From contig JAJPHL010000011.1 of the NCBI GenBank assembly GCA_021325275.1, positions 233,314 to 297,313 of the forward strand: DNA of 64,000 nucleotides, written 5' to 3'. The notes beneath the pieces were generated by a model that did not search any database, was not told where the DNA came from, and worked only from the letters and a program-made list of their open reading frames with translations. Shown here one piece after another: positions 1-64,000 of this stretch. Source of the DNA: Terriglobia bacterium. GTDB lineage: Bacteria > Acidobacteriota > Terriglobia > JAJPHL01. How positions within the stretch are numbered: position 1 is the first letter of the stretch; each line of letters opens with the position of its first letter. The translations under genes and the position numbers were made by a program.

Positions 1-200
1 TGCGGCAGCGCTTCAACGTGGCCGTTTCCGAACTCGATCATCAGGACGTATGGCAGCGCGCGACCCTCGGCGTCACGTCGATTTCGTCGAGTGAAACGAA
101 TTTGCGGCAGGTCCTGGAAGGCGCGCAGCGCGAAGCGGAGACACTGACCGAAGAAGCCGGCGGCATGGTAAATTCCACCATTGAGCTAATGGAACTCTAG
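1..200 (+). CDS. DUF503 (YlxP-like) protein, C-terminal part
   Basis: This is the 3' end of a gene whose start lies before the window. The frame is open from base 3 and reads RQRFNVAVSELDHQDVWQRA, followed by TLGV. That pattern (F-N-V-x-V-x-E-x-D-H-Q-D-x-W-Q-R-A-x-L-G) is the hallmark of the small DUF503/YlxP family. YlxP genes usually sit between infB and rbfA, and rbfA follows here, which supports the call. The family's role is not firmly known; its position links it to ribosome maturation. The stop TAG at 198-200 is also the first three bases of a tandem repeat that runs to the rbfA start. Confidence 0.85.
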   Translation, partial: RQRFNVAVSELDHQDVWQRATLGVTSISSSETNLRQVLEGAQREAETLTEEAGGMVNSTIELMEL

Positions 201-239
201 GATTTACAGCGTAGGATTTACAGCGTAGGACTTACAGCA
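198..239 (+). repeat. Three tandem 14-bp repeats spanning the ylxP stop to the rbfA start
   Basis: The unit TAGGATTTACAGCG occurs at 198-211 and again at 212-225, and as TAGGACTTACAGCA at 226-239. The first copy contains the stop codon of the upstream gene and the last base of the third copy is the A of the rbfA ATG. Each copy carries an AGGA that could serve as a Shine-Dalgarno core. Only the last (227-230) is correctly placed, 8 nt before the ATG. The array therefore looks like an amplified ribosome binding site. Confidence 0.9.
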
Positions 240-583
240 TGAGGTCACATCGCAGCGAACGATTAGCCGAAGAATTGCGAGTGGAACTGAGCCGCCTGAT
301 CGAAAGCGAATTGCGCGATCCGCGAATCGGCTCGGCCACCGTCACTGAAGTGCGCCTGGCGCCCGACGGCCGGAGCGCGCGTGTGTTCGTCAACGTGCTG
401 GGCGGCGAGGAAGAAGAGCATTCCACGATGAAAGGCTTGGTCGCCGCGGCGTATTTCTTGCGCCACGCGCTGGCGGAGGAACTTTCCTTGCGGCACACGC
501 CAGAGCTTTCGTTTGAGATCGATCGCGGGGAAGCGAATAGCGCGCGGGTGGATGAGCTTCTGAAACGGATCAACAAAAAATGA
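239..583 (+). CDS. rbfA: Ribosome-binding factor A
   Basis: The 114-residue product has the length and pattern of RbfA, a KH-fold protein that binds the 30S subunit and helps the final maturation of 16S rRNA, especially under cold stress. Visible family features are the N-terminal RSERLAEELRVELSRLI helix, the segment ELRDPRIGSATVTEVRLAPD, the VFVNVLGG strand and the C-terminal LSFEIDRG. The start is fixed by the AGGA at 227-230 and the fit to the family N-terminus. It follows a ylxP-like gene and precedes truB, a conserved translation cluster in bacteria. Confidence 0.95.
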   Translation: MRSHRSERLAEELRVELSRLIESELRDPRIGSATVTEVRLAPDGRSARVFVNVLGGEEEEHSTMKGLVAAAYFLRHALAEELSLRHTPELSFEIDRGEANSARVDELLKRINKK

Positions 584-590
584 GAGAAAA

Positions 591-690
591 CCAAGGCAAA
601 GGGCAACGGTTCGAACGATCGCGTATCAAAAAACGACGCCTTCCTACCTTCCTTTTGCCTTTTGACTTTTGCCTTTTGCCTTTTGCCTTG
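591..690 (+). repeat. Heptamer TTTTGCC repeats forming a hairpin between rbfA and truB
   Basis: From 651 to 690 the sequence is a run of five to six copies of a 7-bp unit, CCTTTTG, with one variant (ACTTTTG). The left part at 592-606 (CAAGGCAAAGGGCAA) is nearly the reverse complement of 676-690 (14 of 15 positions), so the transcript can fold into a hairpin with roughly 70 bases between the arms. It may act as a weak terminator or RNA-processing element between rbfA and truB. This role is inference. Confidence 0.6.
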
Positions 691-710
691 CGTTCTCTTC
701 CTTCCTGCTA

Positions 711-1583
711 ATGGACGGCGTCCTCGTTATCGACAAGCCCGCCGGTTGCACCTCCCACGACGTCGTGGCACGCACACGCCGAATCCTGGGATTAAAGCGC
801 ATCGGTCACCTGGGCACGCTCGATCCTCTGGCGACGGGCGTGTTGCCGCTCGTCGTCGGCCGCGCGACGCGTCTGGCGCAGTTTTTTCGCGGCCGCGACA
901 AAGTCTACGAAGGACGCATGCGCCTTGGCTTCGCGACGGACTCGTACGATCGCTCCGGCGCATGCATCGGCGAAATAACCGATGACCTGCCCGATCGCGC
1001 CGAGCTGGAGTTGATTTGCCGCGAATTCACCGGCGCGTTGCAACAAGTGCCGCCGCCTGTGTCCGCGAAAAAAATCGGCGGCGTGGAAGCGTACAAGCTG
1101 GCGCGCAAGAAAATGGACGTGGATCTTCCGCCATCGAGCGTCCACGTGATGGAATTCACGATCCTCGACTTCGATGCGCCGTTCGCGCGTTTCCGCGTGC
1201 ATTGTTCGGGTGGCACGTACGTGCGGTCGCTGGTGCACGACCTGGGACGCCGCGCCGGATGCGGCGCCCACGTCGACGAACTGCGGCGTACGGCGTCGGG
1301 CGAGTTTCTTGACGAGCAGGCCGTGACGCTCGAGCGTCTCGCGGAGTTGGTGGCGGAGAATCGTGTGGCCGAAGCGCTGGTGCCGGCGGAAAAAATGCTG
1401 CCGGAAATTCCCTGCTACAAAGTTCCGCCGATGGTTGTGCCCGCGGTCTTGAGCGGCCGAGACTTTCGCACCGTGCCGCCGATGAACTCGCCGGTGATCA
1501 AAGTGCTATCACATGAAGGCAAACTAATCGCCATGGCCGATCGCGCCGACATGGGATTCTTCCATCCCTCGATTGTTTTGTAG
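711..1583 (+). CDS. truB: tRNA pseudouridine(55) synthase
   Basis: TruB isomerises U55 in the T loop of most tRNAs. The start at 711 begins MDGVLVIDKPAG, the usual TruB N-terminus. An in-frame ATG at 669 would add 14 residues encoded by the heptamer repeat, so I reject it. The catalytic Asp lies in GHLGTLDPLATGVLPL (about residues 35-50), followed by the conserved K-x-Y-E motif (DKVYEG) and the GTYVRSLVHDLG motif near residue 180. The 290-residue length is normal and a PUA-like C-terminal part (about 235-290) is present. It ends at 1583, directly abutting the convergent nrfD-like gene with no spacer. Confidence 0.95.
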   Translation: MDGVLVIDKPAGCTSHDVVARTRRILGLKRIGHLGTLDPLATGVLPLVVGRATRLAQFFRGRDKVYEGRMRLGFATDSYDRSGACIGEITDDLPDRAELELICREFTGALQQVPPPVSAKKIGGVEAYKLARKKMDVDLPPSSVHVMEFTILDFDAPFARFRVHCSGGTYVRSLVHDLGRRAGCGAHVDELRRTASGEFLDEQAVTLERLAELVAENRVAEALVPAEKMLPEIPCYKVPPMVVPAVLSGRDFRTVPPMNSPVIKVLSHEGKLIAMADRADMGFFHPSIVL

Positions 1584-2750
1584 TTAGACCGGGAGAGATT
1601 CGTCGTCCGACCACGGCGGCAGCAGCTTGATCAATCCCCAAAGAATTCCCAGCGGCATGAGCACCAATACAATCGCCGTCAGCAACCCTTCGCGCGTGGC
1701 GAAACCCATCTTGTAGGTGGTGTATCCAAGAAAGCTCTTCGAAAAAAGCTGGCCGCCGATCACCACGTTCCAACGCATCGCAAAGATGCCGATCAGCGTC
1801 AGCACGCCGGCCACCGCGTACGTGCGCAGGCGGACTTTTTCGCTGAGGTGTAACACCTGCGTCAAGGCCAGCAAGCCGATGGGCAGCACGGTGCCGCACA
1901 GAATCTGGATCACCACGTGCGACGTGTAGAGCCGCGAATGCACCATGAAGTCGAGACTGCGAAACGATTCGTCGGCTTCATAGATCCGGTGGATCAGGTC
2001 GAGCATCTCCAGGCTGAAGTCGATGATGAAGGCGTAAAAAAGATAGCGTGCGATGGTGTCCACGCAGCGCGTGTCCAAGCGGTGGCGGCGGCTTCCCGTA
2101 AACATGTACAACAGCATCACTGCGGCGATTCCGGAAACGATCGCCGAGAACAGAAACACCACCGGCATCAGCGGCGTGGACCACCAGGGATTCGCCTTGA
2201 CCGAACCGAAAATAAATCCTACGTAACCATGCAGCAGGAATGCCGAGGGAATGCCAACCACGGTGACGATCCAACCGGCGTGATTGTCCACCGCCAACGC
2301 CGCTTCACTGATGTTGTCCGAACCCAGCGCCAACACGCGATACAGTCGCTTTTTCCAACCGGAATTTGCGCGCGCCATCACCACGATGTCTTTGCGATAG
2401 TCGAGCCAAATTTCCAGCAACAGCACTGCCATCAAGTACCACAGATAAACGAATCCGAACATGGCCATCGCCGAGGAGCGGTGCGGCGTCAGGTACATTT
2501 CGAACGACCGCTCGGGATGCCCCAAGTGCAGTTGCAACGGCAGCGGAGCCACCAACAGGAACGCGAGCGCCGTCAGCAACGCCAGCCGGTACGTTGGCTT
2601 TACTTCTTCCACGCGAAAGACGCGTTCGAGCGACGCCAAAATAAAAGCCCCGGCCACCAAGCCCGTGAGAAACGGATAGAGCACGATCAGCACGCTCCAC
2701 TGCAGCTCGATTTCGTTCGGATACATGAAGCCGTCAACTGGAATTTGCAT
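1584..2750 (-). CDS. nrfD: NrfD/PsrC-type polytopic membrane subunit
   Basis: The 388-residue protein has about nine hydrophobic segments and the typical length and pattern of the NrfD/PsrC family, the membrane subunit that exchanges electrons with the quinone pool in polysulfide, nitrite and related reductases. The start at 2750 (MQIPVDGFMYPN) is chosen because upstream in-frame codons are shadow sequence of the preceding gene. Conserved points include the early HLGHPER segment and W/E-rich loops between helices. It lies 11 bp after a 4Fe-4S subunit gene and two genes after a tetraheme cytochrome, all on the minus strand. Together they suggest a quinone:cytochrome c electron-transfer complex. 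No catalytic molybdopterin subunit is present nearby. Confidence 0.88.
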   Translation of the reverse strand: MQIPVDGFMYPNEIELQWSVLIVLYPFLTGLVAGAFILASLERVFRVEEVKPTYRLALLTALAFLLVAPLPLQLHLGHPERSFEMYLTPHRSSAMAMFGFVYLWYLMAVLLLEIWLDYRKDIVVMARANSGWKKRLYRVLALGSDNISEAALAVDNHAGWIVTVVGIPSAFLLHGYVGFIFGSVKANPWWSTPLMPVVFLFSAIVSGIAAVMLLYMFTGSRRHRLDTRCVDTIARYLFYAFIIDFSLEMLDLIHRIYEADESFRSLDFMVHSRLYTSHVVIQILCGTVLPIGLLALTQVLHLSEKVRLRTYAVAGVLTLIGIFAMRWNVVIGGQLFSKSFLGYTTYKMGFATREGLLTAIVLVLMPLGILWGLIKLLPPWSDDESLPV

Positions 2751-2761
2751 CGTGTTCCTCG

Positions 2762-3493
2762 CTAGCGCACCGAGCCATCCAATCCGTAATAAAAACCCTT
2801 GGAGCCGGTGGCCATTTGCGGCTTCAAAATCTGCACCGAGTGAGTCCGCAAGAATTCGTGAATGGGATCGGCGGGATTCTTCAGATCGGCGAGCTGCCGC
2901 GCTCCGGTGGGACATTCCTCGCAGCACGCCGTGGTCAGGCCCTTGGTGATGCGGTGATAACAAAGCGTACACTTCTGGGCCGTCTCGCGCTCGGGATGCA
3001 GGAAGCGGCAACCGTAGGGACACGCCTGAATGCAGTAGCGGCAGCCCAGGCAATATTTCTCATCCACCAACACCACGCCGTCGGGACTCACAAAGGTCGC
3101 GCCCACCGGACACACCTGCACGCACGGCGAGTCTGCGCAGTGATTGCAAAGTTTCGGTACGAAGAACGACTTCACCGTGGTCCCGGATTTCGACGGCGGA
3201 AAACCGTCCTTGCCTCCGTTGGGCGAATCGACGCGGGGATCTTGAATCTCCCAATCGGGCACTTCGTAGCGTTCCACCCAAGTGCGGAAGAAACCTTCCG
3301 GCACGTTATTCTCCTTGGCGCAAGCGCGGACGCAATTGCCGCATCCGATGCACTTGGTGATATCGATCAACATGCCCCACCAGTGATCGGTCATGCGATA
3401 GTTGGGCGCATTCTCCGGCGTGCCCGCCAGCACGGAGTCCCATGCCAAAGCGGCCGCGCCGGTCAGCATGAGCATTTTTCTTCGGGTGATCAC
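2762..3493 (-). CDS. 4Fe-4S ferredoxin-type electron-transfer subunit (NrfC/PsrB-like)
   Basis: The 243-residue protein starts MITRRKMLMLTGAAALAW, which resembles a twin-arginine signal and suggests export to the periplasm. Four cysteine clusters are visible: CIGCGNCVRAC (about residue 49), CNHCADSPCVQVCPVG, CLGCRYCIQACPYG and CTLCYHR with CCEECPTG. These fit the four [4Fe-4S] pattern of NrfC/PsrB/DmsB proteins, which wire a catalytic or cytochrome subunit to an NrfD-type membrane partner. Its ATG overlaps the stop of the cytochrome gene by 4 bp (3490-3493), and nrfD starts 11 bp downstream, so the three are cotranscribed. The physiological substrate cannot be read from the sequence. Confidence 0.9.
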   Translation of the reverse strand: MITRRKMLMLTGAAALAWDSVLAGTPENAPNYRMTDHWWGMLIDITKCIGCGNCVRACAKENNVPEGFFRTWVERYEVPDWEIQDPRVDSPNGGKDGFPPSKSGTTVKSFFVPKLCNHCADSPCVQVCPVGATFVSPDGVVLVDEKYCLGCRYCIQACPYGCRFLHPERETAQKCTLCYHRITKGLTTACCEECPTGARQLADLKNPADPIHEFLRTHSVQILKPQMATGSKGFYYGLDGSVR

Positions 3494-3975
3494 TTTTTGA
3501 CCTCCGAATGCGCGGGCGCCGGCGCATCGCCGATCCGAGGATTGTGCGGAACGTGGCAGGTGTTGCAGGCAACGTCGCCGGCGTGATCTTTCGCCACGAT
3601 CTGCGGAAAACTGCGCGGCTTAGCGGCATTCGCCTCGTGACACGTGACGCACAACTTGGCCGGATCGGGCAGCGGCGGCTTCACCGACATCGGATCATTG
3701 GCGTGTTGCCCTTGCGGCCCATGACACGCTTCGCAATTCACGTGTGCGTGCTTCCCTTTGTTTTTCAGGTCCGCCACATCGCTATGGCAACCCTCGCACG
3801 CCTCGTGACCGGCGTGGACCACCTGCAGCGCGGCCACATCCTTGATGGCGTCGGCGCGATAGTGTCCGTATAAACCGAATGAGGAGGGAACAAAAAAGCT
3901 GCGGATGACAACAAAAAATAGCAGACCGCCTGCGAACACAGCGGCTAACCGGATGAGGTGTTCTGAGTCCTTCAC
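3490..3975 (-). CDS. Membrane-anchored tetraheme cytochrome c
   Basis: One N-terminal hydrophobic helix (LAAVFAGGLLFFVVI) anchors a periplasmic domain with four CXXCH heme-binding motifs: CEGCH, CEACH, CVTCH and CNTCH. This matches small NapC/NrfH-like or cytochrome c3-like proteins that pass electrons between quinol-linked modules and periplasmic acceptors. I prefer the GTG at 3975, which has GAGG five bases upstream. A GTG at 4002 would add nine residues and has no clear ribosome binding site. The stop overlaps the next gene by 4 bp. It is the first gene of the three-gene respiratory unit. About 170 bp upstream to the desaturase stop is left for a promoter. Confidence 0.85.
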   Translation of the reverse strand: MKDSEHLIRLAAVFAGGLLFFVVIRSFFVPSSFGLYGHYRADAIKDVAALQVVHAGHEACEGCHSDVADLKNKGKHAHVNCEACHGPQGQHANDPMSVKPPLPDPAKLCVTCHEANAAKPRSFPQIVAKDHAGDVACNTCHVPHNPRIGDAPAPAHSEVKK

Positions 3976-4148
3976 GCAAGCCTCGGCGATTCTGTGTTGC
4001 ACGCCGGGGACCAGAGGAGAATTCCCTCAGAATGTCCAATCAATGTACGGTTTTGGCCGTCGCGGCGACGTTTCGACACCGCGGCTGCGGCATTTGGCCC
4101 TACCGTTGCGTTATTCCACGCAGAACTTGCCGCGATACTCCCACGTTG

Positions 4149-4988
4149 TCAGGAACAGCGCCAGTGCGGAACGTAAGGATCTCGGATCAATCCCAGGATT
4201 TCGAAACAGCGAATCTGCACCCAGGTTAGATCGAGTTCGTACCATGCCAATCCATGTCGTGCCGACACTGGATGCGCATGGTGGTTGTTGTGCCATCCTT
4301 CACCGAAGGTCAGCAGCGCGACCCAAAAACTGTTGCGGGAATCGTCGTGAGTCGGGAAACGCCGGCTGCCCCACATGTGCGTCGCGGAGTTCACAAACCA
4401 CGTGCCATGCCATCCCAGCACGACGCGGACTCCCAGTCCCCACAGGACCATCGACCATCCACCGAACGCCAGCAGCACCAATCCTAAAATCACGGTGGGC
4501 GCCCAATGGTAGGTGTTCAGCAAAAGGTAGAAGCGATCACTGGCCAAGTCCGGGCAGAACCGCTTCATCAGTTGCGTATCACAGTGATTGGCATTGCCGG
4601 TCATCACCCAGCCGGCGTGCGACCACCAACGGCCGTCGTTCGGCGTGTGGGGATCGCCCTCTTTGTCCGCGAACTGGTGATGAACGCGATGCGTTGCCAC
4701 CCACGAGATCGGCCCGCCTTCCAGTGCCAGGGTTCCGCACACGGCAAGGAAGTACTCGAAGGCCTTCGATGTCTTGAATCCCCGGTGCGTCAGCAAGCGG
4801 TGATAACACATGCCGATGCCCCAACTCATCGCCACCCAATAGAGCGCCCCGGCGACGGCGATATCCCACCAGTGAAAATTTAAAAGCGCCGCCAGTGCCG
4901 CCAAATGGAAACCAACCAGCGTAACGATAATGCCGGCGTTGCGCCGGTCGGATTTCTTAAAAGCGTCGAGAGCGTTAGAAGGCCTCAC
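4149..4988 (-). CDS. Acyl-CoA (stearoyl-type) fatty acid desaturase
   Basis: The 279-residue membrane protein has the three histidine boxes of the delta-9 acyl-CoA desaturase family: HRLLTH (about residue 63), HRVHHQ (about 101) and HNNHH (about 234). These bind the di-iron centre that introduces a double bond into saturated acyl chains. Four hydrophobic segments lie between them. The start is a GTG at 4988 just before the conserved AFKKSDRRN segment; no good Shine-Dalgarno is visible. The 5' end lies in a duplicated segment: a second, truncated copy of the first 50 or so codons occurs at 6632-6775. The start may therefore have been altered by that rearrangement. Confidence 0.9.
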   Translation of the reverse strand: MRPSNALDAFKKSDRRNAGIIVTLVGFHLAALAALLNFHWWDIAVAGALYWVAMSWGIGMCYHRLLTHRGFKTSKAFEYFLAVCGTLALEGGPISWVATHRVHHQFADKEGDPHTPNDGRWWSHAGWVMTGNANHCDTQLMKRFCPDLASDRFYLLLNTYHWAPTVILGLVLLAFGGWSMVLWGLGVRVVLGWHGTWFVNSATHMWGSRRFPTHDDSRNSFWVALLTFGEGWHNNHHAHPVSARHGLAWYELDLTWVQIRCFEILGLIRDPYVPHWRCS

Positions 4989-5053
4989 GTATTCATGCTA
5001 GCAGGACCGGCAAACGAATCGCGTAACGGTTGTGTAATAGCGGATGCCGCGCT

Positions 5054-5087
5054 ATTGCACGGCGATCGTAACAGTATTCGAGGTGAC
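5054..5087 (-). pseudogene. 3' remnant of a TIGR03437-type gene
   Basis: These 34 bases are almost identical to 6802-6836, the end of the large secreted protein gene. Read on the minus strand they give the same last residues (VTSNTVTIAVQ and a TAG stop). Everything upstream is replaced by a response-regulator fragment starting at about 5089. With the adjoining desaturase 5' end, this shows that the junction between the large gene and a desaturase was duplicated. Confidence 0.7.
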
Positions 5088-5088
5088 G

Positions 5089-5545
5089 CGCCGACGACAT
5101 GCAAGAAAACCGCGAGATGTATGCCCTCCTCCTTCGGAACGAGGGATATCGAGTGGTCTTAGCCGCGGACGGCGAAGAAGCCTTGGAACTGCTGGCCACC
5201 GGCCCCATTGACATCGCCTTGGTCGATGTGTTGATGCCGCGACGCACCGGCTTCAGCGTATGCCGTCAGATCAAGAGCACCGCACAGACGCGGTTGCTGC
5301 CGGTCGTCTTAATCACGGGTCTGAGCAACACGGACGACCGCGTCCAGGGAATTGAGTGCGGAGCGGATGATTTCCTTTGCAAGCCGATCAAGAAGGAAGA
5401 GCTGATCGCGAGAGTCAAGTTTCTTCTGAGAATCAAGCACGTCACCGACGAACTGGAGCACGCCGAAACCGTCCTATTCAGTCTGGCTCTCGGCATTGAA
5501 GCGAAAGACCCCTACACCGAAGGGCATTGCCACCGGCTGGGACAT
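5089..5545 (+). pseudogene. Response regulator/HD-GYP gene fragment, broken at both ends
   Basis: The open frame from 5099 encodes a receiver domain (phosphoacceptor Asp in ALVDVLMP, Lys in FLCKPIKKEEL) followed by the start of an HD-GYP phosphodiesterase (FSLALGIEAKDPYTEGHCHR), the RpfG-type c-di-GMP hydrolase layout. The receiver begins at its acidic pair (ADD before MQENREMY), so its first beta strand is missing. Just upstream is the end of an unrelated gene in antisense. Homology stops at about 5545 after CHRLGH, and the rest of the frame to 5740 is read through an antisense pilin fragment. The catalytic HD-GYP core is absent. I treat it as a gene remnant although the frame stays open. 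Confidence 0.75.
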
Positions 5546-5758
5546 CAGGCTCTTCCGGATCGTGAGCACCTTCGGAGCGGAAATGGCGCTCAGAACCAAT
5601 GTCGCCGCCACCACGAACAGTATCTCCAGCAGCGATACTCCCCGGGAGCGCGTCCCCGCCCACCCAAGACGAGGCTGGCGCTTGCCTTCGAGAGCTGTCT
5701 CTATTTTCGCGGGCACCGAGCGGTTCATCACTACGTGTGAGAGCATGACAAGGGCCAC
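5540..5758 (-). pseudogene. Type IV pilin-like N-terminal fragment
   Basis: On the minus strand a frame starting near 5758 reads RSRG|VSLLEILFVVAATLVLSA. This is a class III/type IV prepilin signature: a short basic leader, a Gly before the cleavage site, Glu at mature position 5 and a hydrophobic helix. After about 30 mature residues the pilin sequence ends at 5540-5545, and the frame continues only into antisense of the response-regulator fragment. It therefore encodes the leader and part of the N-terminal helix of a pseudopilin and nothing more. I regard it as a gene fragment. Confidence 0.6.
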
Positions 5759-5892
5759 AGAGGCCGCCCTGGGGAACCCATCCGGACGCGAGGAACGGTG
5801 GGTCTATCGGTTTACAGTCCATGGTTGCCTCTGCGTATGCCACGCAATAAGGCAAATTGTGCAATGCTAACTGCAGATATTGCAGGCATTCC

Positions 5893-6614
5893 CTATGCAC
5901 TTGCCAAAACGGCATGTGACGAGCCAGGGTTGGTAATTTCTTTGCAGTTTGGATAACGAGAGCAAATCAGCAGTGGCTCTCCACTGCGGCTTACCGACTC
6001 GATCTGCGGAGATCCGCAACTACATTTGCTGAGCCGTAGGCCGCCAACGTTGATAGGTTTTACCGAAGTCAATACATCATCCACGTGAGAAACGCTTGGC
6101 CTGTCAGAACCTCAAGACCTGGGTAACAGCTGGGGGGAGCGTCCGCAAATGGCGAGAATATAATGGCGAGTTCCGCCCTGCATTTGTTCTTGAGCTGGTA
6201 AATACTTGCCAGGTCTTCCTCTTTCAGGGCGCGCTCCAGCCGCATGACCACCACGGCTTTTTTTCCATTGAGTCACGCATACCCCTGAACCGGCGCACGC
6301 CCGAGAACGGGATCTCCGAGCAAGTGGAAGCCGCGGGAAGTCAGCGCCGTGCACACCCAATTCTCTAGAGGTAGCTTCGGAATGCGACGAAAATAATCGA
6401 TTGATGCGATTTCTGAAACAGAACGGGCCGGTTGCGGTAACTTCGGTCGTTTGTAGCGCTGGATTGCCCAGCGCGTTCCGATCCATAGCCCTCCCCATAA
6501 CGCAACCAAGCTGAGAAAGACAGATACGGCGGGGGGTGCTAGGGCCACAGCAAGGCCGAAGATCACCACGCTGGCCGCGATCTTGACTTTCCTCGACTTC
6601 ACATCTAGAGACAA
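5893..6614 (-). pseudogene. Decayed Mrr-like restriction endonuclease/zinc-ribbon membrane protein
   Basis: Three pieces on the minus strand join into one plausible gene. The first (6614-6273) has one or two membrane segments and a helical region (IASIDYFRRIPKLPLENW). After an in-frame TGA at 6273 the same frame continues to 6255 with KKAVVVMRLERALKEEDLA and a segment ending VLTGQAFLTWM, resembling an Mrr-type nuclease core. A frame change near 6075 then leads to a topoisomerase-type zinc ribbon (CSCGSPQIESV, then CSRYPNC). The order transmembrane-Mrr-zinc ribbon is a known architecture. The usual Q-x-K catalytic motif is not visible, so the gene looks dead as well as interrupted. The family assignment is inference from a short match. 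Confidence 0.5.
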
Positions 6615-6631
6615 GCAATTCGGGGTCCATT

Positions 6632-6775
6632 ACCCAATAGAGCGCCGCGGCGGCGGCGATATCCCACCGGTGAAAGTGAAGAAGTGCCGCCAGCGCCGCC
6701 AAATGGAAACACACCAGAGTCGCGATAATGCCGCTATTGGGCCGGTCGGATTTCTTGAAGGCGTCGAAGATGGTA
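6632..6775 (-). pseudogene. Truncated second copy of the desaturase 5' end
   Basis: Bases 6632-6769 match 4834-4970 closely along their length (roughly 85 percent by eye). On the minus strand the fragment encodes DAFKKSDRPNSGIIATLV and the following LAALAALLHFHRWDI and ALYWV. This is the N-terminal membrane segment of a desaturase paralogue. Homology stops sharply at 6631/6632, where the sequence switches to the endonuclease-like pseudogene region. No histidine box is retained. It sits just downstream of the large secreted-protein gene, the same order as the remnant at 5054-5087 plus the intact desaturase. Confidence 0.8.
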
Positions 6776-6801
6776 CAAACCCTCGTGTATCGGATTTTGG
6801 A

Positions 6802-9800
6802 CTATTGCACGGCGATCGTAACCGTATTCGAAGTGACCCCGCCGATGGTGAGAATGACCGGCACAGCGGAACCCGCCGGCGTGCCGGGCGGCACCTGGAC
6901 ATTCACCTGATAGAGACCCACGAACCCGGGAGCCAGCCCCGAGAAACTCACTTGGGCCGCCAGTCCCCCAATGGTCACAAGCGGCGTTGTCGGAGTGTAC
7001 GACAGCGGATTGCCTTGAGCGGCCGTGCCGGTGGCCGGTTGGTTGGAAACCGCTCCCAGACCCGTACAATAAATCGAGATGACTTGGCCTGGGCTCACTG
7101 GCTGACTACCAGAGACGCTTTGAGGCGCGGCAAACAGCAAGGTGTTGGCCAGCAGAATCGCGCCCTGGGTGGAACCCGCTATGTTGAGCGTGAAGATGCC
7201 GGGAGCAAATGGTGCGATGCTCATCGGTTCCTTGTTGGAACTCATGGTTCCCACCGTTGCAGTGACTCCTGACTGTGACCGTCCCGCGAGTGCCCAAGGG
7301 ATCTGCACATTCACTTGGCTGGGTGAAGCGTAAAAGATAGGCGCAGCTTGACCCCCGATTTGCATACTGGCTGACGCCAGCGCCATGGGCAGAGGCACAG
7401 TGCTCGCCGCCGTCGTCCCGACCGAAAGGTTCTTCCCGAAGACCGATGCGACGCTGCCGGCGGCTACGGTCGGCCGATAACTGGCGGCGTTGACCGTGCC
7501 AGCCGGATTAGTTGCCGGCGCGCCGGATGGAACGGGCGGATTGATTGTGGTCGTGTCGCTCGCCGAGTCGTTGCTGATATTCGACTCGCCGCCGCCCGCA
7601 ACCGTCGCGAGGTTTGTCACAATGATGGTGAAAATGTTCTTGGGGATGACAATCCGCTTGACCATGAATCCAACCGGGCTGACCACGTGGGTCTCGATCA
7701 GGTTCCCCGTAGCGATGTCAAAGCGCGTTACCGACGACGCGCACCAGTCGCTGGCCCAGAACGAAATTCCGTCCGGATCGAGCGCCAGGCCGAGCCAACA
7801 AGCGTTGCCGAACCCACCGTAAATGCGAACGAAATTGCCGGATCCGTCGAGGCGGGTAATCACGCTGGTGTTGGCGATCAACATTCCACCGCCGGGAAGC
7901 AGCGCAAAAGCGCCGGCCACCGCGTCGGGAAGAGGAGCCGCGTTGAAGTTGGACATCTGCGTGTTGGTGCAGACGTTGAAGCGCAACACATCCTGACCCT
8001 CCGAGGTGTAATACAGCGTGCATTGGTTGTTATCGAGACCAATGTCATACGTCCCGCGATTCTCCACCTGAGCACTATATTGGGCGAGCAGATTGCCCGA
8101 GGGACCGAACTTCAGGATTTGGTTGCTGCAATCCGCCTGACCGACGTAAGCGTTGCCGCCGTTATCAAATACCACGGACGACGGATTGCAATTGTAGCCG
8201 CTTCCAAAAAGCGCGGTGCTGTCGCCGTACTGATTGAACGTCGCGACATCGTTGCCGGACAACAACCCGGTCGCATACCAATGCGTCACATACAGGTTGT
8301 TAGAAGTGTCGAAGGCCATGCCTTTGGCTTCGCCAGTCGTGACGCTGGGAAGCACTGCGATCAGCATCCAGGGCTCGCGCCACCATTGAACGGTTCCGTC
8401 GGCCATGGAAATCAAAACGTCACCGGTCTGGAATACAGGGCGACCCACCACCGGCGGGAAAGCCGAAGGCGTGTTGGCCACATTGACCGTCACGGTGATC
8501 ACCGGATAGCTAGCCCCGGACGCAAGAACATCGCTGCGAGTACACGATAAAGTGGCCAGCGTGCAACTCCAACCGGTCCCGCCGATGGCCGTGGCCGTTA
8601 ATCCTGCCGGAAGGGTGTCGGTAGCCGTTACCATGCCCACTGTCGGACCGGGACCAATGTTGCTCACCGAGAGAATGTAGTTGTCCCCGGTATCTCCCTG
8701 TGTGAAGTTCCCCACGTGGCTCTTGGTGATGATCAAATCCGGAGGTAAGGCGGCTTTGGTGTTCGTAATGGTGCAGGTGGTCGTCGCTCCGGCCACTACG
8801 ACAATGGCAGTGGGTGTCCCATTCGTGCAAACGGCGCTGGTTTGAGTCCAACCGGAAGGTATTGTCTCGACCAGACTATAAGCGACGCCTGGCGCGAGGT
8901 TGTTAAATGCCTGGATCGCCGTTCCGCTGCTGGTCGTCAGAGATGTCAGCCCGAAATTGCTGGCGAACGCGAATGTGCCGTTCCCGCCCACGGTGTTCTT
9001 CACAACCGTGATCGATCCGGTGGTGGGCGGCAAGGCGAAGCTGTTGGTGAATGTGCAAACGGTGTTCACGCCGGCCACCACTGTGATCGCCGAAGGTGTT
9101 CCGTTGCTGCAAACGGCGCTGGTTTGCGTCCAGCCGGCAGGCGCGGTTTCACTGACCATGTAATTGCTGCCCGGAGTTAGGTTCATGACCCAGGGGCTGG
9201 ATGCCGAGCCATTCACGGTAGTCATCTGCGCGACGAGCCCGAAGTTGCTGGTAAACGCGAATTTGGCGTCTGGGCTTCCCGCGGTAACATTCTTCACTAC
9301 CTGGATGGACCCGGCTGTCGGTGGAGGCGGCGGAGGGATCGGCGCGCAAGCCGACGTTATGACTTGGTCGTCGTCCAGTGTTGTTGCGCCACTGGGCGCC
9401 ACAGCGCCGGCCAACAGTCTGCCGGCCACGGTTACGCTATTTCCCACCGTGATGGATGTATGGGCCATGATGTTACCGACAAAAGTAGATGCGGCCCCAA
9501 GAGTCGCCGACGAGCCGACTTGCCAAAAAACGTTGCACGCTTGAGCTTGGCGCGCGAGAAGAATATGAGTCGCCCCTGCGGTGATTAGAGTGGTGCCGGG
9601 AATCTGGAATATGAAGACAGCACCCGGAACGTTACCGGCGTCGAGCGTGAGAATTCCTGCCGCGAGTTGCGCGGTCGTGGCTGACCCGATCCTATATACG
9701 CCAGGACCCAAAGTCAGATTGTTCAGTTGTCCGTCGCCGTTCGGAAAAGTTTGAGTCGGTCCCATGGCGGCCACCGCAGCGTAGGCGGTTCCCAAATCGT

Positions 9801-10089
9801 TGTTGGCTTGCGCGGTAACAGGATTAGCGGCTAGATACAGAATCCCGGGCGGGGTTACGACGCCCGGCCCGGCCGGGGGAGTAAAACCGGTAATCGCAGG
9901 AGTTGTTGGACCCGATCCAACATTTCCGCCGACAACCACGGTAGGGCCGGTATTGGTAATTCCTGCGTTGGCCAGAACCGCGAAATTGGCGGCCGTTCCG
10001 AGCGAGGGCTGCGCTGCCACATTCGCAACCATCAGAACAAGCGCGATCATGGCCGCGAGGAAGTATGCAGAAATTCGATTCAGATTCAT
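6802..10089 (-). CDS. Secreted multidomain ice-binding/adhesin-like protein with TIGR03437 C-terminus
   Basis: The 1095-residue product starts with a signal peptide (about 1-26). Next comes a DUF3494 ice-binding-like beta-helix domain (about 30-245: LGTAANFAVLANAGITNTGP, VPGAVFIFQIPGTTL). A proline run leads to two consecutive 90-residue repeats, each opening GSI(Q/T)VVKN and containing GWTQTSAVC and CTxTN, then a DUF11-type domain (DLIITKSHVGNF). An NHL/SMP-30-like beta-propeller follows (about 545-790). The end is the Solibacter C-terminal domain (VNAASYRPTVAAGSVASVFG, FYASPSQVNVQIPW). The start has AAGGA five to six bases upstream. It is probably a cell-surface or released adhesin. The ligand is unknown, and ice binding is only one possibility because DUF3494 also occurs in adhesins. 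Confidence 0.85.
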   Translation of the reverse strand: MNLNRISAYFLAAMIALVLMVANVAAQPSLGTAANFAVLANAGITNTGPTVVVGGNVGSGPTTPAITGFTPPAGPGVVTPPGILYLAANPVTAQANNDLGTAYAAVAAMGPTQTFPNGDGQLNNLTLGPGVYRIGSATTAQLAAGILTLDAGNVPGAVFIFQIPGTTLITAGATHILLARQAQACNVFWQVGSSATLGAASTFVGNIMAHTSITVGNSVTVAGRLLAGAVAPSGATTLDDDQVITSACAPIPPPPPPTAGSIQVVKNVTAGSPDAKFAFTSNFGLVAQMTTVNGSASSPWVMNLTPGSNYMVSETAPAGWTQTSAVCSNGTPSAITVVAGVNTVCTFTNSFALPPTTGSITVVKNTVGGNGTFAFASNFGLTSLTTSSGTAIQAFNNLAPGVAYSLVETIPSGWTQTSAVCTNGTPTAIVVVAGATTTCTITNTKAALPPDLIITKSHVGNFTQGDTGDNYILSVSNIGPGPTVGMVTATDTLPAGLTATAIGGTGWSCTLATLSCTRSDVLASGASYPVITVTVNVANTPSAFPPVVGRPVFQTGDVLISMADGTVQWWREPWMLIAVLPSVTTGEAKGMAFDTSNNLYVTHWYATGLLSGNDVATFNQYGDSTALFGSGYNCNPSSVVFDNGGNAYVGQADCSNQILKFGPSGNLLAQYSAQVENRGTYDIGLDNNQCTLYYTSEGQDVLRFNVCTNTQMSNFNAAPLPDAVAGAFALLPGGGMLIANTSVITRLDGSGNFVRIYGGFGNACWLGLALDPDGISFWASDWCASSVTRFDIATGNLIETHVVSPVGFMVKRIVIPKNIFTIIVTNLATVAGGGESNISNDSASDTTTINPPVPSGAPATNPAGTVNAASYRPTVAAGSVASVFGKNLSVGTTAASTVPLPMALASASMQIGGQAAPIFYASPSQVNVQIPWALAGRSQSGVTATVGTMSSNKEPMSIAPFAPGIFTLNIAGSTQGAILLANTLLFAAPQSVSGSQPVSPGQVISIYCTGLGAVSNQPATGTAAQGNPLSYTPTTPLVTIGGLAAQVSFSGLAPGFVGLYQVNVQVPPGTPAGSAVPVILTIGGVTSNTVTIAVQ

Positions 10090-10463
10090 GACTATCCTTC
10101 AACCCCTCTCTTCGTGATCAAAAGAAAAGAATGCACGCGTGGAACCAAACGCTAAGCCCAATTTGGAAATGCATTTGTTTCGCAAGGCATTGATACGCAA
10201 GGTGGGGCAGTGCGGACGGTGCGCTATTACGAAATCAATTCCTCGAAAAATCGATGCAAATGCAGAATTTGCACAAAGGAATTGATCCGCCAGCTTTCTA
10301 AATCAAGCGAAAAAGAGCCCAGTATCGGGATCTTCCAGCGTCAAGCTGTGCACTCTCATCCGCTGGGGCGAGCGAAAGAGAACGGACAAGCCATTCGCGT
10401 TCGTTCCAACATGGCGGGTGACGTCACAGTTATGAAGCAATTCCTGTTTGGTTTCGGATAGAA
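10090..10463. other. Intergenic region upstream of the large secreted protein gene
   Basis: About 370 bp separate the start of the secreted-protein gene from the end of the AI-2E-type transporter gene. The part near 10120-10300 is clearly more AT-rich than its surroundings and probably holds the promoter of the secreted-protein gene. I see no confident promoter boxes, RNA or repeat. A plus-strand open frame at 10210-10461 shows no recognisable protein features. Confidence 0.5.
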
Positions 10464-12320
10464 TCAAACGTCCAGCTCCTTGGCCATCAGAACATCGCTG
10501 GCCCGCCGGATCCGTTCCAGAGCGCCCGCCAAACTGATCGCCACAAAATCGATGGAGATGTTTTGAAATCGTTCCCGAGCCTTGACGATCCCGCCGTCGT
10601 AGTTCCACAGGCCGACCATCACCTTCACGTCCGGGTAGGAAGCGCGCAGACGCTTGCAGAGCGACCGAGCCTGTCCAACAGCAAAAGGTGGAAGAGCCGA
10701 AACGCACACGATCTGTGCATCTCGCAAAGAGACTTCCTTCAACATGTCGTCCACCGCGCCGATCGCTAGAGCTTGCGCGCGATAGCCGGAGCGTTGCAAC
10801 AACTGCGCCAACATTCGGCCCACCAGTCCGTCGGATGGATCGCGGGCAGGCACACAGAGAATGACCTCGCCAGACACCTCGGCAGAAACGCCGCCAGGAA
10901 GTTCGTTCAGTTCCTCGATTAAATCGTCGGTGCAGTCGTAGATAAACCTTTCTTTGTCGGCATCGAGAACGTCGTTGTGGCGATCTTGCTCCGCAAAACC
11001 AAGGGCTGGAATCAGGACCGCGTCGTAGAGGTCACCCAGCTTCCGTTCTTTCAGGTAGGTGCGCGCGATCTCGCCGACTTCTTCGTGATCCGTCGCCAAG
11101 AGACGCTGATACAGATGAGCCTCCGGTGTGAGAACCGGCTCGTCACCCAAGGCGATTTCCAAGAATTTGAATTGCAGAACGTGGCGGCCCATCACCATCA
11201 GGCAGAGCGTAAGAGGTGTGGAAAGGATCAGGCCCGCTGGTCCCCATAACTCTGCCCAGAACACGGCGGCCACCAGAATGGCCAGCGGCGAAACGCCAGT
11301 GTGGGAGCCATACAACATCGGTTCCACGAGGTTGGCAAGCGTGAGTTCAAGAACCAGGAAAAGCGCCAGCACCATTCCTACTTCCTTCCAACCAGGAAAC
11401 ACGGCGATCGACAAGGCAATGGGGAAGGCAGCACCAATCACCGTGCCGAGATAGGGGATATACCGCAGCACTCCGCCCATCGCGCCGAACAAAAGGGCGT
11501 GAGGCACTTTCAAGAAATAAAGACCGAGACCAAAGAGAATTCCGTAAGTCGCGTTGACAACAAACTGCACCAGCAAAAAACGGCTGAGGCGCTGTGTTCC
11601 ATCGTCGAGCGCCTTGGTGATGTTATGCAGGCGATCGTGTCCCGTGAGGCGAATTACGCGATCCCTCAGGTCTTCTCGCTTTATCAACATGAAGAGAGTA
11701 AAAATGACGATCACGCCGGTGGTTTCGAACGGGCCCAGCAGCGAGCCCAGGAGCGTTTCCGCTTGTTGAACAATATTCAGCCGAGGCTCGGCCACATTGA
11801 CGGTGAAGGGATGGTCTTGCGAACCCGGTGCGTCCGCGGCCGACTCTTTCTTGGCTGCCTGGCGGCGAGGCGGGGCGGGAATTGACTGCGTCGGCGGTGG
11901 GACCGCAGGTGTGTCGGGCGGCTTGGTCAGCTCTTTGTTGAGTTCTCCGAGAGTAGTGGCGGCTTTTGTAAAATCTCCATTTGCATTACCGCGGATCGAT
12001 TCCAGTTTCGCACGGATGTTGGCTTTGTACCCCGGCAGTTGCCGCGTGATTTCCACTAACTGATTCGCGGCTAACCAACCCACGGAACCGATCGCGGTGA
12101 ATCCAATCAGCAAGACCAGGAAAACCGAAAGAACCCGGCCGAGGCGAAGTTTTTCAAGACCGCTGACGATGGGAGTCAGCAAGAAGGTCAGGATGACCGC
12201 CGACGCAAGCGGGATCAGGACTTGGCGGCCAAAGTAGAGCGTGGCGATCACCAGGGCGGTGGCGCCGAGCGTCGTCAGGTGACTGGAACTGGTCGCAAGC
12301 TTGGAGCGAAGCGTAGTCAT
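10464..12320 (-). CDS. AI-2E family transporter with extra C-terminal domain
   Basis: The first 390 or so residues form a polytopic protein of the AI-2E/UPF0118 (PerM) family. It has hydrophobic segments near the N-terminus, a periplasmic-type loop rich in Pro/Ala (about 130-190), and the conserved PYLGTVIGA, LVEPMLYGSHTGVSPL and GPAGLILSTPL motifs. These proteins export small molecules or ions. After the last helix there is a cytoplasmic extension of about 230 residues. Its end (VILCVPARDPSDGLVGRMLA, then IVCVSALPPFAVGQAR and VKVMVGLWNYDGG) has the alternating strand/helix pattern of a B12-binding-like Rossmann domain without the cobalamin DxHxxG motif. Substrate and role of the extension are unknown. 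It stands alone apart from the YtxH-like gene upstream. Confidence 0.85.
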   Translation of the reverse strand: MTTLRSKLATSSSHLTTLGATALVIATLYFGRQVLIPLASAVILTFLLTPIVSGLEKLRLGRVLSVFLVLLIGFTAIGSVGWLAANQLVEITRQLPGYKANIRAKLESIRGNANGDFTKAATTLGELNKELTKPPDTPAVPPPTQSIPAPPRRQAAKKESAADAPGSQDHPFTVNVAEPRLNIVQQAETLLGSLLGPFETTGVIVIFTLFMLIKREDLRDRVIRLTGHDRLHNITKALDDGTQRLSRFLLVQFVVNATYGILFGLGLYFLKVPHALLFGAMGGVLRYIPYLGTVIGAAFPIALSIAVFPGWKEVGMVLALFLVLELTLANLVEPMLYGSHTGVSPLAILVAAVFWAELWGPAGLILSTPLTLCLMVMGRHVLQFKFLEIALGDEPVLTPEAHLYQRLLATDHEEVGEIARTYLKERKLGDLYDAVLIPALGFAEQDRHNDVLDADKERFIYDCTDDLIEELNELPGGVSAEVSGEVILCVPARDPSDGLVGRMLAQLLQRSGYRAQALAIGAVDDMLKEVSLRDAQIVCVSALPPFAVGQARSLCKRLRASYPDVKVMVGLWNYDGGIVKARERFQNISIDFVAISLAGALERIRRASDVLMAKELDV

Positions 12321-12408
12321 GACCTTCCGCGATCATCTGCTCCGCGAAATCTTGCGGTGGCCGGTTTTCATTTCATGATCGCTCCGGCCGGGCCAGCCTT
12401 GGTTCGGT

Positions 12409-12693
12409 TCAGCCAACCTTGGCAGAGTCTCGATAAGCCTCTCGACCTGCTTCCAAGGCGCTGCCGATCTTCGCTTTTCCGCGGGCAGTCAATTCCGTGG
12501 CCTGATCGCCTAGATCGCGCAGATGCCCGCCGATTTTTTTTCCGCCGGCGCCGAGCCGGTCCAAACCCTGCCGAGTTTTCTGTTTTACGAGAGCCTGAGT
12601 CTGTTTACCTGATCGTGGGGCAAACGCCAAGGCCAAGAAGACGCCGGCGGCGAGACCCGCCAAACCAGCGCAGACCGCTCGTGATGTCGTCAT
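12409..12693 (-). CDS. YtxH-like small membrane-associated protein
   Basis: The 94-residue protein has one N-terminal hydrophobic segment with small residues (CAGLAGLAAGVFLALAFAP), then RSGKQTQ and a long charged, helical tail (KTRQGLDRLGAGGKKIGGHL). This resembles the YtxH family, where a GxxxGxxxG-like helix followed by an APxSGxE/K motif is typical; here the match is APRSGKQ. YtxH proteins are linked to general stress responses, but their mechanism is not known. It is 88 bp upstream of the AI-2E-type transporter in the same direction and may be cotranscribed. Confidence 0.6.
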   Translation of the reverse strand: MTTSRAVCAGLAGLAAGVFLALAFAPRSGKQTQALVKQKTRQGLDRLGAGGKKIGGHLRDLGDQATELTARGKAKIGSALEAGREAYRDSAKVG

Positions 12694-12806
12694 GCGATTC
12701 TCCCGTGCGTACCGAGACTCTTACGCAGCCTAACTAACTGTTGCACGGGGAGCGGTTGGCGTCTGCTTCCTATTGACCACGGACGAGTGTGTCTGATTTG
12801 AGATCC

Positions 12807-14213
12807 CTATGCGCGCACCCACTTCGCGTCTTCGCGAAGCTTCTTCTTGAGGATTTTGCCGCCCGGATTGCGCGGCAACAGTTCTTCGCGAATCTCGACG
12901 TACTGCGGAATCTTGAAATCGGCAATCCGCTCGCGGGCAAACGCGAGGATTTCGCGCACTTCCGCTATCATGCCGGGTTTCGTCACAATCACCGCGCCGA
13001 CTTTCTCGCCCATCATCGCGTCGGGCACGCCTAGGACCGCCACCTCGAAGACCGCCGGATGCGCGGCCAGCGCGTTTTCCACCTCGCAGCAGTAAACGTT
13101 CTCGCCGCCGCGATTCACCATGTCCTTCTTGCGATCGAGAATCTGCACATAGCCGTCCGCGTCGATGCGCGCGATGTCGCCCGAGCGCAGCCAGCCGTCG
13201 ACGAAGGTCTCGCGCGTCGCTTCCGGCTTGTTCCAGTATCCCGGCACGACGTTCGGTCCGCGAATCAGGAGTTCGCCCTCGCCCGATCCCTTCTCGAATT
13301 CGTCGAGTTGTAGGTCGACCACGGGCGCGGCGAACCCCACCGTCTCGGGTCGCAACTTGGAGTGTTCGTGAGGGAGATAGGTCGCCACCGACGACGTCTC
13401 CGAGAGTCCAAAACCGTTGCCGACGCGGGCATTCGGAAACGCGTCCATGATGCGGCCCACAAGATCAGGCGCGATCGGCGCGCCGCCGTATCCGAGCCAA
13501 CGAACGCCGCTGGTATCGACCTGCGCAAAGTTTTTCTGATTCAACGCCAGCCAATAGACCGCCGGCACCGACGTCAGCGACGAGATCCGTTCGTCGCCAA
13601 TCAGCCGCAGGAATTCCTGCACGTCAAACTTCGGCATGATCACCGTACAACCCCCGCCCGCGCAGCACACCAGAAACTGGCTGTTGCATCCGGTCACGTG
13701 AAACAGCGGCACCGAGACGAGCGATCGCGTTTCGCCGTCGAACGGCAGCGGGACCATGCGGCGGCAAGTTTCGACGTTAGAAAGAAAACCTTCCTGTGTG
13801 GTGATCGCGCCCTTGGGAAATCCCGTGGTGCCGGAGGTGTAGAAAATCGCCGCCGCGTCGGAGTGTCGCGAGTGGCCGTCGACAAAAGGCGCGCCGTCGG
13901 GTAGCGCCGAGCCCGTTTGGAAGACAAACTTGCTGCCCGAATCGGTGATCACGTATTCAGCTTCGGCTTCGGTGAACCGCGTGTTCACCGGCACGGCGAT
14001 CGCGCCGGCGACGCGCGCCGCGAGGTCCCACATTTTGCGATACGTCACTCGCCGCGTCTCGGACGCGCTGACAATTTCCACTACGGCTTCGTGATCGCCC
14101 CACGTCTCGACGGTCGCGCGCAACATTTCCACGAGCGACGCCGCGAGTCCGTCGTAGCGCGCGATTTGATCCGCGCCGCGCGTGATTCCAGATTGGTCGA
14201 ACGGCCGAATCAT
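12807..14213 (-). CDS. Acyl-CoA synthetase-like AMP-dependent ligase, N-terminal region shortened
   Basis: The 468-residue protein belongs to the ANL superfamily, which adenylates a carboxylic acid and transfers it to CoA. The P-loop-like motif [13 protein letters not shown] (about residue 120), [19 protein letters not shown], the hinge [15 protein letters not shown] and the C-terminal lysine segment [11 protein letters not shown] are all present. The start at 14213 ([13 protein letters not shown]) overlaps the galT stop by 4 bp. The N-terminal subdomain is oddly short. Between AARVAG and [14 protein letters not shown] the usual stretch containing GDRVA is missing, and the linker before the TSGTTG motif is also short. 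Both could be internal deletions that affect acyl binding. Confidence 0.85.
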
Positions 14214-15232
14214 ATGGCGGGTTTGATCTCGCGCAAACGTGCCGCGGCGGTTTCCGGCGTCAAATCGCGCTGCGGCATGGCGAGCATCTCGTATCCCACC
14301 ATGAATTTTCGCACTGTCGCCGACCGCAAAAGCGGCGGATAGTAGTGCGCGTGAAAATGCCACTTCGTCCGCGCTAACTGATGCAATCCCATCGTGTACG
14401 GGAACGGTGTGCCGAACAGCGCGTCGTAGCGTCGCGTGATTTCCAGCATGATGCCGGCGAGATCGCCGCGCTCGTTCTCGCCGAACGACTCAAGATCCGC
14501 CACGTGTCGCCGCGCGATCACCAGGATCTCGAACGGCCACACGGCCCAATACGGCACGAGCGCCAAGAAACCCGTGTTTTCGCAAACGATGCGCTCGCGC
14601 CGGCGTGCTTCCAGTGCGGCGTACTCGCACAACACACAAGTCGAGCGATTCTCAAACGCGGCGAGTTCCTTCACCGCTTCGTTCGGCAACTCGGACGTAG
14701 CCCAGATTTGCCCATGCGGATGCGGATTGCTGCATCCCATCATTTCGCCGCGATTCTCGAAGATTTGCACCCAGCGGACGAAGTCGCGCGCGCGCAAATC
14801 GGTGTACTGCGACGCCCACGTGTCGACCACGCCGCGCACCGCGTCGGCGGACATGCGGGAAATCGTCAGGTCGTGGCGCGGTGAGAAGCAAACCACGCGG
14901 CAAATGCCGCGCTCCGGCTGTGATTGCAGCAACTCATGCTCAAAGGGTTCGCCGGCGCCGGCTTCCGGCCGGAGAGCTGCAAAATCATTGTCGAAGACAA
15001 ACGTTCCCGTGTAGGCGGAATTCCGCGCGCCGCCCGCCCGGCTGTTGCCGGGACACAAGTAGCACGCCGGATCATACGATTGCGCGGCGGCGGCCGTGAT
15101 TTTCTCGACCTGTCCGCTCCACGGCCGTTGATCGCGGCCCGGCGACACCAGTACCCATTCGCGGGTCAGCGGATTGAATCGGCGATGAGACGACACGCGT
15201 TCCAGAATATCTTGCCCACTAGAGTGTGGCAA
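14210..15232 (-). CDS. galT: Galactose-1-phosphate uridylyltransferase
   Basis: GalT exchanges UMP between UDP-glucose and galactose 1-phosphate in the Leloir pathway. The 340-residue protein has the expected length, the N-terminal [20 protein letters not shown] motif, the zinc-binding CYLCPGN, and the active-site NPHPHGQIW (about residue 170), in which the second His of HPH is the UMP-carrying nucleophile. A further conserved HFHAHYYPP lies near residue 300. The downstream acyl-CoA ligase overlaps it by 4 bp (ATGA). This is an unusual pairing, and no galK or galE is adjacent, although an epimerase gene occurs at 32149-33093. Confidence 0.93.
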
Positions 15233-15307
15233 GCTGAACCGAACCTAACGCGCAAGCTGCCGATTCATAAGTTCTAGTCGCTCTTACCCTTAAGAATATG
15301 CTTCCGG

Positions 15308-15742
15308 CTAGCCGTGCAATGGATTCACGATCTTCACGCCGGTAAACCGCGAGAAGTCGCGATCCGCCGACCAAAACGTGGTCACGCCGTGCTGTTTGCA
15401 GATAGCCATGATTCGTGCGTCATGCACCATCGGGCCGGCTATCTTGCCAGCAATCAGCAATTGGGTCAGTGTGCTCCAATGCGCTTCCGTCTCTCCAATG
15501 ATCGACATGGTGGGACACTCGAGCCAGAGGTCGATCTGACCAATCGCTACCGAAAGGGGCGATGGCGTCTTGTAAATCCGCGGACTCGTGACCACCGACA
15601 GGAACTCATGCACGCACGGCCACGGAATTGCCCATGGCGCCGAGCTTTCCGCCAGCGATTGCATGCACCGAAATGCTGCGTGATGCCAAGGCGTCTCGTG
15701 GAGGTGCGCGTACACCAGAATGTTCGTATCGACGCCGGTCAA
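15308..15742 (-). CDS. vapC: PIN-domain toxin, VapC type
   Basis: The 144-residue protein is a PIN-domain ribonuclease. The acidic metal-binding residues are visible: VDTNILVYA near the N-terminus, CVHEFLSV (about residue 43), VHDARIMAIC (about 106) and WSADRDFSRF (about 124). VapC toxins cleave RNA, often initiator or elongator tRNA, and are held inactive by a cognate antitoxin. The gene overlaps the antitoxin gene by 4 bp (15739-15742), the usual vapBC arrangement with the antitoxin first. Nothing suggests that it is broken. Confidence 0.88.
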   Translation of the reverse strand: MTGVDTNILVYAHLHETPWHHAAFRCMQSLAESSAPWAIPWPCVHEFLSVVTSPRIYKTPSPLSVAIGQIDLWLECPTMSIIGETEAHWSTLTQLLIAGKIAGPMVHDARIMAICKQHGVTTFWSADRDFSRFTGVKIVNPLHG

Positions 15743-16011
15743 CGAGAACCTCGCTCTAAATCCTCACGGGTGGGCTCGCCGCGGCCTTCGTAGATCAATG
15801 CGCTAACGTTCGGCCAGGTATAATCGATCAGCAATCCGCCGCCCTTAAACGAGCCGTCCTTCAGCCGAAACGGTTTGCGCGGAGCCTTTTCCTTCGCCAG
15901 AAATTCCCGGACCGAGCGCTCCAGCACCTGGCGGAGTGTAAGATCATGCTCCCGGGCATATCGCTTGGTATCGCGAAGCAAAGCGTCGGGCATCTCGACT
16001 GTCGTCTTCAT
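15739..16011 (-). CDS. vapB: Ribbon-helix-helix-like antitoxin, VapB type
   Basis: The 90-residue protein opens with MKTTVEMPDALLRDTKRYA, then LTLRQVLERSVREFL. This is a short beta strand and two helices, as in ribbon-helix-helix DNA-binding antitoxins. The C-terminal half is probably the toxin-wrapping tail. It precedes and overlaps the PIN toxin gene. A 12-bp palindrome 13 bp upstream of the start (16024-16035) is a candidate autoregulatory operator. The pair is divergent from argS. Confidence 0.8.
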   Translation of the reverse strand: MKTTVEMPDALLRDTKRYAREHDLTLRQVLERSVREFLAKEKAPRKPFRLKDGSFKGGGLLIDYTWPNVSALIYEGRGEPTREDLERGSR

Positions 16012-16023
16012 AACGACAGGATA

Positions 16024-16035
16024 CCATATCTATGG
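16024..16035. promoter_or_regulatory. Palindrome upstream of vapBC, possible operator
   Basis: CCATATCTATGG is an inverted repeat (CCATA, two-base spacer, TATGG) that begins 13 bp upstream of the antitoxin start. A related half-site, ATATGGG, follows at about 16044. Ribbon-helix-helix antitoxins commonly bind such palindromes to repress their own operon. The assignment is by position and symmetry only. Confidence 0.4.
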
Positions 16036-16104
16036 GTGCTGCAATATGGGTGTATGGGTCACGATTTTCCGGCTGGCTTCGTGATAGGTTAGACACTTAC
16101 GAAT

Positions 16105-18039
16105 ATGTTCCTAAGCTATCAATCCCGCGTCCGCGACGCGGTACGCGCATTCCTGAAGACTGAATACAGCGCCGAGCCGCGCATCGTCGTGGAGCAGCCG
16201 CCGCGACCCGAGTTCGGCGACCTCGCCTTGACGTTCGCGTTCGAACTGGCGAAGACCTTGCGCCGGCCGCCGCGTAAGATCGCCGAAGAAGTGGCCGCGA
16301 AATTGCCGCCCGTGCCGGGCGTCGCGAAACTCGAAGCCGCCGGTGCGGGATACCTGAACGTTTTCTTCCACCGCTCGGCGTACGCCGCCGATCTGCTCTC
16401 GGGATCTTCCGATTCGACACCGGACGCTGTTCCCGCGGGAAAAATCATCGTCGAACACACCAATATCAATCCCAACAAGGCGGCGCACATCGGCCACCTG
16501 CGGAACGCGGCGCTCGGCGACACATTCGTGCGCATCCTCCGCGGCGTGGGGTCGCGTGTGGAAGTACAGAATTACATTGACAACACCGGCGTGCAGGTCG
16601 GCGACGTGGTTGTGGGCTTTGAACATCTGGAACACAAGAACGCGGCGGACGTCGAGGCGCTGATCACCGATCACAACGTGCGTCTCGATTACTACTGCTG
16701 GGATTTGTACGCGCGCGTTTCGAAATACTTCGACGAAGACAAAGCCCGCGCCGCGGACTTGCGCGGTGCGGCGCTCCAGAAGATCGAGCATGGCGAGGGC
16801 GACACCGCGCGACTCGGCGAAGTGGTGGCGCGTGCGATTGTTCGCGCGCATCTAAAAACGATGGCGCGAATCGGCGTGGAGTACGACCTGCTGCCGCGCG
16901 AAAGCGAAATCCTTCACCTGAAATTCTGGGAGCAAGCCTTCCAGCAACTGAAAGAACGCGGCGCGATTTACTTCGAGACCGAAGGTAAGAACAAGGGTTG
17001 CTGGGTCATGCGTGCGGATTCTTCGGGCGCGGAAGCGGCCGAATCTGCCGACGATGCCGACGCCAACAAAGTCATCGTCCGCTCCAACGGAACCGTCACG
17101 TACGTCGGTAAGGACATCGCGTATCAGCTTTGGAAATTCGGATTGCTCGGGCGCAGCTTCCGTTATACGCCGTTCCAAACGTATCCCGATGGCCGCGTGT
17201 TGTGGATGAGCGCGACCGAAGGCGAATCGCACGACTTCGGCGGCGCGGCGCGCGTCTACAACGTGATCGACTCGCGACAATCCTACTTGCAGAATATCGT
17301 GGTGATGGGCCTGCGCGCGCTCGGCTACAACGAGCAAGCCGCGAATTCCGTGCATTTCTCCTATGAAGTTGTAGCGCTCTCGCCGCGCTGCTGCAAAGAC
17401 CTGGGAATCGAGCTTTCCGAAGACGACGCCAAGCGCCCGTATATCGAAGTGTCCGGCCGCAAAGGTCTCGGTGTGAAAGCCGACGATCTAATCGACACCC
17501 TCAACGAGCGCGCGCTCGCCGAAGTGGTGTCGCGCCACGCCGATCGCGACCCAGAGTTTCAACGGAAGATCGCGCGGCAGATCGCCACCAGCGCGTTGCG
17601 TTTTTTCCTTCTGAAATTCACGCGCAACACGGTGATCGCTTTCGATTTTGCCGAAGCGCTCAGCTTCGACGGCGAGACCGGACCGTATTGCCAATACGCG
17701 GCCGTGCGCGCCGCCAATATTTTGCGCAAAGCCGGCGAGTCCGCGGCGCCGTCCTCAACTGAAGCGCTGGCCGACAACGAATTGTGGCAGCTTCTCGTGC
17801 TGGCCTCGCAAACGCTCGCCACCGCGAATCAAGCTCTGCAGTCGAGCGAACCGGCAGTGCTGGCGAAATACGCGTTTGAACTCGCGCAGAAGTTCAACAC
17901 GTTCTATCATCACCATCACATTTTGAGCGAAGAAGACCCAGCGAAACGCGCGTTCCTGTTGTGGCTCGCCGGATACGTTCGCCAGCAGTTGGCGCAAGCC
18001 CTCGATTGGCTGGGTATCGAAGTTCCCGAGGCGATGTAG
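16105..18039 (+). CDS. argS: Arginyl-tRNA synthetase
   Basis: The 644-residue class I synthetase charges tRNA-Arg. An N-terminal Add1-like tRNA-recognition domain (about 1-110) is followed by the Rossmann catalytic domain with the HIGH signature in INPNKAAHIGHLRNAALGD (about residue 125). A degenerate KMSK-like loop is at SGRKGLGVKADDL (about 455), and the DALR anticodon-binding domain ends the protein (about 515-644, with FNTFYHHHHIL). Length and order are normal. It is divergent from the vapBC pair and is followed by a strong hairpin. Confidence 0.95.
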   Translation: MFLSYQSRVRDAVRAFLKTEYSAEPRIVVEQPPRPEFGDLALTFAFELAKTLRRPPRKIAEEVAAKLPPVPGVAKLEAAGAGYLNVFFHRSAYAADLLSGSSDSTPDAVPAGKIIVEHTNINPNKAAHIGHLRNAALGDTFVRILRGVGSRVEVQNYIDNTGVQVGDVVVGFEHLEHKNAADVEALITDHNVRLDYYCWDLYARVSKYFDEDKARAADLRGAALQKIEHGEGDTARLGEVVARAIVRAHLKTMARIGVEYDLLPRESEILHLKFWEQAFQQLKERGAIYFETEGKNKGCWVMRADSSGAEAAESADDADANKVIVRSNGTVTYVGKDIAYQLWKFGLLGRSFRYTPFQTYPDGRVLWMSATEGESHDFGGAARVYNVIDSRQSYLQNIVVMGLRALGYNEQAANSVHFSYEVVALSPRCCKDLGIELSEDDAKRPYIEVSGRKGLGVKADDLIDTLNERALAEVVSRHADRDPEFQRKIARQIATSALRFFLLKFTRNTVIAFDFAEALSFDGETGPYCQYAAVRAANILRKAGESAAPSSTEALADNELWQLLVLASQTLATANQALQSSEPAVLAKYAFELAQKFNTFYHHHHILSEEDPAKRAFLLWLAGYVRQQLAQALDWLGIEVPEAM

Positions 18040-18060
18040 GTAGGTCCGACGGTTTTCTTA

Positions 18061-18142
18061 ACGCAGAGAACGCAGAGACGCGGAGAAAACCAAGAAATGG
18101 TTTCCGGTTTTCTCTGCGTCTCTGCGTCTCTGCGTCTCTGCG
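18061..18142. repeat. Inverted repeat built from ACGCAGAG units
   Basis: The left arm at 18071-18091 and the right arm at 18106-18126 are reverse complements over 21 bases with a single G-U-type difference, closing a 14-base loop. The arms consist of tandem CGCAGAGA / TCTCTGCG units, and the right arm continues with two further TCTCTGCG copies to about 18142. It could terminate argS transcripts. It also resembles the hairpin element at 33516-33603 in design but not in exact sequence. Confidence 0.8.
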
Positions 18143-18160
18143 GTGAAAGAACCACTCAGC

Positions 18161-18166
18161 TATAAT
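18161..18166 (+). promoter_or_regulatory. TATAAT -10-like box just before the TPR gene
   Basis: A perfect TATAAT sits seven bases upstream of the ATG at 18174. If it is the -10 element, transcription would begin at or very near the start codon, giving a leaderless mRNA. There is no Shine-Dalgarno in that space, which fits. No good -35 box lies 17 bp upstream (CTGCGG). Confidence 0.4.
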
Positions 18167-18173
18167 CGAACTT

Positions 18174-19490
18174 ATGGCATGCCTGCCACTGGCCGCCGTT
18201 CTGCTGCTCACATTGCCGATTCCGGCCCAGACGAAGAAGCCTCCCGCGCCCGCCAAGCAGGAAGCACCCAAGCCCGCCGAACCCTCCCCTATGGAGCGCG
18301 CCGAAAAAGCGCTCGACGCCAAGGATTATCGCGCCGCGGCCGACATTCTCACGCCGTACGTCGCCGCCACGCCGGATGATTCCGCCGCGTGGTTCGATCT
18401 CGCGTTCGCCTCAACTGCGCTGGGCGACAAAGCGAAAGCGGAAGAAGCGTACAACAAGGCGCTGGCCATCGATCCCAAACTCTTTCCCGCGCAACTGAAT
18501 CTCGCCGCGCTCCTCAACAGCATGGGTCGCACGAAAGACGCGTTGCCGCACCTGGCGGCGGCCGTCGAGTTGAAGCCGGACCACGCCCGCGCGCTGGCGC
18601 TCTACGGATCGGCGCTCGAAGCCACCGGCGATCTCGCGCAGGCCCGCGTCTACTACGACAAATCGCTCACCATCGACGCGAACGCGCCGCTTACGCTCGC
18701 GGCCAGCGGGCGTCTCGCGATTCAAGAAAAGAACTACGCGCTCGCCGAGCAGCAGTTGGCGCACGCGATTGAACTGAATCCCGCGGGCAACGAACGGCTC
18801 GATCTGGCGCGTGCGTTTGAGCTCGATAAACACGCCGATCGCGCCGTCGAAGCGTATCGCGGATATCTGGCTGCGAATCCCAACTTCGCGCCCGCACATC
18901 GCCGCATCGGACAAATCTATTTCGAGCAAGGCAAGATGGATCTCGCGGCGCCCGAGTTTGAGGAAGCCGCCAAAATCGCGCCGTCCGACGAAGACGATTG
19001 GAACTTGGCGCGCACCTATTCCGCGGCGAAAAAAGCCGACCTGGCGCTTCCCCGCCTCGCACGCTTGCGCCACAACAATCCCAACGACTACGAGGTCGAA
19101 CTCCTGGCCGGCGAGATGCTCAATCTAAAGCGCGAGTACAAAACGGCGGAAGCGGTGCTCGCACACGCCATCCAGTTGCAACCGAAAGTACCCGACGCCT
19201 ACGTCGAGCTGGCCAACGCGATGTACCTTCAGGAGCAGTATCAGCAAACGGTCGCCGTGCTCGACCGCATGCGCAAGGCCGCCGACGACGTGAAGGAAAC
19301 ACCATGGAGTACCTTTCTCCAAGCCATCAGTTTGGATAAACTGGGGGCAGCGGAGGGCGCGCTCGTGAGTTATCGTCGGTTCCTGGCGATCGCCAACGGC
19401 AAGTATCCCGATCATGAGTTTCAAGCGCGGCAGCGCGTGAAGGCGCTGACGATCGTGCTGGGGAAAAAGGGAAAGAAGGTGCCGCAATGA
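18174..19490 (+). CDS. Exported tetratricopeptide-repeat protein
   Basis: The 438-residue protein begins with a hydrophobic signal-like stretch (MACLPLAAVLLLTLPIPAQT) and a Pro/Ala-rich linker. From about residue 40 it is made of roughly ten TPR units, e.g. AWFDLAFASTALGDKAKAEE, ALALYGSALEATGDLAQARV and AHRRIGQIYFEQGKMDLAAP. TPR arrays form protein-binding superhelices; the partner is unknown. It heads a run of four genes in which each stop overlaps the next start by 4 bp (ATGA), so it is probably made in step with the small exported proteins and the protease downstream. Confidence 0.85.
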   Translation: MACLPLAAVLLLTLPIPAQTKKPPAPAKQEAPKPAEPSPMERAEKALDAKDYRAAADILTPYVAATPDDSAAWFDLAFASTALGDKAKAEEAYNKALAIDPKLFPAQLNLAALLNSMGRTKDALPHLAAAVELKPDHARALALYGSALEATGDLAQARVYYDKSLTIDANAPLTLAASGRLAIQEKNYALAEQQLAHAIELNPAGNERLDLARAFELDKHADRAVEAYRGYLAANPNFAPAHRRIGQIYFEQGKMDLAAPEFEEAAKIAPSDEDDWNLARTYSAAKKADLALPRLARLRHNNPNDYEVELLAGEMLNLKREYKTAEAVLAHAIQLQPKVPDAYVELANAMYLQEQYQQTVAVLDRMRKAADDVKETPWSTFLQAISLDKLGAAEGALVSYRRFLAIANGKYPDHEFQARQRVKALTIVLGKKGKKVPQ

Positions 19491-19969
19491 AACGCGCGGC
19501 GTTAGTCGTTCCAATCTTCTGGGCGATCGCGTCCACCACGCTGTTGCCGGCCAGCCGCAACGACGAGTCGCCGGAAAAACTGCGCGCCCGCATCGCCGCC
19601 GAGCACGATCCGGTGCAGCGCGCGCGCCTGGAAATTCGTCTCGCCGACATGGTGCTCGATCAAACTTGCAAGCTGTACAACGATAATGAATTTGAAAAAG
19701 GCGAGACCAGTTTGAAAGACATGCTCTCGCTGGCCGAGCACGCCTACGACGATTTGTTTTCCACCAAGCGCGATCCGCGTTCGAAGCCCGCGGGATTCAA
19801 AGAGTCGGAAATTCTGATGCGTGGCTTCCTGCGCAAGTTGGAGGATTTGCGCACGACGCTTCCTTTTGACGATCGGCCACCGGTGGAAAAAGCGCTGAAG
19901 CGCGTCCGCGACATGCACGACGACATCCTGCTCGGCATCATGCGCGTGAAGAAGGAGAATCCGCAATGA
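19487..19969 (+). CDS. Small exported protein of unknown function
   Basis: I do not recognise this 160-residue protein. It has a short N-terminal hydrophobic stretch (AALVVPIFWAIASTTLL), probably a signal peptide. The rest is mostly helical, with charged segments such as ESPEKLRARIAAEHDPVQRA and EKALKRVRDMHDDILLGIM. No cysteines or motifs suggest an enzyme. The start overlaps the TPR gene stop by 4 bp and its own stop overlaps the next start by 4 bp. Such pairs of small helical exported proteins behind TPR genes suggest a periplasmic complex, which is inference. Confidence 0.7.
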   Translation: MKRAALVVPIFWAIASTTLLPASRNDESPEKLRARIAAEHDPVQRARLEIRLADMVLDQTCKLYNDNEFEKGETSLKDMLSLAEHAYDDLFSTKRDPRSKPAGFKESEILMRGFLRKLEDLRTTLPFDDRPPVEKALKRVRDMHDDILLGIMRVKKENPQ

Positions 19970-20571
19970 GAAAGTTCCTCCTTGTCGTTGGGGCGCTCGC
20001 CGCGCTGGCATCCCCGCGTGCCCTGGCCGCGCAGGCGCGCGAGTTTCTCACCGACAACGAAGTGGATCAAGCCCGCGAAGCGCAGGAACCGAACGATCGC
20101 ATGAAGCTTTACGTGCAATTCGCGCGCGCGCGTATGGATTCCATCGAAAAAGAGCTGATTAAGGCGGTCACGGAAGAACGCACCAATCGAATTCACGATT
20201 TTCTGTACGAATACGGCAAGATCCTCGACGCCATCGACAGTCTCACCGACCAGGCCGCCACACAGAAAGTGGCCATGCGCAAGGGCGTGGCGTTTGTCGC
20301 CCACGCCGAGCCTGAACTCCTGAAACGCCTGCAAGCCATCGACGAAAAGAATCCGCCGGATCGCGAGATGTATCGTTTCGTCCTGAGCGAGGCGATCGAG
20401 AACACGGAATCGAGCTTGGAGGAAATCAAGAAAATCCTCGGCAAGCTGCCCACCGACAAGAAACTCGAGAAAGAGATCGAAGCGGAGCAAAAGCAAGACG
20501 AACAAGACCGCGCTAAGAAGAAACCGAACCAGCCGAATCCACCGCCGCCGAATCCGCGCAATCCTTCATGA
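19966..20571 (+). CDS. Exported helical protein with Lys/Pro-rich tail
   Basis: This 201-residue protein is not recognised. It has a clear signal peptide (MRKFLLVVGALAALASPRALAAQA), a helical middle with many Glu/Lys residues, and a low-complexity tail (about 168-201) rich in Lys/Gln and ending in Pro/Asn repeats (PNQPNPPPPNPRNPS). It overlaps its neighbours by 4 bp on both sides. Helical regions like RMKLYVQFARARMDSIEKEL resemble those of the preceding protein, so the two may be distant relatives or partners. Confidence 0.7.
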   Translation: MRKFLLVVGALAALASPRALAAQAREFLTDNEVDQAREAQEPNDRMKLYVQFARARMDSIEKELIKAVTEERTNRIHDFLYEYGKILDAIDSLTDQAATQKVAMRKGVAFVAHAEPELLKRLQAIDEKNPPDREMYRFVLSEAIENTESSLEEIKKILGKLPTDKKLEKEIEAEQKQDEQDRAKKKPNQPNPPPPNPRNPS

Positions 20572-21311
20572 GCAGATCGAGCGAAACGGGCGCGGGCGAA
20601 ATCGCCTGGGACGTCGGCGCGATTTTTGAAAGCGTGCTGCGCCAAGTCGATCGGCGGCGAGGCCCTGTGCCGCAAGTCGACGTGCAATTCCGGCCTTTCG
20701 CCGGCATGAACCATCGCGCGCGACTGCGCCAGGGCGTCCTGAGCGTCCGGCTCTCCGACCTATTACAGGGCGCGGATGCTCGCGTGATCGAAGCACTGGC
20801 GATGATTCTGGTGGCGAAACTCTATCGCCGCACGCCGCCCGCCGCCGCGCAATTGCGCTATCGCCGCTATGTGATGTCGCGAGGCGTGGAACAGCGCATC
20901 ATCGAAACGAAGCGCAGCCGCGGACGTAAGACCATCACCGATCCGCGCGGACACGCCTACGACCTGACGGAAATGTTCGCGGAGATCAACACGCGATTGT
21001 TCGACAACGCGATTCCCGCCACCAAGCTTTCGTGGAGCGCGCGGCCGTCGCGCCTGCGCTTGGGACATTACGACATCGCGCATCACGCCATCGTGATCAA
21101 CCGCCTGCTCGATCGCCAAGAAGTCCCGCGCGTGGCGGTGGAGTTCATCCTCTACCACGAGATGCTGCATGTAAAACATCCGGTCGAATCGTCGGGAGGT
21201 CGCCGGCGTATCCATCCACCGGCATTTCGCGCCGAGGAAAAGCGTTTTCCGCGCTACGCCGAGGCGCGCGCGGCGCTGCGCAAGCTCGCGCTCACTGCGG
21301 ACGTCGACTGA
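20568..21311 (+). CDS. SprT-like zinc metalloprotease
   Basis: The 247-residue protein contains the zinc-binding HEMLH motif in ILYHEMLHVKHP (about residue 200), preceded by the SprT-type core YDLTEMFAEINTRLFDN and a beta segment (SRLRLGHYDIAHHAIVINRL). SprT/Spartan-like domains are peptidases, some acting on DNA-crosslinked proteins. No signal peptide is seen, so it is probably cytoplasmic, unlike the three exported proteins encoded before it. Its start overlaps the preceding stop by 4 bp. The zinc-ribbon seen in some SprT proteins is absent. The substrate is unknown. Confidence 0.8.
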   Translation: MSRSSETGAGEIAWDVGAIFESVLRQVDRRRGPVPQVDVQFRPFAGMNHRARLRQGVLSVRLSDLLQGADARVIEALAMILVAKLYRRTPPAAAQLRYRRYVMSRGVEQRIIETKRSRGRKTITDPRGHAYDLTEMFAEINTRLFDNAIPATKLSWSARPSRLRLGHYDIAHHAIVINRLLDRQEVPRVAVEFILYHEMLHVKHPVESSGGRRRIHPPAFRAEEKRFPRYAEARAALRKLALTADVD

Positions 21312-21364
21312 ATTTCAATGAAAACAAACCGGAACTATCGGCCAGTTCATCCGTCTCATGAGGC

Positions 21365-23830
21365 ATGGGACTGAAACACGTTCTCCGTCGACTCGTCTCC
21401 GCTCCCGGTTTTACGCTTGTCACCGTGCTGACACTGGCCATCGGCATCGGCGGCAACACTGCGATTTTCAGCGTGATTAACGGCGTGCTGCTCAAGCCGT
21501 TGCCGTTCGATCGTCCCGACCGCCTCGTCGCAGTGGACCACGTGGCGCCGAAAATTGCGGGATTCACCAAGGTCGGTTCCGCGCCGTTCCTTTATTTCAC
21601 GTATCGCGAGCAACAGCACACCATGCAGGACGTCGCGATGTGGGATACCGGCGTGGCCACCATCACGGGACTCGCCGAACCGGAGCGCGTCGACACGATG
21701 GACGTTACCGACGCATTCCTGCCGTTGCTCGGCGTGGCGCCGGCGGCGGGACGCGTTTTCACGCGACAAGACGATTCGCCCGGCTCGCCCGATACGGTGA
21801 TGATCAGTTACGGTTACTGGCAGCAGCGATTCGGCGGCGATCGCGCGGCCATCGGCAAGCGTCTGAATGTCGACGGCCAGGACGCGGAGATCGTCGGCGT
21901 GCTGCCGAAAAACTTTTGGTTCAACGATAACAAGCCCGACCTCGTGTTGCCACGGCGCTTCGATCGCAACAAGACGTTTCTTGGAAACTTCAGCTACCAG
22001 TCGATCGCACGCCTGCGCGACGGCTCGACCCTCGAGCAAGCAAACGCCGATATCGTGCGCATGATTCCCATGGCCATCGACGGATTCCCGCCGTTTCCCG
22101 GCGGCGATCGCCGGATGTTTGTGAATGCCGGCCTGGCGCCGGCGGTTCATCCTTTGAAAGACGCGATGATCGGCGACATCGGCAAAGTGCTGTGGGTGTT
22201 GATGGGCACCATCGGCATGGTGCTGCTGATCGCGTGCGCAAATGTCGCGAATCTTTTGCTGGTGCGGGCCGAAGGACGGCAACAAGAATTGGCGATCCGC
22301 GCCGCGCTTGGCGCGGGGTGGACACAACTGGTGCGCCAGTTGCTACTCGAAAGTTTGGCGTTAGCCCTGCTCGGCGGTGCGGCGGGTTTGGCGTTCGCTT
22401 ACGGTGGACTGCGGGTGCTGATCTCGATGGCGCCCGCCAATTTGCCGCGGCTCAGTTCCATCTCAATCGACGGTACGGTACTGCTTTTCACCTTGGGCGT
22501 GTCGCTGGTCTCAGGAATTCTTTTCGGATTGATTCCCGCGCTGAAATACGCGGGACCACACGTCGCGGCGGCGCTGCGCGCGGGCGGCCGTACGCTGAGT
22601 CAAAGCAAAGAACGCCGCCGGGCGCGCAACACGCTCGTGGTGGTGCAGGTGGCGCTGGCGCTCGTGCTGCTGATCTCCTCGGGATTGATGATCCGCACGT
22701 TCTACTCGTTGCGGCAAGTTCAGCCGGGCTTCACGCATCCTGAAACGCTGCAAACATTTCGAATCTCGATTCCGGACACAGTTGTAAAGGATCCGGAACA
22801 AGTCACGCGTACGCAGCAAGCGATCCTGGAGAAGATCGCCGCCGTGCCGGGCGTCACGTCCGCCGCAATTACCTCGAAACTGCCAATGACCAACTCCGGT
22901 TGGCACGATCCGATTTACGCCGAGGACAGAACTTACGACGCCGGCGTGCTGCCGCCCCTGCGTTCCTACAAGTTTTACTCGCCCGGATACATTTCGACGA
23001 TGGGCAGCACGCTGGTCGCCGGCCGCGACTTTACCTGGAGCGATTTGTACGATCGCAGACCGGTCGCGATGGTTTCGGAGAATCTGGCCCGCGAGCTGTG
23101 GGGCACGCCCGCGCTGGCGCTTGGCAAGCGGATTCGCGAAGGCACCGCGGACGCGTGGCGTGAAGTAGTCGGCGTGGTGAATGCACAGCGCGACGACGGA
23201 TTGAACGCCAAGCAAACGACCGACGCGATCTGGCCACTGATGATGGACAACTTTGCCGGCAACGCCGGTAGTAAGACGTATGCTACGCGCTACGTCGCCG
23301 TGGCCCTGCGCACGGATCGCGCCGGAACGCAGAGCTTGTTAGCCGACTTGCAGCAAGCCGTGTGGGCCGTGAACCCGAATTTGCCGCTAGCGCGCGTGAG
23401 CACGATGGCAGAAATCACGTCGGCGTCGATGGCCCGCACGTCGTTCACGCTGGTGATGCTGGGAATCGCCGGCGCGATGGCGATGCTGCTCGGCGTGGTG
23501 GGGATTTACGGCGTGATTTCCTACTCGGTGTCGCAGCGGACGCGCGAAATCGGAATCCGCATGGCGCTCGGCGCGCCGCTCAAACGGCTCACCGGCATGT
23601 TCGTCTCCAATGGACTCGCGCTCGCCTCGATCGGCGTGGCGATTGGTCTCGGCGGCGCGGGAGCGCTCGCCGGATTGATGGAAGGATTGCTCTTCGAAGT
23701 GAAGCCGATCGATCCGCTGACCTATGCGGCGGTTTCGTTGACGTTGGTGACGGCGGCCGTCGTCGCGAGTTACATTCCCGCGGTGCGGGCGGCGAAGATC
23801 GATCCCGTGGAAGCGCTACGAGCGGAATAG
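21365..23830 (+). CDS. ADOP-type FtsX/MacB-like permease
   Basis: The 821-residue protein is one of the duplicated orphan permeases abundant in acidobacteria. Each half has a MacB-type periplasmic domain and FtsX membrane helices. The N-terminus reads APGFTLVTVLTLAIGIGGNT, then AIFSVINGVLLKPLPF. The first FtsX block follows at about 275-420 (IACANVANLLLVRAEGRQQE). The second half repeats the plan, ending with VSQRTREIGIRMALGAPLKR and VRAAKIDPVEALRAE. These proteins lack a fused ATPase and are thought to act in export or in moving lipoproteins or peptides with a separate partner. No ATPase gene is adjacent. It is 53 bp after the SprT-like gene and ends before a hairpin terminator. Confidence 0.88.
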   Translation: MGLKHVLRRLVSAPGFTLVTVLTLAIGIGGNTAIFSVINGVLLKPLPFDRPDRLVAVDHVAPKIAGFTKVGSAPFLYFTYREQQHTMQDVAMWDTGVATITGLAEPERVDTMDVTDAFLPLLGVAPAAGRVFTRQDDSPGSPDTVMISYGYWQQRFGGDRAAIGKRLNVDGQDAEIVGVLPKNFWFNDNKPDLVLPRRFDRNKTFLGNFSYQSIARLRDGSTLEQANADIVRMIPMAIDGFPPFPGGDRRMFVNAGLAPAVHPLKDAMIGDIGKVLWVLMGTIGMVLLIACANVANLLLVRAEGRQQELAIRAALGAGWTQLVRQLLLESLALALLGGAAGLAFAYGGLRVLISMAPANLPRLSSISIDGTVLLFTLGVSLVSGILFGLIPALKYAGPHVAAALRAGGRTLSQSKERRRARNTLVVVQVALALVLLISSGLMIRTFYSLRQVQPGFTHPETLQTFRISIPDTVVKDPEQVTRTQQAILEKIAAVPGVTSAAITSKLPMTNSGWHDPIYAEDRTYDAGVLPPLRSYKFYSPGYISTMGSTLVAGRDFTWSDLYDRRPVAMVSENLARELWGTPALALGKRIREGTADAWREVVGVVNAQRDDGLNAKQTTDAIWPLMMDNFAGNAGSKTYATRYVAVALRTDRAGTQSLLADLQQAVWAVNPNLPLARVSTMAEITSASMARTSFTLVMLGIAGAMAMLLGVVGIYGVISYSVSQRTREIGIRMALGAPLKRLTGMFVSNGLALASIGVAIGLGGAGALAGLMEGLLFEVKPIDPLTYAAVSLTLVTAAVVASYIPAVRAAKIDPVEALRAE

Positions 23831-23841
23831 CGAATCATCAA

Positions 23842-23877
23842 GCTTGGCTCAAGGGCGCCCCCACCCTCGAGCCAAGC
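23842..23877. terminator. Hairpin between convergent permease and regulator genes
   Basis: The arms GCTTGGCTCAAGGG (23842-23855) and CCCTCGAGCCAAGC (23864-23877) pair over 14 bases with one mismatch around an 8-base loop. It lies 11 bp after the permease stop and before the end of the convergent LuxR-type regulator gene, so it may serve both. There is no long T-run, only AGATTT. Confidence 0.65.
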
Positions 23878-23949
23878 AGATTTCCAACGTCTCAAATTCA
23901 GGTACGCGCCGATTCCATGGGTAGTGCATGAACATGCGCCCGCGGCTTG

Positions 23950-24597
23950 CTATCGTCCGAAATATTTCGCAACCGCTTCGGTTCGCGAGCTCACTTCAAG
24001 TTTTTCGTAGATCGCGCGAATATGCTTGCGTACCGTGTTGACGCTGATCGCCAACGCCCCGCCGATCTCGTCGTAGGAAAGTCCTTCGCTAAGTTTCGAG
24101 AGCACGGTGTGTTCGCGCTCGGTGAGTCTACCCAGTTCGTCAGACGACGGACGCTGGATGAAAAACTGCACGACTTTCCGCGCTACCGAGCACGACATCG
24201 GCGCGCCGCCCTCGTGCACCAGACGAATCGCATCGATAATTTCGCGGCGCGGCGCGCGCTTCAGCACATAGCCGCTCGCGCCGGACTTGAGAGCGTCGAA
24301 AATCCAATCGCTGTGCTCGAACACGGTGAGCATCACGACCTGGATTTTCGGCGCGGCACTTCTGAGACGGCGAACGCATTCGACGCCGCTCATGCCGGGA
24401 AGCTGGATGTCCATCAGCACCACGTCGGGCTGCACCACGTCGGGAGCGTCTTGCGAAAGGCGCGCCAAAGCCTTCTCGCCGGACTCAAAATCGCCGACAA
24501 ACTCAATGCCTTCGGCGGAACTCACCAAATGGACAAACTCCGCCCGCAGCTTTTGATTGTCCTCGACGATCGCGACACGAATGGCCTGTTCGCCCAT
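23950..24597 (-). CDS. NarL/LuxR-family response regulator
   Basis: The 215-residue protein has an N-terminal receiver domain with the acidic pair in VAIVEDNQK, the phosphoacceptor Asp in VVLMDIQLPGMSG (about residue 61) and the conserved Lys in GYVLKRAPR (about 113). The C-terminal HTH_LuxR domain reads LTEREHTVLSKLSEGLSYDE and NTVRKHIRAIYEKL. It is a DNA-binding transcription regulator of the NarL type. The gene lies 45 bp downstream of a HisKA_3-type sensor kinase gene on the same strand, so they are almost certainly a cognate pair. The flanking ADOP permeases are candidate targets. Confidence 0.92.
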   Translation of the reverse strand: MGEQAIRVAIVEDNQKLRAEFVHLVSSAEGIEFVGDFESGEKALARLSQDAPDVVQPDVVLMDIQLPGMSGVECVRRLRSAAPKIQVVMLTVFEHSDWIFDALKSGASGYVLKRAPRREIIDAIRLVHEGGAPMSCSVARKVVQFFIQRPSSDELGRLTEREHTVLSKLSEGLSYDEIGGALAISVNTVRKHIRAIYEKLEVSSRTEAVAKYFGR

Positions 24598-24642
24598 ATT
24601 CCTGAGATTCTTTCACGTTGAGCCGCGCGAAGCTAGATCGGC

Positions 24643-27639
24643 CTAGATCGGGAGAGATACATGAATATGTACCCCGCCCGCCTCACCTTCCGATGGCGAT
24701 GTGATGTCGCACCGGCCGCCAGCCGCCGCGATCCTGTTGCGCATGCCGCGCAATCCGTTGCCCGTGGAGTTCGCGCGCGCGACATCGAAACCGGCGCCGT
24801 TGTCGGTGATCGACACGATGAACTCGCGCGCGCCGCGGGTGGCGGCCACTGCAAATCCCACGCGGACCTCGCTAGCCCCGGAATGTTTCGCCACGTTGTT
24901 GAGCGCTTCCTTGAAGACCAGAAACAGCTCGCGCCGTTTCTCCGACCCCAGTTCCGCGTCGCCGCTGCCGTTCAGCGCTTCGACGCCCGTTCGCACCCGC
25001 ACGTGGATCCGCGCGGCGCGCAAGTATTCTTCGGCGTACGCCACGGCGTAGGAAACGAATCCATCGACGCGGTCGTTGCGAGTGTTGACGGCCCACACCA
25101 GTTCGTCCATCGCCTGGATTGCTTCGCGAGCCGCTTCGGCGACTTCCGCACTCGTTTCCGGCGCCCCTTCCTCCGCCGCGGTATCGGCCAACAGCGCCAT
25201 GCGCGTGAGGCGCGATCCGAGGTCGTCGTGAATGTCCTGCGCGATGCGCGAGCGTTCGCGTTCCAGCGCTTGTTGATGTTCGAGTTGCTTCAAGCGCGCC
25301 CGCGCCTGGCGCGTGGAGACGTTTTGCACTACCAAGCCCGTAGCGATCAGCAGCAAAACGAGCCCCAGCGCTCGAACGGATCGCCGTTCCCACCATAGCG
25401 GCGCGACGGTGATGCGCAGCGTGGCGGGCGTGCGGCTCCACACGCCGTCGTTGTTGGCGGCGATCACTTCGAACGTATACGTTCCCGGCGGTAGATGCGG
25501 ATAATACGCCACGCGGCGATCACCGGCGTCTTGCCAATCCTGCTCCAGATCGCGCAAGCGATAACGGAAACGAACCTTGCGCGGCACAAGAAAACTGAAC
25601 GCCGTATAACGCACTTCCAGCGGCGCGTCGCCGGCGGGAACGCGCAGTAATCCGTCGACCGCCGGCGCCGGCTGGCCGGACACGGTGGCTGATTCGACGA
25701 TCACGCCGGGCTCGCGCGCATTCAAGCGGAGTTGCGACGGATCGATCACCGCGATCCCGTCGATGGTGGAAAACCACAAGCGCCCGTCGCGGTCGCGCAA
25801 TCCAGTGGGATCGAAGCCGCCGCCGGAAACTTCCGGATTCAGCAGGCCATCGGTGCGGTCGATGGTCACAGGATCAAGCGACGACGCGCGTCCTTCGGCG
25901 ACCGCTTCAATTTTCTCGCGCTCCAGCCGCACAATGCCTTTCGCAGTGGACGCCCACAGCGTGCCGCTGGCGTCCTCGAGCATCAGCGACACCAATTTGT
26001 CGCCGAGACCCTCGCGCACACCGAACTCATCCCACTGCTTTGAACCGGGAGCCGCGCCGTGGCGGCGGCGAAATAATCCGCGACGATCGGTCATCACCCA
26101 CAAATCGTCGCGGCTATCGACAAAAAGTCCCGAGATATCGCGCTCCGGCGGCTGTTCAGCGGCCCCGAGCGTTCGAAAATGTCCGTTCTCGTGCACGGAA
26201 AGTCCGTTGCCGTTCGATCCGATCCAAACGCGCCCTTCGTGATCCTCGGCCATGTTGTCGAGTTCGCCCACGGCCACACCGTCGGCGGCGCCGAACGGGC
26301 CCGAGAGCCGGCCATTGGAAAACGAATGCAAGCCGCCGCGCAACGTGCCGATCCACAGAACGCCGCTGCGATCTTCACGCAATGACTGCACGTGAATATC
26401 GGACAAACCTTCGGCGAGACCGTAGTGCTCCATGCGATTGCGATACCACCGAAACAATCCCTGGTCGCTGCCGATCCACAGCGAGCCGTCGCGCGCCGCC
26501 CACACCGCGATCGCGCACGCGTTCTTCGTGTACTCCTGGAAGCGCGGCAGAAAACGTCCGTCGCGAAGTTCCGATACCGGTCCGCATTGCGATCCGGCCC
26601 AAATCGTTCCGTTCACATCCTGCACAATCGATCCCACAACTTTCACCGGCAGACCCTCCGCCGTGGAATACATGGTGACGCGTTTGGGTCGCAGACGCTC
26701 CAAGCCCCCGTTGTAGACGGCGATCCAAACGCTGCCTTCGGCGTCCTCTGCGATCGCGGAAACTTGGCCTGCGACAAGACCGTCGGCCGTGGAATATTCT
26801 TCGACTTCTCCTTCCTTCCATAACGTCACGCCGCCGTCCTGAAAGCCGATCCACAGACCGCCCGCCGCCCGCTCCCGCAGGACACTCACCGCGCGGCCGG
26901 GAAAGCAGCCGGACGCACAGGCAAAAGCCGGCGAAAAGTCGGCGCGCATGGAGAACAATCCTGCCGCGCCGCCGGCCCACACGCGCCCTTGGCGATCTTC
27001 CACTATAGCCGCGGCGCCCGACGTTTGCGGTCCGCCGCAGCGCAGCGACATTCCTTGAACGGCGCAGAGTCCCGCGTCGGTGGCGATCCATACGTTGTTG
27101 GCGGCTGTGCGCCCGCGCGCCAAGGCGCGAACTTCGTCCGACGGCAGACCGTCTTCTCTCCGATAATTTCGGATCTGTCCTGCGGCCACCGCGCTCAAGC
27201 CGCCTTCGGTGGCGACCCACACACGGCCCGCCGAGCCTTCGACGATTGCGCGGGTTTCCGAACCAGCCAATCGTGCGGCGGGAATAATTTCCGTTTGCCC
27301 GGGAGAAATGCGCGCCAATCCCGCCGTCACCATTCCCACCCACGTATTCCCGGCGCTGTCTTCCAGCAGCGCGCGAAGATGGGCGATCGGCAGCGACTCG
27401 AGAATCGGCGTGAAGCGCACGCCATCGAAGCGCGCCGCGCCGGCGAGGCCGGCGGTCCACAAGTATCCCTCGCGACTCACCATCACGGTGATGAGCGCGT
27501 TGTTCGGCAGGCCTTCTTCCACGGTCCAACGATCGACGGAATAACGCTTGGCGCTGGGGCGAACACCGGCGTGACGCGCCAGGGGCGCGCCCACGCAGGA
27601 GATCACACACACGAAAGTCAGAGCGAGCCACCGCTTCAT
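24643..27639 (-). CDS. Reporter-type sensor histidine kinase with two-bladed-propeller sensor
   Basis: The 998-residue kinase has a signal peptide. A long periplasmic sensor of Reg_prop beta-propeller repeats follows (about 35-660; recurring units such as EDRQGRVWAGGAAGLFSM, EDAEGSVWIAVYNGGLERL and EDHEGRVWIGSNGNG). Next is a Y_Y_Y domain (about 665-745, PHLPPGTYTFEVIAANNDGV), one membrane helix (about 757-775), a HisKA_3 domain with the phosphorylated His in IAQDIHDDLGSRL, and an ATPase domain (NNVAKHSGASEV, SITDNGAGFDV, GNGLRGMRNR). Such kinases often sense polysaccharide breakdown products, but the ligand here is not evident. The regulator gene follows directly; the ADOP gene at 27744 is divergent. 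Confidence 0.92.
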   Translation of the reverse strand: MKRWLALTFVCVISCVGAPLARHAGVRPSAKRYSVDRWTVEEGLPNNALITVMVSREGYLWTAGLAGAARFDGVRFTPILESLPIAHLRALLEDSAGNTWVGMVTAGLARISPGQTEIIPAARLAGSETRAIVEGSAGRVWVATEGGLSAVAAGQIRNYRREDGLPSDEVRALARGRTAANNVWIATDAGLCAVQGMSLRCGGPQTSGAAAIVEDRQGRVWAGGAAGLFSMRADFSPAFACASGCFPGRAVSVLRERAAGGLWIGFQDGGVTLWKEGEVEEYSTADGLVAGQVSAIAEDAEGSVWIAVYNGGLERLRPKRVTMYSTAEGLPVKVVGSIVQDVNGTIWAGSQCGPVSELRDGRFLPRFQEYTKNACAIAVWAARDGSLWIGSDQGLFRWYRNRMEHYGLAEGLSDIHVQSLREDRSGVLWIGTLRGGLHSFSNGRLSGPFGAADGVAVGELDNMAEDHEGRVWIGSNGNGLSVHENGHFRTLGAAEQPPERDISGLFVDSRDDLWVMTDRRGLFRRRHGAAPGSKQWDEFGVREGLGDKLVSLMLEDASGTLWASTAKGIVRLEREKIEAVAEGRASSLDPVTIDRTDGLLNPEVSGGGFDPTGLRDRDGRLWFSTIDGIAVIDPSQLRLNAREPGVIVESATVSGQPAPAVDGLLRVPAGDAPLEVRYTAFSFLVPRKVRFRYRLRDLEQDWQDAGDRRVAYYPHLPPGTYTFEVIAANNDGVWSRTPATLRITVAPLWWERRSVRALGLVLLLIATGLVVQNVSTRQARARLKQLEHQQALERERSRIAQDIHDDLGSRLTRMALLADTAAEEGAPETSAEVAEAAREAIQAMDELVWAVNTRNDRVDGFVSYAVAYAEEYLRAARIHVRVRTGVEALNGSGDAELGSEKRRELFLVFKEALNNVAKHSGASEVRVGFAVAATRGAREFIVSITDNGAGFDVARANSTGNGLRGMRNRIAAAGGRCDITSPSEGEAGGVHIHVSLPI

Positions 27640-27743
27640 AAGAGCCCTGTTGGTTTTTTATGCAGCCCGCCTCGAAAGGCCGCGACCGACACGATGCGAC
27701 GATGTTACAACGAAAACGCAGAGTGCTAAAGTGGATTCAACCG

Positions 27744-30158
27744 ATGAATCTGCGAACTGCGTTGCGATCACTCGCGCTGCGGCCGGGCCTGACGGCTGTA
27801 GCCGTCGCCACGCTCGCGCTGGGGCTCGGCGTAAATGCGTCGATCTTCAGCTTAACGCGCGAAATCTTGCTGCGGCCGTTGCCGTATCGCGACGCCGATC
27901 GATTGGTGCGGGTCTTCGAGAAAAGCGCAACACTCGGAAACATGAACGCGGCCATCGCGCCGGCCAACTATGCCCTGTGGCGCGATCGCGCGGACGCCTT
28001 CGAGCAGGTGGCGCCATTTCAGCGCGCCGCGCTCAACGTCGTGCGAAACGGCAGCGCCATCCAAGTAGAAGGATTCCGCGTGGCCCCGTCGTTTTTCTCG
28101 ATGCTCGGCGTTGCACCCGCGCTCGGCCGCGGCTTCCAGGAGCGCGACGCCGAAAAGGGTCGCGACAACGTCGTGCTTCTCGCCGATGGATTCTGGAAAC
28201 GGCAATTCGCCGGGAATCCCAACGTCGTCGGCCAAACGATCGACGTCGACGGGACGCCGTGTACGATCATCGGAATTCTGCCGTCCAGCTTCAAGATTTT
28301 CCGAGTGCTGAATCATGAACTGGCGCTGTTCCGGCCGTTGGTGATCGATTTCACCGATCGCGAGCAATCGATCTTGATGTATGCGAAGTTAAAGCCGGGC
28401 GCTTCGGTCGATCTCGCCCGGGCCCAGTTGGCTTCGATCTACGCAACTTTGCCGGCGGCCAACGCCCGCTGGACTGCCGACGCCACACCGCTATCGGAAG
28501 CGTTCGCCGCCAACGCCAAACCGATTCTTACGGCGCTCGAGTGGGCGGCGGCGTTGGTGTTGCTCATCGCCTGCGCGAACATCGCCAACATGCTGCTCGC
28601 CGCGTCGCTCGGCCGCAAGAAGGAACTGGCCGTCCGTCAGGCGCTGGGCGCGACACCGTGGCGAGTCGCGCGCGATCTCGCTGGTGAAACGGCAATCCTG
28701 GCGATCGCCGGACTCGCGCTCGCCGCATTGCTCGCGGAATGGACGGTGGCGCTCCTGAATTCCAACGTAAGTTTTCAGGACATCAATCGGCTGCAGCCGT
28801 TTCGTATGGATTTTCTCGTGCTGGCATTCACCGGCGCGCTGGCGTTGGCGGCGGCGATGATCTTCAGCTTGGTTCCGGCGCGCGCCGCGATGAAAACGGA
28901 TCTCGCCGGCACCCTGAAAGATTCCATGCTCGGCGCCACGCCCAGCATTTCGCACCGCCGCTTGCGTCACGCGTTGATCGTCGCGCAACTCGCGTTGTCG
29001 ATTGTGCTGGCCGCGTCGGCGCTGGGGATCACGCGCAGCGCACTGAAGTTGCGCGGACTCTCTCGCGGCATTTCCACCGCCGGCGTGATGACCGCGCAAG
29101 TTTCTCTCAGCGATCCGCGCTACGCCGATCTGGCGCGGCTGCGCGCCACGGCGTCCACGATGCTCGATCGCCTTCGATCCGCGCCCGGAATCGCCGATGC
29201 GGCGATCGTGAACTATCCACCGCTCTCGTTGATTCGTGTCGGCGTGCCGATTTCGGTGGACGGCCATCCGCCGCCGTCACCGGACCGCCGTTGGATGACA
29301 CGATACTTCGTGACGTCGCCGGCTTATTTTCGGACCGCGGGAATCCCGATTCTCAACGGCCGTGATTTCGCGGCCGCCGACAACACGACGAGCGCCGGCG
29401 TCGCCATCGTCAACGAGACCTTCGCGCGGCAATTCTGGAATCGCATCGACGTGATCGGCCAACGCGTCACCGCCGAATTTCCGCAAAGTAACGCCTTCTG
29501 GATTCCGCGTGCGCGCCGCGGTCCGTTGACAATTGTCGGCGTGGTGGGCGATGTGCGCGAAGACGGATTGCTGGACGGCAACGATCCCGCGCAACTGTAC
29601 ATTCCGTACCTGCAGAGTCCGACGATTGTGCTGACCCTGATTACGCGCACGAGCGGCGGACCCGCGGAAGACGCGATGCCGGCGATCCGCGACGCGGTGC
29701 GCACCGCCGACCCGCAGGCGCCCGTCAGTTACGAAGCGAGCTACTACGGGCTGATCGAAGAAACATTTGCGCGGCCGCGCGAGATGGCGTACGTGATCGG
29801 CGCGTTTGCCGCGCTGGCGTTGCTGCTATCGGCGGCGGGAGTGTATGGCGTTACGTCGTATGTCACGACAGCGCGAACACGCGAAATCGGCATTCGCATC
29901 GCGTTAGGCGCGCGGCCCGCGGATGTCGTATCGATGGTGGCGGGTCACGCGATGAAATTGGCCGCGGCCGGTGTGGCGATCGGAATTGTACTCGCGCCGA
30001 TGGCGCTGCGTCTCACAAGCAGCTTGCTTTTCGGAGTTGGCCCGTTTGATCCGGCGACGCTCGCCGCGGTTGCCGTGTTGCTGGCACTGGTTGTCGCCGC
30101 AGCGTCGGCGATCCCAGCGATCCGCGCGGCGCGTTTAGCGGCGGTCACGTTCCGCTAA
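27744..30158 (+). CDS. ADOP-type FtsX/MacB-like permease (second copy)
   Basis: The 804-residue protein is a second orphan duplicated permease with the same plan as the one at 21365-23830. It starts MNLRTALRSLALRPGLTAVA and continues LGLGVNASIFSLTREILLRP. The first membrane block includes LLIACANIANMLLAASLGRK. The C-terminal block reads TARTREIGIRIALGARPADV. I place the start at 27744, where the family N-terminus begins; an ATG at 27660 would add a non-conserved basic stretch. It is divergent from the histidine kinase gene across about 100 bp, suggesting shared control. Its last 14 bases overlap the convergent vapC remnant. Confidence 0.86.
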   Translation: MNLRTALRSLALRPGLTAVAVATLALGLGVNASIFSLTREILLRPLPYRDADRLVRVFEKSATLGNMNAAIAPANYALWRDRADAFEQVAPFQRAALNVVRNGSAIQVEGFRVAPSFFSMLGVAPALGRGFQERDAEKGRDNVVLLADGFWKRQFAGNPNVVGQTIDVDGTPCTIIGILPSSFKIFRVLNHELALFRPLVIDFTDREQSILMYAKLKPGASVDLARAQLASIYATLPAANARWTADATPLSEAFAANAKPILTALEWAAALVLLIACANIANMLLAASLGRKKELAVRQALGATPWRVARDLAGETAILAIAGLALAALLAEWTVALLNSNVSFQDINRLQPFRMDFLVLAFTGALALAAAMIFSLVPARAAMKTDLAGTLKDSMLGATPSISHRRLRHALIVAQLALSIVLAASALGITRSALKLRGLSRGISTAGVMTAQVSLSDPRYADLARLRATASTMLDRLRSAPGIADAAIVNYPPLSLIRVGVPISVDGHPPPSPDRRWMTRYFVTSPAYFRTAGIPILNGRDFAAADNTTSAGVAIVNETFARQFWNRIDVIGQRVTAEFPQSNAFWIPRARRGPLTIVGVVGDVREDGLLDGNDPAQLYIPYLQSPTIVLTLITRTSGGPAEDAMPAIRDAVRTADPQAPVSYEASYYGLIEETFARPREMAYVIGAFAALALLLSAAGVYGVTSYVTTARTREIGIRIALGARPADVVSMVAGHAMKLAAAGVAIGIVLAPMALRLTSSLLFGVGPFDPATLAAVAVLLALVVAAASAIPAIRAARLAAVTFR

Positions 30159-30583
30159 GCGCAGAGGTCCAATCTTCAATGGTGATTCCGGAGATATGCC
30201 GGAAATCCGCATCCGAGGAGACGACGATGAGTTCATGAACGATGGCCGTCGCCGCGATCCAGATGTCATTCGAACTAATTGGTCGTCCTGCTTGCCGGAG
30301 CATCTGAAAGATGCGGGCGTATTGCTCCGCAACCTCCGAGGTGATCGGCAGAACCTCGGCGACCTCGTGAATTGCCCGCTGATACCAGTCCCGGAGCGCA
30401 GCACGCCGCGTTGAACTGCTCGCGACATTAATGCCGGCCAAGAGTTCACCCTGCACAATTACGGACATACAGAATCGCGCCCGCGGGTGCGTGCTTGAGA
30501 TGTTCCACGACGAGGGGATGCCCTCTTTCGAGATAGCTCCAGTGATTTGTGTCCAGCAGGTATCGGGGCGCGTCTAAGCCCAT
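30145..30583 (-). pseudogene. vapC: Frameshifted PIN-domain toxin gene (VapC type)
   Basis: The first part, from the ATG at 30583, reads MGLDAPRYLLDTNHWSYLER and continues to about 30470, where the frame ends shortly after. The rest of the PIN domain (VIVQGELLAGI, SSNDIWIAATA, VVSSDADFRHI) is in another frame down to 30145. All four acidic residues exist but are split between frames, so a single-base insertion or deletion near 30470 has broken the gene, or the sequence has an error there. It overlaps its antitoxin gene by 10 bp and the convergent ADOP gene by 14 bp. Confidence 0.75.
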
Positions 30584-30801
30584 AACTTCGGCTCGACGCC
30601 ACGGCAGGCTTGAGCTGCGGCAAGGATGGCGTCGGCTTCGTCGGCCGGCAGACGGCCGGCGATCTCCAGAAGAGCTTTCGCCGACCCTACGTCCGGTCGC
30701 ACAACCGCCTCTAGGTTGACTTCAACACGGGTGCCGGACGCCAAGTGGATCGGCTCGTCCAACTCCAGGTGGCCATCCTTCACGGTTCCTAGATAGCTCA
30801 T
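30574..30801 (-). CDS. Antitoxin-like partner of the frameshifted vapC
   Basis: The 75-residue protein starts MSYLGTVKDGHLELDEPIHL and continues SGTRVEVNLE. This N-terminal strand pattern (V-K-D-G-x-L-x-L-D-x-P, then a G-T-R-V-x-V turn) is typical of small antitoxins paired with PIN toxins. The rest is helical (SAKALLEIAGRLPADEADAI). I chose the ATG at 30801; a longer frame to 30945 lies over the aroA end. It precedes and overlaps the vapC remnant. If the toxin is dead the antitoxin may be a relic. Confidence 0.65.
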   Translation of the reverse strand: MSYLGTVKDGHLELDEPIHLASGTRVEVNLEAVVRPDVGSAKALLEIAGRLPADEADAILAAAQACRGVEPKLWA

Positions 30802-30850
30802 GAGCGACCTCCTGTTCGGATGATACCTCAAGCGGCGCGTTTCGTGGCTT

Positions 30851-32152
30851 CTAGCGTTCCACGATCGCTTGGAGGACATCGTAGAATCCTGGGAAGGAGA
30901 CTTCCGCGCAACCCGGATCTTCGATCGACGTCTCGCCCTCGGCAATCAGCGCCGCAATCGAAAACGCCATGGCGATCCGGTGATCGCCGCGCGTATCGAT
31001 GTGGGCGCCGTGGAGGCGCGCGCCGGACTCGACCGTCAGGCCATCGTGCTGCTCTTCGACCGTCGCGCCCATCGCGCACAGATTCGCGGCGACCGCGGCG
31101 ATACGATCGCTTTCTTTCACGCGCAATTCGCCGGCGCCGGAAATTTTCGCGCCGCGACCCGACGCCGCGCCAAGCACCGCGAGCACCGGAATTTCGTCAA
31201 TCAATCCGGGCGCGAGCGATTTGTCGATCACCACGGGTTGCAACTCCCGTCCGCCGCGCGCGTGCAAATCGCCGATCACTTCCCCGCCCGCCGACTCCAT
31301 GTTGCTGATCGAAGTGTCCGCGCCGAGTCCATGGAGAAAATCGAGCAACTCCGCGCGGGTGGGATTGAGTCCGACATTCGCAATGGTGAGATTCGATTCC
31401 GGAAATAGCAGCGCGGCAGCGAGAAAAAACGCGGCGGAAGAGAGATCGCCCGGCACGGTCAGCGATTGTCCGCGCAATTCCGTGCCGCCTTCCACCTCGC
31501 ACTCGAGACCGTGCCGCGCGACGCGCGCGCCAAACTCCGCCAGCGCGATTTCGGTGTGGTCGCGCGTACGCGCCGGTTCTTCCACGCGTGTCGTGCCCTC
31601 GGCGTAGAGTCCCGCGAGAAGCACCGCGCTCTTCACTTGTGCGCTCGGCATCGGCGTGCGATAGGAAATTGCGTGCAGCGGTCCTCCATGAATCGCGAGC
31701 GGCGCGTGCTTGCCTTCCGCCGCCTCGATGCGCGCGCCCATCTGTCGCAGCGGCTCGATAATGCGCAGCATGGGCCGCGAGTTCAGCGACGCGTCGCCGG
31801 CAATGGTGCAGGAAAAGTCTTGCGCCGCGAGAATTCCAGCGATCATGCGCATCGTGGACCCCGAGTTTCCCGCGTCCAGGGGTCCCGCAGGCGCTTGCAA
31901 CCCGCGCAAGCCCTTACCTTCGATCGTCACGCGATCACCTTCGGCGCTCTCCGCCACAGTGCTCGCAATTCCCATGGCGCGCAGACAACCAAGGGTCGAG
32001 TGACAATCGGCCGCCGCCGAAAAATTCAGGATTTCCGTGCGTCCTTGCGCGATTCCGCCGAGAAGCGCGTAACGATGGGAAATGGATTTGTCGCCGGGAA
32101 CGCGCGCGATACCCAAAACGTTGCGCGCCGGCCGGATGACGCGTGAATTCAT
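30851..32152 (-). CDS. aroA: 3-phosphoshikimate 1-carboxyvinyltransferase (EPSP synthase)
   Basis: AroA transfers enolpyruvate from PEP to shikimate 3-phosphate in the chorismate pathway. The 433-residue protein shows VPGDKSISHRYALLGGIAQG near the N-terminus, the LDAGNSGSTMRM motif (about 85-96) and the LRVKESDRIAAVAANL motif (about 335). The final DHRIAMAFSIAAL is also conserved. The start at 32152 overlaps the epimerase stop by 4 bp; an upstream in-frame codon is less likely. Length and motifs are normal and no other shikimate gene is adjacent. Confidence 0.95.
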   Translation of the reverse strand: MNSRVIRPARNVLGIARVPGDKSISHRYALLGGIAQGRTEILNFSAAADCHSTLGCLRAMGIASTVAESAEGDRVTIEGKGLRGLQAPAGPLDAGNSGSTMRMIAGILAAQDFSCTIAGDASLNSRPMLRIIEPLRQMGARIEAAEGKHAPLAIHGGPLHAISYRTPMPSAQVKSAVLLAGLYAEGTTRVEEPARTRDHTEIALAEFGARVARHGLECEVEGGTELRGQSLTVPGDLSSAAFFLAAALLFPESNLTIANVGLNPTRAELLDFLHGLGADTSISNMESAGGEVIGDLHARGGRELQPVVIDKSLAPGLIDEIPVLAVLGAASGRGAKISGAGELRVKESDRIAAVAANLCAMGATVEEQHDGLTVESGARLHGAHIDTRGDHRIAMAFSIAALIAEGETSIEDPGCAEVSFPGFYDVLQAIVER

Positions 32153-33093
32153 GCCGCCGCGGCTCCGCTCGTGCGATACCAATCGACCGTTTGCCGCAAT
32201 CCTTCTTCAAACGTGACCTTGGGATCGTAGCCGAGGTCGCGGCGCGCCGCCGTGATGTCGGCTTGCGAATCGCGAATGTCTCCGGCCCGCAGCGCGGTGT
32301 ACTCGGCGCGCGGTTCCACGCCGATGATTTTCGCAAGCATCGCCAGAGTTTGATTCAGCGTGTAGCGACTGCCTGTGCCGACGTTGTACACGTTGCCCGG
32401 CGCGTTCGGCGCGATGCACGCGAGCAAGTTTGCTTGCACGGCGTTCGCGACAAAGTTGAAGTCGCGCGATTGTTCGCCGTCGCCGTAAATCGTAGGCGTC
32501 TGCTTGTTGAGCAATTTCGTGATGAAGAGCGAAAGCACGCCCGAGTAGGGCGACGTCGGGTCTTGGCGCGGTCCAAAAATATTGAAATAGCGCAGCGAGA
32601 CCGTTTCCAATCCGTAGCAGCGATGGAAAACCTTGTTGTAATACTCACCAAGAAGTTTGTTCACCGCATACGGCGACAGCGGATTCGGAATCATCGATTC
32701 AACTTTCGGCAGCGTCGGCGTGTCGCCGTACGCCGACGACGACCCCGCGTAGACCAGGCGCTTCACGCCCGCTTGCTTAGCGGCCCACAGCACATTGATC
32801 GTGCCGTCGGCATTCGCACGATGTGACGACAGCGGATCCTGCACCGATCGCGGCACCGACGGCAGCGCGGCTTGGTGCAGCACGTAATCCACGCCTTGCA
32901 TCGCGCGCTCGACGGCCGGGAGATCGCAAATATCGGCGGCGACAAACTCCACGCGACCGACGATGTCCGCGAGATTCTTCTTGTTTCCCGTCGCGAGATT
33001 GTCCAGCACGCGCACACGTTCGCCGCGCGCCACAAGTTCATGCGCCAGCGCAGAACCGATGAAGCCCGCGCCGCCCGTTATCAAGTAAGTCAA
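32149..33093 (-). CDS. NAD-dependent UDP-hexose 4-epimerase (SDR family)
   Basis: The 314-residue protein is an extended short-chain dehydrogenase. It has the glycine motif TYLITGGAGFIGSALAHELV, the catalytic S-S in YAGSSSAYGDT (about 125) and the Y-x-x-x-K in SPYAVNKLLGEYY (about 147-151). The segment SAYGDTPTLPKVESMIPNPL resembles UDP-N-acetylglucosamine/UDP-glucose 4-epimerases of the WbpP/GalE type, which supply galactose-type sugars for surface polysaccharide. The exact substrate is not decided by the sequence. It begins 33 bp from the 3' end of the RNase P RNA gene and overlaps aroA. Confidence 0.88.
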   Translation of the reverse strand: MTYLITGGAGFIGSALAHELVARGERVRVLDNLATGNKKNLADIVGRVEFVAADICDLPAVERAMQGVDYVLHQAALPSVPRSVQDPLSSHRANADGTINVLWAAKQAGVKRLVYAGSSSAYGDTPTLPKVESMIPNPLSPYAVNKLLGEYYNKVFHRCYGLETVSLRYFNIFGPRQDPTSPYSGVLSLFITKLLNKQTPTIYGDGEQSRDFNFVANAVQANLLACIAPNAPGNVYNVGTGSRYTLNQTLAMLAKIIGVEPRAEYTALRAGDIRDSQADITAARRDLGYDPKVTFEEGLRQTVDWYRTSGAAAA

Positions 33094-33126
33094 AATTTTC
33101 TCCTGTTAATTGAGAAGCAGGAAAGC

Positions 33127-33489
33127 GAGAGAACCTATAAGCCGGATTTTGTGTCCCGCAAGCGGGATGGCGGTCATTCATCTGGACGCCGGATTGCTCC
33201 GTGGCCTCAAGCGACCTACCCGAGAGTTTAGCGGACCGGGCCGATCCTTCTCTCCTATTTGGTCTTGCTCCGCGTGGGGTTTGCCCTGCCGGCCGCCTCA
33301 CGACGTCCGCGGTGCGCTCTTACCGCACCTTTTCACCCTTACCGCCGCGTTGCCGCGGCGGCGGTACATTTTCTGTGGCACTTTCCGTGAACGCGCCTTT
33401 GAGACGCGCCCCCTGGCCGTTAGCCAGCACGCCGCCCTGTGGAGTCCGGACTTTCCTCGATCTTGCGATCGCGACCGCCCGGTTCTCTC
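33127..33489 (-). ncRNA. rnpB: RNase P RNA, bacterial class A
   Basis: The minus strand carries the universal RNase P blocks. GAGGAAAGTCCGGACTCCAC is near the 5' end, complementing 33439-33458. The stretch complementing 33262-33300 contains the CAGGGCAAACCCCACG block. GTGCGGTAAGAGCGCACCG lies near 33310-33330, and ATCCGGCTTATAGGTTCTC is at the 3' end. The terminal GAGAACC and GGTTCTC pair to form P1, which sets the ends to within a few bases. The product is the ribozyme that trims tRNA 5' ends. Plus-strand open frames across this stretch are not genes. Confidence 0.95.
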
Positions 33490-33515
33490 ACTTCGATTTT
33501 AGCACGGGAAAAAAA

Positions 33516-33603
33516 GCAACCGCAGATGGACGCAGATGAACGCAGATAAACACCGATAGATCTTCGATTTTGTCTGCGTTCATCTGCGTCCATCTACGGT
33601 TGC
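33516..33603. repeat. Long inverted repeat of CGCAGATGRA units
   Basis: The left arm at 33516-33547 consists of three near-copies of CGCAGATGRA, preceded by GCAAC. The right arm at 33572-33603 is its reverse complement at about 30 of 32 positions, with a 24-base loop. It lies between the rnpB 5' side and the end of the molybdenum hydroxylase gene. Its overall design (tandem roughly 10-bp units in both arms) parallels the 18061-18142 element. It may be a small palindromic mobile repeat; a terminator role for the genes on either side is also possible. Confidence 0.8.
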
Positions 33604-33616
33604 AGTTTGTTTGGTT

Positions 33617-35842
<2,226 letters not shown>

Positions 35843-35857
35843 GTGAGTTGGTCTCCT

Positions 35858-36388
35858 TTACTTTTGATTCCGGCCATTGCCGTTGCCCGCCGCGACGGGC
35901 GTGGGTTTTCCGGGCGCGCCATTGCGCCCTTCCATTTCGTGCTGCCCGGCGGCTTGATGGATCGCCTGGCGGATCCGCAGATACGTTCCGCAGCGGCAAT
36001 AGTTGCCGGCCATGGCGCCGTCGATGTCCTTGTCGGTGGGCTTCGGCGTCTTCGCCAAGAGCGCAGCGGCGGCCATGATCTGTCCAGCCTGACAGTATCC
36101 GCATTGCGGTACGTCTAATTCCTGCCAAGCGACCTGCAACGGATGCTTGCCTTCGGCGGAAAGTCCCTCGATGGTGGTGATCGGCGCGTTGACCGCGGAA
36201 ACGTTGGTGATGCACGAACGAATCGGCTTGCCGTTCAAGTGGACCGTGCACGCGCCGCAAATCCCGGCGCCGCATCCGAACTTGGTGCCCTTGAGATCGA
36301 GCTCGTCGCGCAGGACCCACAGCAGCGGCATGTCGGCGGGAACGTCGACGGTGCGCACCTTGCCGTTGATGGTCAGTTTGTATGCCAT
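35858..36388 (-). CDS. 2Fe-2S subunit of the molybdenum hydroxylase
   Basis: The 176-residue protein carries the plant-type 2Fe-2S motif [16 protein letters not shown] (about residue 38) and the second cluster set [10 protein letters not shown] (about 96) and NYCRCGTY (about 130), as in IorA/CoxS subunits. It passes electrons from the molybdenum site to an external acceptor, probably a cytochrome. The tail (about 150-176) is a Gly/Asn/Pro-rich extension without known function. The gene leads the two-gene unit. No signal peptide is visible, which fits piggyback export with the TAT-tagged large subunit. Confidence 0.92.
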
Positions 36389-36481
36389 GGTGGTTCTCCT
36401 CTTGTGCTGCTAGCGGCAGTTTAACACGTTGGAGGGAACCATGGCATATCGATAGCGCGGCAGTACGGTTATGGCAGCCAA

Positions 36482-36811
36482 TCAGCTAGCTTTCCGGAGA
36501 GCGTCCTCTACTGCGGCAGGGTGTTCCGCCAGAACCGCGAGTAGTACACGCGCAGGACCATCGGGACGCGACCGGCCCTGCTCCCAATTCCGCAGTGTGG
36601 CGGCGGCGAATCCGAATTTAGCGGCGAACTCCGACTGGCTTAGCCGCATTTTCCTGCGCACGCGGCGCACGTCGATCACGGGAACCTGAAAGGTCGTGAG
36701 ACGCACCGGAACGTTTTCGCCTTCCGCCCAAGCTACGACTTCTTTCAGGCTTTGAATGATTCTCTTCCCTGCAGACGGTTTCGGTCGAAGGCTCCTGGAA
36801 CGAATCTTCAC
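36482..36811 (-). CDS. HigA/NadS-like helix-turn-helix antitoxin
   Basis: The 109-residue protein has an XRE-type helix-turn-helix in MRLSQSEFAAKFGFAAATLR and NWEQGRSRPDGPARVLL, preceded by KEVVAWAEGENVPVRLTTFQ. This N-terminal layout is seen in HigA/NadS antitoxins that follow a RelE/HigB toxin gene. The start is a GTG at 36811 whose last bases overlap the TGA of a short upstream frame (GTGA). The upstream frame is too short for a toxin, so this may be an orphan autoregulator. Confidence 0.75.
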   Translation of the reverse strand: MKIRSRSLRPKPSAGKRIIQSLKEVVAWAEGENVPVRLTTFQVPVIDVRRVRRKMRLSQSEFAAKFGFAAATLRNWEQGRSRPDGPARVLLAVLAEHPAAVEDALRKAS

Positions 36812-36978
36812 TTCGGGAATCTCCTCTTGTGCGTCTGTCCGGCGAACGCCACCAGTTCCCGGCGCTCGTCCTTCGTCATGAGATTGGCGGCGTCGCGCAG
36901 GAAGCCTGGGCCTCGACCGCCGTCATCGGGGGAAACATGCGTCAGAAATGAGCATACGCGATTTGCGTATAGCCGTCA
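36808..36978 (-). pseudogene. Possible 3' remnant of a RelE/HigB-type toxin gene
   Basis: A frame ending at 36808, overlapping the antitoxin start, encodes at its end LMTKDERRELVAFAGQTHKR and a few more residues. Upstream it is open only to a stop at 36976-36978. The helix after D/N-L-(M/T)-x-x-E-R resembles the C-terminal helix of RelE/HigB toxins, and the gene order would be right. The rest of a toxin is missing. The resemblance is weak and this may be chance. Confidence 0.3.
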
Positions 36979-37035
36979 AGGGCAGCGAGCCGCAGCGGAA
37001 TTCTGGAAAAGCCAAGTTGATCGGGCCGGCTTGAA

Positions 37036-37629
37036 CTACGTTTTCGGCGTGCCCGTCGCGGTAAAACTCTGGCGCAGCAATTTCGCGAGCTGCTTACCCA
37101 AATCGTCGGTGACCTTCAGGTTGTCTCCGCGGAAGCGGACCTTGCCGACAACCTTCTTTTCCACGACCGTCTTCCCGTCTTTGCCGGCCACCACCGCGTT
37201 CACTTCCACTTTGCTCCAGCCGAAAACGGTGGTGAGTTCGCGCGTCGTCTGGCTGCCTTCCTTGAACTTACCGACGGTGGTGCGCAGCGTCACCAAGTCG
37301 GGTGCGCCGGCGGCGCGACGGTCGCCGCTACGGTAGACGTCTTTGAATGTACCCGCCTTCTCGATGTGATTCACGGTCTGTTCGTAGATCGCATAGAGAA
37401 ACTCCGGACCAATCTTGGCCTCGCCCGCGCTAGTGAGTTCGACGAGAATCGCCGACGAGGACAGCTTCGGCGCGGCCGACGAGGACCCGCCCTGAAACGC
37501 TGCAGGCGCCACCGGAGCCACCGGAGGCGTCCCGCTACCCGGCGGCGGTATTTTCGGCGATTGTGCAACCGCAACTGAAGCCAGCGCGAGAATCAGAGCC
37601 GAGCAAGCGATCGAAGAAATGTTTTTCAT
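37036..37629 (-). CDS. Exported protein of unknown function
   Basis: This 197-residue protein has a signal peptide (MKNISSIACSALILALASVA) and a Pro/Ser/Ala-rich segment (about 24-58). A folded part follows (about 58-197) with strands such as SSAILVELTSAG, VNAVVAGKDGK and VGKVRFRGDNLKVTDDLG. I do not recognise a family with confidence; the pattern of a long helix followed by KVxxxVxGKDG strands recalls DUF4410-like lipoproteins, but there is no lipobox. The start overlaps the stop of another exported protein by 4 bp, so they are likely made together. Confidence 0.7.
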   Translation of the reverse strand: MKNISSIACSALILALASVAVAQSPKIPPPGSGTPPVAPVAPAAFQGGSSSAAPKLSSSAILVELTSAGEAKIGPEFLYAIYEQTVNHIEKAGTFKDVYRSGDRRAAGAPDLVTLRTTVGKFKEGSQTTRELTTVFGWSKVEVNAVVAGKDGKTVVEKKVVGKVRFRGDNLKVTDDLGKQLAKLLRQSFTATGTPKT

Positions 37630-38129
37630 TGGGCCTTTCTTTCCGTGGCGTGCGCGCCACCCGCGATCATTTGGCTGCGCAATGGATCGGCCTTGCCCTT
37701 GGTCACGGTGAGCAGCACGCTGTGCAGATCACCGTTCTCGCCGCGATAAAGCACGGTGAGCAGATCGACCTTCACCCACAGGATCAGCGTGAGCACGGCG
37801 CCGGCATCGTAGGGCGCGGCCATCGCGCCGACCTTGGCGGCTTGTCCGACTTTGCCGCCGCCTTGCGTGGCTTCGGTGCCGGTGTAAACGTCTTCGACCG
37901 AAGAAAGCTTGATGATCGTGGTGGGGCCGCTCTTGCCGTCGATCTGGAGAGCGCCGTTTTGCACGGAAACCGTGGCGCTTGCTCCGGATTTCAGCGACGA
38001 GACGCCGACCAAATGGGTGGCTTTTACAGCGCTAGTAGGGCTGTCGGCGGCGAAGGCTGGTAGCACATGCACTGATACCAGGGCCAACGCAAGAACCGGC
38101 GCCAGAAGGCGGGTGCGATTCGAGGTCAT
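37626..38129 (-). CDS. Exported protein of unknown function, partner of the next gene
   Basis: The 167-residue protein has a signal peptide (LAPVLALALVSVHVLPAFA). The mature part is beta-rich, with HLVGVSSLKSGASATVSVQN, then ALQIDGKSG and a more hydrophobic stretch (AVLTLILWVKVDLLTVLYRG) that may be a membrane-associated strand or helix. No catalytic motif is seen and I cannot assign a family. It is the first of two overlapping minus-strand genes, about 40 bp upstream of the end of the efflux operon. Confidence 0.7.
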   Translation of the reverse strand: MTSNRTRLLAPVLALALVSVHVLPAFAADSPTSAVKATHLVGVSSLKSGASATVSVQNGALQIDGKSGPTTIIKLSSVEDVYTGTEATQGGGKVGQAAKVGAMAAPYDAGAVLTLILWVKVDLLTVLYRGENGDLHSVLLTVTKGKADPLRSQMIAGGAHATERKAQ

Positions 38130-38169
38130 AACGCCGGATCATAGCATGTCCGGATCGCGGCGCTTAAAA

Positions 38170-39573
38170 TCATTTCCAGCCCCCGCCGAGCACCTCGTAC
38201 AACTGCACCACCGCCAGCGCTTCGTTCAAGTGAATCTGCGAGAGCGTCAATTCCGCCTGAAAGAGATCGCGGTCGGCGTCAAGCGCGTTCAACTCGGTGT
38301 CCACGCCGCCTTGATAGCGAACGTAGGCGAGCCGTTTGCGGTCTTCGAGCGCTTTCACCAGCGCTTCCTGATGCTCGCGGCTCTCGCGTACGCGCTGATG
38401 CGCGATCAAAGCGTCGGATACTTCGCTGAACGCCGTTTGAATCGCCTTCTGATAGTGGATCAACGCGCTTTCGCGCTGCGCCTCGGCGAGTTTTACGTTT
38501 TGCCCCAGGCGGCCCGCCGTGAAAATCGGCTGCGCAACATTGGGAACGAAAGACCAGGCGCTATGGGGACCCGCGAATAAGCTAGAAAGTTGAGTGCTCT
38601 CGCCGCCTAGAAATCCGGTCAGGCTGATGGCTGGAAAATACGCCGCCTTGGCCACGCCGATCCGCGCGTTCGCGGCGATCAACTCCGCTTCCGCCGCGCG
38701 AATGTCCGGCCGGCGCTCGAGCAGTGCCGACGGCAATCCCGCCGGGACTTCCGGCAGCACTTGTTCGGTCAGCGCCGCGCCGCGCGGAACGTCGCCGGGA
38801 TTTTCCGCCAGCAGCAAACGAATGCGATTTTCCGTTTGCTGGGCTTGTTGCCTCAGCACGGGGATCGATTCGGCGGCTGTCTCGACCAGTTGCTCGGCCT
38901 GGCGCAAATCGAGCAGCGTGGCGACGCCGCCGGCCTGCCGCGTCTTCACAAGCCCGAGCGAGTCTTCGCGCGTTTTCAGCGTGCGCTGGGAGATTTCGAG
39001 CGCCTTATCGAGTTCGCGCAAACTGAAGTACGCCGCCGCGACGTCGCTCACCAGCACCGTGGCGACGGTCTTGCGATTCTCCTCGGCGGCCAGCAACTCC
39101 GCGCGCGCCGCTTCGGTGGATCGGCGCAGTTTTCCCCACAGGTCCACTTCGAACGAAAGCAGATTCAATCCCGATTGACCGAAATTGCGGTCTTGATTCG
39201 GCAGAATCGTCGCCGGTAGCTTGGTCGCCGCGTCGCGCGACAAGCGATTGACGTACACCTCGCCGCTCGCGCCGAACGTCGGAAACTGATTGGAGCGCGT
39301 GATGCCGGCGACGGCGCGCGCCGCGTCGACGCGCGTCACGGCGTCGCGCAAATCGTAATTGTTGGCGAGCGCCGCGCGGATCAGCGCTTGCAACTCGGCG
39401 TCTTTGAAAACTTCGAACCACGGAAGGTCGGCGAGCGACGCCGTGTCGGACGGAGCAGGGCCATCCGCGCCGCGAAATGCCGGAGGCGCTGCGACCGAAG
39501 GCCGCTTGTAGTTCGGGCCCACAGTGCATCCGGACGCCACGACGCAAAGCGCGAGAATGAGTGCGCGTTTCAT
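38170..39573 (-). CDS. RND efflux outer-membrane lipoprotein (NodT/OprM family)
   Basis: The 467-residue protein has a lipoprotein signal with the lipobox ending VVASGC, followed by TVGPNYKRPSVAAPPAFR, the classic N-terminus of OprM/NodT channels. Two internal OEP repeats are visible, the first with NYDLRDAVTRVDAARAVAG and the second with ALLERRPDIRAAEAELIAAN and RIGVAKAAYFPAIS. It forms the trimeric exit duct of a tripartite pump. The start at 39573 overlaps the RND permease stop by 4 bp. It is the last gene of the MFP-RND-OMF operon. Confidence 0.93.
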   Translation of the reverse strand: MKRALILALCVVASGCTVGPNYKRPSVAAPPAFRGADGPAPSDTASLADLPWFEVFKDAELQALIRAALANNYDLRDAVTRVDAARAVAGITRSNQFPTFGASGEVYVNRLSRDAATKLPATILPNQDRNFGQSGLNLLSFEVDLWGKLRRSTEAARAELLAAEENRKTVATVLVSDVAAAYFSLRELDKALEISQRTLKTREDSLGLVKTRQAGGVATLLDLRQAEQLVETAAESIPVLRQQAQQTENRIRLLLAENPGDVPRGAALTEQVLPEVPAGLPSALLERRPDIRAAEAELIAANARIGVAKAAYFPAISLTGFLGGESTQLSSLFAGPHSAWSFVPNVAQPIFTAGRLGQNVKLAEAQRESALIHYQKAIQTAFSEVSDALIAHQRVRESREHQEALVKALEDRKRLAYVRYQGGVDTELNALDADRDLFQAELTLSQIHLNEALAVVQLYEVLGGGWK

Positions 39574-42500
39574 GCCGGACCCTCCTTCGGCGCGGGAGCA
39601 ACCTGCGGCACGCCGGACATTCGTTTCACGACCACATACGCCGCCGGCACCAGGAAAATTCCCACGAGACTCGCGAGAAGCATTCCACCGATCACGGTTG
39701 TGCCCATGATCTGCCGCGCCACCGATCCCGCGCCCGACGCGGTCCACAGCGGCACGCTGCCCAGGATGAACGCAAACGAGGTCATCAGAATCGGACGCAA
39801 GCGCAGCCGCGCGCCTTCCAGCGCCGCGTCTTCGGGTGTCTTTCCCTTGGCCAGTTCTTCATTCGCGAATTCCACGATGAGAATCGCGTTCTTCGCCGCC
39901 AGGCCAATCAACATCACGAGACCGATTTGCGAATACACATCGTTTTCAATCTGCACAAGGAACGGCGGCAGGAACCAACTCAAGATGATGCGGCGCAGCC
40001 ACAACACGGCGAACGCGCCGAACACGGCCACGGGCGTGGAGAGCAAGACGCTCAGCGGCAACGACCAGCTTTCGTACAGCGCCGCGAGAATCAGGAACAC
40101 GAACAACAGCGAAAATCCAAAAATCAAGGTAGGCGACACGCCTTCGGCTGCTTTCTTCTCCTGGAACGACATGCCTGAGTAGTCGTAACCCATTTCGGGC
40201 GGCATGGTTTGCGCAAACGTTTCTTCCAGTGCCTTCGTCGCCTGCGCGGAACTGTATCCAGGCGCCGCCGACCCGTTCAACTGGGCCGATCGATATTCAT
40301 TGAAGCGCAACAAAAACTCAGGACCGGCGCGCGACTCAAAACGCACCAGGGACGACAACGGCACTGGGTCGCCGGCGCTGTTGCGCACGTAAAATTGCCC
40401 GACGTTTTCCGGGCGCGTGCGATATTCGCCTTCCGCTTCCACGTACACTTGCCACTGGCGTCCGAAGCGATTGAAGTAGTTCACGAAGATTCCGCCCATG
40501 AACGCTTGAATCGTGCGGTACACGTCGTTCAGCGCCACGCCTTGCTTGATTGCTTTCTCGCGATCGACGACGGCAAATTGCTGCGGCACGCTCGGCAAGA
40601 AGGTCGTGCTGAGGCCCGCGATCTCCGGACGCTTGCGAGCCTCGGTGATGAATTTTTGCGTGTTGGCGGCGAGAAACGCCACGTCCTGCCCGGAGCGGTC
40701 CTCGAGGAGAAAGGTGAAGCCGCCTGCGGTGCCGACGCCGGGAATCGCCGGCGGCGAAAATCCAAACGCCACGCCTTCGGGCAGCTTGCTCAACTCGCGG
40801 TTCAAACGCGCTTTGATCGATTGCATCTGTTCGGCGCGCTCGGTGCGGTCGCCCCATTCTTTGAAGGTGATGAAAGCGAACGAACTGTAGCTGGTACGGG
40901 CGAAGCTCAGCAAACTGAAGCCCAGCACGGTGGTCGTATACTCGACGCCCGGCGTTTTGGCGATGATGTCTTCTACTTTGTGAACGAACTCATCGGTGCG
41001 CTGCATCGACGCCGAGTTGGGAAGCTGCACGTTCAAGAAGATGTAGCCTTGATCCTCGTCGGGCACGAAACTCGATGGCAGCGCATTTCCGAGAAACGCG
41101 GCTGCGCCCGCAAACAGCACGAGCAAAATCATCGCGAACGCACTCTTGCGGATCAGCATCGCCGATCCGCGGACGTAAGCGTGAGAGCTTCTGTCGAATC
41201 CGCGATTGAACCACGCGAAGAATCTCGCGATCGCACCGTGGCTCTCGGTTTTCGGCTTCAGTAGCATCGCCGACAGCGCCGGACTCAACGACAACGCGTT
41301 GAACGCCGAGAGAATCACGGAAATCGCGATGGTCACGGCGAATTGTTGATACAAGCGGCCGGTGATGCCGGGAATAAACGCCGTGGGAACGAAAACCGCG
41401 GAGAGCACCAGCGCAATTCCGATCAAGGGCGCGGTGATATCCTTCATCGACTGGCGCGCCGCGTCTTTCGGCGACATTCCTTCTTCCATATAGCGCTCCA
41501 CCGATTCCACCACCACGATCGCGTCGTCGACGACCAAACCGATCGCCAGCACCATCGCGAACATCGACAGCGTGTTGACGGAAAACCCGAAGAGCGGAAA
41601 GAAAATGAACGTACCCACGAGCGACACGGGCACCGCCAGCAGGGGAATCAGCGTGGCGCGCCATCCTTGTAAGAAGATGAACACCACGAGAATCACCAGC
41701 ACGATCGCGATCACCAACGTCTCGACGATTTCGCGAATGCCCTCGGTGACCGCGCGCGTGGTGTCGAGCGACACCGTGGCGTCGAGGTCTTGCGGGAATC
41801 GCTTGCGGGATTCCTCCATCAGTTTGCGTACGCCGTCTGCGGCGTCCACGGCGTTCGACCCCGGCAGTTGATACACCGCCACAACCGCGCTGGGTTTACC
41901 GTTCAGGCGTCCACGTACGGAGTAATCCTGCGCACCGAGTTCCACGCGCGCCACGTCTTTCACGCGTACGATTCCTCCGTCGGGCGCTTCGCGCAACACG
42001 ATTTGTTCAAATTGCTCGGGCGTATTCAAGCGGCTTTGCGCGCGCACCGAGTAGGTGAACTCTTGACCTTTAGGAATCGGCTCGCCGCCGACTTGTCCGG
42101 CGGGATTCACCGTGTTCTGCACCTGAATCGCCTGCACGATTTCAGGCACCGTGATGCCGAGTTTCGCGAGCCGGTCGGGCTTCACCCACAAACGCATCGC
42201 GTACTGCCCCGCTCCGAAAACCGTCACGCTGCCGATGCCGGGCACGCGCAGCAGCGGATCGACAAGATTGATGTACGCGTAATTCGATAGAAATGTCGCG
42301 TCGTAGGTACCCTTCGGCGAGTTGATCGCCACCAGCATCAGCGGCGCGGTGGTCGACTTCTGCACGCTTACACCGTAATTCGTCACATCCGTCGGCAATT
42401 GCGACGCGGCCAGCGTTTCGCGGCTCTGCGCGAGAATCAAGTCGGTGTTGGGATCCGTCTTGATGTCGAAATTCACGATCATGCGCATTTGACCGTTGGC

Positions 42501-42752
42501 CGTGGCATTCACCGAATACATGTAGTTCATGTTGTCCACGCCGCTCATCTGCTGCTCGATGGGCGTGGCCACGGATTGCTCCACGGTTTGCGCGTCCGCG
42601 CCGACGTAGATCGCGGAGATCTGAATTTCCGGCGGCGCGATTTGCGGAAACAACGCCACCGGCAATTGCGCGATCGTCACCGCGCCGACGATCACGGTGA
42701 CGATGGAGATCACGATGGCCACGATGGGCCGGTCGATGAAGAATTGGGACAT
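39570..42752 (-). CDS. HAE1-family RND efflux permease
   Basis: The 1060-residue inner-membrane pump begins MSQFFIDRPIVAIVISIVTV, the usual AcrB/MexB N-terminus, and has about twelve membrane helices. The helix IV motif (GLVVDDAIVVVESVERYMEE) carries the two Asp residues of proton relay. GLAAKNAILIVEFANEELAK in the second half contains the helix X lysine. Large periplasmic loops follow helices I and VII. It exports hydrophobic compounds in exchange for protons. The MFP gene lies 6 bp upstream and the channel gene overlaps downstream, so the complete pump is encoded together. Confidence 0.95.
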   Translation of the reverse strand: MSQFFIDRPIVAIVISIVTVIVGAVTIAQLPVALFPQIAPPEIQISAIYVGADAQTVEQSVATPIEQQMSGVDNMNYMYSVNATANGQMRMIVNFDIKTDPNTDLILAQSRETLAASQLPTDVTNYGVSVQKSTTAPLMLVAINSPKGTYDATFLSNYAYINLVDPLLRVPGIGSVTVFGAGQYAMRLWVKPDRLAKLGITVPEIVQAIQVQNTVNPAGQVGGEPIPKGQEFTYSVRAQSRLNTPEQFEQIVLREAPDGGIVRVKDVARVELGAQDYSVRGRLNGKPSAVVAVYQLPGSNAVDAADGVRKLMEESRKRFPQDLDATVSLDTTRAVTEGIREIVETLVIAIVLVILVVFIFLQGWRATLIPLLAVPVSLVGTFIFFPLFGFSVNTLSMFAMVLAIGLVVDDAIVVVESVERYMEEGMSPKDAARQSMKDITAPLIGIALVLSAVFVPTAFIPGITGRLYQQFAVTIAISVILSAFNALSLSPALSAMLLKPKTESHGAIARFFAWFNRGFDRSSHAYVRGSAMLIRKSAFAMILLVLFAGAAAFLGNALPSSFVPDEDQGYIFLNVQLPNSASMQRTDEFVHKVEDIIAKTPGVEYTTTVLGFSLLSFARTSYSSFAFITFKEWGDRTERAEQMQSIKARLNRELSKLPEGVAFGFSPPAIPGVGTAGGFTFLLEDRSGQDVAFLAANTQKFITEARKRPEIAGLSTTFLPSVPQQFAVVDREKAIKQGVALNDVYRTIQAFMGGIFVNYFNRFGRQWQVYVEAEGEYRTRPENVGQFYVRNSAGDPVPLSSLVRFESRAGPEFLLRFNEYRSAQLNGSAAPGYSSAQATKALEETFAQTMPPEMGYDYSGMSFQEKKAAEGVSPTLIFGFSLLFVFLILAALYESWSLPLSVLLSTPVAVFGAFAVLWLRRIILSWFLPPFLVQIENDVYSQIGLVMLIGLAAKNAILIVEFANEELAKGKTPEDAALEGARLRLRPILMTSFAFILGSVPLWTASGAGSVARQIMGTTVIGGMLLASLVGIFLVPAAYVVVKRMSGVPQVAPAPKEGPA

Positions 42753-42758
42753 GGCGCG

Positions 42759-44018
42759 CTACTTTCCCGCGGCCGAAACCGGTTGGTAAGCCGTCGGATG
42801 CACCTGTGCTCCGTCGCGGACTTTTTGCAGTCCCTCGGCGACCACGCGCTGGCCGGGCTGCACTCCTTCGGTGATGATCCATTGCGATCCCACGCGGTCC
42901 CCGACTTTCACGGTCTGAATTCTCACTTTGTCGTCCGCGCCAACGATGTCCACCTGGTAGTTTCCCTGCAATTCCGCGACGGCCCGTTGCGGAACCAACA
43001 AAGCGTTCGGCACCGACCGCACCGAGAATCGCACGCGCGCGAATTGTCCGGGGCGCAGCGTGTTGTCGGGATTTGCGAACAAGCCGGAAATGCGGATCGC
43101 GCCGGTTCGCGGATTCACTTCGCGGTCGGTGAATTCAAAACGACCGTGCTTGGGATAAACCGTGCCGTCGGCCAGGATCAATTCCAAATCCAGACGCTGC
43201 CGCTCGGCCTCGACGCTTTGAGGATTGTCGTACCGCCTGTGAAAATCGAGATACTCCTGCTCGCTGACCGTGAAGTAGCACTTGATGGGATCGAGCGTCG
43301 ACACCGTGGTGATTGCGCCCGTCGCAGGACCGACCAGCGCGCCCACCTGTTGCTGCGCCGCGCCGACGATTCCGTCGATCGGCGAGGTCAGCGCGGTGAA
43401 TCCCAAGTTCAGCGCCGCCGTTTCACGCGCCGCATCCGCGCCTTGCACTTCCGCCTGCGCTGTTTGAATCCGCGACTTCGCCGTCTCCACTTGCGCCTTG
43501 GCCGCTTGTACTTGCGCCTTGGCCGCCAAATTATTTTGGATCGCGTTGTCGAGATCCTGCTGCGTGATCGCCTGCTGCTTCGCCAGCGGCGTATAGCGGT
43601 CCACGTCGAGTTGCGCACGCCCCTGATTCGCTTCCGCCACGCTTAACTGCGCTTCGGCGGCCGCGAGTCCGGCCTTCGCTTCGTCCAATTGTCCGCGCGC
43701 TTGTCCCAGTTGCGCGGTCGCGCGATCCAGCGCCGCTTGAAAAGGCCGCGGATCGATTTGGAAAAGTAATTGGCCCTTCTTGACGAACGATCCTTCGGTG
43801 TACTCTTGCCGCTCGAGATACCCGCTGACCTGCGCCTTGATGTCGGCGTTCACCAGGCCGTCGAGCGTGCCGACCCATTCGCCGTAAATCGGAACGTCGC
43901 GCTGTTCGACCACGGCTACTTGAACGTCGGCGACCGGCGGCGCGGCAGGAGTGGAAGACTTCGAGGAACAACCAACCGAAAGCAACAGGATGCCGACCCA
44001 GACGGCGAACCTTCGCAT
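42759..44018 (-). CDS. RND efflux periplasmic adaptor (MFP subunit)
   Basis: The 419-residue protein starts with a lipoprotein signal (VWVGILLLSVGC then SSKSS). It has the biotinyl-lipoyl-like halves around a long alpha-helical hairpin (about 95-190, heptad-like AKAQVQAAKAQVETAKSR), the LGFTALTSPIDGIVG strand, and the C-terminal membrane-proximal domain (LLVPQRAVAELQGNYQVDIV). This is the AcrA/MexA family, which couples pump and channel. It is the first gene of the operon and divergent from polX across 93 bp. No regulator gene is next to it. Confidence 0.93.
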   Translation of the reverse strand: MRRFAVWVGILLLSVGCSSKSSTPAAPPVADVQVAVVEQRDVPIYGEWVGTLDGLVNADIKAQVSGYLERQEYTEGSFVKKGQLLFQIDPRPFQAALDRATAQLGQARGQLDEAKAGLAAAEAQLSVAEANQGRAQLDVDRYTPLAKQQAITQQDLDNAIQNNLAAKAQVQAAKAQVETAKSRIQTAQAEVQGADAARETAALNLGFTALTSPIDGIVGAAQQQVGALVGPATGAITTVSTLDPIKCYFTVSEQEYLDFHRRYDNPQSVEAERQRLDLELILADGTVYPKHGRFEFTDREVNPRTGAIRISGLFANPDNTLRPGQFARVRFSVRSVPNALLVPQRAVAELQGNYQVDIVGADDKVRIQTVKVGDRVGSQWIITEGVQPGQRVVAEGLQKVRDGAQVHPTAYQPVSAAGK

Positions 44019-44111
44019 AACATCGTCCCCTTTTGTGGAGCAGATATATCGGATAGCGTATCAGATGGCAGATGCCCACCCAAAGTTTCAGTTCGCGGTA
44101 ACATATCGTTG

Positions 44112-45854
44112 ATGGAAAACAAAGACATCGCGCGAATCCTCTCGCAGACCGGCGATCTTTTGGAAATTGCCGGCGAAGATGGATTCCGCATCCGCAGCTA
44201 TCGCAACGCCGCGCAATCGGTGGAAACGTGGACCGAGCGAATCGCCGACGTGGTCGCTGAGCCGGACAAGAAAACCGCCGACAAGAAACTGATCGAGATC
44301 CCCGGCGTCGGCAAGTCGATGACCGGACACTTGCGCGAGATTGTCGCGCGCGGATCGCTGGTTCCCCGCGACGAAGTACTGAAGAAATTCCCGCCCACCA
44401 TTCTCGACCTCCTGCAAATCCGCGATCTCGGCGCCAAACGTATCGCGCTGATCTGGAGCGCGTATCACGCCGGATCGGTGGACGAAGTGGAGAAGCTCGC
44501 GCAGGAAGGAAAGATTCGCGAACTGCCGCGGATGGGAGAAAAGCTCGAGCAGAATTTGCTGAAGGCGATCGCCATTTGGCGAAATAGCGCGGGACGCTAT
44601 CGCATCGACGTGGCGGACAACGCCGCTTCGAAGCTGCGCGACTATCTAAAATCCGCGGACAAACACGTCCGCGTGACGATCGCGGGAAGTTTGCGCCGCG
44701 GCAAAGAAACCATCGGCGATCTCGACTTGCTCGTAACCGGGGGCGATCCCGGCAAGATGATCGAGCATCTGCTGAAGTATCCCGAGATTGTCGGCGAGGT
44801 GGCGCGCGGCGAAAACAAATGCAGCATTCGCATCGGTCTCAACATGCACGTTGACGTGCGCTTCCTCAAGCCCGATGAGTACGGCTCGGCGATGCAATAC
44901 TTCACAGGATCGAAGGAGCACGGCGTGGCATTGCGCCAACGGGCGCTGCGCATGGGCTACACGCTCAGCGAATACGGCTTGTTTCGCTTGAAGGATGAGT
45001 CGCGCGCCGCCGGAAAAACGGAAGAGGAGATCTACCAGACGCTCGGCCTGGATATGATCCCGCCGGAGTTGCGCGAAAACTCCGGCGAGATCGACGCCGC
45101 CGAAGAGCATCGCTTGCCGAAACTGATTGAACCCGGCGATCTCCGCGGCGACGTGCACATGCACACCACCGCCACCGACGGCCGCGCCTCGATTCTCGAA
45201 ATGGCGCAAGCGGCGCAGGCGCGGGGCCTGGAATACATCGCCATTACCGATCACTCCAAGGCGCAAGCGATGAATTCAGGACTCGACGAAAAGGCCATCG
45301 TCGCGCAGATCGCCGAAATTCGGGAGATCGAAAAGCAAATGCCCGAGGGATTCCGCATTTTCGCCGGTTGCGAAGTGGATATCTTAAAGGATGGCGCGCT
45401 CGATCTCGACGACGATGCCCTGGCGCAGCTCGACGTAGTGATCGGAAGCATTCATTCGCACATGAATCTCGAACCGGAAGAACAAACCGACCGCCTGCTG
45501 CGCGTCTGCGAGAATCGCTATTTGCGGATTCTCGGCCATCCCACAGGACGGCAGTTGACGCGCCGCGATCCGTATCCGTTCGACTTCGGCCGCGTGCTGG
45601 CCGCCGTGGCCAAGAGGGGAATTCACATGGAGATCAACGCGTCGCCCGAACGGCTGGACCTGCGCGACGTGCAGGCGCGAATGTGCAAGGAAAAAGGCGT
45701 GAAGCTGGTGATCAACACGGACGCGCATCATCCAACCCATTTGGAAAACGCGCGCTTCGGCGTGACGGTGGCGCGTCGCGCCTGGCTGGAAAAGAAAGAC
45801 GTGCTGAACACCTTGCCGGCGTCGAAGTTTTTGCACGCCCTGCACCGGAAATAA
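44112..45854 (+). CDS. polX: DNA polymerase X with PHP exonuclease domain
   Basis: The 580-residue protein has an N-terminal HhH region (NAAQSVETWTERIADVVAEP, IPGVGKSMTGHLREIV) and a Pol X nucleotidyltransferase core with GSLRRGKETIGDLDLLV (about 196-212). The C-terminal PHP domain carries metal ligands in DVHMHTTATDG, AITDHSKAQAM, GSIHSHMN and NTDAHHP. Bacterial PolX proteins fill gaps in base-excision repair and have a 3'-5' exonuclease in the PHP part. The ATG at 44112 fits the family start; the longer in-frame stretch back to 43770 is antisense to the MFP gene and is rejected. Confidence 0.93.
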   Translation: MENKDIARILSQTGDLLEIAGEDGFRIRSYRNAAQSVETWTERIADVVAEPDKKTADKKLIEIPGVGKSMTGHLREIVARGSLVPRDEVLKKFPPTILDLLQIRDLGAKRIALIWSAYHAGSVDEVEKLAQEGKIRELPRMGEKLEQNLLKAIAIWRNSAGRYRIDVADNAASKLRDYLKSADKHVRVTIAGSLRRGKETIGDLDLLVTGGDPGKMIEHLLKYPEIVGEVARGENKCSIRIGLNMHVDVRFLKPDEYGSAMQYFTGSKEHGVALRQRALRMGYTLSEYGLFRLKDESRAAGKTEEEIYQTLGLDMIPPELRENSGEIDAAEEHRLPKLIEPGDLRGDVHMHTTATDGRASILEMAQAAQARGLEYIAITDHSKAQAMNSGLDEKAIVAQIAEIREIEKQMPEGFRIFAGCEVDILKDGALDLDDDALAQLDVVIGSIHSHMNLEPEEQTDRLLRVCENRYLRILGHPTGRQLTRRDPYPFDFGRVLAAVAKRGIHMEINASPERLDLRDVQARMCKEKGVKLVINTDAHHPTHLENARFGVTVARRAWLEKKDVLNTLPASKFLHALHRK

Positions 45855-46277
45855 GGATCGCCGTTCCCCGAAAAGCCTCAGACGGTCGCGGCCATCGGGA
45901 AAGTATACGCATCCCCGTGGAATTCAATATCCACAGCGGTGAGCCGACGTCAGGTCGATACCGGAATTGATGATTGGATCGACGTAAATGGTCCACCATC
46001 CAAGTGGGCTCAGCCGACGCTGGCGTCCTGGACTTGAGCGGCAAGGCAAACCGGCCGGAGTTTACCGGCGAATCTCTGGGGCAGTGGGCGCGAGGGCATT
46101 CCACAAGTTGGTTGCAACCACAGTCCTTCTCGATGATCCTCACGGATCGCTACTCGTCCAATCACCCGTTCTTGCGTATCTCTGATTGGTCTGGCAGCAA
46201 GGTTGGGGCAAGCTCTCCCGACAGGTTTCGGATGTTCGTCAAGCAATCGCGGACGTCGTGGTCCTTGTGCGGCGCGG
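45855..46277. other. Intergenic region between polX and the TIR gene
   Basis: These 423 bases separate two convergent genes. Open frames exist on both strands, for example 45712-46143 on the minus strand, but they show no recognisable domain or good start context. I see no tRNA, no repeat matching the attachment-site sequence at 54905-54949, and no strong hairpin. If an island end lies here, I could not find its second attachment site. Confidence 0.5.
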
Positions 46278-47723
46278 TCACTCCATACTCTCCGATATTT
46301 CCTCTAGAGCAATGGTGGCATTATCCTGGCGGAGCCGTATGGACTGCGTCGAGGCCAGGAACTGGATTGACTGGGGCAGTGCATCAGCGACCAAGCGCGG
46401 GCAGTTGTCGATCAATACGGGGATGACGCGCGTTCCCACTTTATGCGCCTGAACAATTTCCCGGCAAACCCAATTTCCCTGCTCTCGAAGATCCGCTACG
46501 GTTCCCTCGGTAAAAACGACCACCAGGCTACGAGCAGACTCAATCGCCTCTTCCAACATTCTTGGATATTGTTCTCCTGCTCGGACTGACTGGTCGTCGA
46601 AAACGCTCTTCCCGATGGCGGTAAGACCCTTGCCGATCGCACCGGCCAATGGCCAGTCTTCGCGCCGGTAGCTGATGAAGGCGTCTGGTCTGGGCCCAAA
46701 GATGTCTTGATAGATCCGGTTTCGCACCACACAGTTGCCCTTCTCATCCATTTTGATGACGCCCGCAAGGCGGAGTTGCTGGGTTGGGTAATCAGAAAGA
46801 TAGGCTTGGAATCGCACTTGCTCGCCTTTCAGGATCCGATCAAATAATGCCTTCAAGCGAGAGTCCTTGAGCGTCTCGCCGATCGGAGCTAAGTTGCTAG
46901 TGTCCGTTCGCTCGAATTGGCGCTTGACTACGTCAACGTCCTCGTGGGAAGTCGCACCCATGGACGCCAAGTGGCACAAAAAGTACTGCGTAATATACGG
47001 ATGCCCATGGGTCCAGTAGTAAACGCGTTCTGCCAAACTCTCACGTACTTCGGCGAGCCATGGACCCTTTTCCGCCAGTTTAAGAACCTCCTCACGAGTG
47101 AAATCAGGCAGCGTGACCCGATTGCCCGTGTTGAAAGGAGAAACAGCCCGGTCGGCAATCAATTCGTCGGGATTGAAGCAGCCAGAGAGGACGAACGATA
47201 CGCGACTGCCGTCAATATCCCTGGTGTTACGAATGACGCTGTAGAAGTGGTCCGATCCATCAAATTTGATGGCTTGTACTTCATCGAGGACCAGAACAAC
47301 GTCTTTGCGAGAAAATATCGCCAGATTCTTGAGAAAGGAGTGCCATTCGTGGCGGCCCGTGGGTGCCCTTAGCGGCAACGTGTCCGGGACGACGTCGGAA
47401 TGCGCTACTACGTCTGTATAGATCGCGCCGCCGATGAGACGGTACCATTCGTCTGGATGGTCTGGTTTGAAGTCGGAGGCTTTGACGTCGATGATGCAGT
47501 AGCCCTTCAGCGCGGGCAGGTGTTTCAAACGGTTAACGAGACTCGTCTTGCCTTGTTGTCGCGGTTCTGACAAATGAACGAAGTTGCCCCTGCCTAGCAA
47601 GATGGCAACCTCTCGGTCGCATTCGCGGTCAACGTACACATCCCGGTCTCGCTCTCTGAGCGCACCACCATAAACATAGTTGTTCACCTGCGCACGCGCC
47701 GTTCCTTCAACCGATTGGCTCAT
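46278..47723 (-). CDS. NTPase-TIR domain protein
   Basis: The 481-residue protein (from 47723) has an AAA_35/STAND-like NTPase and a C-terminal TIR domain. Walker A is HLSEPRQQGKTSLVNRL (about 49-65) and Walker B is VVLVLDEVQAI (about 142-152). A winged-helix-like stretch includes LPDFTREEVLKLAEK and YYWTHGHPYITQYFL. The TIR domain (about 346-465) opens PDAFISYRREDWPLA and contains VRAGEQYPRMLEEAIESA and NWVCREIVQA, whose Glu (about 422) is the likely catalytic residue of a TIR NADase. The GTG/ATG choice is set by GGGGGGA just upstream. It overlaps the stop of the giant GT/GAF gene by 17 bp. Its role as the effector of that partner is inference. Confidence 0.88.
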   Translation of the reverse strand: MSQSVEGTARAQVNNYVYGGALRERDRDVYVDRECDREVAILLGRGNFVHLSEPRQQGKTSLVNRLKHLPALKGYCIIDVKASDFKPDHPDEWYRLIGGAIYTDVVAHSDVVPDTLPLRAPTGRHEWHSFLKNLAIFSRKDVVLVLDEVQAIKFDGSDHFYSVIRNTRDIDGSRVSFVLSGCFNPDELIADRAVSPFNTGNRVTLPDFTREEVLKLAEKGPWLAEVRESLAERVYYWTHGHPYITQYFLCHLASMGATSHEDVDVVKRQFERTDTSNLAPIGETLKDSRLKALFDRILKGEQVRFQAYLSDYPTQQLRLAGVIKMDEKGNCVVRNRIYQDIFGPRPDAFISYRREDWPLAGAIGKGLTAIGKSVFDDQSVRAGEQYPRMLEEAIESARSLVVVFTEGTVADLREQGNWVCREIVQAHKVGTRVIPVLIDNCPRLVADALPQSIQFLASTQSIRLRQDNATIALEEISESME

Positions 47724-50700
47724 AAGTCCCCCCACCACGTTCCGCCCTACATTTGTCTGCATATATGTAGAGCGAGTCTTCCGCAAAATCCTTACTGACA
47801 ACCTCGGGGTAGGACTTTAAAGCGAATTCGAAGCCTCCTTCGGTTCGGCGCAAAATCGAACGCAGGCGTATCAGATCCATGACGGCCTGTTCCACATTGC
47901 CAGCAGACCATCCCGATCCGCAATGCTTCAGCACTTCAGTATGGATATCGGAGATTCGCTGGAGGTTCGGCTGTCTCGCCATGAGCAGCGAGACTACGAT
48001 CTCCAAGGCCGTCGCTCTTTCCCAGATCACCTTGAGATAGTCCTCGTTCAGGAACTCGACATTGGAAAGGATTCTTTCGAGATCCTTGGCTGCCACTTGA
48101 CGCGGAAAGCCATCCGTCGATTCCTTTCGGTTGAGATCCTCCACCAGACGGCGGCAAATCCGTTGGGTCACGCAAGGGTGGCCACCCGCAAACTCATAAA
48201 TCTGCTGAATCAGATGCGGACCATTTAATAATTCGACCTCGATGAAACGGAAGGAGTCGCCGACGAGCGCTTCGACGGCCTTAAAGTCCAGGGGCGCGAG
48301 CAGAATCTTTTCCCCGAGATTCTTCAGTGGACCCGTTTGCTCGTCCTCCACGGCTAGGCGCAAGAATCGCTCGCCGCTCAGAACAACGCGCAGACTCCCC
48401 TCGTTCACTCTCGCCCGGAGCTTATTAAATAATCGCCATCCCTGGCGGGCGTCCTCCCGAATGAGTTGATCCGGTTCATCCAGCAACAAGACCATTTTGG
48501 GTGGGGGATGAGCCAACAGATCGCCAAGAGTTGCTGGCGCATTTGGCGGAGCAGTCGGATACCATTTCAGGATTTCTTCATCTTGAAAGTCGGACTCCGT
48601 AGTCATCCAGCGAACGTCAGCATATGCTGCGGTGTAACCCTCGTTTGGCAAATCGGTTCGGCCGAGCCGGTCCAAAATGGAAGTCTTCCCGAACATCCGG
48701 CCTCCAATGAGTACGCAGGAACGATCGGAGCAGATCTGTTCCATGATCCCGGCCAACTCCCTGGAACGACCGAAGAACATATAATCGGGCACGCTGCCGT
48801 TGGTGACGAACAACAGCGGGGCGGAGGCTTGGTGAAAGACCAATGACCTGTATTCATTCAATGGATGGGTTGAGGCCAAGATGCGAATCAAGTCGCTTCG
48901 GCTCGTGATCACTAATTCCTGTGCTCCGCTTTTCAGGGCGCTCTTTAACTGCCTAATCTCGTCCGGCAATGGTGCTTCATCCCAGGTGACTACTTGGACC
49001 ACTTGACATGCACTTTGTAGCCTGCCTTCGATCTCGAAAAGCAGGCGGGCCCCCCTGTCGGCATCCAGTCTTCCGTCTTGATGGATGGCAATTAGAATTC
49101 GCCGAACATTCTCGCCGAAGGACGAAGCGGTGAGCACAACGAAGCAGTGCCACTTCGACGCGCCGAGGAACGGGCTCTCTACTGCAAGCCGCGTGGCACT
49201 CACGAGACTACGCACAATCTCTTCGGAAGTAGTTTGAAACTGCTGATGCAAGTTGTTGTCGGCGCGCAGTCGGAACCAAGGCTGCGCCCGGTAGCGTACT
49301 TCTTGCCAAGTTTTCAACTGCGGAAAGCCGGTGAGAACGTCGTAATACACACCAAAGACATACTTGATTTCGGGATTCTTGGCACGTTCCGCGATTCGCC
49401 GGAAAAGTTCCTTATTCGCCCGGACTCCGTATAGTGCGGCCGCCTCCGAATCGTGTTTGGCAGGTTCGCGGTCCAGAAACGCTGACCACACGATGGCCAT
49501 TTGATCGACCAGACCTTCGTCCGTGCGCTGGGAAAACTCGGAGAGAAGTCTCGATGAGGCGTCTACCGGCGCGGAAAGCACGCCCAATTGGCGCAGGATC
49601 TCCCCGACCCGCGCCTCACCGCCCCGGCTGTTGGACACAACCGTAGCAATGACGTTGGCCATCATCGTTACCAGCAGAACATCCTGATCGGTGAAGCGTT
49701 CCTCGGGGTGGTTTGGTGCGGATCGGATATTTTCAACTTTGAGGACACCGATCTTTCGGTCGCCCACGCGTAAAGGAACGCCCAGGAAGGAGTTCGGCTC
49801 ACGGCCTTGCTGACGAGGGTTCTGTGCCCCCTTCCATGCTTTGTGGGCTCGCAGTTCCGCCAGGGTGTCGGCCTTGAAAGATTCCCCTGTCTGGAAGATG
49901 TAACCGGTGACCCCTTCGCCGGGCTTGTAGCTGGCCCGTCGCTCTTTGAGCGGTTTCTGGTAACCCATCGCGGCTTGAATTACCAAGTGGCCGGTCGCTT
50001 CGTCATATAGGTATAGGGAAGAGGCTTCCGCGCCAAGAACATCGGCGATGGTCTCGACGACCTTGTCGACCAACGCGCTCATGTCCTGGCCGCTGGCCAA
50101 TACTTTCGAGAGATCCTCTAAGTTTGTTGTAAACCGCTTAAGCTGCTCCTCGCCGACCTGAGTGTTGAATACGACTGCCGCGATCACACTCGCCATCATT
50201 GTGACCAAGGCGACATCTTGGTCGGTAAACACCTCCCCCGGATGGCTGGCGGATGGGATGATCTCTTCGACCTTCAGAACGCCGATCACTCTTTCTTTCT
50301 CGCTGAAGCGTTCTTTAATTTTCAGTGGAACGCCCAGAAAGGTATCGGGTTCCTTATTCCCCTGCCGATTGTTCTGCTTGCCCTTCCACGTCGGATGTTC
50401 GCGCAATTCTTGCAGACTATTGGCGCGAACATGGCGGCCTTTCTGGAAAATCCAACCCGTGATTCCCTCGCCGGGTTCATACTCGGCTTTTCGTGACACC
50501 AGTTCTTTCTGATATCCAGTCGCTGCCTTGATGACCAACACCCGACGAGCGTCGTCGTAAAGATAAAGGGAGGAGGCTTCTGCGCCGAGCACGCGAGCTG
50601 TGGTTTCTACAACTTCACCAACCAGCGCATTCAAATCCTTGCCGCCAGCCAGCGTGAGCGACAAACGGTCCAAGTCGTCGGTGAGTTTTTGCATGCCGGC

Positions 50701-53700
50701 TACGCCGACTTGAGCGTTGTAGACGACGGTCGCGATTACGTTGGCCATCATGCTGACCAACAACTCATCCTGGGCCGTAAAATAGGACTCGGGATGAGCA
50801 GGTGTTTCTTCGATCTCCTCCACTTTGAGCACGCCAATGACTTTGGGCTGTCGCGTGAAGCGATCCGTGACCTTCAATGGCAAGCCTAAAAACGACTTTG
50901 GTTCCCGTAGTTGCTGCTGAGAGTTGAATTTTCCCTTATGGCTGGGATGGGCATGTAAGGCGCCCAAGTCGTTCGCACGTACGATCTCACCCTTCTGATA
51001 AATCCAGCCGGTAATTCCTTCGCCAGGCAAGTATGTAACCTTCTGCGCCACCAGTGGAGCTTGGTAGCCCGTGGCAGCGCGAATCTCCAAGAGTCCGCGG
51101 CTCTCGTTTAACAAGTACAGCGAGGACGCTCCGGCACTCAGAGTTTCCGCCATCCTCTTGACCACACCTTCAACAAGGCCTTGGATATCTTGGCCGCCGG
51201 CTAGAGCCGACGAGAGTTTGCCCAAGTCATTGCTCAACTTCCGGAATTGCGCGCCGCTAGCCTGAGCATTATGCACGGCCGTTGCGATGATGTTGGCCAT
51301 CATTTCACCCAACAGAAATTCTTCTGCCGTGAATACTAGGCGAGAATCCGGTGGCAGGGGGCGGCGGTCTTCAATCTTGAAGACTCCGATCACTTTTGCA
51401 TCATGCCGGAATCTGTCCGCAATCTTCATGGGATACCCCATGAAGGCTCGCGGCTCCTTGTTGTTTTGGAGTGCTTTGTATTTCCCAGTCCAAGTCTGAA
51501 CGCGGTGGAGCTCATCCAGGCTGTCGGCCTTAAACTTCTCCCCCTTCTCCCATAGCCAACCGGTCGTGCCTTCACCGCGGGCGTACGACGCCTCCGTTGC
51601 CAACAGAGGTGCGTGATACCCGTAAGCCGCGCGGATTTCCAGTCGGTCGGTCTCCTCATTAACCAAGTAAAGGGAGGCGGCGTCGGCCTGCAAGACTTCA
51701 GCCATGGTGGTAGTGACGCTTTGCAGCAGTTGTTCGAAATCGCCGCCACCAACCAGGCTCTCGGCCAATTGCTGCAATTGGCTCACCCGAGATCTCTCGG
51801 CTTCTTCGCGCCGCAGCATTGCTTCCAATGCCGGGGCCGCTTGGGCGGCGACCGTTCGCAGTTCGCTACCGTGTTCTTTCGAGAAGACCCCGGAGATGCC
51901 GCGCTGAATCGTGATTTCGCAGCGGTCACCGCGGTCGCCCCACTCCGCATAAGCACGCAGGTAGCTGGCTCGGGGATCATCACGAACCGCTCCCGAGAAC
52001 TTTTCTTCGACTACGTCCCCATCATATTCAAACCGGCGGTGGTTGGGTAGCTTGAGAGTGACCCTTTCTGCGGAGGTGGCTTCCGCCAGATGCGTGAGGA
52101 CGCTCGTCGCCGATTCCAAGACAGTCCGCGCTTGCGCGAGATTACGGTCTAACTCGAGGACTCGGTCGTGGCGCTGCTGCTGGAAGCGGCGTTCCAAATT
52201 CACGCCGATGGTTGTTGCGACCGCCGTCAGAGCGCCGATCTCAGCTGCGTGAAATTCTCTCTTAGGCGTGGTGGAAAACGCGTCGATTCGGCCCCGAATC
52301 GCCCCGCCGGCGCTGATTGGCACCGTCAGTTGCGAAAGCCATCCGTTTTGCTTGGCGACCCGGCTGCCCAGAAATCCCAACTGGGCCTGCAGAGCGGTTA
52401 TGCCTTTCTCGTCACTTTCCAGATGGAACACATATTGTTGGCTCCAGGTGCGCTCGCTCTGCTCCTCTAGGACTTCTTCGCTTGAAATAACTCCCGCAGG
52501 ACTTCCAACGACCAAGCGCAGGAACTGCGGCTTCGCGTCATCCACGGTCCAGATCAGAAGCCCGTCATAGTCCAGCAATTCTCGGCTGGCATCCGCGATA
52601 TGACGAAGGTACTCCGGCGTGCTGCTGGCGTCGGTGAGTTCGTTCGCGGTCAGGATCATTTGCAGCAGCAACTCGTCGCGGTTCTCTCCTAGTGGATCTG
52701 CATCCGGAAGTTGAGGCCGAGAGCGGCTGGCCCTAATCGCACTTTCGTAAAGCGCAAGGTACTTGGAAGTCGGATGGGCCCAGGACAGATCCAACTTCAT
52801 GTTGCGATTTTGCAAATCTCTCCATTTCGGTCGGTTGCTCCGATACAGAGTGGCTGCTTCTCGGATGGCCTGCCGCAACGCAACAGCGCTAAACTCTTCG
52901 AATACAAATCCTCGACCGACGGGTCGATCCCCTTCTGGCGATTGCCAATCGATCACCGAATCGGCCAGTCCTCCAGTCTTGCGGACTAGCGGTAACGCAC
53001 CGTACCTCATGGCCAGCATTTGTTGGAGCCCGCAAGGTTCTCTGAGTGACGGTTTCAAGATGACGTCGCTTCCCGCAAAAATCTGCCGGGCTAAAGTCTC
53101 ATCGTAGGCAAACCGGACGGCCATCCCATTGGGAAACTTCGCCTCGATGTTGGCAAAAGCCTCACGAAAATGGAAATCTCCCGCTTGGCCCAAGAGGACG
53201 AATTGCGCCTCTTCCGCAGCGAGGAGTGCGGGCAACACTTCCTCCACTAAGCCCAGACCCTTTTCCGCGATCAGCCGGCTGACGATCCCAAACAGCGGGG
53301 TGTCGGGATTTTCCCGAAGGCCTAAGGACTTTTGCAGAAATGCCTTGTTGTCCTTGCGGGCTGCGATGTTCTGGGGCCCAAATTTGCGATGGAGACTGCG
53401 GTCGAGGTACGGGCTATATAAGGTCTCGTCGACTCCGTTGAGGATTCCGACGATTTCTTCGCGCCGGGATGCAAGGGCCGCCCTTAGGTAAGGGGCATAC
53501 TCGCCACTTTGGAGTTCTCGGGCATGTTGCGGGCTGACCGTACTAACTGCGTCGGCGGCAATAATTCCGCGGGCCATGAAATTGATCGTCCGTTCGGACT
53601 CGCCAAGACAAGCGAACACACCGTGGTGGGCGAGACCTGAGACCACGGCAGATCTGCTGCTAAACTGACCAGGAAATCCGGCGTTGTGAATTGTATAAAC

Positions 53701-54207
53701 AAAGGCCAAATGATGGCGTGGGTCGTCCGCGGGAAGATCTCGAAGCCAGAGTGGAAACAATCCGGCAATCCAATCGTGACCGTGAAGCACGTTCGGCAAC
53801 CAACCTTCCGATCTAAAATCCGGATGGCTGATCATTTCCAGAGTCGTGCGTGTAAAGCAAACAAACCTTTCGTAGTCGTCCGTATATCCGTATATATTTT
53901 CGCGGTCGAAATAAAAAGGATCAGAAATTAGATAAACCGGCACTTGCTGCTCCGAATCTTCCTCGATTCGATAGTCGACCCGTTTGATCGCCGCGCGGAG
54001 GCTTGCCGGCCCCATCGGCACCTCGATCTGGGGAATTATGGTTCGTGGCTGTGTCTCAAACCGTAGGCTTCTGTAGTAGGGAATGGCAAGCCGTGCGTCA
54101 CAATTGTCGCGACGCAATTGAAGGCACAACTCCATCACCACGCTTGCTACACCGCTGGTGTTTACAAAAGGAGCAGCCTCCGACGCTACGATGAGTACAT
54201 TCTGCAT
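47707..54207 (-). CDS. Glycogen-synthase-like GT5, multi-GAF, NTPase fusion protein
   Basis: The 2166-residue protein starts at 54207 with GGAG six bases upstream. Residues 1-493 are a GT5/GT1 glycosyltransferase of the GlgA type: LHGHDWIAGLFPLWL, TIHNAGFPGQF, ILNGVDETLYSP, FGIVSRLIAEKGL, REPCGLQQMLAMRYG and KTGGLADSV. The N-terminal nucleotide-sugar motif, normally KTGGL, reads NTSGV. Residues 510-800 contain one or two degenerate GAF-like domains. Residues 809-1529 are four tandem GAF domains. Residues 1533-1803 are unassigned. Residues 1810-2143 are a STAND/AAA_35-like NTPase (Walker A GGRMFGKTSIL, Walker B MVLLLDEPDQL), introduced by VTNGSVPDYMFFGRSREL. No signal peptide or membrane helix is seen. 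It overlaps the NTPase-TIR gene. I know of no described family with this order. Confidence 0.9.
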   Translation of the reverse strand: MQNVLIVASEAAPFVNTSGVASVVMELCLQLRRDNCDARLAIPYYRSLRFETQPRTIIPQIEVPMGPASLRAAIKRVDYRIEEDSEQQVPVYLISDPFYFDRENIYGYTDDYERFVCFTRTTLEMISHPDFRSEGWLPNVLHGHDWIAGLFPLWLRDLPADDPRHHLAFVYTIHNAGFPGQFSSRSAVVSGLAHHGVFACLGESERTINFMARGIIAADAVSTVSPQHARELQSGEYAPYLRAALASRREEIVGILNGVDETLYSPYLDRSLHRKFGPQNIAARKDNKAFLQKSLGLRENPDTPLFGIVSRLIAEKGLGLVEEVLPALLAAEEAQFVLLGQAGDFHFREAFANIEAKFPNGMAVRFAYDETLARQIFAGSDVILKPSLREPCGLQQMLAMRYGALPLVRKTGGLADSVIDWQSPEGDRPVGRGFVFEEFSAVALRQAIREAATLYRSNRPKWRDLQNRNMKLDLSWAHPTSKYLALYESAIRASRSRPQLPDADPLGENRDELLLQMILTANELTDASSTPEYLRHIADASRELLDYDGLLIWTVDDAKPQFLRLVVGSPAGVISSEEVLEEQSERTWSQQYVFHLESDEKGITALQAQLGFLGSRVAKQNGWLSQLTVPISAGGAIRGRIDAFSTTPKREFHAAEIGALTAVATTIGVNLERRFQQQRHDRVLELDRNLAQARTVLESATSVLTHLAEATSAERVTLKLPNHRRFEYDGDVVEEKFSGAVRDDPRASYLRAYAEWGDRGDRCEITIQRGISGVFSKEHGSELRTVAAQAAPALEAMLRREEAERSRVSQLQQLAESLVGGGDFEQLLQSVTTTMAEVLQADAASLYLVNEETDRLEIRAAYGYHAPLLATEASYARGEGTTGWLWEKGEKFKADSLDELHRVQTWTGKYKALQNNKEPRAFMGYPMKIADRFRHDAKVIGVFKIEDRRPLPPDSRLVFTAEEFLLGEMMANIIATAVHNAQASGAQFRKLSNDLGKLSSALAGGQDIQGLVEGVVKRMAETLSAGASSLYLLNESRGLLEIRAATGYQAPLVAQKVTYLPGEGITGWIYQKGEIVRANDLGALHAHPSHKGKFNSQQQLREPKSFLGLPLKVTDRFTRQPKVIGVLKVEEIEETPAHPESYFTAQDELLVSMMANVIATVVYNAQVGVAGMQKLTDDLDRLSLTLAGGKDLNALVGEVVETTARVLGAEASSLYLYDDARRVLVIKAATGYQKELVSRKAEYEPGEGITGWIFQKGRHVRANSLQELREHPTWKGKQNNRQGNKEPDTFLGVPLKIKERFSEKERVIGVLKVEEIIPSASHPGEVFTDQDVALVTMMASVIAAVVFNTQVGEEQLKRFTTNLEDLSKVLASGQDMSALVDKVVETIADVLGAEASSLYLYDEATGHLVIQAAMGYQKPLKERRASYKPGEGVTGYIFQTGESFKADTLAELRAHKAWKGAQNPRQQGREPNSFLGVPLRVGDRKIGVLKVENIRSAPNHPEERFTDQDVLLVTMMANVIATVVSNSRGGEARVGEILRQLGVLSAPVDASSRLLSEFSQRTDEGLVDQMAIVWSAFLDREPAKHDSEAAALYGVRANKELFRRIAERAKNPEIKYVFGVYYDVLTGFPQLKTWQEVRYRAQPWFRLRADNNLHQQFQTTSEEIVRSLVSATRLAVESPFLGASKWHCFVVLTASSFGENVRRILIAIHQDGRLDADRGARLLFEIEGRLQSACQVVQVVTWDEAPLPDEIRQLKSALKSGAQELVITSRSDLIRILASTHPLNEYRSLVFHQASAPLLFVTNGSVPDYMFFGRSRELAGIMEQICSDRSCVLIGGRMFGKTSILDRLGRTDLPNEGYTAAYADVRWMTTESDFQDEEILKWYPTAPPNAPATLGDLLAHPPPKMVLLLDEPDQLIREDARQGWRLFNKLRARVNEGSLRVVLSGERFLRLAVEDEQTGPLKNLGEKILLAPLDFKAVEALVGDSFRFIEVELLNGPHLIQQIYEFAGGHPCVTQRICRRLVEDLNRKESTDGFPRQVAAKDLERILSNVEFLNEDYLKVIWERATALEIVVSLLMARQPNLQRISDIHTEVLKHCGSGWSAGNVEQAVMDLIRLRSILRRTEGGFEFALKSYPEVVSKDFAEDSLYIYADKCRAERGGGTYEPIG
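49621..51783 (-). repeat. Four tandem GAF-domain coding repeats, period about 552 bp
   Basis: Within the giant gene, four consecutive GAF units start near 51780, 51240, 50688 and 50136. The last three intervals are exactly 184 codons (552 bp) apart, and the first unit is 180 codons long. Each has the same landmarks: KLxxDLxxLSxxLAGGxD, (G/E)ASSLYL, a GY, PGEGxTGxI, EPxxFLGxPL, VIGVLKVE and FTxQDxxLVxMMANVIA. The middle two are closest to each other. The pattern shows recent duplication inside the gene. Confidence 0.9.
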
Positions 54208-54581
54208 CGCAATCTCCGATCGAGCACGCTCGGAAGTGTACCATGAGTTGTCGAACACCAGACCTCTTGACCTATGGTCGAGCGTCTCCTTATCTGCGCC
54301 GAAAACAAATCTGCTCCTAAAAGAACATAGTGAACGGGTAGAGAGACTCGATCCCTGGGAGGCGTTCGAAATACGGATCGCGAAGCTCTCGCGCGTATTC
54401 CCGCGACTTCGCGATGCCGTTGTCTTCCAGTTTCAAATTGCGGCTCGCGCTCAGCGCCCGTGACTTGGGGCAAAGGATGCCTCGGCTTGTTCGCTCGCCC
54501 AAGCCATCGCTTGGGACCGGCGGGCGGTTCGGGGAGAACCACATCGCCCGCATCGCCGCCTGTATCTCTATTGAAATGAAA
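54208..54581. other. Region upstream of the giant fusion gene
   Basis: About 370 bp between the giant gene and the tRNA-like sequence. It probably holds the promoter for the two-gene unit, but I see no convincing -35/-10 pair. A small inverted repeat (CCCAAGCCATCGCTTGGG) occurs near 54500-54517. Short open frames here show no recognisable domain. GC content by eye is mixed, higher toward the tRNA-like end. Confidence 0.45.
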
Positions 54582-54664
54582 TGGTGGGCCCGTAAAGGCT
54601 CGAACTCTAGACCTCTACCGTGCCAAACTGCCTGGCAGCGCTGAGGCAGAACGCCAAGCGGCCC
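54582..54664 (-). tRNA. Degenerate tRNA-Leu(CAG)-like sequence
   Basis: On the minus strand these 83 bases end in CGGGCCC-ACCA and include a good T arm (TAGAG-TTCGAGC-CTTTA). A five-pair anticodon stem (TGCCA/TGGCA) encloses the loop GGCAGTT, so the anticodon would be CAG, and an 11-base variable region fits a class II (Leu-type) tRNA. The acceptor 5' strand GGGCCGC pairs at only five of seven positions, the D loop lacks GG and position 33 is not T. It looks like a decayed or element-borne tRNA rather than a working gene. Confidence 0.45.
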
Positions 54665-54904
54665 ATTTGGAGGAGTACCAAATGCAGGACGACATGACTC
54701 CTCTCTCGGCAGATTGCAGGTTCCGCAACGGTTCGAAGCGCTTGCCCTCACCACTGCCTCGGATGCGCGCATTGAGGCACCCGCAGCGGGTTTGGCAGCG
54801 GCCACGCTTTGCGAAGTGGGCCATTAAGTGGGCAGAACTGGCAAGACCCTAGCGGTTTTCGGAGTCCTCACCCCTGTTGTGGTGCGGCTAAGTCTTTGAA
54901 ACTT

Positions 54905-54949
54905 TGGTGAGGCGGGCGGGGATCGAACCCGCGACCACAAGGTTAAAAG
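54905..54949 (-). other. tRNA-Lys 3' half, likely attachment site
   Basis: Read on the minus strand this is CTTTTAACCTTGTGGTCG, then GCGGGTTCGATCCCCGC and CCGCCTC-ACCA. That is the anticodon loop (TTT), 3' anticodon stem, T arm and acceptor 3' strand with CCA of a tRNA-Lys. Upstream of the anticodon loop the sequence no longer resembles a tRNA. Tyrosine integrases commonly recombine at the anticodon loop, leaving exactly such 3' halves at one end of an island. An integrase remnant lies 110 bp away. Confidence 0.8.
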
Positions 54950-55059
54950 CTGAGTGTAACGACAAAAATGCCCACAAAAACGCTATTCAGTGGGCAGGCA
55001 GTGGGCGGAATACGGGAAAACCGTAAGAAATGGCTTCCCTGCTCTTGGTGCGGTAAGCA

Positions 55060-55238
55060 TCAGTTGACAACGGCGTCTACGTTCTGCGGCGCGAGCAAAC
55101 GCTCCGCAATTCGGTCGAGGGGATCCCGCATATCTTCGACGGCTGCATGGGAGTAGTGCAGCGCCATGGTATCCGTTGCGTGGCCGAGAATCAGCTTGCG
55201 GTCACCCAAGTCAACGCCGAGGTCCGCCGCCGTGAGCC
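55060..55238 (-). pseudogene. 3' end of a tyrosine recombinase gene
   Basis: The last 58 codons of the chimeric frame read ADLGVDLGDRKLILGHATDT, then MALHYSHAAVEDMRD and DRIAERLL. The LGH motif and the Y in HYSH are the last two catalytic positions of phage-type tyrosine integrases. The catalytic Arg boxes and everything before are absent. It points toward the tRNA-Lys 3' half 110 bp downstream, the usual int-att arrangement. It is fused in frame to the front part of a sigma-factor gene. Confidence 0.8.
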
Positions 55239-55650
55239 AGATCGACCAGTGGAACCTTTCGCGCGGATCGTCGCGGCTGGGAATCTCCTCTTCGAGGAGT
55301 TCGTAGTCGATGCCGGCGCCGCGCTTTGGCGCGTGACGCGCCTTGAAATGATCGTGAACGACGTTGGCGGCGATCCCTTTCAGGTAGCCATAGAACGCTC
55401 CGTCGTGCTCGGACCGGAAATCCCCCAGCACGCGGATGCGCTTGGAATAGAGCTTGAGGTAAACCTCTTGAGCGAGGTCTTCGGTCAACTGAAACGAAGC
55501 GCTCCAGCGCCGGACGGTATCTCGTACGACGATGAGAATGAACGGATTGAAACGCTCGACAAAGGTATGCCAAGCTTCATGATTCTCGGCCTGGCAACAT
55601 TCCCGAATCAAAGAGTCTACTGGCGGTTGAAATTGGGGGTTCATGCCCAT
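55060..55650 (-). CDS. ECF sigma factor (region 2) fused to integrase tail
   Basis: The first 140 or so residues are a sigma-70 region 2-type protein: IRECCQAENHEAWHTFVERF, LTEDLAQEVYLKLYSK and FYGYLKGIAANVVHDHFK match the core-binding and -10-recognition helices of ECF sigma factors. Region 4, which binds the -35 element, is missing because the frame switches after FHWSIW (about 55238) to an integrase C-terminus. I chose the ATG at 55650; a TTG at 55662 and an ATG at 55644 are alternatives. As it stands it should not be a normal sigma factor. It follows the four-gene paralogue cluster on the same strand and may have been its regulator. Confidence 0.75.
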   Translation of the reverse strand: MGMNPQFQPPVDSLIRECCQAENHEAWHTFVERFNPFILIVVRDTVRRWSASFQLTEDLAQEVYLKLYSKRIRVLGDFRSEHDGAFYGYLKGIAANVVHDHFKARHAPKRGAGIDYELLEEEIPSRDDPRERFHWSIWLTAADLGVDLGDRKLILGHATDTMALHYSHAAVEDMRDPLDRIAERLLAPQNVDAVVN

Positions 55651-55765
55651 TAAGGCCGCCAACTACGATTGGAAAAGGGACAACGCGGATTGAAATATTT
55701 TCGGCCCGGCCAAAAGAACCGAGCGCCAAGAATCGTTGTCCGAGAACGCGGGGATTTGAAACCCT

Positions 55766-57763
55766 CTAGAGGATGTGAACTCCGTTATACGTGCGCGCGA
55801 CCATCACGGGAGTCGCGCCCCAAAAGGTACGCGCAGCCGAAAGGTCGGGCTGCCACGACCCCACGCGACCGGTTTGGAAATCCGCCAATCTCATCGCAAA
55901 AGGCGACGGCCCCGACGTGGACTCCTGAAGAATCGCGGTGCGTACGTCGGGCGTGGCAGCGATCAGCGTTCCGCGGATGTTCGGGAAGCTTTGGACGCGT
56001 CGCGTGGTCAGATCGATCAGGCACGATCCAGGCTGTCTGATGTCGGAAGAACAGAGCGCAAACTTTCCATCCGCCGACACGATCAGGGCGGAACTCATGC
56101 CCGGCTGGTCAGGAATCGTAGCGGGATCGAGTATCAGTTGTTGGTCGCCGATCGTGAGTCCTTGCAATCCAAATGTTGGCGGGTTCGCGTTGAGAACGCG
56201 GTAAAGAATCGCTCGCGTGCGGTTTTCGGTGGCGGGAATCATTTGGAAGGCGAATATGACCGGTACACTCGGGCCAATCTTGCCGGTCTTCACGTCCACG
56301 ATCGCGATCTCGCCATCGGTCGCGCTCGTGGTGCCGAACGAGACAATCAACTTTTCGCCGCTGTGAGAATAGAAAGCCTGCAACGGCCAACGCGGCGCCA
56401 TGGGAATGATCTGCGTGGACCGCCGCTCGGCAATATCGACAAGCACCAGTTCCTGCCCCAGCGTGTTCACCAGGCAAGCCTGCGACCCGCTGGGCGAGAA
56501 CGCGATGCCGGCCAGGAACAGGTAGCCTTCAAAGAGTTTCGGCTTCACGTCCATCTTGATCGGCGATTCGGCGCCGCTGGCGATGTCGTACAGTTTGACA
56601 GTGTCGCGGGCGCTCATCGCCGACTGTAGCAGCGCGTATTTTCCGCTGGTATCGATTTCTAAATGAAAAGGGATTTCACCCGTCAGGCGGCGCAGGACCT
56701 TCAACTGGACCTTGCCCAAGCTCACCTGCGCCGTGGCGTCGTACTGTCCGTAGGCTTTCACGTCGATCGTGAATGTCTTATTGTCGGGGCCGGCCAGAAA
56801 CATGCAATAGCGGTCGTCCGGGGCAGCGGTATTCAATGGCGCGTTGGCGTCGACTACTTCGCCGTCCACCAAGACTTCGCAACGCGTCGCGTTGCGCGTG
56901 CTCCATCCCAATTTGACTAAACGTCCCGAAGGACTGGTCTTCAGATAAACAGTGTTGGAGAGCGAGAGCTCGTAGTATCCCACCCGCGCGCTCAAGGTTT
57001 TCTCCACCACCCGCCGTCCGTCTGAAGCGCTGATGACGGTCAGCAGAAACTCCGTGGCTTGGTTCAGCGCGGGACTCATCACGCCGGCGTCACCGTCGGA
57101 ACAGGTGAAGCAATCGCCGGCACCCTGGCAGTCCCGAGGTTTCCACCGCCCGTCACTGCTGCTCAATTGATAGCTGTAGTTCTTGCCTTCATCGGTGCAT
57201 TTCCACGACAGTCTCACTTTGTCCGGGATGTACAAACTGCCGGGCGTGGCGACAAATGATGCTACCGGAAAACTGCTCCGGAGTTTCTCCAGGTACACCA
57301 CGCCGGTCGTCTTATCGCCGGTCTCGGGAGTCTCCGTGATATCGATCTGAACGCGTCCTTCTTTCGTGCCCACGTGAATGCCGCGCAGCGAGAAGATCAG
57401 CGGATCGCCGGCCATTACGATGAGGCCGCTCGCAGGATCGGGCTTGATCTGCACACCGTTTCCGTCGCGCGAGCGCGACACGCTCCACGCGCCGGAACTG
57501 ATTTTCACCGGTTGAGGGAGTTCTTTGTCGCCGGAGAGAAAGCCGTCGAGGTCCTGTCCAATCGGAAACGAGAGCGAAAGGCTCTTGAAGCGCGTGGTGA
57601 TCGACGGATCGCGGCTGGAAATCACGATTCGCAAGTCGATCGTCCAGGGATTTGCTCCGGTGGGCGAAGCGCGGATCGGATTGGGATCGCTTTGAATCAG
57701 GTATTCAAGCTTCTGGGTTCCACCGGGAGCCGCAACATTGAGCACCACGTTCAGATCAGGCAA
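55766..57763 (-). CDS. Paralogous beta-sandwich/beta-propeller protein 4 of cluster
   Basis: The 665-residue protein starts at a TTG (57763) six bases after a perfect AAGGAGG, overlapping the previous stop by 13 bp. The N-terminal domain (about 15-165) has QSDPNPIRASPTGANPWTID, IGQDLDGFLSGDKELPQPVK and the DPLIFSLRGIHVGTKEGRVQ, DITETPETGDK pattern. Next comes an Ig-like region with DKVRLSWKCTDEGKNYSYQL and GRLVKLGWSTRNATRCEVLV. The C-terminal part (about 370-665) is a beta-propeller (IDTSGKYALLQSAMSA, IAFSPSGSQACLVNTLG). No signal peptide is visible, so it is probably cytoplasmic or exported by an unusual route. It is the most divergent of the paralogues. I do not recognise a function. Confidence 0.75.
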   Translation of the reverse strand: MPDLNVVLNVAAPGGTQKLEYLIQSDPNPIRASPTGANPWTIDLRIVISSRDPSITTRFKSLSLSFPIGQDLDGFLSGDKELPQPVKISSGAWSVSRSRDGNGVQIKPDPASGLIVMAGDPLIFSLRGIHVGTKEGRVQIDITETPETGDKTTGVVYLEKLRSSFPVASFVATPGSLYIPDKVRLSWKCTDEGKNYSYQLSSSDGRWKPRDCQGAGDCFTCSDGDAGVMSPALNQATEFLLTVISASDGRRVVEKTLSARVGYYELSLSNTVYLKTSPSGRLVKLGWSTRNATRCEVLVDGEVVDANAPLNTAAPDDRYCMFLAGPDNKTFTIDVKAYGQYDATAQVSLGKVQLKVLRRLTGEIPFHLEIDTSGKYALLQSAMSARDTVKLYDIASGAESPIKMDVKPKLFEGYLFLAGIAFSPSGSQACLVNTLGQELVLVDIAERRSTQIIPMAPRWPLQAFYSHSGEKLIVSFGTTSATDGEIAIVDVKTGKIGPSVPVIFAFQMIPATENRTRAILYRVLNANPPTFGLQGLTIGDQQLILDPATIPDQPGMSSALIVSADGKFALCSSDIRQPGSCLIDLTTRRVQSFPNIRGTLIAATPDVRTAILQESTSGPSPFAMRLADFQTGRVGSWQPDLSAARTFWGATPVMVARTYNGVHIL

Positions 57764-59709
57764 ACCGGTCCTCCTTGATCGCCGGCCGTCAGTCCCACCG
57801 GCTGGCGTGTTCCTCTCGCCACCGCCAAAACGCCACAAGGAAAGCTCGGCGTAAACACTCTCTCTTTGTCCGTGGCGAGATCGTACACACTGAACCCTTT
57901 TCCGGAGCCGAGCCAGGCAGTGCGCCCGTCCGGAAGAAGCGCCAATCCGGGACCGGCCGACGGCATTTCTTGAATCACCTCGTCACGCTCCAAATCGACG
58001 ATGACACTTCCCGCATGGGGTGTGGCTCCGAGATTTGCGGTGGCACAGGAGACGATCGCGCGCCGGCCGTCCGGCGTGACGAGGATTTGGCCGGGCAAGA
58101 ACCGAATGGGGGCTCTTAGGAAGTGAACCTTGTCGCCATTGCCCGGCGAGGGCGGATTGTCTCCCACATCCACATAACCGAGCGCCCCGGGTCCCTGCCT
58201 CACGGAAAAGTAGACTCGATCTTCACTCAGGCCGCACGAGACGGCAAAGACCTGGGCGTTCCCCGGGATATCCCATTTCCCTCCCTGCGACTTGGCATAA
58301 TTCCAGTAGTAGAGAAAACGGGCCCCACTCAAGATAAAGACTTGGCGCTGCGGCAGGTGCGTCGACAGCACGCCCACCGGACTGCGCAAGCCAAGGTCTC
58401 CGATCATCCGGCGCACGAACGCATGGCTCCTGTTGATCCCGAGAAATTCCGTGTCGCCGGGCTGCGGCAAAAGCGCAAGCGCAGCGGTGCCGCTTTCCGG
58501 AAAGGCATGAACCTGCTTCCGCTGCGCAAGATCTAACACCCTGGCGGGCAAAAGACCGGGCAACACCGGCGAGAGCAACGCGAAGATTCCATCGTCGGAG
58601 ATGCCGGCTCCGCGAAATAATGCCGGTCCTGCCGAAATCGGAACATGGATCGGATCGAGCACCGTGATGGGATCGCCGATTTGCAAGCGATCGCTGCGCG
58701 CGCCATTCAGGGCGTGCGCGACGACCTCCACCTTGTAAGTGCCCTCTTCAAACAACGTAAGAAAGTAACGATCGTTTTCGAGGTAGGTGTCGGCGGGCGC
58801 GTTGTCGTCCACCACTTCGCCGTTGACCAAGACGGAACAGCGCACCGCATTGTGCGCCAGCCAGCCGATCTTCGCGAGGCGGCCGGTGGGCGACAGCGCG
58901 ACATGATGCGTGCGCTCCAATTCCAGCTTGGTCACGTCGACACGCGTGCGCAGCGTGGCCTCGAGGTGGTCGCGACCGCCTTGCGTGTGGATCACGTCCA
59001 AGGAAAACGTGGTTCTCTGACTGATCGCCGGCGATCGGACACCCCGTTCGCCATCGGCCGCCGTCAAGCCGCCGCGGCGCCACGATCTGGAATGCACGCT
59101 GAAACTGCGATTCCGGCCGTCTTCGGTGACTCGCCACTTCAGATCCGTCGTGCCCTTCACATCGGTAATCACGTTCGGTTCGGCGGCAAACGCCGCGACC
59201 GGAAAATTCGACGGGCGTTTCTCCAACTGCACTTCACCCGTCACCCTGCTGCCGTCGCCAGACCTTTCGGTGATCTCCAGGACCACGGTTCCCGGCTTGG
59301 TGTTCACCTTGATGCCGTTGATCGCAAAAAACAAGGGATTGCCTTCGAACGTCAAGTCCACGGCGGGCGCGGCTGGACGGACCAGGACACTGTTGCGATC
59401 GCTGTTCAGCGCGATCGTCCAGTGACCGGGTGAAATCAAAGCAGGCGGCGGCAAAGCAGGATCGCCCGAGAGATGCGCGTCGATGTCCTGCCCGATCGGA
59501 AAGGAAATCGCGATACTCCTGAGAACCACATGGCCGTCCTCGGGTCGAGGATTCGAGATCACCACGCGCAAATCGATGGTTCGTGGATTCCCTCCCGGCG
59601 ACGCGCGAATGGGATCGGGGTTGCTGTCGAAGATATAGCCCAGACGCAACGGGCTATCGTCGGCGGTAACGCCCGGTTCGTTTCGCGCTGAATCATTCAG
59701 ATCAGACAA
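57751..59709 (-). CDS. Paralogous beta-sandwich/beta-propeller protein 3 of cluster
   Basis: The 652-residue protein starts at a TTG (59709) six bases after GGGAGG, overlapping the previous stop by 13 bp. Its N-terminal domain carries IFDSNPDPIRASPGGNPRTI, IGQDIDAHLSGDPALPP, FEGNPLFFAINGIKVN and VLEITERSGDGSR. A second region (RLAKIGWLAHNAVRCSVLVN, DDNAPADTYLENDRYFLTL) is Ig-like. The C-terminal beta-propeller includes VTPDGRRAIVSCATANLG and ALLPDGRTAWLGSGKGFSVY. It is very similar over its whole length to the protein encoded at 59697-61658. Function unknown. No transmembrane segment or signal is seen. Confidence 0.78.
   Translation of the reverse strand: MSDLNDSARNEPGVTADDSPLRLGYIFDSNPDPIRASPGGNPRTIDLRVVISNPRPEDGHVVLRSIAISFPIGQDIDAHLSGDPALPPPALISPGHWTIALNSDRNSVLVRPAAPAVDLTFEGNPLFFAINGIKVNTKPGTVVLEITERSGDGSRVTGEVQLEKRPSNFPVAAFAAEPNVITDVKGTTDLKWRVTEDGRNRSFSVHSRSWRRGGLTAADGERGVRSPAISQRTTFSLDVIHTQGGRDHLEATLRTRVDVTKLELERTHHVALSPTGRLAKIGWLAHNAVRCSVLVNGEVVDDNAPADTYLENDRYFLTLFEEGTYKVEVVAHALNGARSDRLQIGDPITVLDPIHVPISAGPALFRGAGISDDGIFALLSPVLPGLLPARVLDLAQRKQVHAFPESGTAALALLPQPGDTEFLGINRSHAFVRRMIGDLGLRSPVGVLSTHLPQRQVFILSGARFLYYWNYAKSQGGKWDIPGNAQVFAVSCGLSEDRVYFSVRQGPGALGYVDVGDNPPSPGNGDKVHFLRAPIRFLPGQILVTPDGRRAIVSCATANLGATPHAGSVIVDLERDEVIQEMPSAGPGLALLPDGRTAWLGSGKGFSVYDLATDKERVFTPSFPCGVLAVARGTRQPVGLTAGDQGGPVCLI
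57770..57776 (-). promoter_or_regulatory. Strong ribosome binding site fixing a TTG start
   Basis: AAGGAGG on the minus strand, six bases before the TTG at 57763 and inside the end of the previous coding region. It settles the unusual start codon for the 55766-57763 gene. Confidence 0.8.
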
Positions 59710-61658
59710 ACCGAACCTCCCTGTTCGCTTGCTGTTAATCCGATCGGTTGACTCCCGGACCTGCTTGTTCCACCGGCGACCGCGAGGACACCGCACGGAA
59801 AGTTCGGTTGGATCGTCCGTTCTTCCCTCCGCGCGAGATCGTACACGCTAAAATGCCACTCGGACCCGGACCACACCGTTCTGGCGCCGGGAAGAAGCGC
59901 GAATCCCGGAGCCGCCCGCGGGATTTCATCGATCAGCGCGTCTTTCTCTAAATCGATCACGTAAACTCCCTGACCCGGAATCGAAGCAGTGACAATGGCA
60001 CACTTACCGTCCGGCGTGATCTCCAAGTGGCGAGGGAAGACTCCGATTCGGGAGTTCAACAAATGAAACGAATCGGCGCCCGAGGAAGGCTCGTCCAGGA
60101 GATCTACGTAGCCGACCCTGGTATCGTGGATACCGGCGCCGATTCTTTTCGTCAACACAACGTAGAGACGATCCTCCGCCGCGCTCGCCGCGACCGCAAA
60201 ACTCGGCACGTTGGGCTCCGGGATCGCCCACTGCCGTCCCTGCGATTTCGCATAATCCCAATAATGGAGAAACGTTTGTCCGAAGAGAGCAAAGGCGCCG
60301 CGCCGCGGCAGATGCGCTCCGCGAACAACCAGGGGACCAGTCAAGCCAAGGCTTCCGACTTTGCGCTGTTCCACCGTCTTTGTTTTGTTGTTGGCGGCGA
60401 TGAGTGTCGTGTCACCGGGAAGAGGCAAAAGCGCGACCGAGTCGTACTGATCGCCCGGCAGCGTGAAAATCTGCTTCCTCCGCGCCAGATCCAAGACGAC
60501 GAATTGGCCCACCGGCGCCGTGGGCGAGAGCAACGCGAACCCTCCATCGCGGGTGATGGCGGCGCTATGAAAAAAACCCTTCGGCACAATCTTGACGGGA
60601 TCGGTAACCGTGATGGGATCGCCAATTTGCAAGCGATCGGTTTGTACACCGTTCAGTCCGTGGGCGACGACCTCTACTTTGTGTGTGCCCTTTTCAAGGA
60701 GCGTCAGAAAGTAACGATCGTTTTCCAGATAGGTGTCGGCGGGCGCGTTATCGTCCACCACGTTGCCGTCGACCCACACCGAACAGCGGATGGCATTGTG
60801 CGCCAGCCAGCCGATTTTCGCGAGCCGCCCGGTGGGCGACACCGTGACGTGATGGCCGCGCTCCAATTCCAGCTTGTTCACATCCACGAGCGTGCGCAGC
60901 GTGGCGTCGATGGTCTCGCGGCCGCCTTGCTTCTGGATCACGTCCAGGAAGAACGTGGTTCTTTGACTGATCGCAGGCGTGTCGACGCCCGCCGCGCCGT
61001 CGGCCGCCGTCAAACCGCCGCGCCGCCACGGCGCCTTCGAATACACGCTGTAGCTGCGATTGCGTCCGTCTTCGGTGACCAGCCATTTCAGAGTCGTCGG
61101 TCCCTTCAAATCGGCGATCACGCTCGGTTCGGCGAAGAAGGCCGAGACGGGAAAATCCGCTACCAGTTTTTTCAACTGTACCTGCGCGGACTGCCGGCTT
61201 CCATCGGCCGATCGTTCGGTAATATCCAGCGTCACGGTTCCGGGCCGCGTGTTGATCTTGATGCCGTTGATCGCAAAAACCAAAGGGTTGCCTTCAAACG
61301 TCAGTTGCTCGGCGGGCGGCGTGGGACGGATCGCGACGCCATTGCGATCGCCGTTCAGCGTTACGGTCCAGCTACCTGGAGAAATCAAAACCGGCGGCGG
61401 CAAAACCGGATCGCCGGAAAGATCCGCGTCGATGTCGTGTCCCAGCGGAAAAGAGATGGCGATGCTTTTCACGACGACCGAGCCCGCGTCGGGTTGCGGA
61501 TTCGAGACCACCACGTGCAGATCGACGGTCCGCGGATTCCCACCCGGCGATGCGCGAATCGGATCGGGATTGCTGTCAAAGATGTAGGCGAGACGCAACC
61601 CGCTGTCGCCGGCGGTCATGCCCAGCAACGGGAGATCGGTATTCGGTGCGTCGCTCAC
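59697..61658 (-). CDS. Paralogous beta-sandwich/beta-propeller protein 2 of cluster
   Basis: The 653-residue protein starts at a GTG (61658) with GGAG five bases upstream; the GTG overlaps the preceding TGA. The layout equals that of the 57751-59709 protein. The first domain has IFDSNPDPIRASPGGNPRTV, LGHDIDADLSGDPVLPP, FEGNPLVFAINGIKINTR and LDITERSADGSR. An Ig-like region follows (RRGGLTAADGAAGVDTP, NAIRCSVWVDGNVVDDNAPA), then a beta-propeller (AAITRDGGFALLSPTAPVGQ, ITPDGKCAIVTASIPGQGVY). The two proteins are roughly 75-85 percent identical in their first half by eye. The product is not recognised; a role as a scaffold or recognition unit is guesswork. Confidence 0.78.
   Translation of the reverse strand: MSDAPNTDLPLLGMTAGDSGLRLAYIFDSNPDPIRASPGGNPRTVDLHVVVSNPQPDAGSVVVKSIAISFPLGHDIDADLSGDPVLPPPVLISPGSWTVTLNGDRNGVAIRPTPPAEQLTFEGNPLVFAINGIKINTRPGTVTLDITERSADGSRQSAQVQLKKLVADFPVSAFFAEPSVIADLKGPTTLKWLVTEDGRNRSYSVYSKAPWRRGGLTAADGAAGVDTPAISQRTTFFLDVIQKQGGRETIDATLRTLVDVNKLELERGHHVTVSPTGRLAKIGWLAHNAIRCSVWVDGNVVDDNAPADTYLENDRYFLTLLEKGTHKVEVVAHGLNGVQTDRLQIGDPITVTDPVKIVPKGFFHSAAITRDGGFALLSPTAPVGQFVVLDLARRKQIFTLPGDQYDSVALLPLPGDTTLIAANNKTKTVEQRKVGSLGLTGPLVVRGAHLPRRGAFALFGQTFLHYWDYAKSQGRQWAIPEPNVPSFAVAASAAEDRLYVVLTKRIGAGIHDTRVGYVDLLDEPSSGADSFHLLNSRIGVFPRHLEITPDGKCAIVTASIPGQGVYVIDLEKDALIDEIPRAAPGFALLPGARTVWSGSEWHFSVYDLARREERTIQPNFPCGVLAVAGGTSRSGSQPIGLTASEQGGSVCLI
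59716..59721 (-). promoter_or_regulatory. Ribosome binding site fixing a TTG start
   Basis: GGGAGG on the minus strand, six bases before the TTG at 59709, within the end of the previous coding region. Position and spacing match the site at 57770-57776, so the TTG start is conserved between paralogues. Confidence 0.75.
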
Positions 61659-64000
61659 ATTTTCTCCAAAACCCTAGCGCCGCGCCGCGGATCGCCTGAC
61701 TCCGGACGTTCCGTGATGTCGATTCGCACGGTTCCCGCTCGGCGGTTCACGCGCACTCCCTTGATTTTCACAATGAGCGGTTCGTTGCGCGCGATCGTTG
61801 CCACGTCGCCCTTGGGGGCCAAGATCAAGTCCGACCCCGAGGCGGAGATCTTCCAGTCGCCGGCGGCGCTCGGGGACGGCGCCGGAATCTCGCGGACTTC
61901 CGTCAAATCGCTGGGAATATCGTGGCCGGCGGGGAACGCGATGGTCACGCGGCGCAGCTTCGCGTCTTCGATCAGCGGATTCGAAATGTGGATTTCCAGA
62001 GTCGTCACCGATCCGGCGCGCAACGGTTGTTCCTCTCGCGGCGGCGCGATCCGATAGCTCAGGCGCAATCCATCGTCGGGCTGAAATGCCACCCAGCCTT
62101 CGCGCGCGATTTGCGGCGCGGCGGGGAGTGTGGCATTTTCCACGGCCGAAACGATCGGCGCCGCCTTCACGGTATTGTCGAACCAGGAAAACGCCCCGCG
62201 CAGTCCGTGGGGCAGCGGCATCTGCACTTCCCCGACCGGACCCAACAGCGGACCCGAGCGGAACAGGTAGGAAATGCGGCGCAACGCGGGCGTCACAAAT
62301 TCGTCGGGAATCTCCAGCGACAACACGGGCAAAATGCCGGTGAACGCGTGCAGGGCACACGACGGATCGGCAAGAATTGTCAAACGCGTCGATTGCTTTT
62401 GCGCGTCGCTCGGCGCGGGAACGGTATCGTCGGTGAATTTGATCTCCGGATAGCTGCCCGGCTCGCCGATCTTGCGGATGTATGGAGTGGGTGGGCCGGT
62501 GTGCGGCAGAACGCTATTGAACACCGCGAAAGTCTTCGACGGATCGGCGGGATCGTCGGAGAAATATCCGATGACACCGTCTTCGCTCAACGTGGCGCTG
62601 CCCACGCGCACCGGCCATTGGAAATCGAAGACGCCACCGTTTTCCGTCCCGACGGCGTGTGCGACCTCGGGATGATCGTAGTCCGGCGACGCGAACGTTC
62701 TCTGCCAATCCTGCTGGCACGCGGGAAGTCCGCGCAGCTTGAGCGCCAATTCAGCGCGCACAATCGCCAGTGGACGCCCAGCCAACACGGCCAAGTTTTG
62801 GTCCTGCCGATGCCGGCGTACATCGACGCTCCACATCGTTTCGTCGATGGAGCGCAAGAACGCGCGAAACGCCGCGCCACCGTCGGTGGTGGATCGCTCC
62901 GCCAGTGCGGCGATCATCCCGCGCACGTAAGCATTGGGAATGGTGTCCCACGAACTCGGCGCGTTGGGATTTACCGGGTCCGGTTGCCACACGGGAATGA
63001 ATTTCACGGCGCCGTCCCGATCGTGCCGCTGTGACAGAAACAATTCGCCCCACGCCGCGCCGTCGGGTGCGTACAGGCTCAAACTGCGATTCAGATGATT
63101 TGCCACGATCCAGCCGCACACCGGACTCGCCGGAAAAACTCGCTGGATGTCCTGTTGGCTGGGATCGTTCGAGACGAAACGGAAACGGAGTTGCGACGGT
63201 TGCGCCAGACGCGGAGGCAACTGAAGCATTCTCTCCGTGGGATTTTGCGGATGGCGAAAGTCCGGCGAGGGCAGCTGGGAAATTCTCTCGCGCTTCGGCC
63301 CTGCCACCGGTGTCAATCCGCGGCCGGTGTAGGGAAGAAACCACTGCTCTGCCGCCGGCGCGCCGGCGCTGGCGTTGAAGTTCCCCATGATTACGTCAAT
63401 GGTGCGTCCGAAGGCATCGATCACCCATAGTTTGTTCACCACGAAAAACGATCCGCCCATCGGCGCGAAATTGAGGACCGGCATCGTATCGGAACCCGCG
63501 TTGGGATTGGGCAGCGGCGGCCGCGCCTGCGTTCCCTGGAGGACCTTGCCGATCTCGCCGGCGGGCCGCAGCGTCTGGGTGTAGGCGCGCTGCAAACTCA
63601 TTTCCAGCATTCCGCTGAGCCGCTGCGAGAGCATGTCCTCCGACTCGATTTCGCGCACCCATTTCAATAGTTTTTCCAGCTTTGGCGAATCGTGCGTCTC
63701 CACGTACTTCTCCAGTCGCGCGGCGAACGTGAAGGCCAGTTGCGGCGTGATGAAAGTACGTCCTTGAATCTGCAATTGCGCGTCGGCTTCGGAAAAATCC
63801 GGGCCGGAAGCTTTGGTGGGCCCAAACCAAACTTGATCGACGCCGTCGAATTGCCAATGTTTGCGCACGAAGGGAGCCAGCGGTTTGCCCATGGTCACTG
63901 CTGTCCAAAACAGGGGACTCCCGCGGTAGCGGTTGATGGAAACAAAGGCGGAGAGTGGTGATTGGGACACGGTTGCGGGTTGAGGTCGGGTTTGGAGATC
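61655..64000 (-). CDS. Large protein of unknown function, 5' end outside window
   Basis: The frame is open to the window edge, so the true start lies beyond 64000; a GTG at 63970 exists but the frame before it continues. The visible 780 or so residues have an N-terminal part with no family I know (ADAQLQIQGRTFITPQLAFT, a helical RLSGMLEMSLQRAYTQTLRP, GGSFFVVNKLWVIDAFGRTI). The middle is beta-rich with VCGWIVANHLNRSLSLYAPD. The C-terminal 135 residues match the first domain of the downstream paralogues (FPAGHDIPSDL, NEPLIVKIKGVRVNRRAG, DITERPESGD). It overlaps the next gene by 4 bp (GTGA). It is probably the leading, larger component of the four-gene unit. Confidence 0.7.
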   Translation of the reverse strand, partial: DLQTRPQPATVSQSPLSAFVSINRYRGSPLFWTAVTMGKPLAPFVRKHWQFDGVDQVWFGPTKASGPDFSEADAQLQIQGRTFITPQLAFTFAARLEKYVETHDSPKLEKLLKWVREIESEDMLSQRLSGMLEMSLQRAYTQTLRPAGEIGKVLQGTQARPPLPNPNAGSDTMPVLNFAPMGGSFFVVNKLWVIDAFGRTIDVIMGNFNASAGAPAAEQWFLPYTGRGLTPVAGPKRERISQLPSPDFRHPQNPTERMLQLPPRLAQPSQLRFRFVSNDPSQQDIQRVFPASPVCGWIVANHLNRSLSLYAPDGAAWGELFLSQRHDRDGAVKFIPVWQPDPVNPNAPSSWDTIPNAYVRGMIAALAERSTTDGGAAFRAFLRSIDETMWSVDVRRHRQDQNLAVLAGRPLAIVRAELALKLRGLPACQQDWQRTFASPDYDHPEVAHAVGTENGGVFDFQWPVRVGSATLSEDGVIGYFSDDPADPSKTFAVFNSVLPHTGPPTPYIRKIGEPGSYPEIKFTDDTVPAPSDAQKQSTRLTILADPSCALHAFTGILPVLSLEIPDEFVTPALRRISYLFRSGPLLGPVGEVQMPLPHGLRGAFSWFDNTVKAAPIVSAVENATLPAAPQIAREGWVAFQPDDGLRLSYRIAPPREEQPLRAGSVTTLEIHISNPLIEDAKLRRVTIAFPAGHDIPSDLTEVREIPAPSPSAAGDWKISASGSDLILAPKGDVATIARNEPLIVKIKGVRVNRRAGTVRIDITERPESGDPRRGARVLEKM

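What the first reader, a model, noticed from the sequence alone, without database searches (positions are those of the whole stretch)
46278..54207. Candidate new two-gene system: glycogen-synthase-like/GAF/NTPase giant protein with an NTPase-TIR partner
The sequence shows two overlapping minus-strand genes. The first joins a GT5 glycosyltransferase, a GAF array and a STAND/AAA-like NTPase in 2166 residues; the second joins a related NTPase to a TIR domain. Established knowledge: STAND-like NTPases and TIR domains (NAD-cleaving or cyclic-ADPR-forming) are common parts of bacterial anti-phage systems, and GAF domains bind small ligands. GlgA-type enzymes normally act in glycogen synthesis, but no glgB/glgC is present here. 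Inference: the giant protein senses or makes a signal (perhaps a nucleotide sugar, a glucan or a cyclic nucleotide) and triggers the TIR effector. The island setting supports a defence or conflict role. I am not aware of a described system with this composition.
Basis: partly seen in the sequence, partly recalled or inferred. Interest (0 to 1): 0.95.

Follow-up and report, generated by a model that had tools for sequence, protein, structure and literature searches.

The report
Repurposed glycogen synthase with TIR partner
A bacterial giant protein that joins a glycogen-synthase relative with an altered active-site loop, a row of GAF domains and an ATPase module is encoded in one overlapping gene pair with an ATPase-TIR protein, and the pair is predicted to be a sensing switch that would destroy the cell's NAD when triggered, a new version of a modular two-ATPase design that others predict to be immune.

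Summary
Two overlapping minus-strand genes encode GT5-GAFx4-NTPase (2166 aa, 47707-54207) and NTPase-TIR (481 aa, 46278-47723). The giant's family is real but rare: 27 relatives share GT5 plus 2-5 GAFs, yet none of 296 other sampled phylum genomes has one. The genome has a separate GlgA, so this is not housekeeping glycogen synthesis. The two NTPases are related (hhalign E 8.8e-18) and keep Walker motifs. Of 7 loci with the giant's NTPase type, 6 have the AAA_35-type partner directly downstream, overlapping. Modules swap: GT5-GAF, TIR or a weak nuclease match in gene 1; TIR, caspase or a HEPN-like end in gene 2. The TIR is closest to SARM1 and keeps its Glu. In the window's clade GT5 keeps H161/R300/K305/E377 (17 of 17) but lost K15 (0 of 15); in the sister clade other catalytic residues are lost in part; 16 of 16 GlgAs keep them. 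So GT5 looks like a repurposed ligand-binding module. Kaur et al. 2021 predicted two-gene STAND operons with GT4 or HEPN; this is a new variant. Defence is untested.

The parts
47707..54207 (-). gene 1: GT5-GAF array-NTPase giant, 2166 aa
52741..54201 (-). GlgA-like GT5 glycosyltransferase region
   Evidence: TIGR02095 429 bits; PF08323/PF00534; best solved relative E. coli GlgA 2qzs
54142..54162 (-). altered KTGGLAD loop, here NTSGVAS
   Evidence: alignment with 2qzs and with 16 GlgA proteins
51769..52701 (-). linker region, perhaps holding one further weaker GAF-like stretch
   Evidence: PF01590 counts 5 stretches while the array holds 4; placing the fifth here is inference
49624..51765 (-). 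four GAF domains in tandem
   Evidence: nearest solved structures to the last one are NifA-like Nlh1 and PtsP GAFs
48784..49617 (-). region between the GAF array and the NTPase, no Pfam match
47794..48810 (-). C-terminal STAND-like NTPase (weak nSTAND1 match); Walker A GGRMFGKTS at 48679-48705, Walker B LLLDEPD at 48469-48489
47707..47723 (-). 17-nt overlap of gene 1 stop and gene 2 start
46278..47723 (-). gene 2: AAA_35 NTPase-TIR, 481 aa
46707..47693 (-). AAA_35 STAND-like NTPase; Walker A EPRQQGKTS at 47541-47567
46323..46679 (-). TIR domain; putative catalytic Glu at 46458-46460 in NWVCREIV
54905..54950 (-). exact 46-nt copy of the 3' half of the genome's tRNA-Lys(TTT), att-like remnant
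55060..55662 (-). ORF with sigma70 region 2 and, by eye, a tyrosine-integrase-like end
   Evidence: sigma70_r2 only; the integrase reading is from a recalled motif

Best explanation
The two overlapping genes encode related NTPases, one fused to a glycogen-synthase-like domain and GAF array and the other to a TIR domain, and they are predicted to form one ligand-sensing switch that would cleave NAD through the TIR and so stop growth or kill the cell. Proposed steps: (1) GT5 and GAF domains bind small ligands, with GT5 probably binding a nucleotide sugar or glucan without ordinary glycogen synthesis (inferred from residues). (2) Binding lets the C-terminal STAND-like NTPase of the giant exchange nucleotide and assemble with the AAA_35 NTPase of the partner (inferred from the conserved pairing and kept Walker motifs). 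(3) Clustered TIR domains become active NADases (inferred from the SARM1-like Glu). (4) The trigger is infection or a similar insult (least certain). Shown here: the pairing, the NTPase relationship, the module swapping, the residue patterns and the phylogeny of the GT5 domains.
For: Giant family: 27 relatives with GT5 plus 2-5 GAFs; GT5 domains of 28 giants form one side of a branch against 16 GlgAs, support 100/99. Pairing: 6 of 7 loci with the giant's NTPase type (HMM over 450 bits) have the AAA_35-type partner next door, overlapping 4-17 nt. Five of the seven loci built that HMM; L097 and L098 did not, but these two share class and architecture with L058, so they are not independent of it. 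In this genome the giant's NTPase module and the partner each have one match, and they are adjacent. Effector swap: TIR (window), caspase in L005, L058, L097, L098, HEPN-like RNLIHP in L066 (motif only; no Pfam or solved-structure support). Gene 1 swap: TIR in L058, L097, L098, weak DpnII-like in L066 (19.4 bits, cut-off 23), ParA-TIR-GAFx2 in P0042. TIR Glu aligned to SARM1. GT5: window clade K15 0/15, D21 0/15, G18 2/15, but H161, R300, K305, E377 17/17; sister clade E377 7/11, H161 6/11, K305 7/11; all six core residues kept in 0/15, 2/11 and 16/16 GlgAs. NTPase Walker GK and DE kept in 26 of 26 giants whose C-terminus is there. Mobility: tRNA-Lys 3' half copy, GC 0.55-0.56 against 0.58-0.61 in the neighbouring steps.
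Against: No experiment and no phage link. Only two GT5-GAF loci had readable neighbours. L059 (1 of 7) has no partner. The window's GT5 keeps H161, R300, K305 and E377, so it may still transfer sugar, and 2 of 26 testable giants (P0022, P0037) keep all six core residues. No PADLOC model matches the giant, and the partner only weakly matches a SAVED_TIR model. One TIR relative, P0010, lacks the W-x3-E motif. GAF ligands are unknown. Low GC is not unique: 10-12 kb is 0.554 too.
Confidence: 0.5

Rival explanations
1. The GT5 domain is a working but re-specified transferase: it is an effector that glycosylates an invader or host molecule, or it makes a sugar-nucleotide signal read by the GAF array and partner.
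For: In the window clade H161, N162, R300, K305, E377, G380 and Q383 are 17 of 17, which looks like kept chemistry. Kaur 2021 reads GT4 domains in such systems as effectors. Other loci carry signal-enzyme-like modules in gene 1: RelA/SpoT-TGS in L106 and L112, TIR in L058, L097 and L098.
Against: K15 and D21 are lost in all 15 testable members of the window clade, while the sister clade mostly keeps that loop but loses H161, K305 or E377 in part, so no single chemistry can be shared by the family.
Confidence: 0.27
2. The pair is a metabolic or developmental cell-death switch that watches carbon and nitrogen status, not an anti-phage system.
For: The last GAF domain is nearest to NifA-like and PtsP GAFs among solved structures; GlgA ancestry points to ADP-glucose or glycogen; no phage record matched the giant's NTPase module.
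Against: Patchy spread (0 of 296 other phylum genomes), effector swapping between relatives, an att-like remnant and lower GC fit a conflict cassette better than a conserved regulator.
Confidence: 0.15
3. The giant is a regulated glycogen synthase of this organism and the TIR gene is a chance neighbour.
For: GT5 passes the TIGR02095 glgA subfamily cut-off.
Against: A separate GlgA with the motifs exists, the K15 loop is altered, the family is rare, and the partner NTPase is adjacent in 6 of 7 loci.
Confidence: 0.02

Closest known systems
Two-gene nSTAND2 operon of Kaur et al. 2021 (PMC8195603, section 15, read)
   Same: Two-gene operon, a STAND-type NTPase in each protein, variable fused modules that include a glycosyltransferase or HEPN domain; predicted counter-invader system.
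   Different: Here the NTPases match AAA_35 and, weakly, nSTAND1 rather than nSTAND2; both keep Walker motifs; the glycosyltransferase is GlgA-type GT5 with a GAF array, on gene 1, while gene 2 bears TIR or caspase.
GT4-conflict domains, PF20706
   Same: A glycosyltransferase fused to STAND modules in conflict systems.
   Different: PF20706 matches only 2 of 20 members scanned, best E 1.2e-5; the GT5 is nearest to GlgA.
GlgA glycogen synthase, GT5
   Same: Sequence family and most catalytic residues.
   Different: Altered KTGGL loop, fused to GAFs and an NTPase, not the genome's ordinary GlgA.
TIR-STAND proteins and SARM1-like NADases
   Same: NTPase or scaffold plus TIR with the catalytic Glu.
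   Different: Sensor and TIR lie on two proteins, each with its own NTPase.

Membership tests
Kaur 2021 two-gene nSTAND2 system | two-gene operon, STAND-like NTPase in each protein | tested here: met
   (co-transcription itself not tested)
Kaur 2021 two-gene nSTAND2 system | NTPases of the nSTAND2 family (PF20702) | tested here: not met
   4 of the 20 members on the giants' side at E <= 0.1, best 0.0014, none on the window's own C-module; not among the 12 families listed for the 10 gene-2 members. One search found 0 of 4 genomes but its controls were silent too, so it shows nothing. Weaker relatives L100, L104 and L113 do match nSTAND2 over its cut-off in one gene
Kaur 2021 two-gene nSTAND2 system | one of the two NTPases has eroded NTP-binding motifs | tested here: not met
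   Walker A Lys and Walker B DE kept in both proteins of the window and of L005, L058, L066, L097, L098; the first Gly of Walker A is E or A in most gene-2 proteins
Kaur 2021 two-gene nSTAND2 system | GT4 or HEPN (most commonly) fused to the inactive STAND | tested here: not met
   the window has GT5 and TIR; a HEPN-like motif is seen only in L066 gene 2
Kaur 2021 two-gene nSTAND2 system | mobile | tested here: inconclusive
   att-like tRNA-Lys copy and lower GC; no second full copy in the window, only a 16-nt partial match at 24672; integrases not searched systematically
GlgA glycogen synthase | GT5 catalytic residues H161, R300, K305, E377 | tested here: met
   (numbering counted on 2qzs; roles recalled)
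GlgA glycogen synthase | KTGGL loop | tested here: not met
   K15N, G17S, D21S in the window
GlgA glycogen synthase | adds glucose from ADP-glucose to glycogen | not testable with these tools
   needs enzyme assay
TIR NADase | catalytic Glu in the W-x3-E motif | tested here: met
   aligned with SARM1; motif also in P0004, P0005, P0007, P0009, not in P0010
TIR NADase | cleaves NAD | not testable with these tools
   needs assay
AAA_35 (PF14516) STAND-like NTPase | score over the gathering cut-off, gene 2 | tested here: met
   53.8 against 27 bits
nSTAND1 (PF20703) | score over the gathering cut-off, gene 1 | tested here: inconclusive
   window 13.4 against 27.1 bits, but 19 of 20 members match at E <= 0.1, best 2.3e-11; L097 31.4 bits
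Thoeris | Thoeris protein models | tested here: not met
   ThcB4 E 0.0084, 15 against 220 bits
catalogued PADLOC defence system | model match over the whole protein | tested here: not met
   giant none, partner only SAVED_TIR E 3.7e-5 over 66 residues

The most novel reading that the evidence does not exclude
A glycogen synthase was turned into an immune receptor: a GT5 domain with an altered donor loop, with an expanding GAF array, reads the cell's ADP-glucose or glucan state (as disturbed by phage) and, through a two-ATPase switch with swappable ends (TIR, caspase, HEPN), executes the cell. This would link carbon-storage metabolism to abortive infection.
Probability: 0.3. Interest if true: 0.87.

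Novelty: new variant of a known kind. Interest (0 to 1): 0.72.

Why it matters
If right, a core metabolic enzyme family has been recruited as a sensor of a NAD-destroying switch, and the paired-NTPase core is a platform on which sensors or signal enzymes (GT5-GAF, RelA/SpoT-like, TIR) and killers (TIR, caspase, HEPN-like, kinase) are exchanged. It gives a concrete ligand hypothesis (nucleotide sugars) for a defence-like system, and that is directly testable.

Tried and rejected
Housekeeping glycogen enzyme: rejected. Phage or plasmid carriage of the giant: no plasmid place covered 80% of it (537 records, each under 60% identity; the 20 listed are annotated glgA), no phage record matched its NTPase module at E <= 1e-5, and three viral-contig scans gave no relative. 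Membership in nSTAND2: not met. A full tRNA in the window: none, but an exact 3' half of tRNA-Lys was found. Rfam: nothing at gathering scores in 45800-56000. The partner homologue searches gave few proteins and no context, and both were capped to about 8000 scored candidates; comparing contig lengths between giants and partners gave no link except the window's own (P0003, P0014). The genome-contig scan returned 45 loci, of which only L005 is a giant; the other 44 matched over the GT5 part only. Structure prediction never ran, so no fold search was made. GlgA residue roles were looked for and not found in PMC11046441, and one search gave only a listing, so those roles are recalled.

Results against, and rows dropped: L059 has the core NTPase without a partner. 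Of 18 loci fetched, 10 have a second NTPase gene on the same strand next door (L097, L098, L099, L100, L101, L104, L106, L111, L112, L113; in L099 and L113 with gaps of about 350 and 720 nt), L102 has one on the opposite strand, and 7 have none (L103, L105, L107, L108, L109, L110, L114); several contigs are short. Those 18 come from 18 of the 28 hit genomes (G968 was read earlier as L058); the other 9 were not read. Of the 42 hit genomes only G000 and G337 were read. In these genome searches only a few candidates per genome were scored, so absence is not proof. P0029 and P0031 lack the K15 stretch and were left out of the K15, G17, G18 and D21 counts; P0042 has no GT5 and was left out of the GT5 counts; P0028 and P0034 lack the C-terminus and were left out of the Walker count. 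A strict Walker A pattern missed 9 of 29; by alignment column GK is kept in 26 of 26. The 16 GlgAs are the genome's own, two of G347 and 13 of the 44. One search counts one TGA inside the match to the genome's own GlgA; the open frame of 487 aa holds the aligned part.
Full report
WHAT IS THERE. On the minus strand, gene 1 (ATG 54207 to TGA 47707, 2166 aa) overlaps gene 2 (ATG 47723 to 46278, 481 aa) by 17 nt. Gene 1: GlgA-type GT5 (TIGR02095 429 bits), a linker, four tandem GAF domains, a region with no Pfam match, and a STAND-like P-loop NTPase. Gene 2: AAA_35 NTPase and TIR. Residue numbers for the window use the long readings P0001 (2183 aa, 17 extra residues) and P0002 (507 aa, 26 extra residues).

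A REAL FAMILY. A protein search found 27 other GT5-GAF proteins, 33-55% identical. The named ones are from Anaerolineae or Anaerolineales (P0023, P0024, P0038). GAF number varies from 2 to 5 (truncated entries included). In some members the inner GAFs are more alike inside one protein than to those of the window (P0022: 88-89% inside, at most 62% to P0001 where listed), so arrays seem to expand within lineages. The family is rare: 1 of 61 relatives, 1 of 297 genomes of the phylum, 1 of 298 of the class of L005, and each of these is the centre genome itself (only a few candidates per genome were scored).

NOT THE HOUSEKEEPING ENZYME. The genome has another GlgA (G000:C15). In a tree of 28 giants and 16 ordinary GlgAs the giants are one side of a branch (100/99) and split into groups of 17 (with the window) and 11. 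E. coli numbering was counted on 2qzs. Window clade: K15 0/15, G18 2/15, D21 0/15, yet H161, N162, R300, K305, E377 17/17. Sister clade: K15 9/11, G18 10/11, but H161 6/11, K305 7/11, E377 7/11. All six of K15, G18, H161, R300, K305, E377: 0/15, 2/11, and 16/16 in GlgAs. The roles of these residues are recalled from the GlgA literature, not read here. My inference: the shared job of the domain is binding rather than glycogen synthesis. The alternative, a changed transferase, stays open, above all for the window clade.

THE PAIR. The two NTPases are homologous. In the Anaerolineae locus L005 the giant is followed, with 4 nt overlap, by P0062: the same type of AAA_35 NTPase (35% identical to P0002) with a caspase in place of the TIR. 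Searching with the giant's NTPase module or an alignment of it and fetching neighbourhoods gave seven loci of the core type (HMM over 450 bits): window, L005, L058, L059, L066, L097, L098. Six have the partner directly downstream and overlapping by 4-17 nt; L059 does not (its gene 1 carries BNR repeats). L058, L097 and L098 are one architecture from one class and are best taken as one case, so the core pairing rests on four architectures. Gene 1 starts: GT5-GAF (window, L005), TIR (L058, L097, L098), weak DpnII-like (L066). Gene 2 ends: TIR (window); caspase with FSGHG and DACH motifs (L005; L058, L097, L098); HEPN-like RNLIHP (L066, motif only). P0042 carries ParA-TIR-GAFx2 ahead of the same NTPase; its neighbours are not known. 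Looser relatives also come in pairs: RelA/SpoT-TGS-nSTAND1 genes (L106, L112), GAF-nSTAND1 with an nSTAND2-kinase (L100), kinase-nSTAND2 (L104); 7 of the 18 loci read had no second NTPase gene. Walker A Lys and Walker B DE are kept in both proteins of the window and of the five other core pairs, and in 26 of 26 giants with a C-terminus; the first Gly of Walker A is another residue in most gene-2 proteins.

THE TIR. Its nearest solved relatives are SARM1 NAD hydrolases (E 1.5e-8), and the Glu of GNWVCREIV aligns with that of KDWVHKEIV in SARM1. That this Glu is SARM1's catalytic one is recalled.

SETTING. An exact 46-nt copy of the 3' half of the genome's tRNA-Lys(TTT) lies at 54905-54950, 0.7 kb before gene 1. 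GC drops to 0.55-0.56 over the pair, though 10-12 kb is as low. A neighbouring ORF ends in what looks to me like an integrase tail (no Pfam support). Efflux, polymerase X and other genes flank the region. This fits an inserted cassette, but no second full att copy was seen in the window and the rest of the element was not sought.

PRIOR ART. Kaur et al. 2021 (PMC8195603; section 15 read whole, passages) predicted a mobile two-gene operon with a STAND NTPase (nSTAND2) in each protein, one inactive and fused most commonly to GT4 or HEPN. Kaur et al. 2020 (PMC7159879; passages) lists GAF and at least three glycosyltransferase families among conflict modules. PMC10907252: passages only. In the listings of text searches of the held open-licence library I saw no GT5-GAF-STAND system; several of these searches had more papers than the 12-20 listed, and subscription papers and most bioRxiv preprints are not held.

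VERDICT. Real, conserved, and a new variant of a predicted kind. The architecture, pairing, swapping and residue patterns are shown; ligand, assembly, NAD cleavage and defence are inferred.

Noticed in passing
window 57751-63970 (-): Tandem ~650-770 aa ORFs with DNA repeats 75-84% alike about 1.95 kb apart; the three ORFs scanned have no Pfam match.
   Followed up: partly
window 55060-55662 (-): ORF with a sigma70 region 2 match and an integrase-like tail by eye, perhaps a fusion or remnant.
   Followed up: partly
L106 6615-9929, L112 4742-8053: HD-RelA/SpoT-TGS (alarmone-enzyme-like) modules fused to nSTAND1 NTPases, each followed by a second NTPase gene.
   Followed up: partly
L062 1195-10076 (Azospirillum ramasamyi plasmid): 2403-aa protein with a short pPIWI-RE RNaseH match and a related NTPase, overlapping 4 nt with an AAA_33 gene.
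   Followed up: partly
L058 13714-14277: Small 187-aa gene just upstream of the TIR-NTPase gene, SLOG-like by eye, no Pfam match.
   Followed up: no
L064 4847-8511 and L065 5466-11395: Other NTPase gene pairs with 4-nt overlaps on Sphingobium and Chlorohelix plasmids.
   Followed up: no
P0042: ParA-TIR-GAFx2-NTPase protein; its ParA and TIR parts match PADLOC PDC-M28B (5.3e-25) and ThsB (8.5e-17) models.
   Followed up: partly
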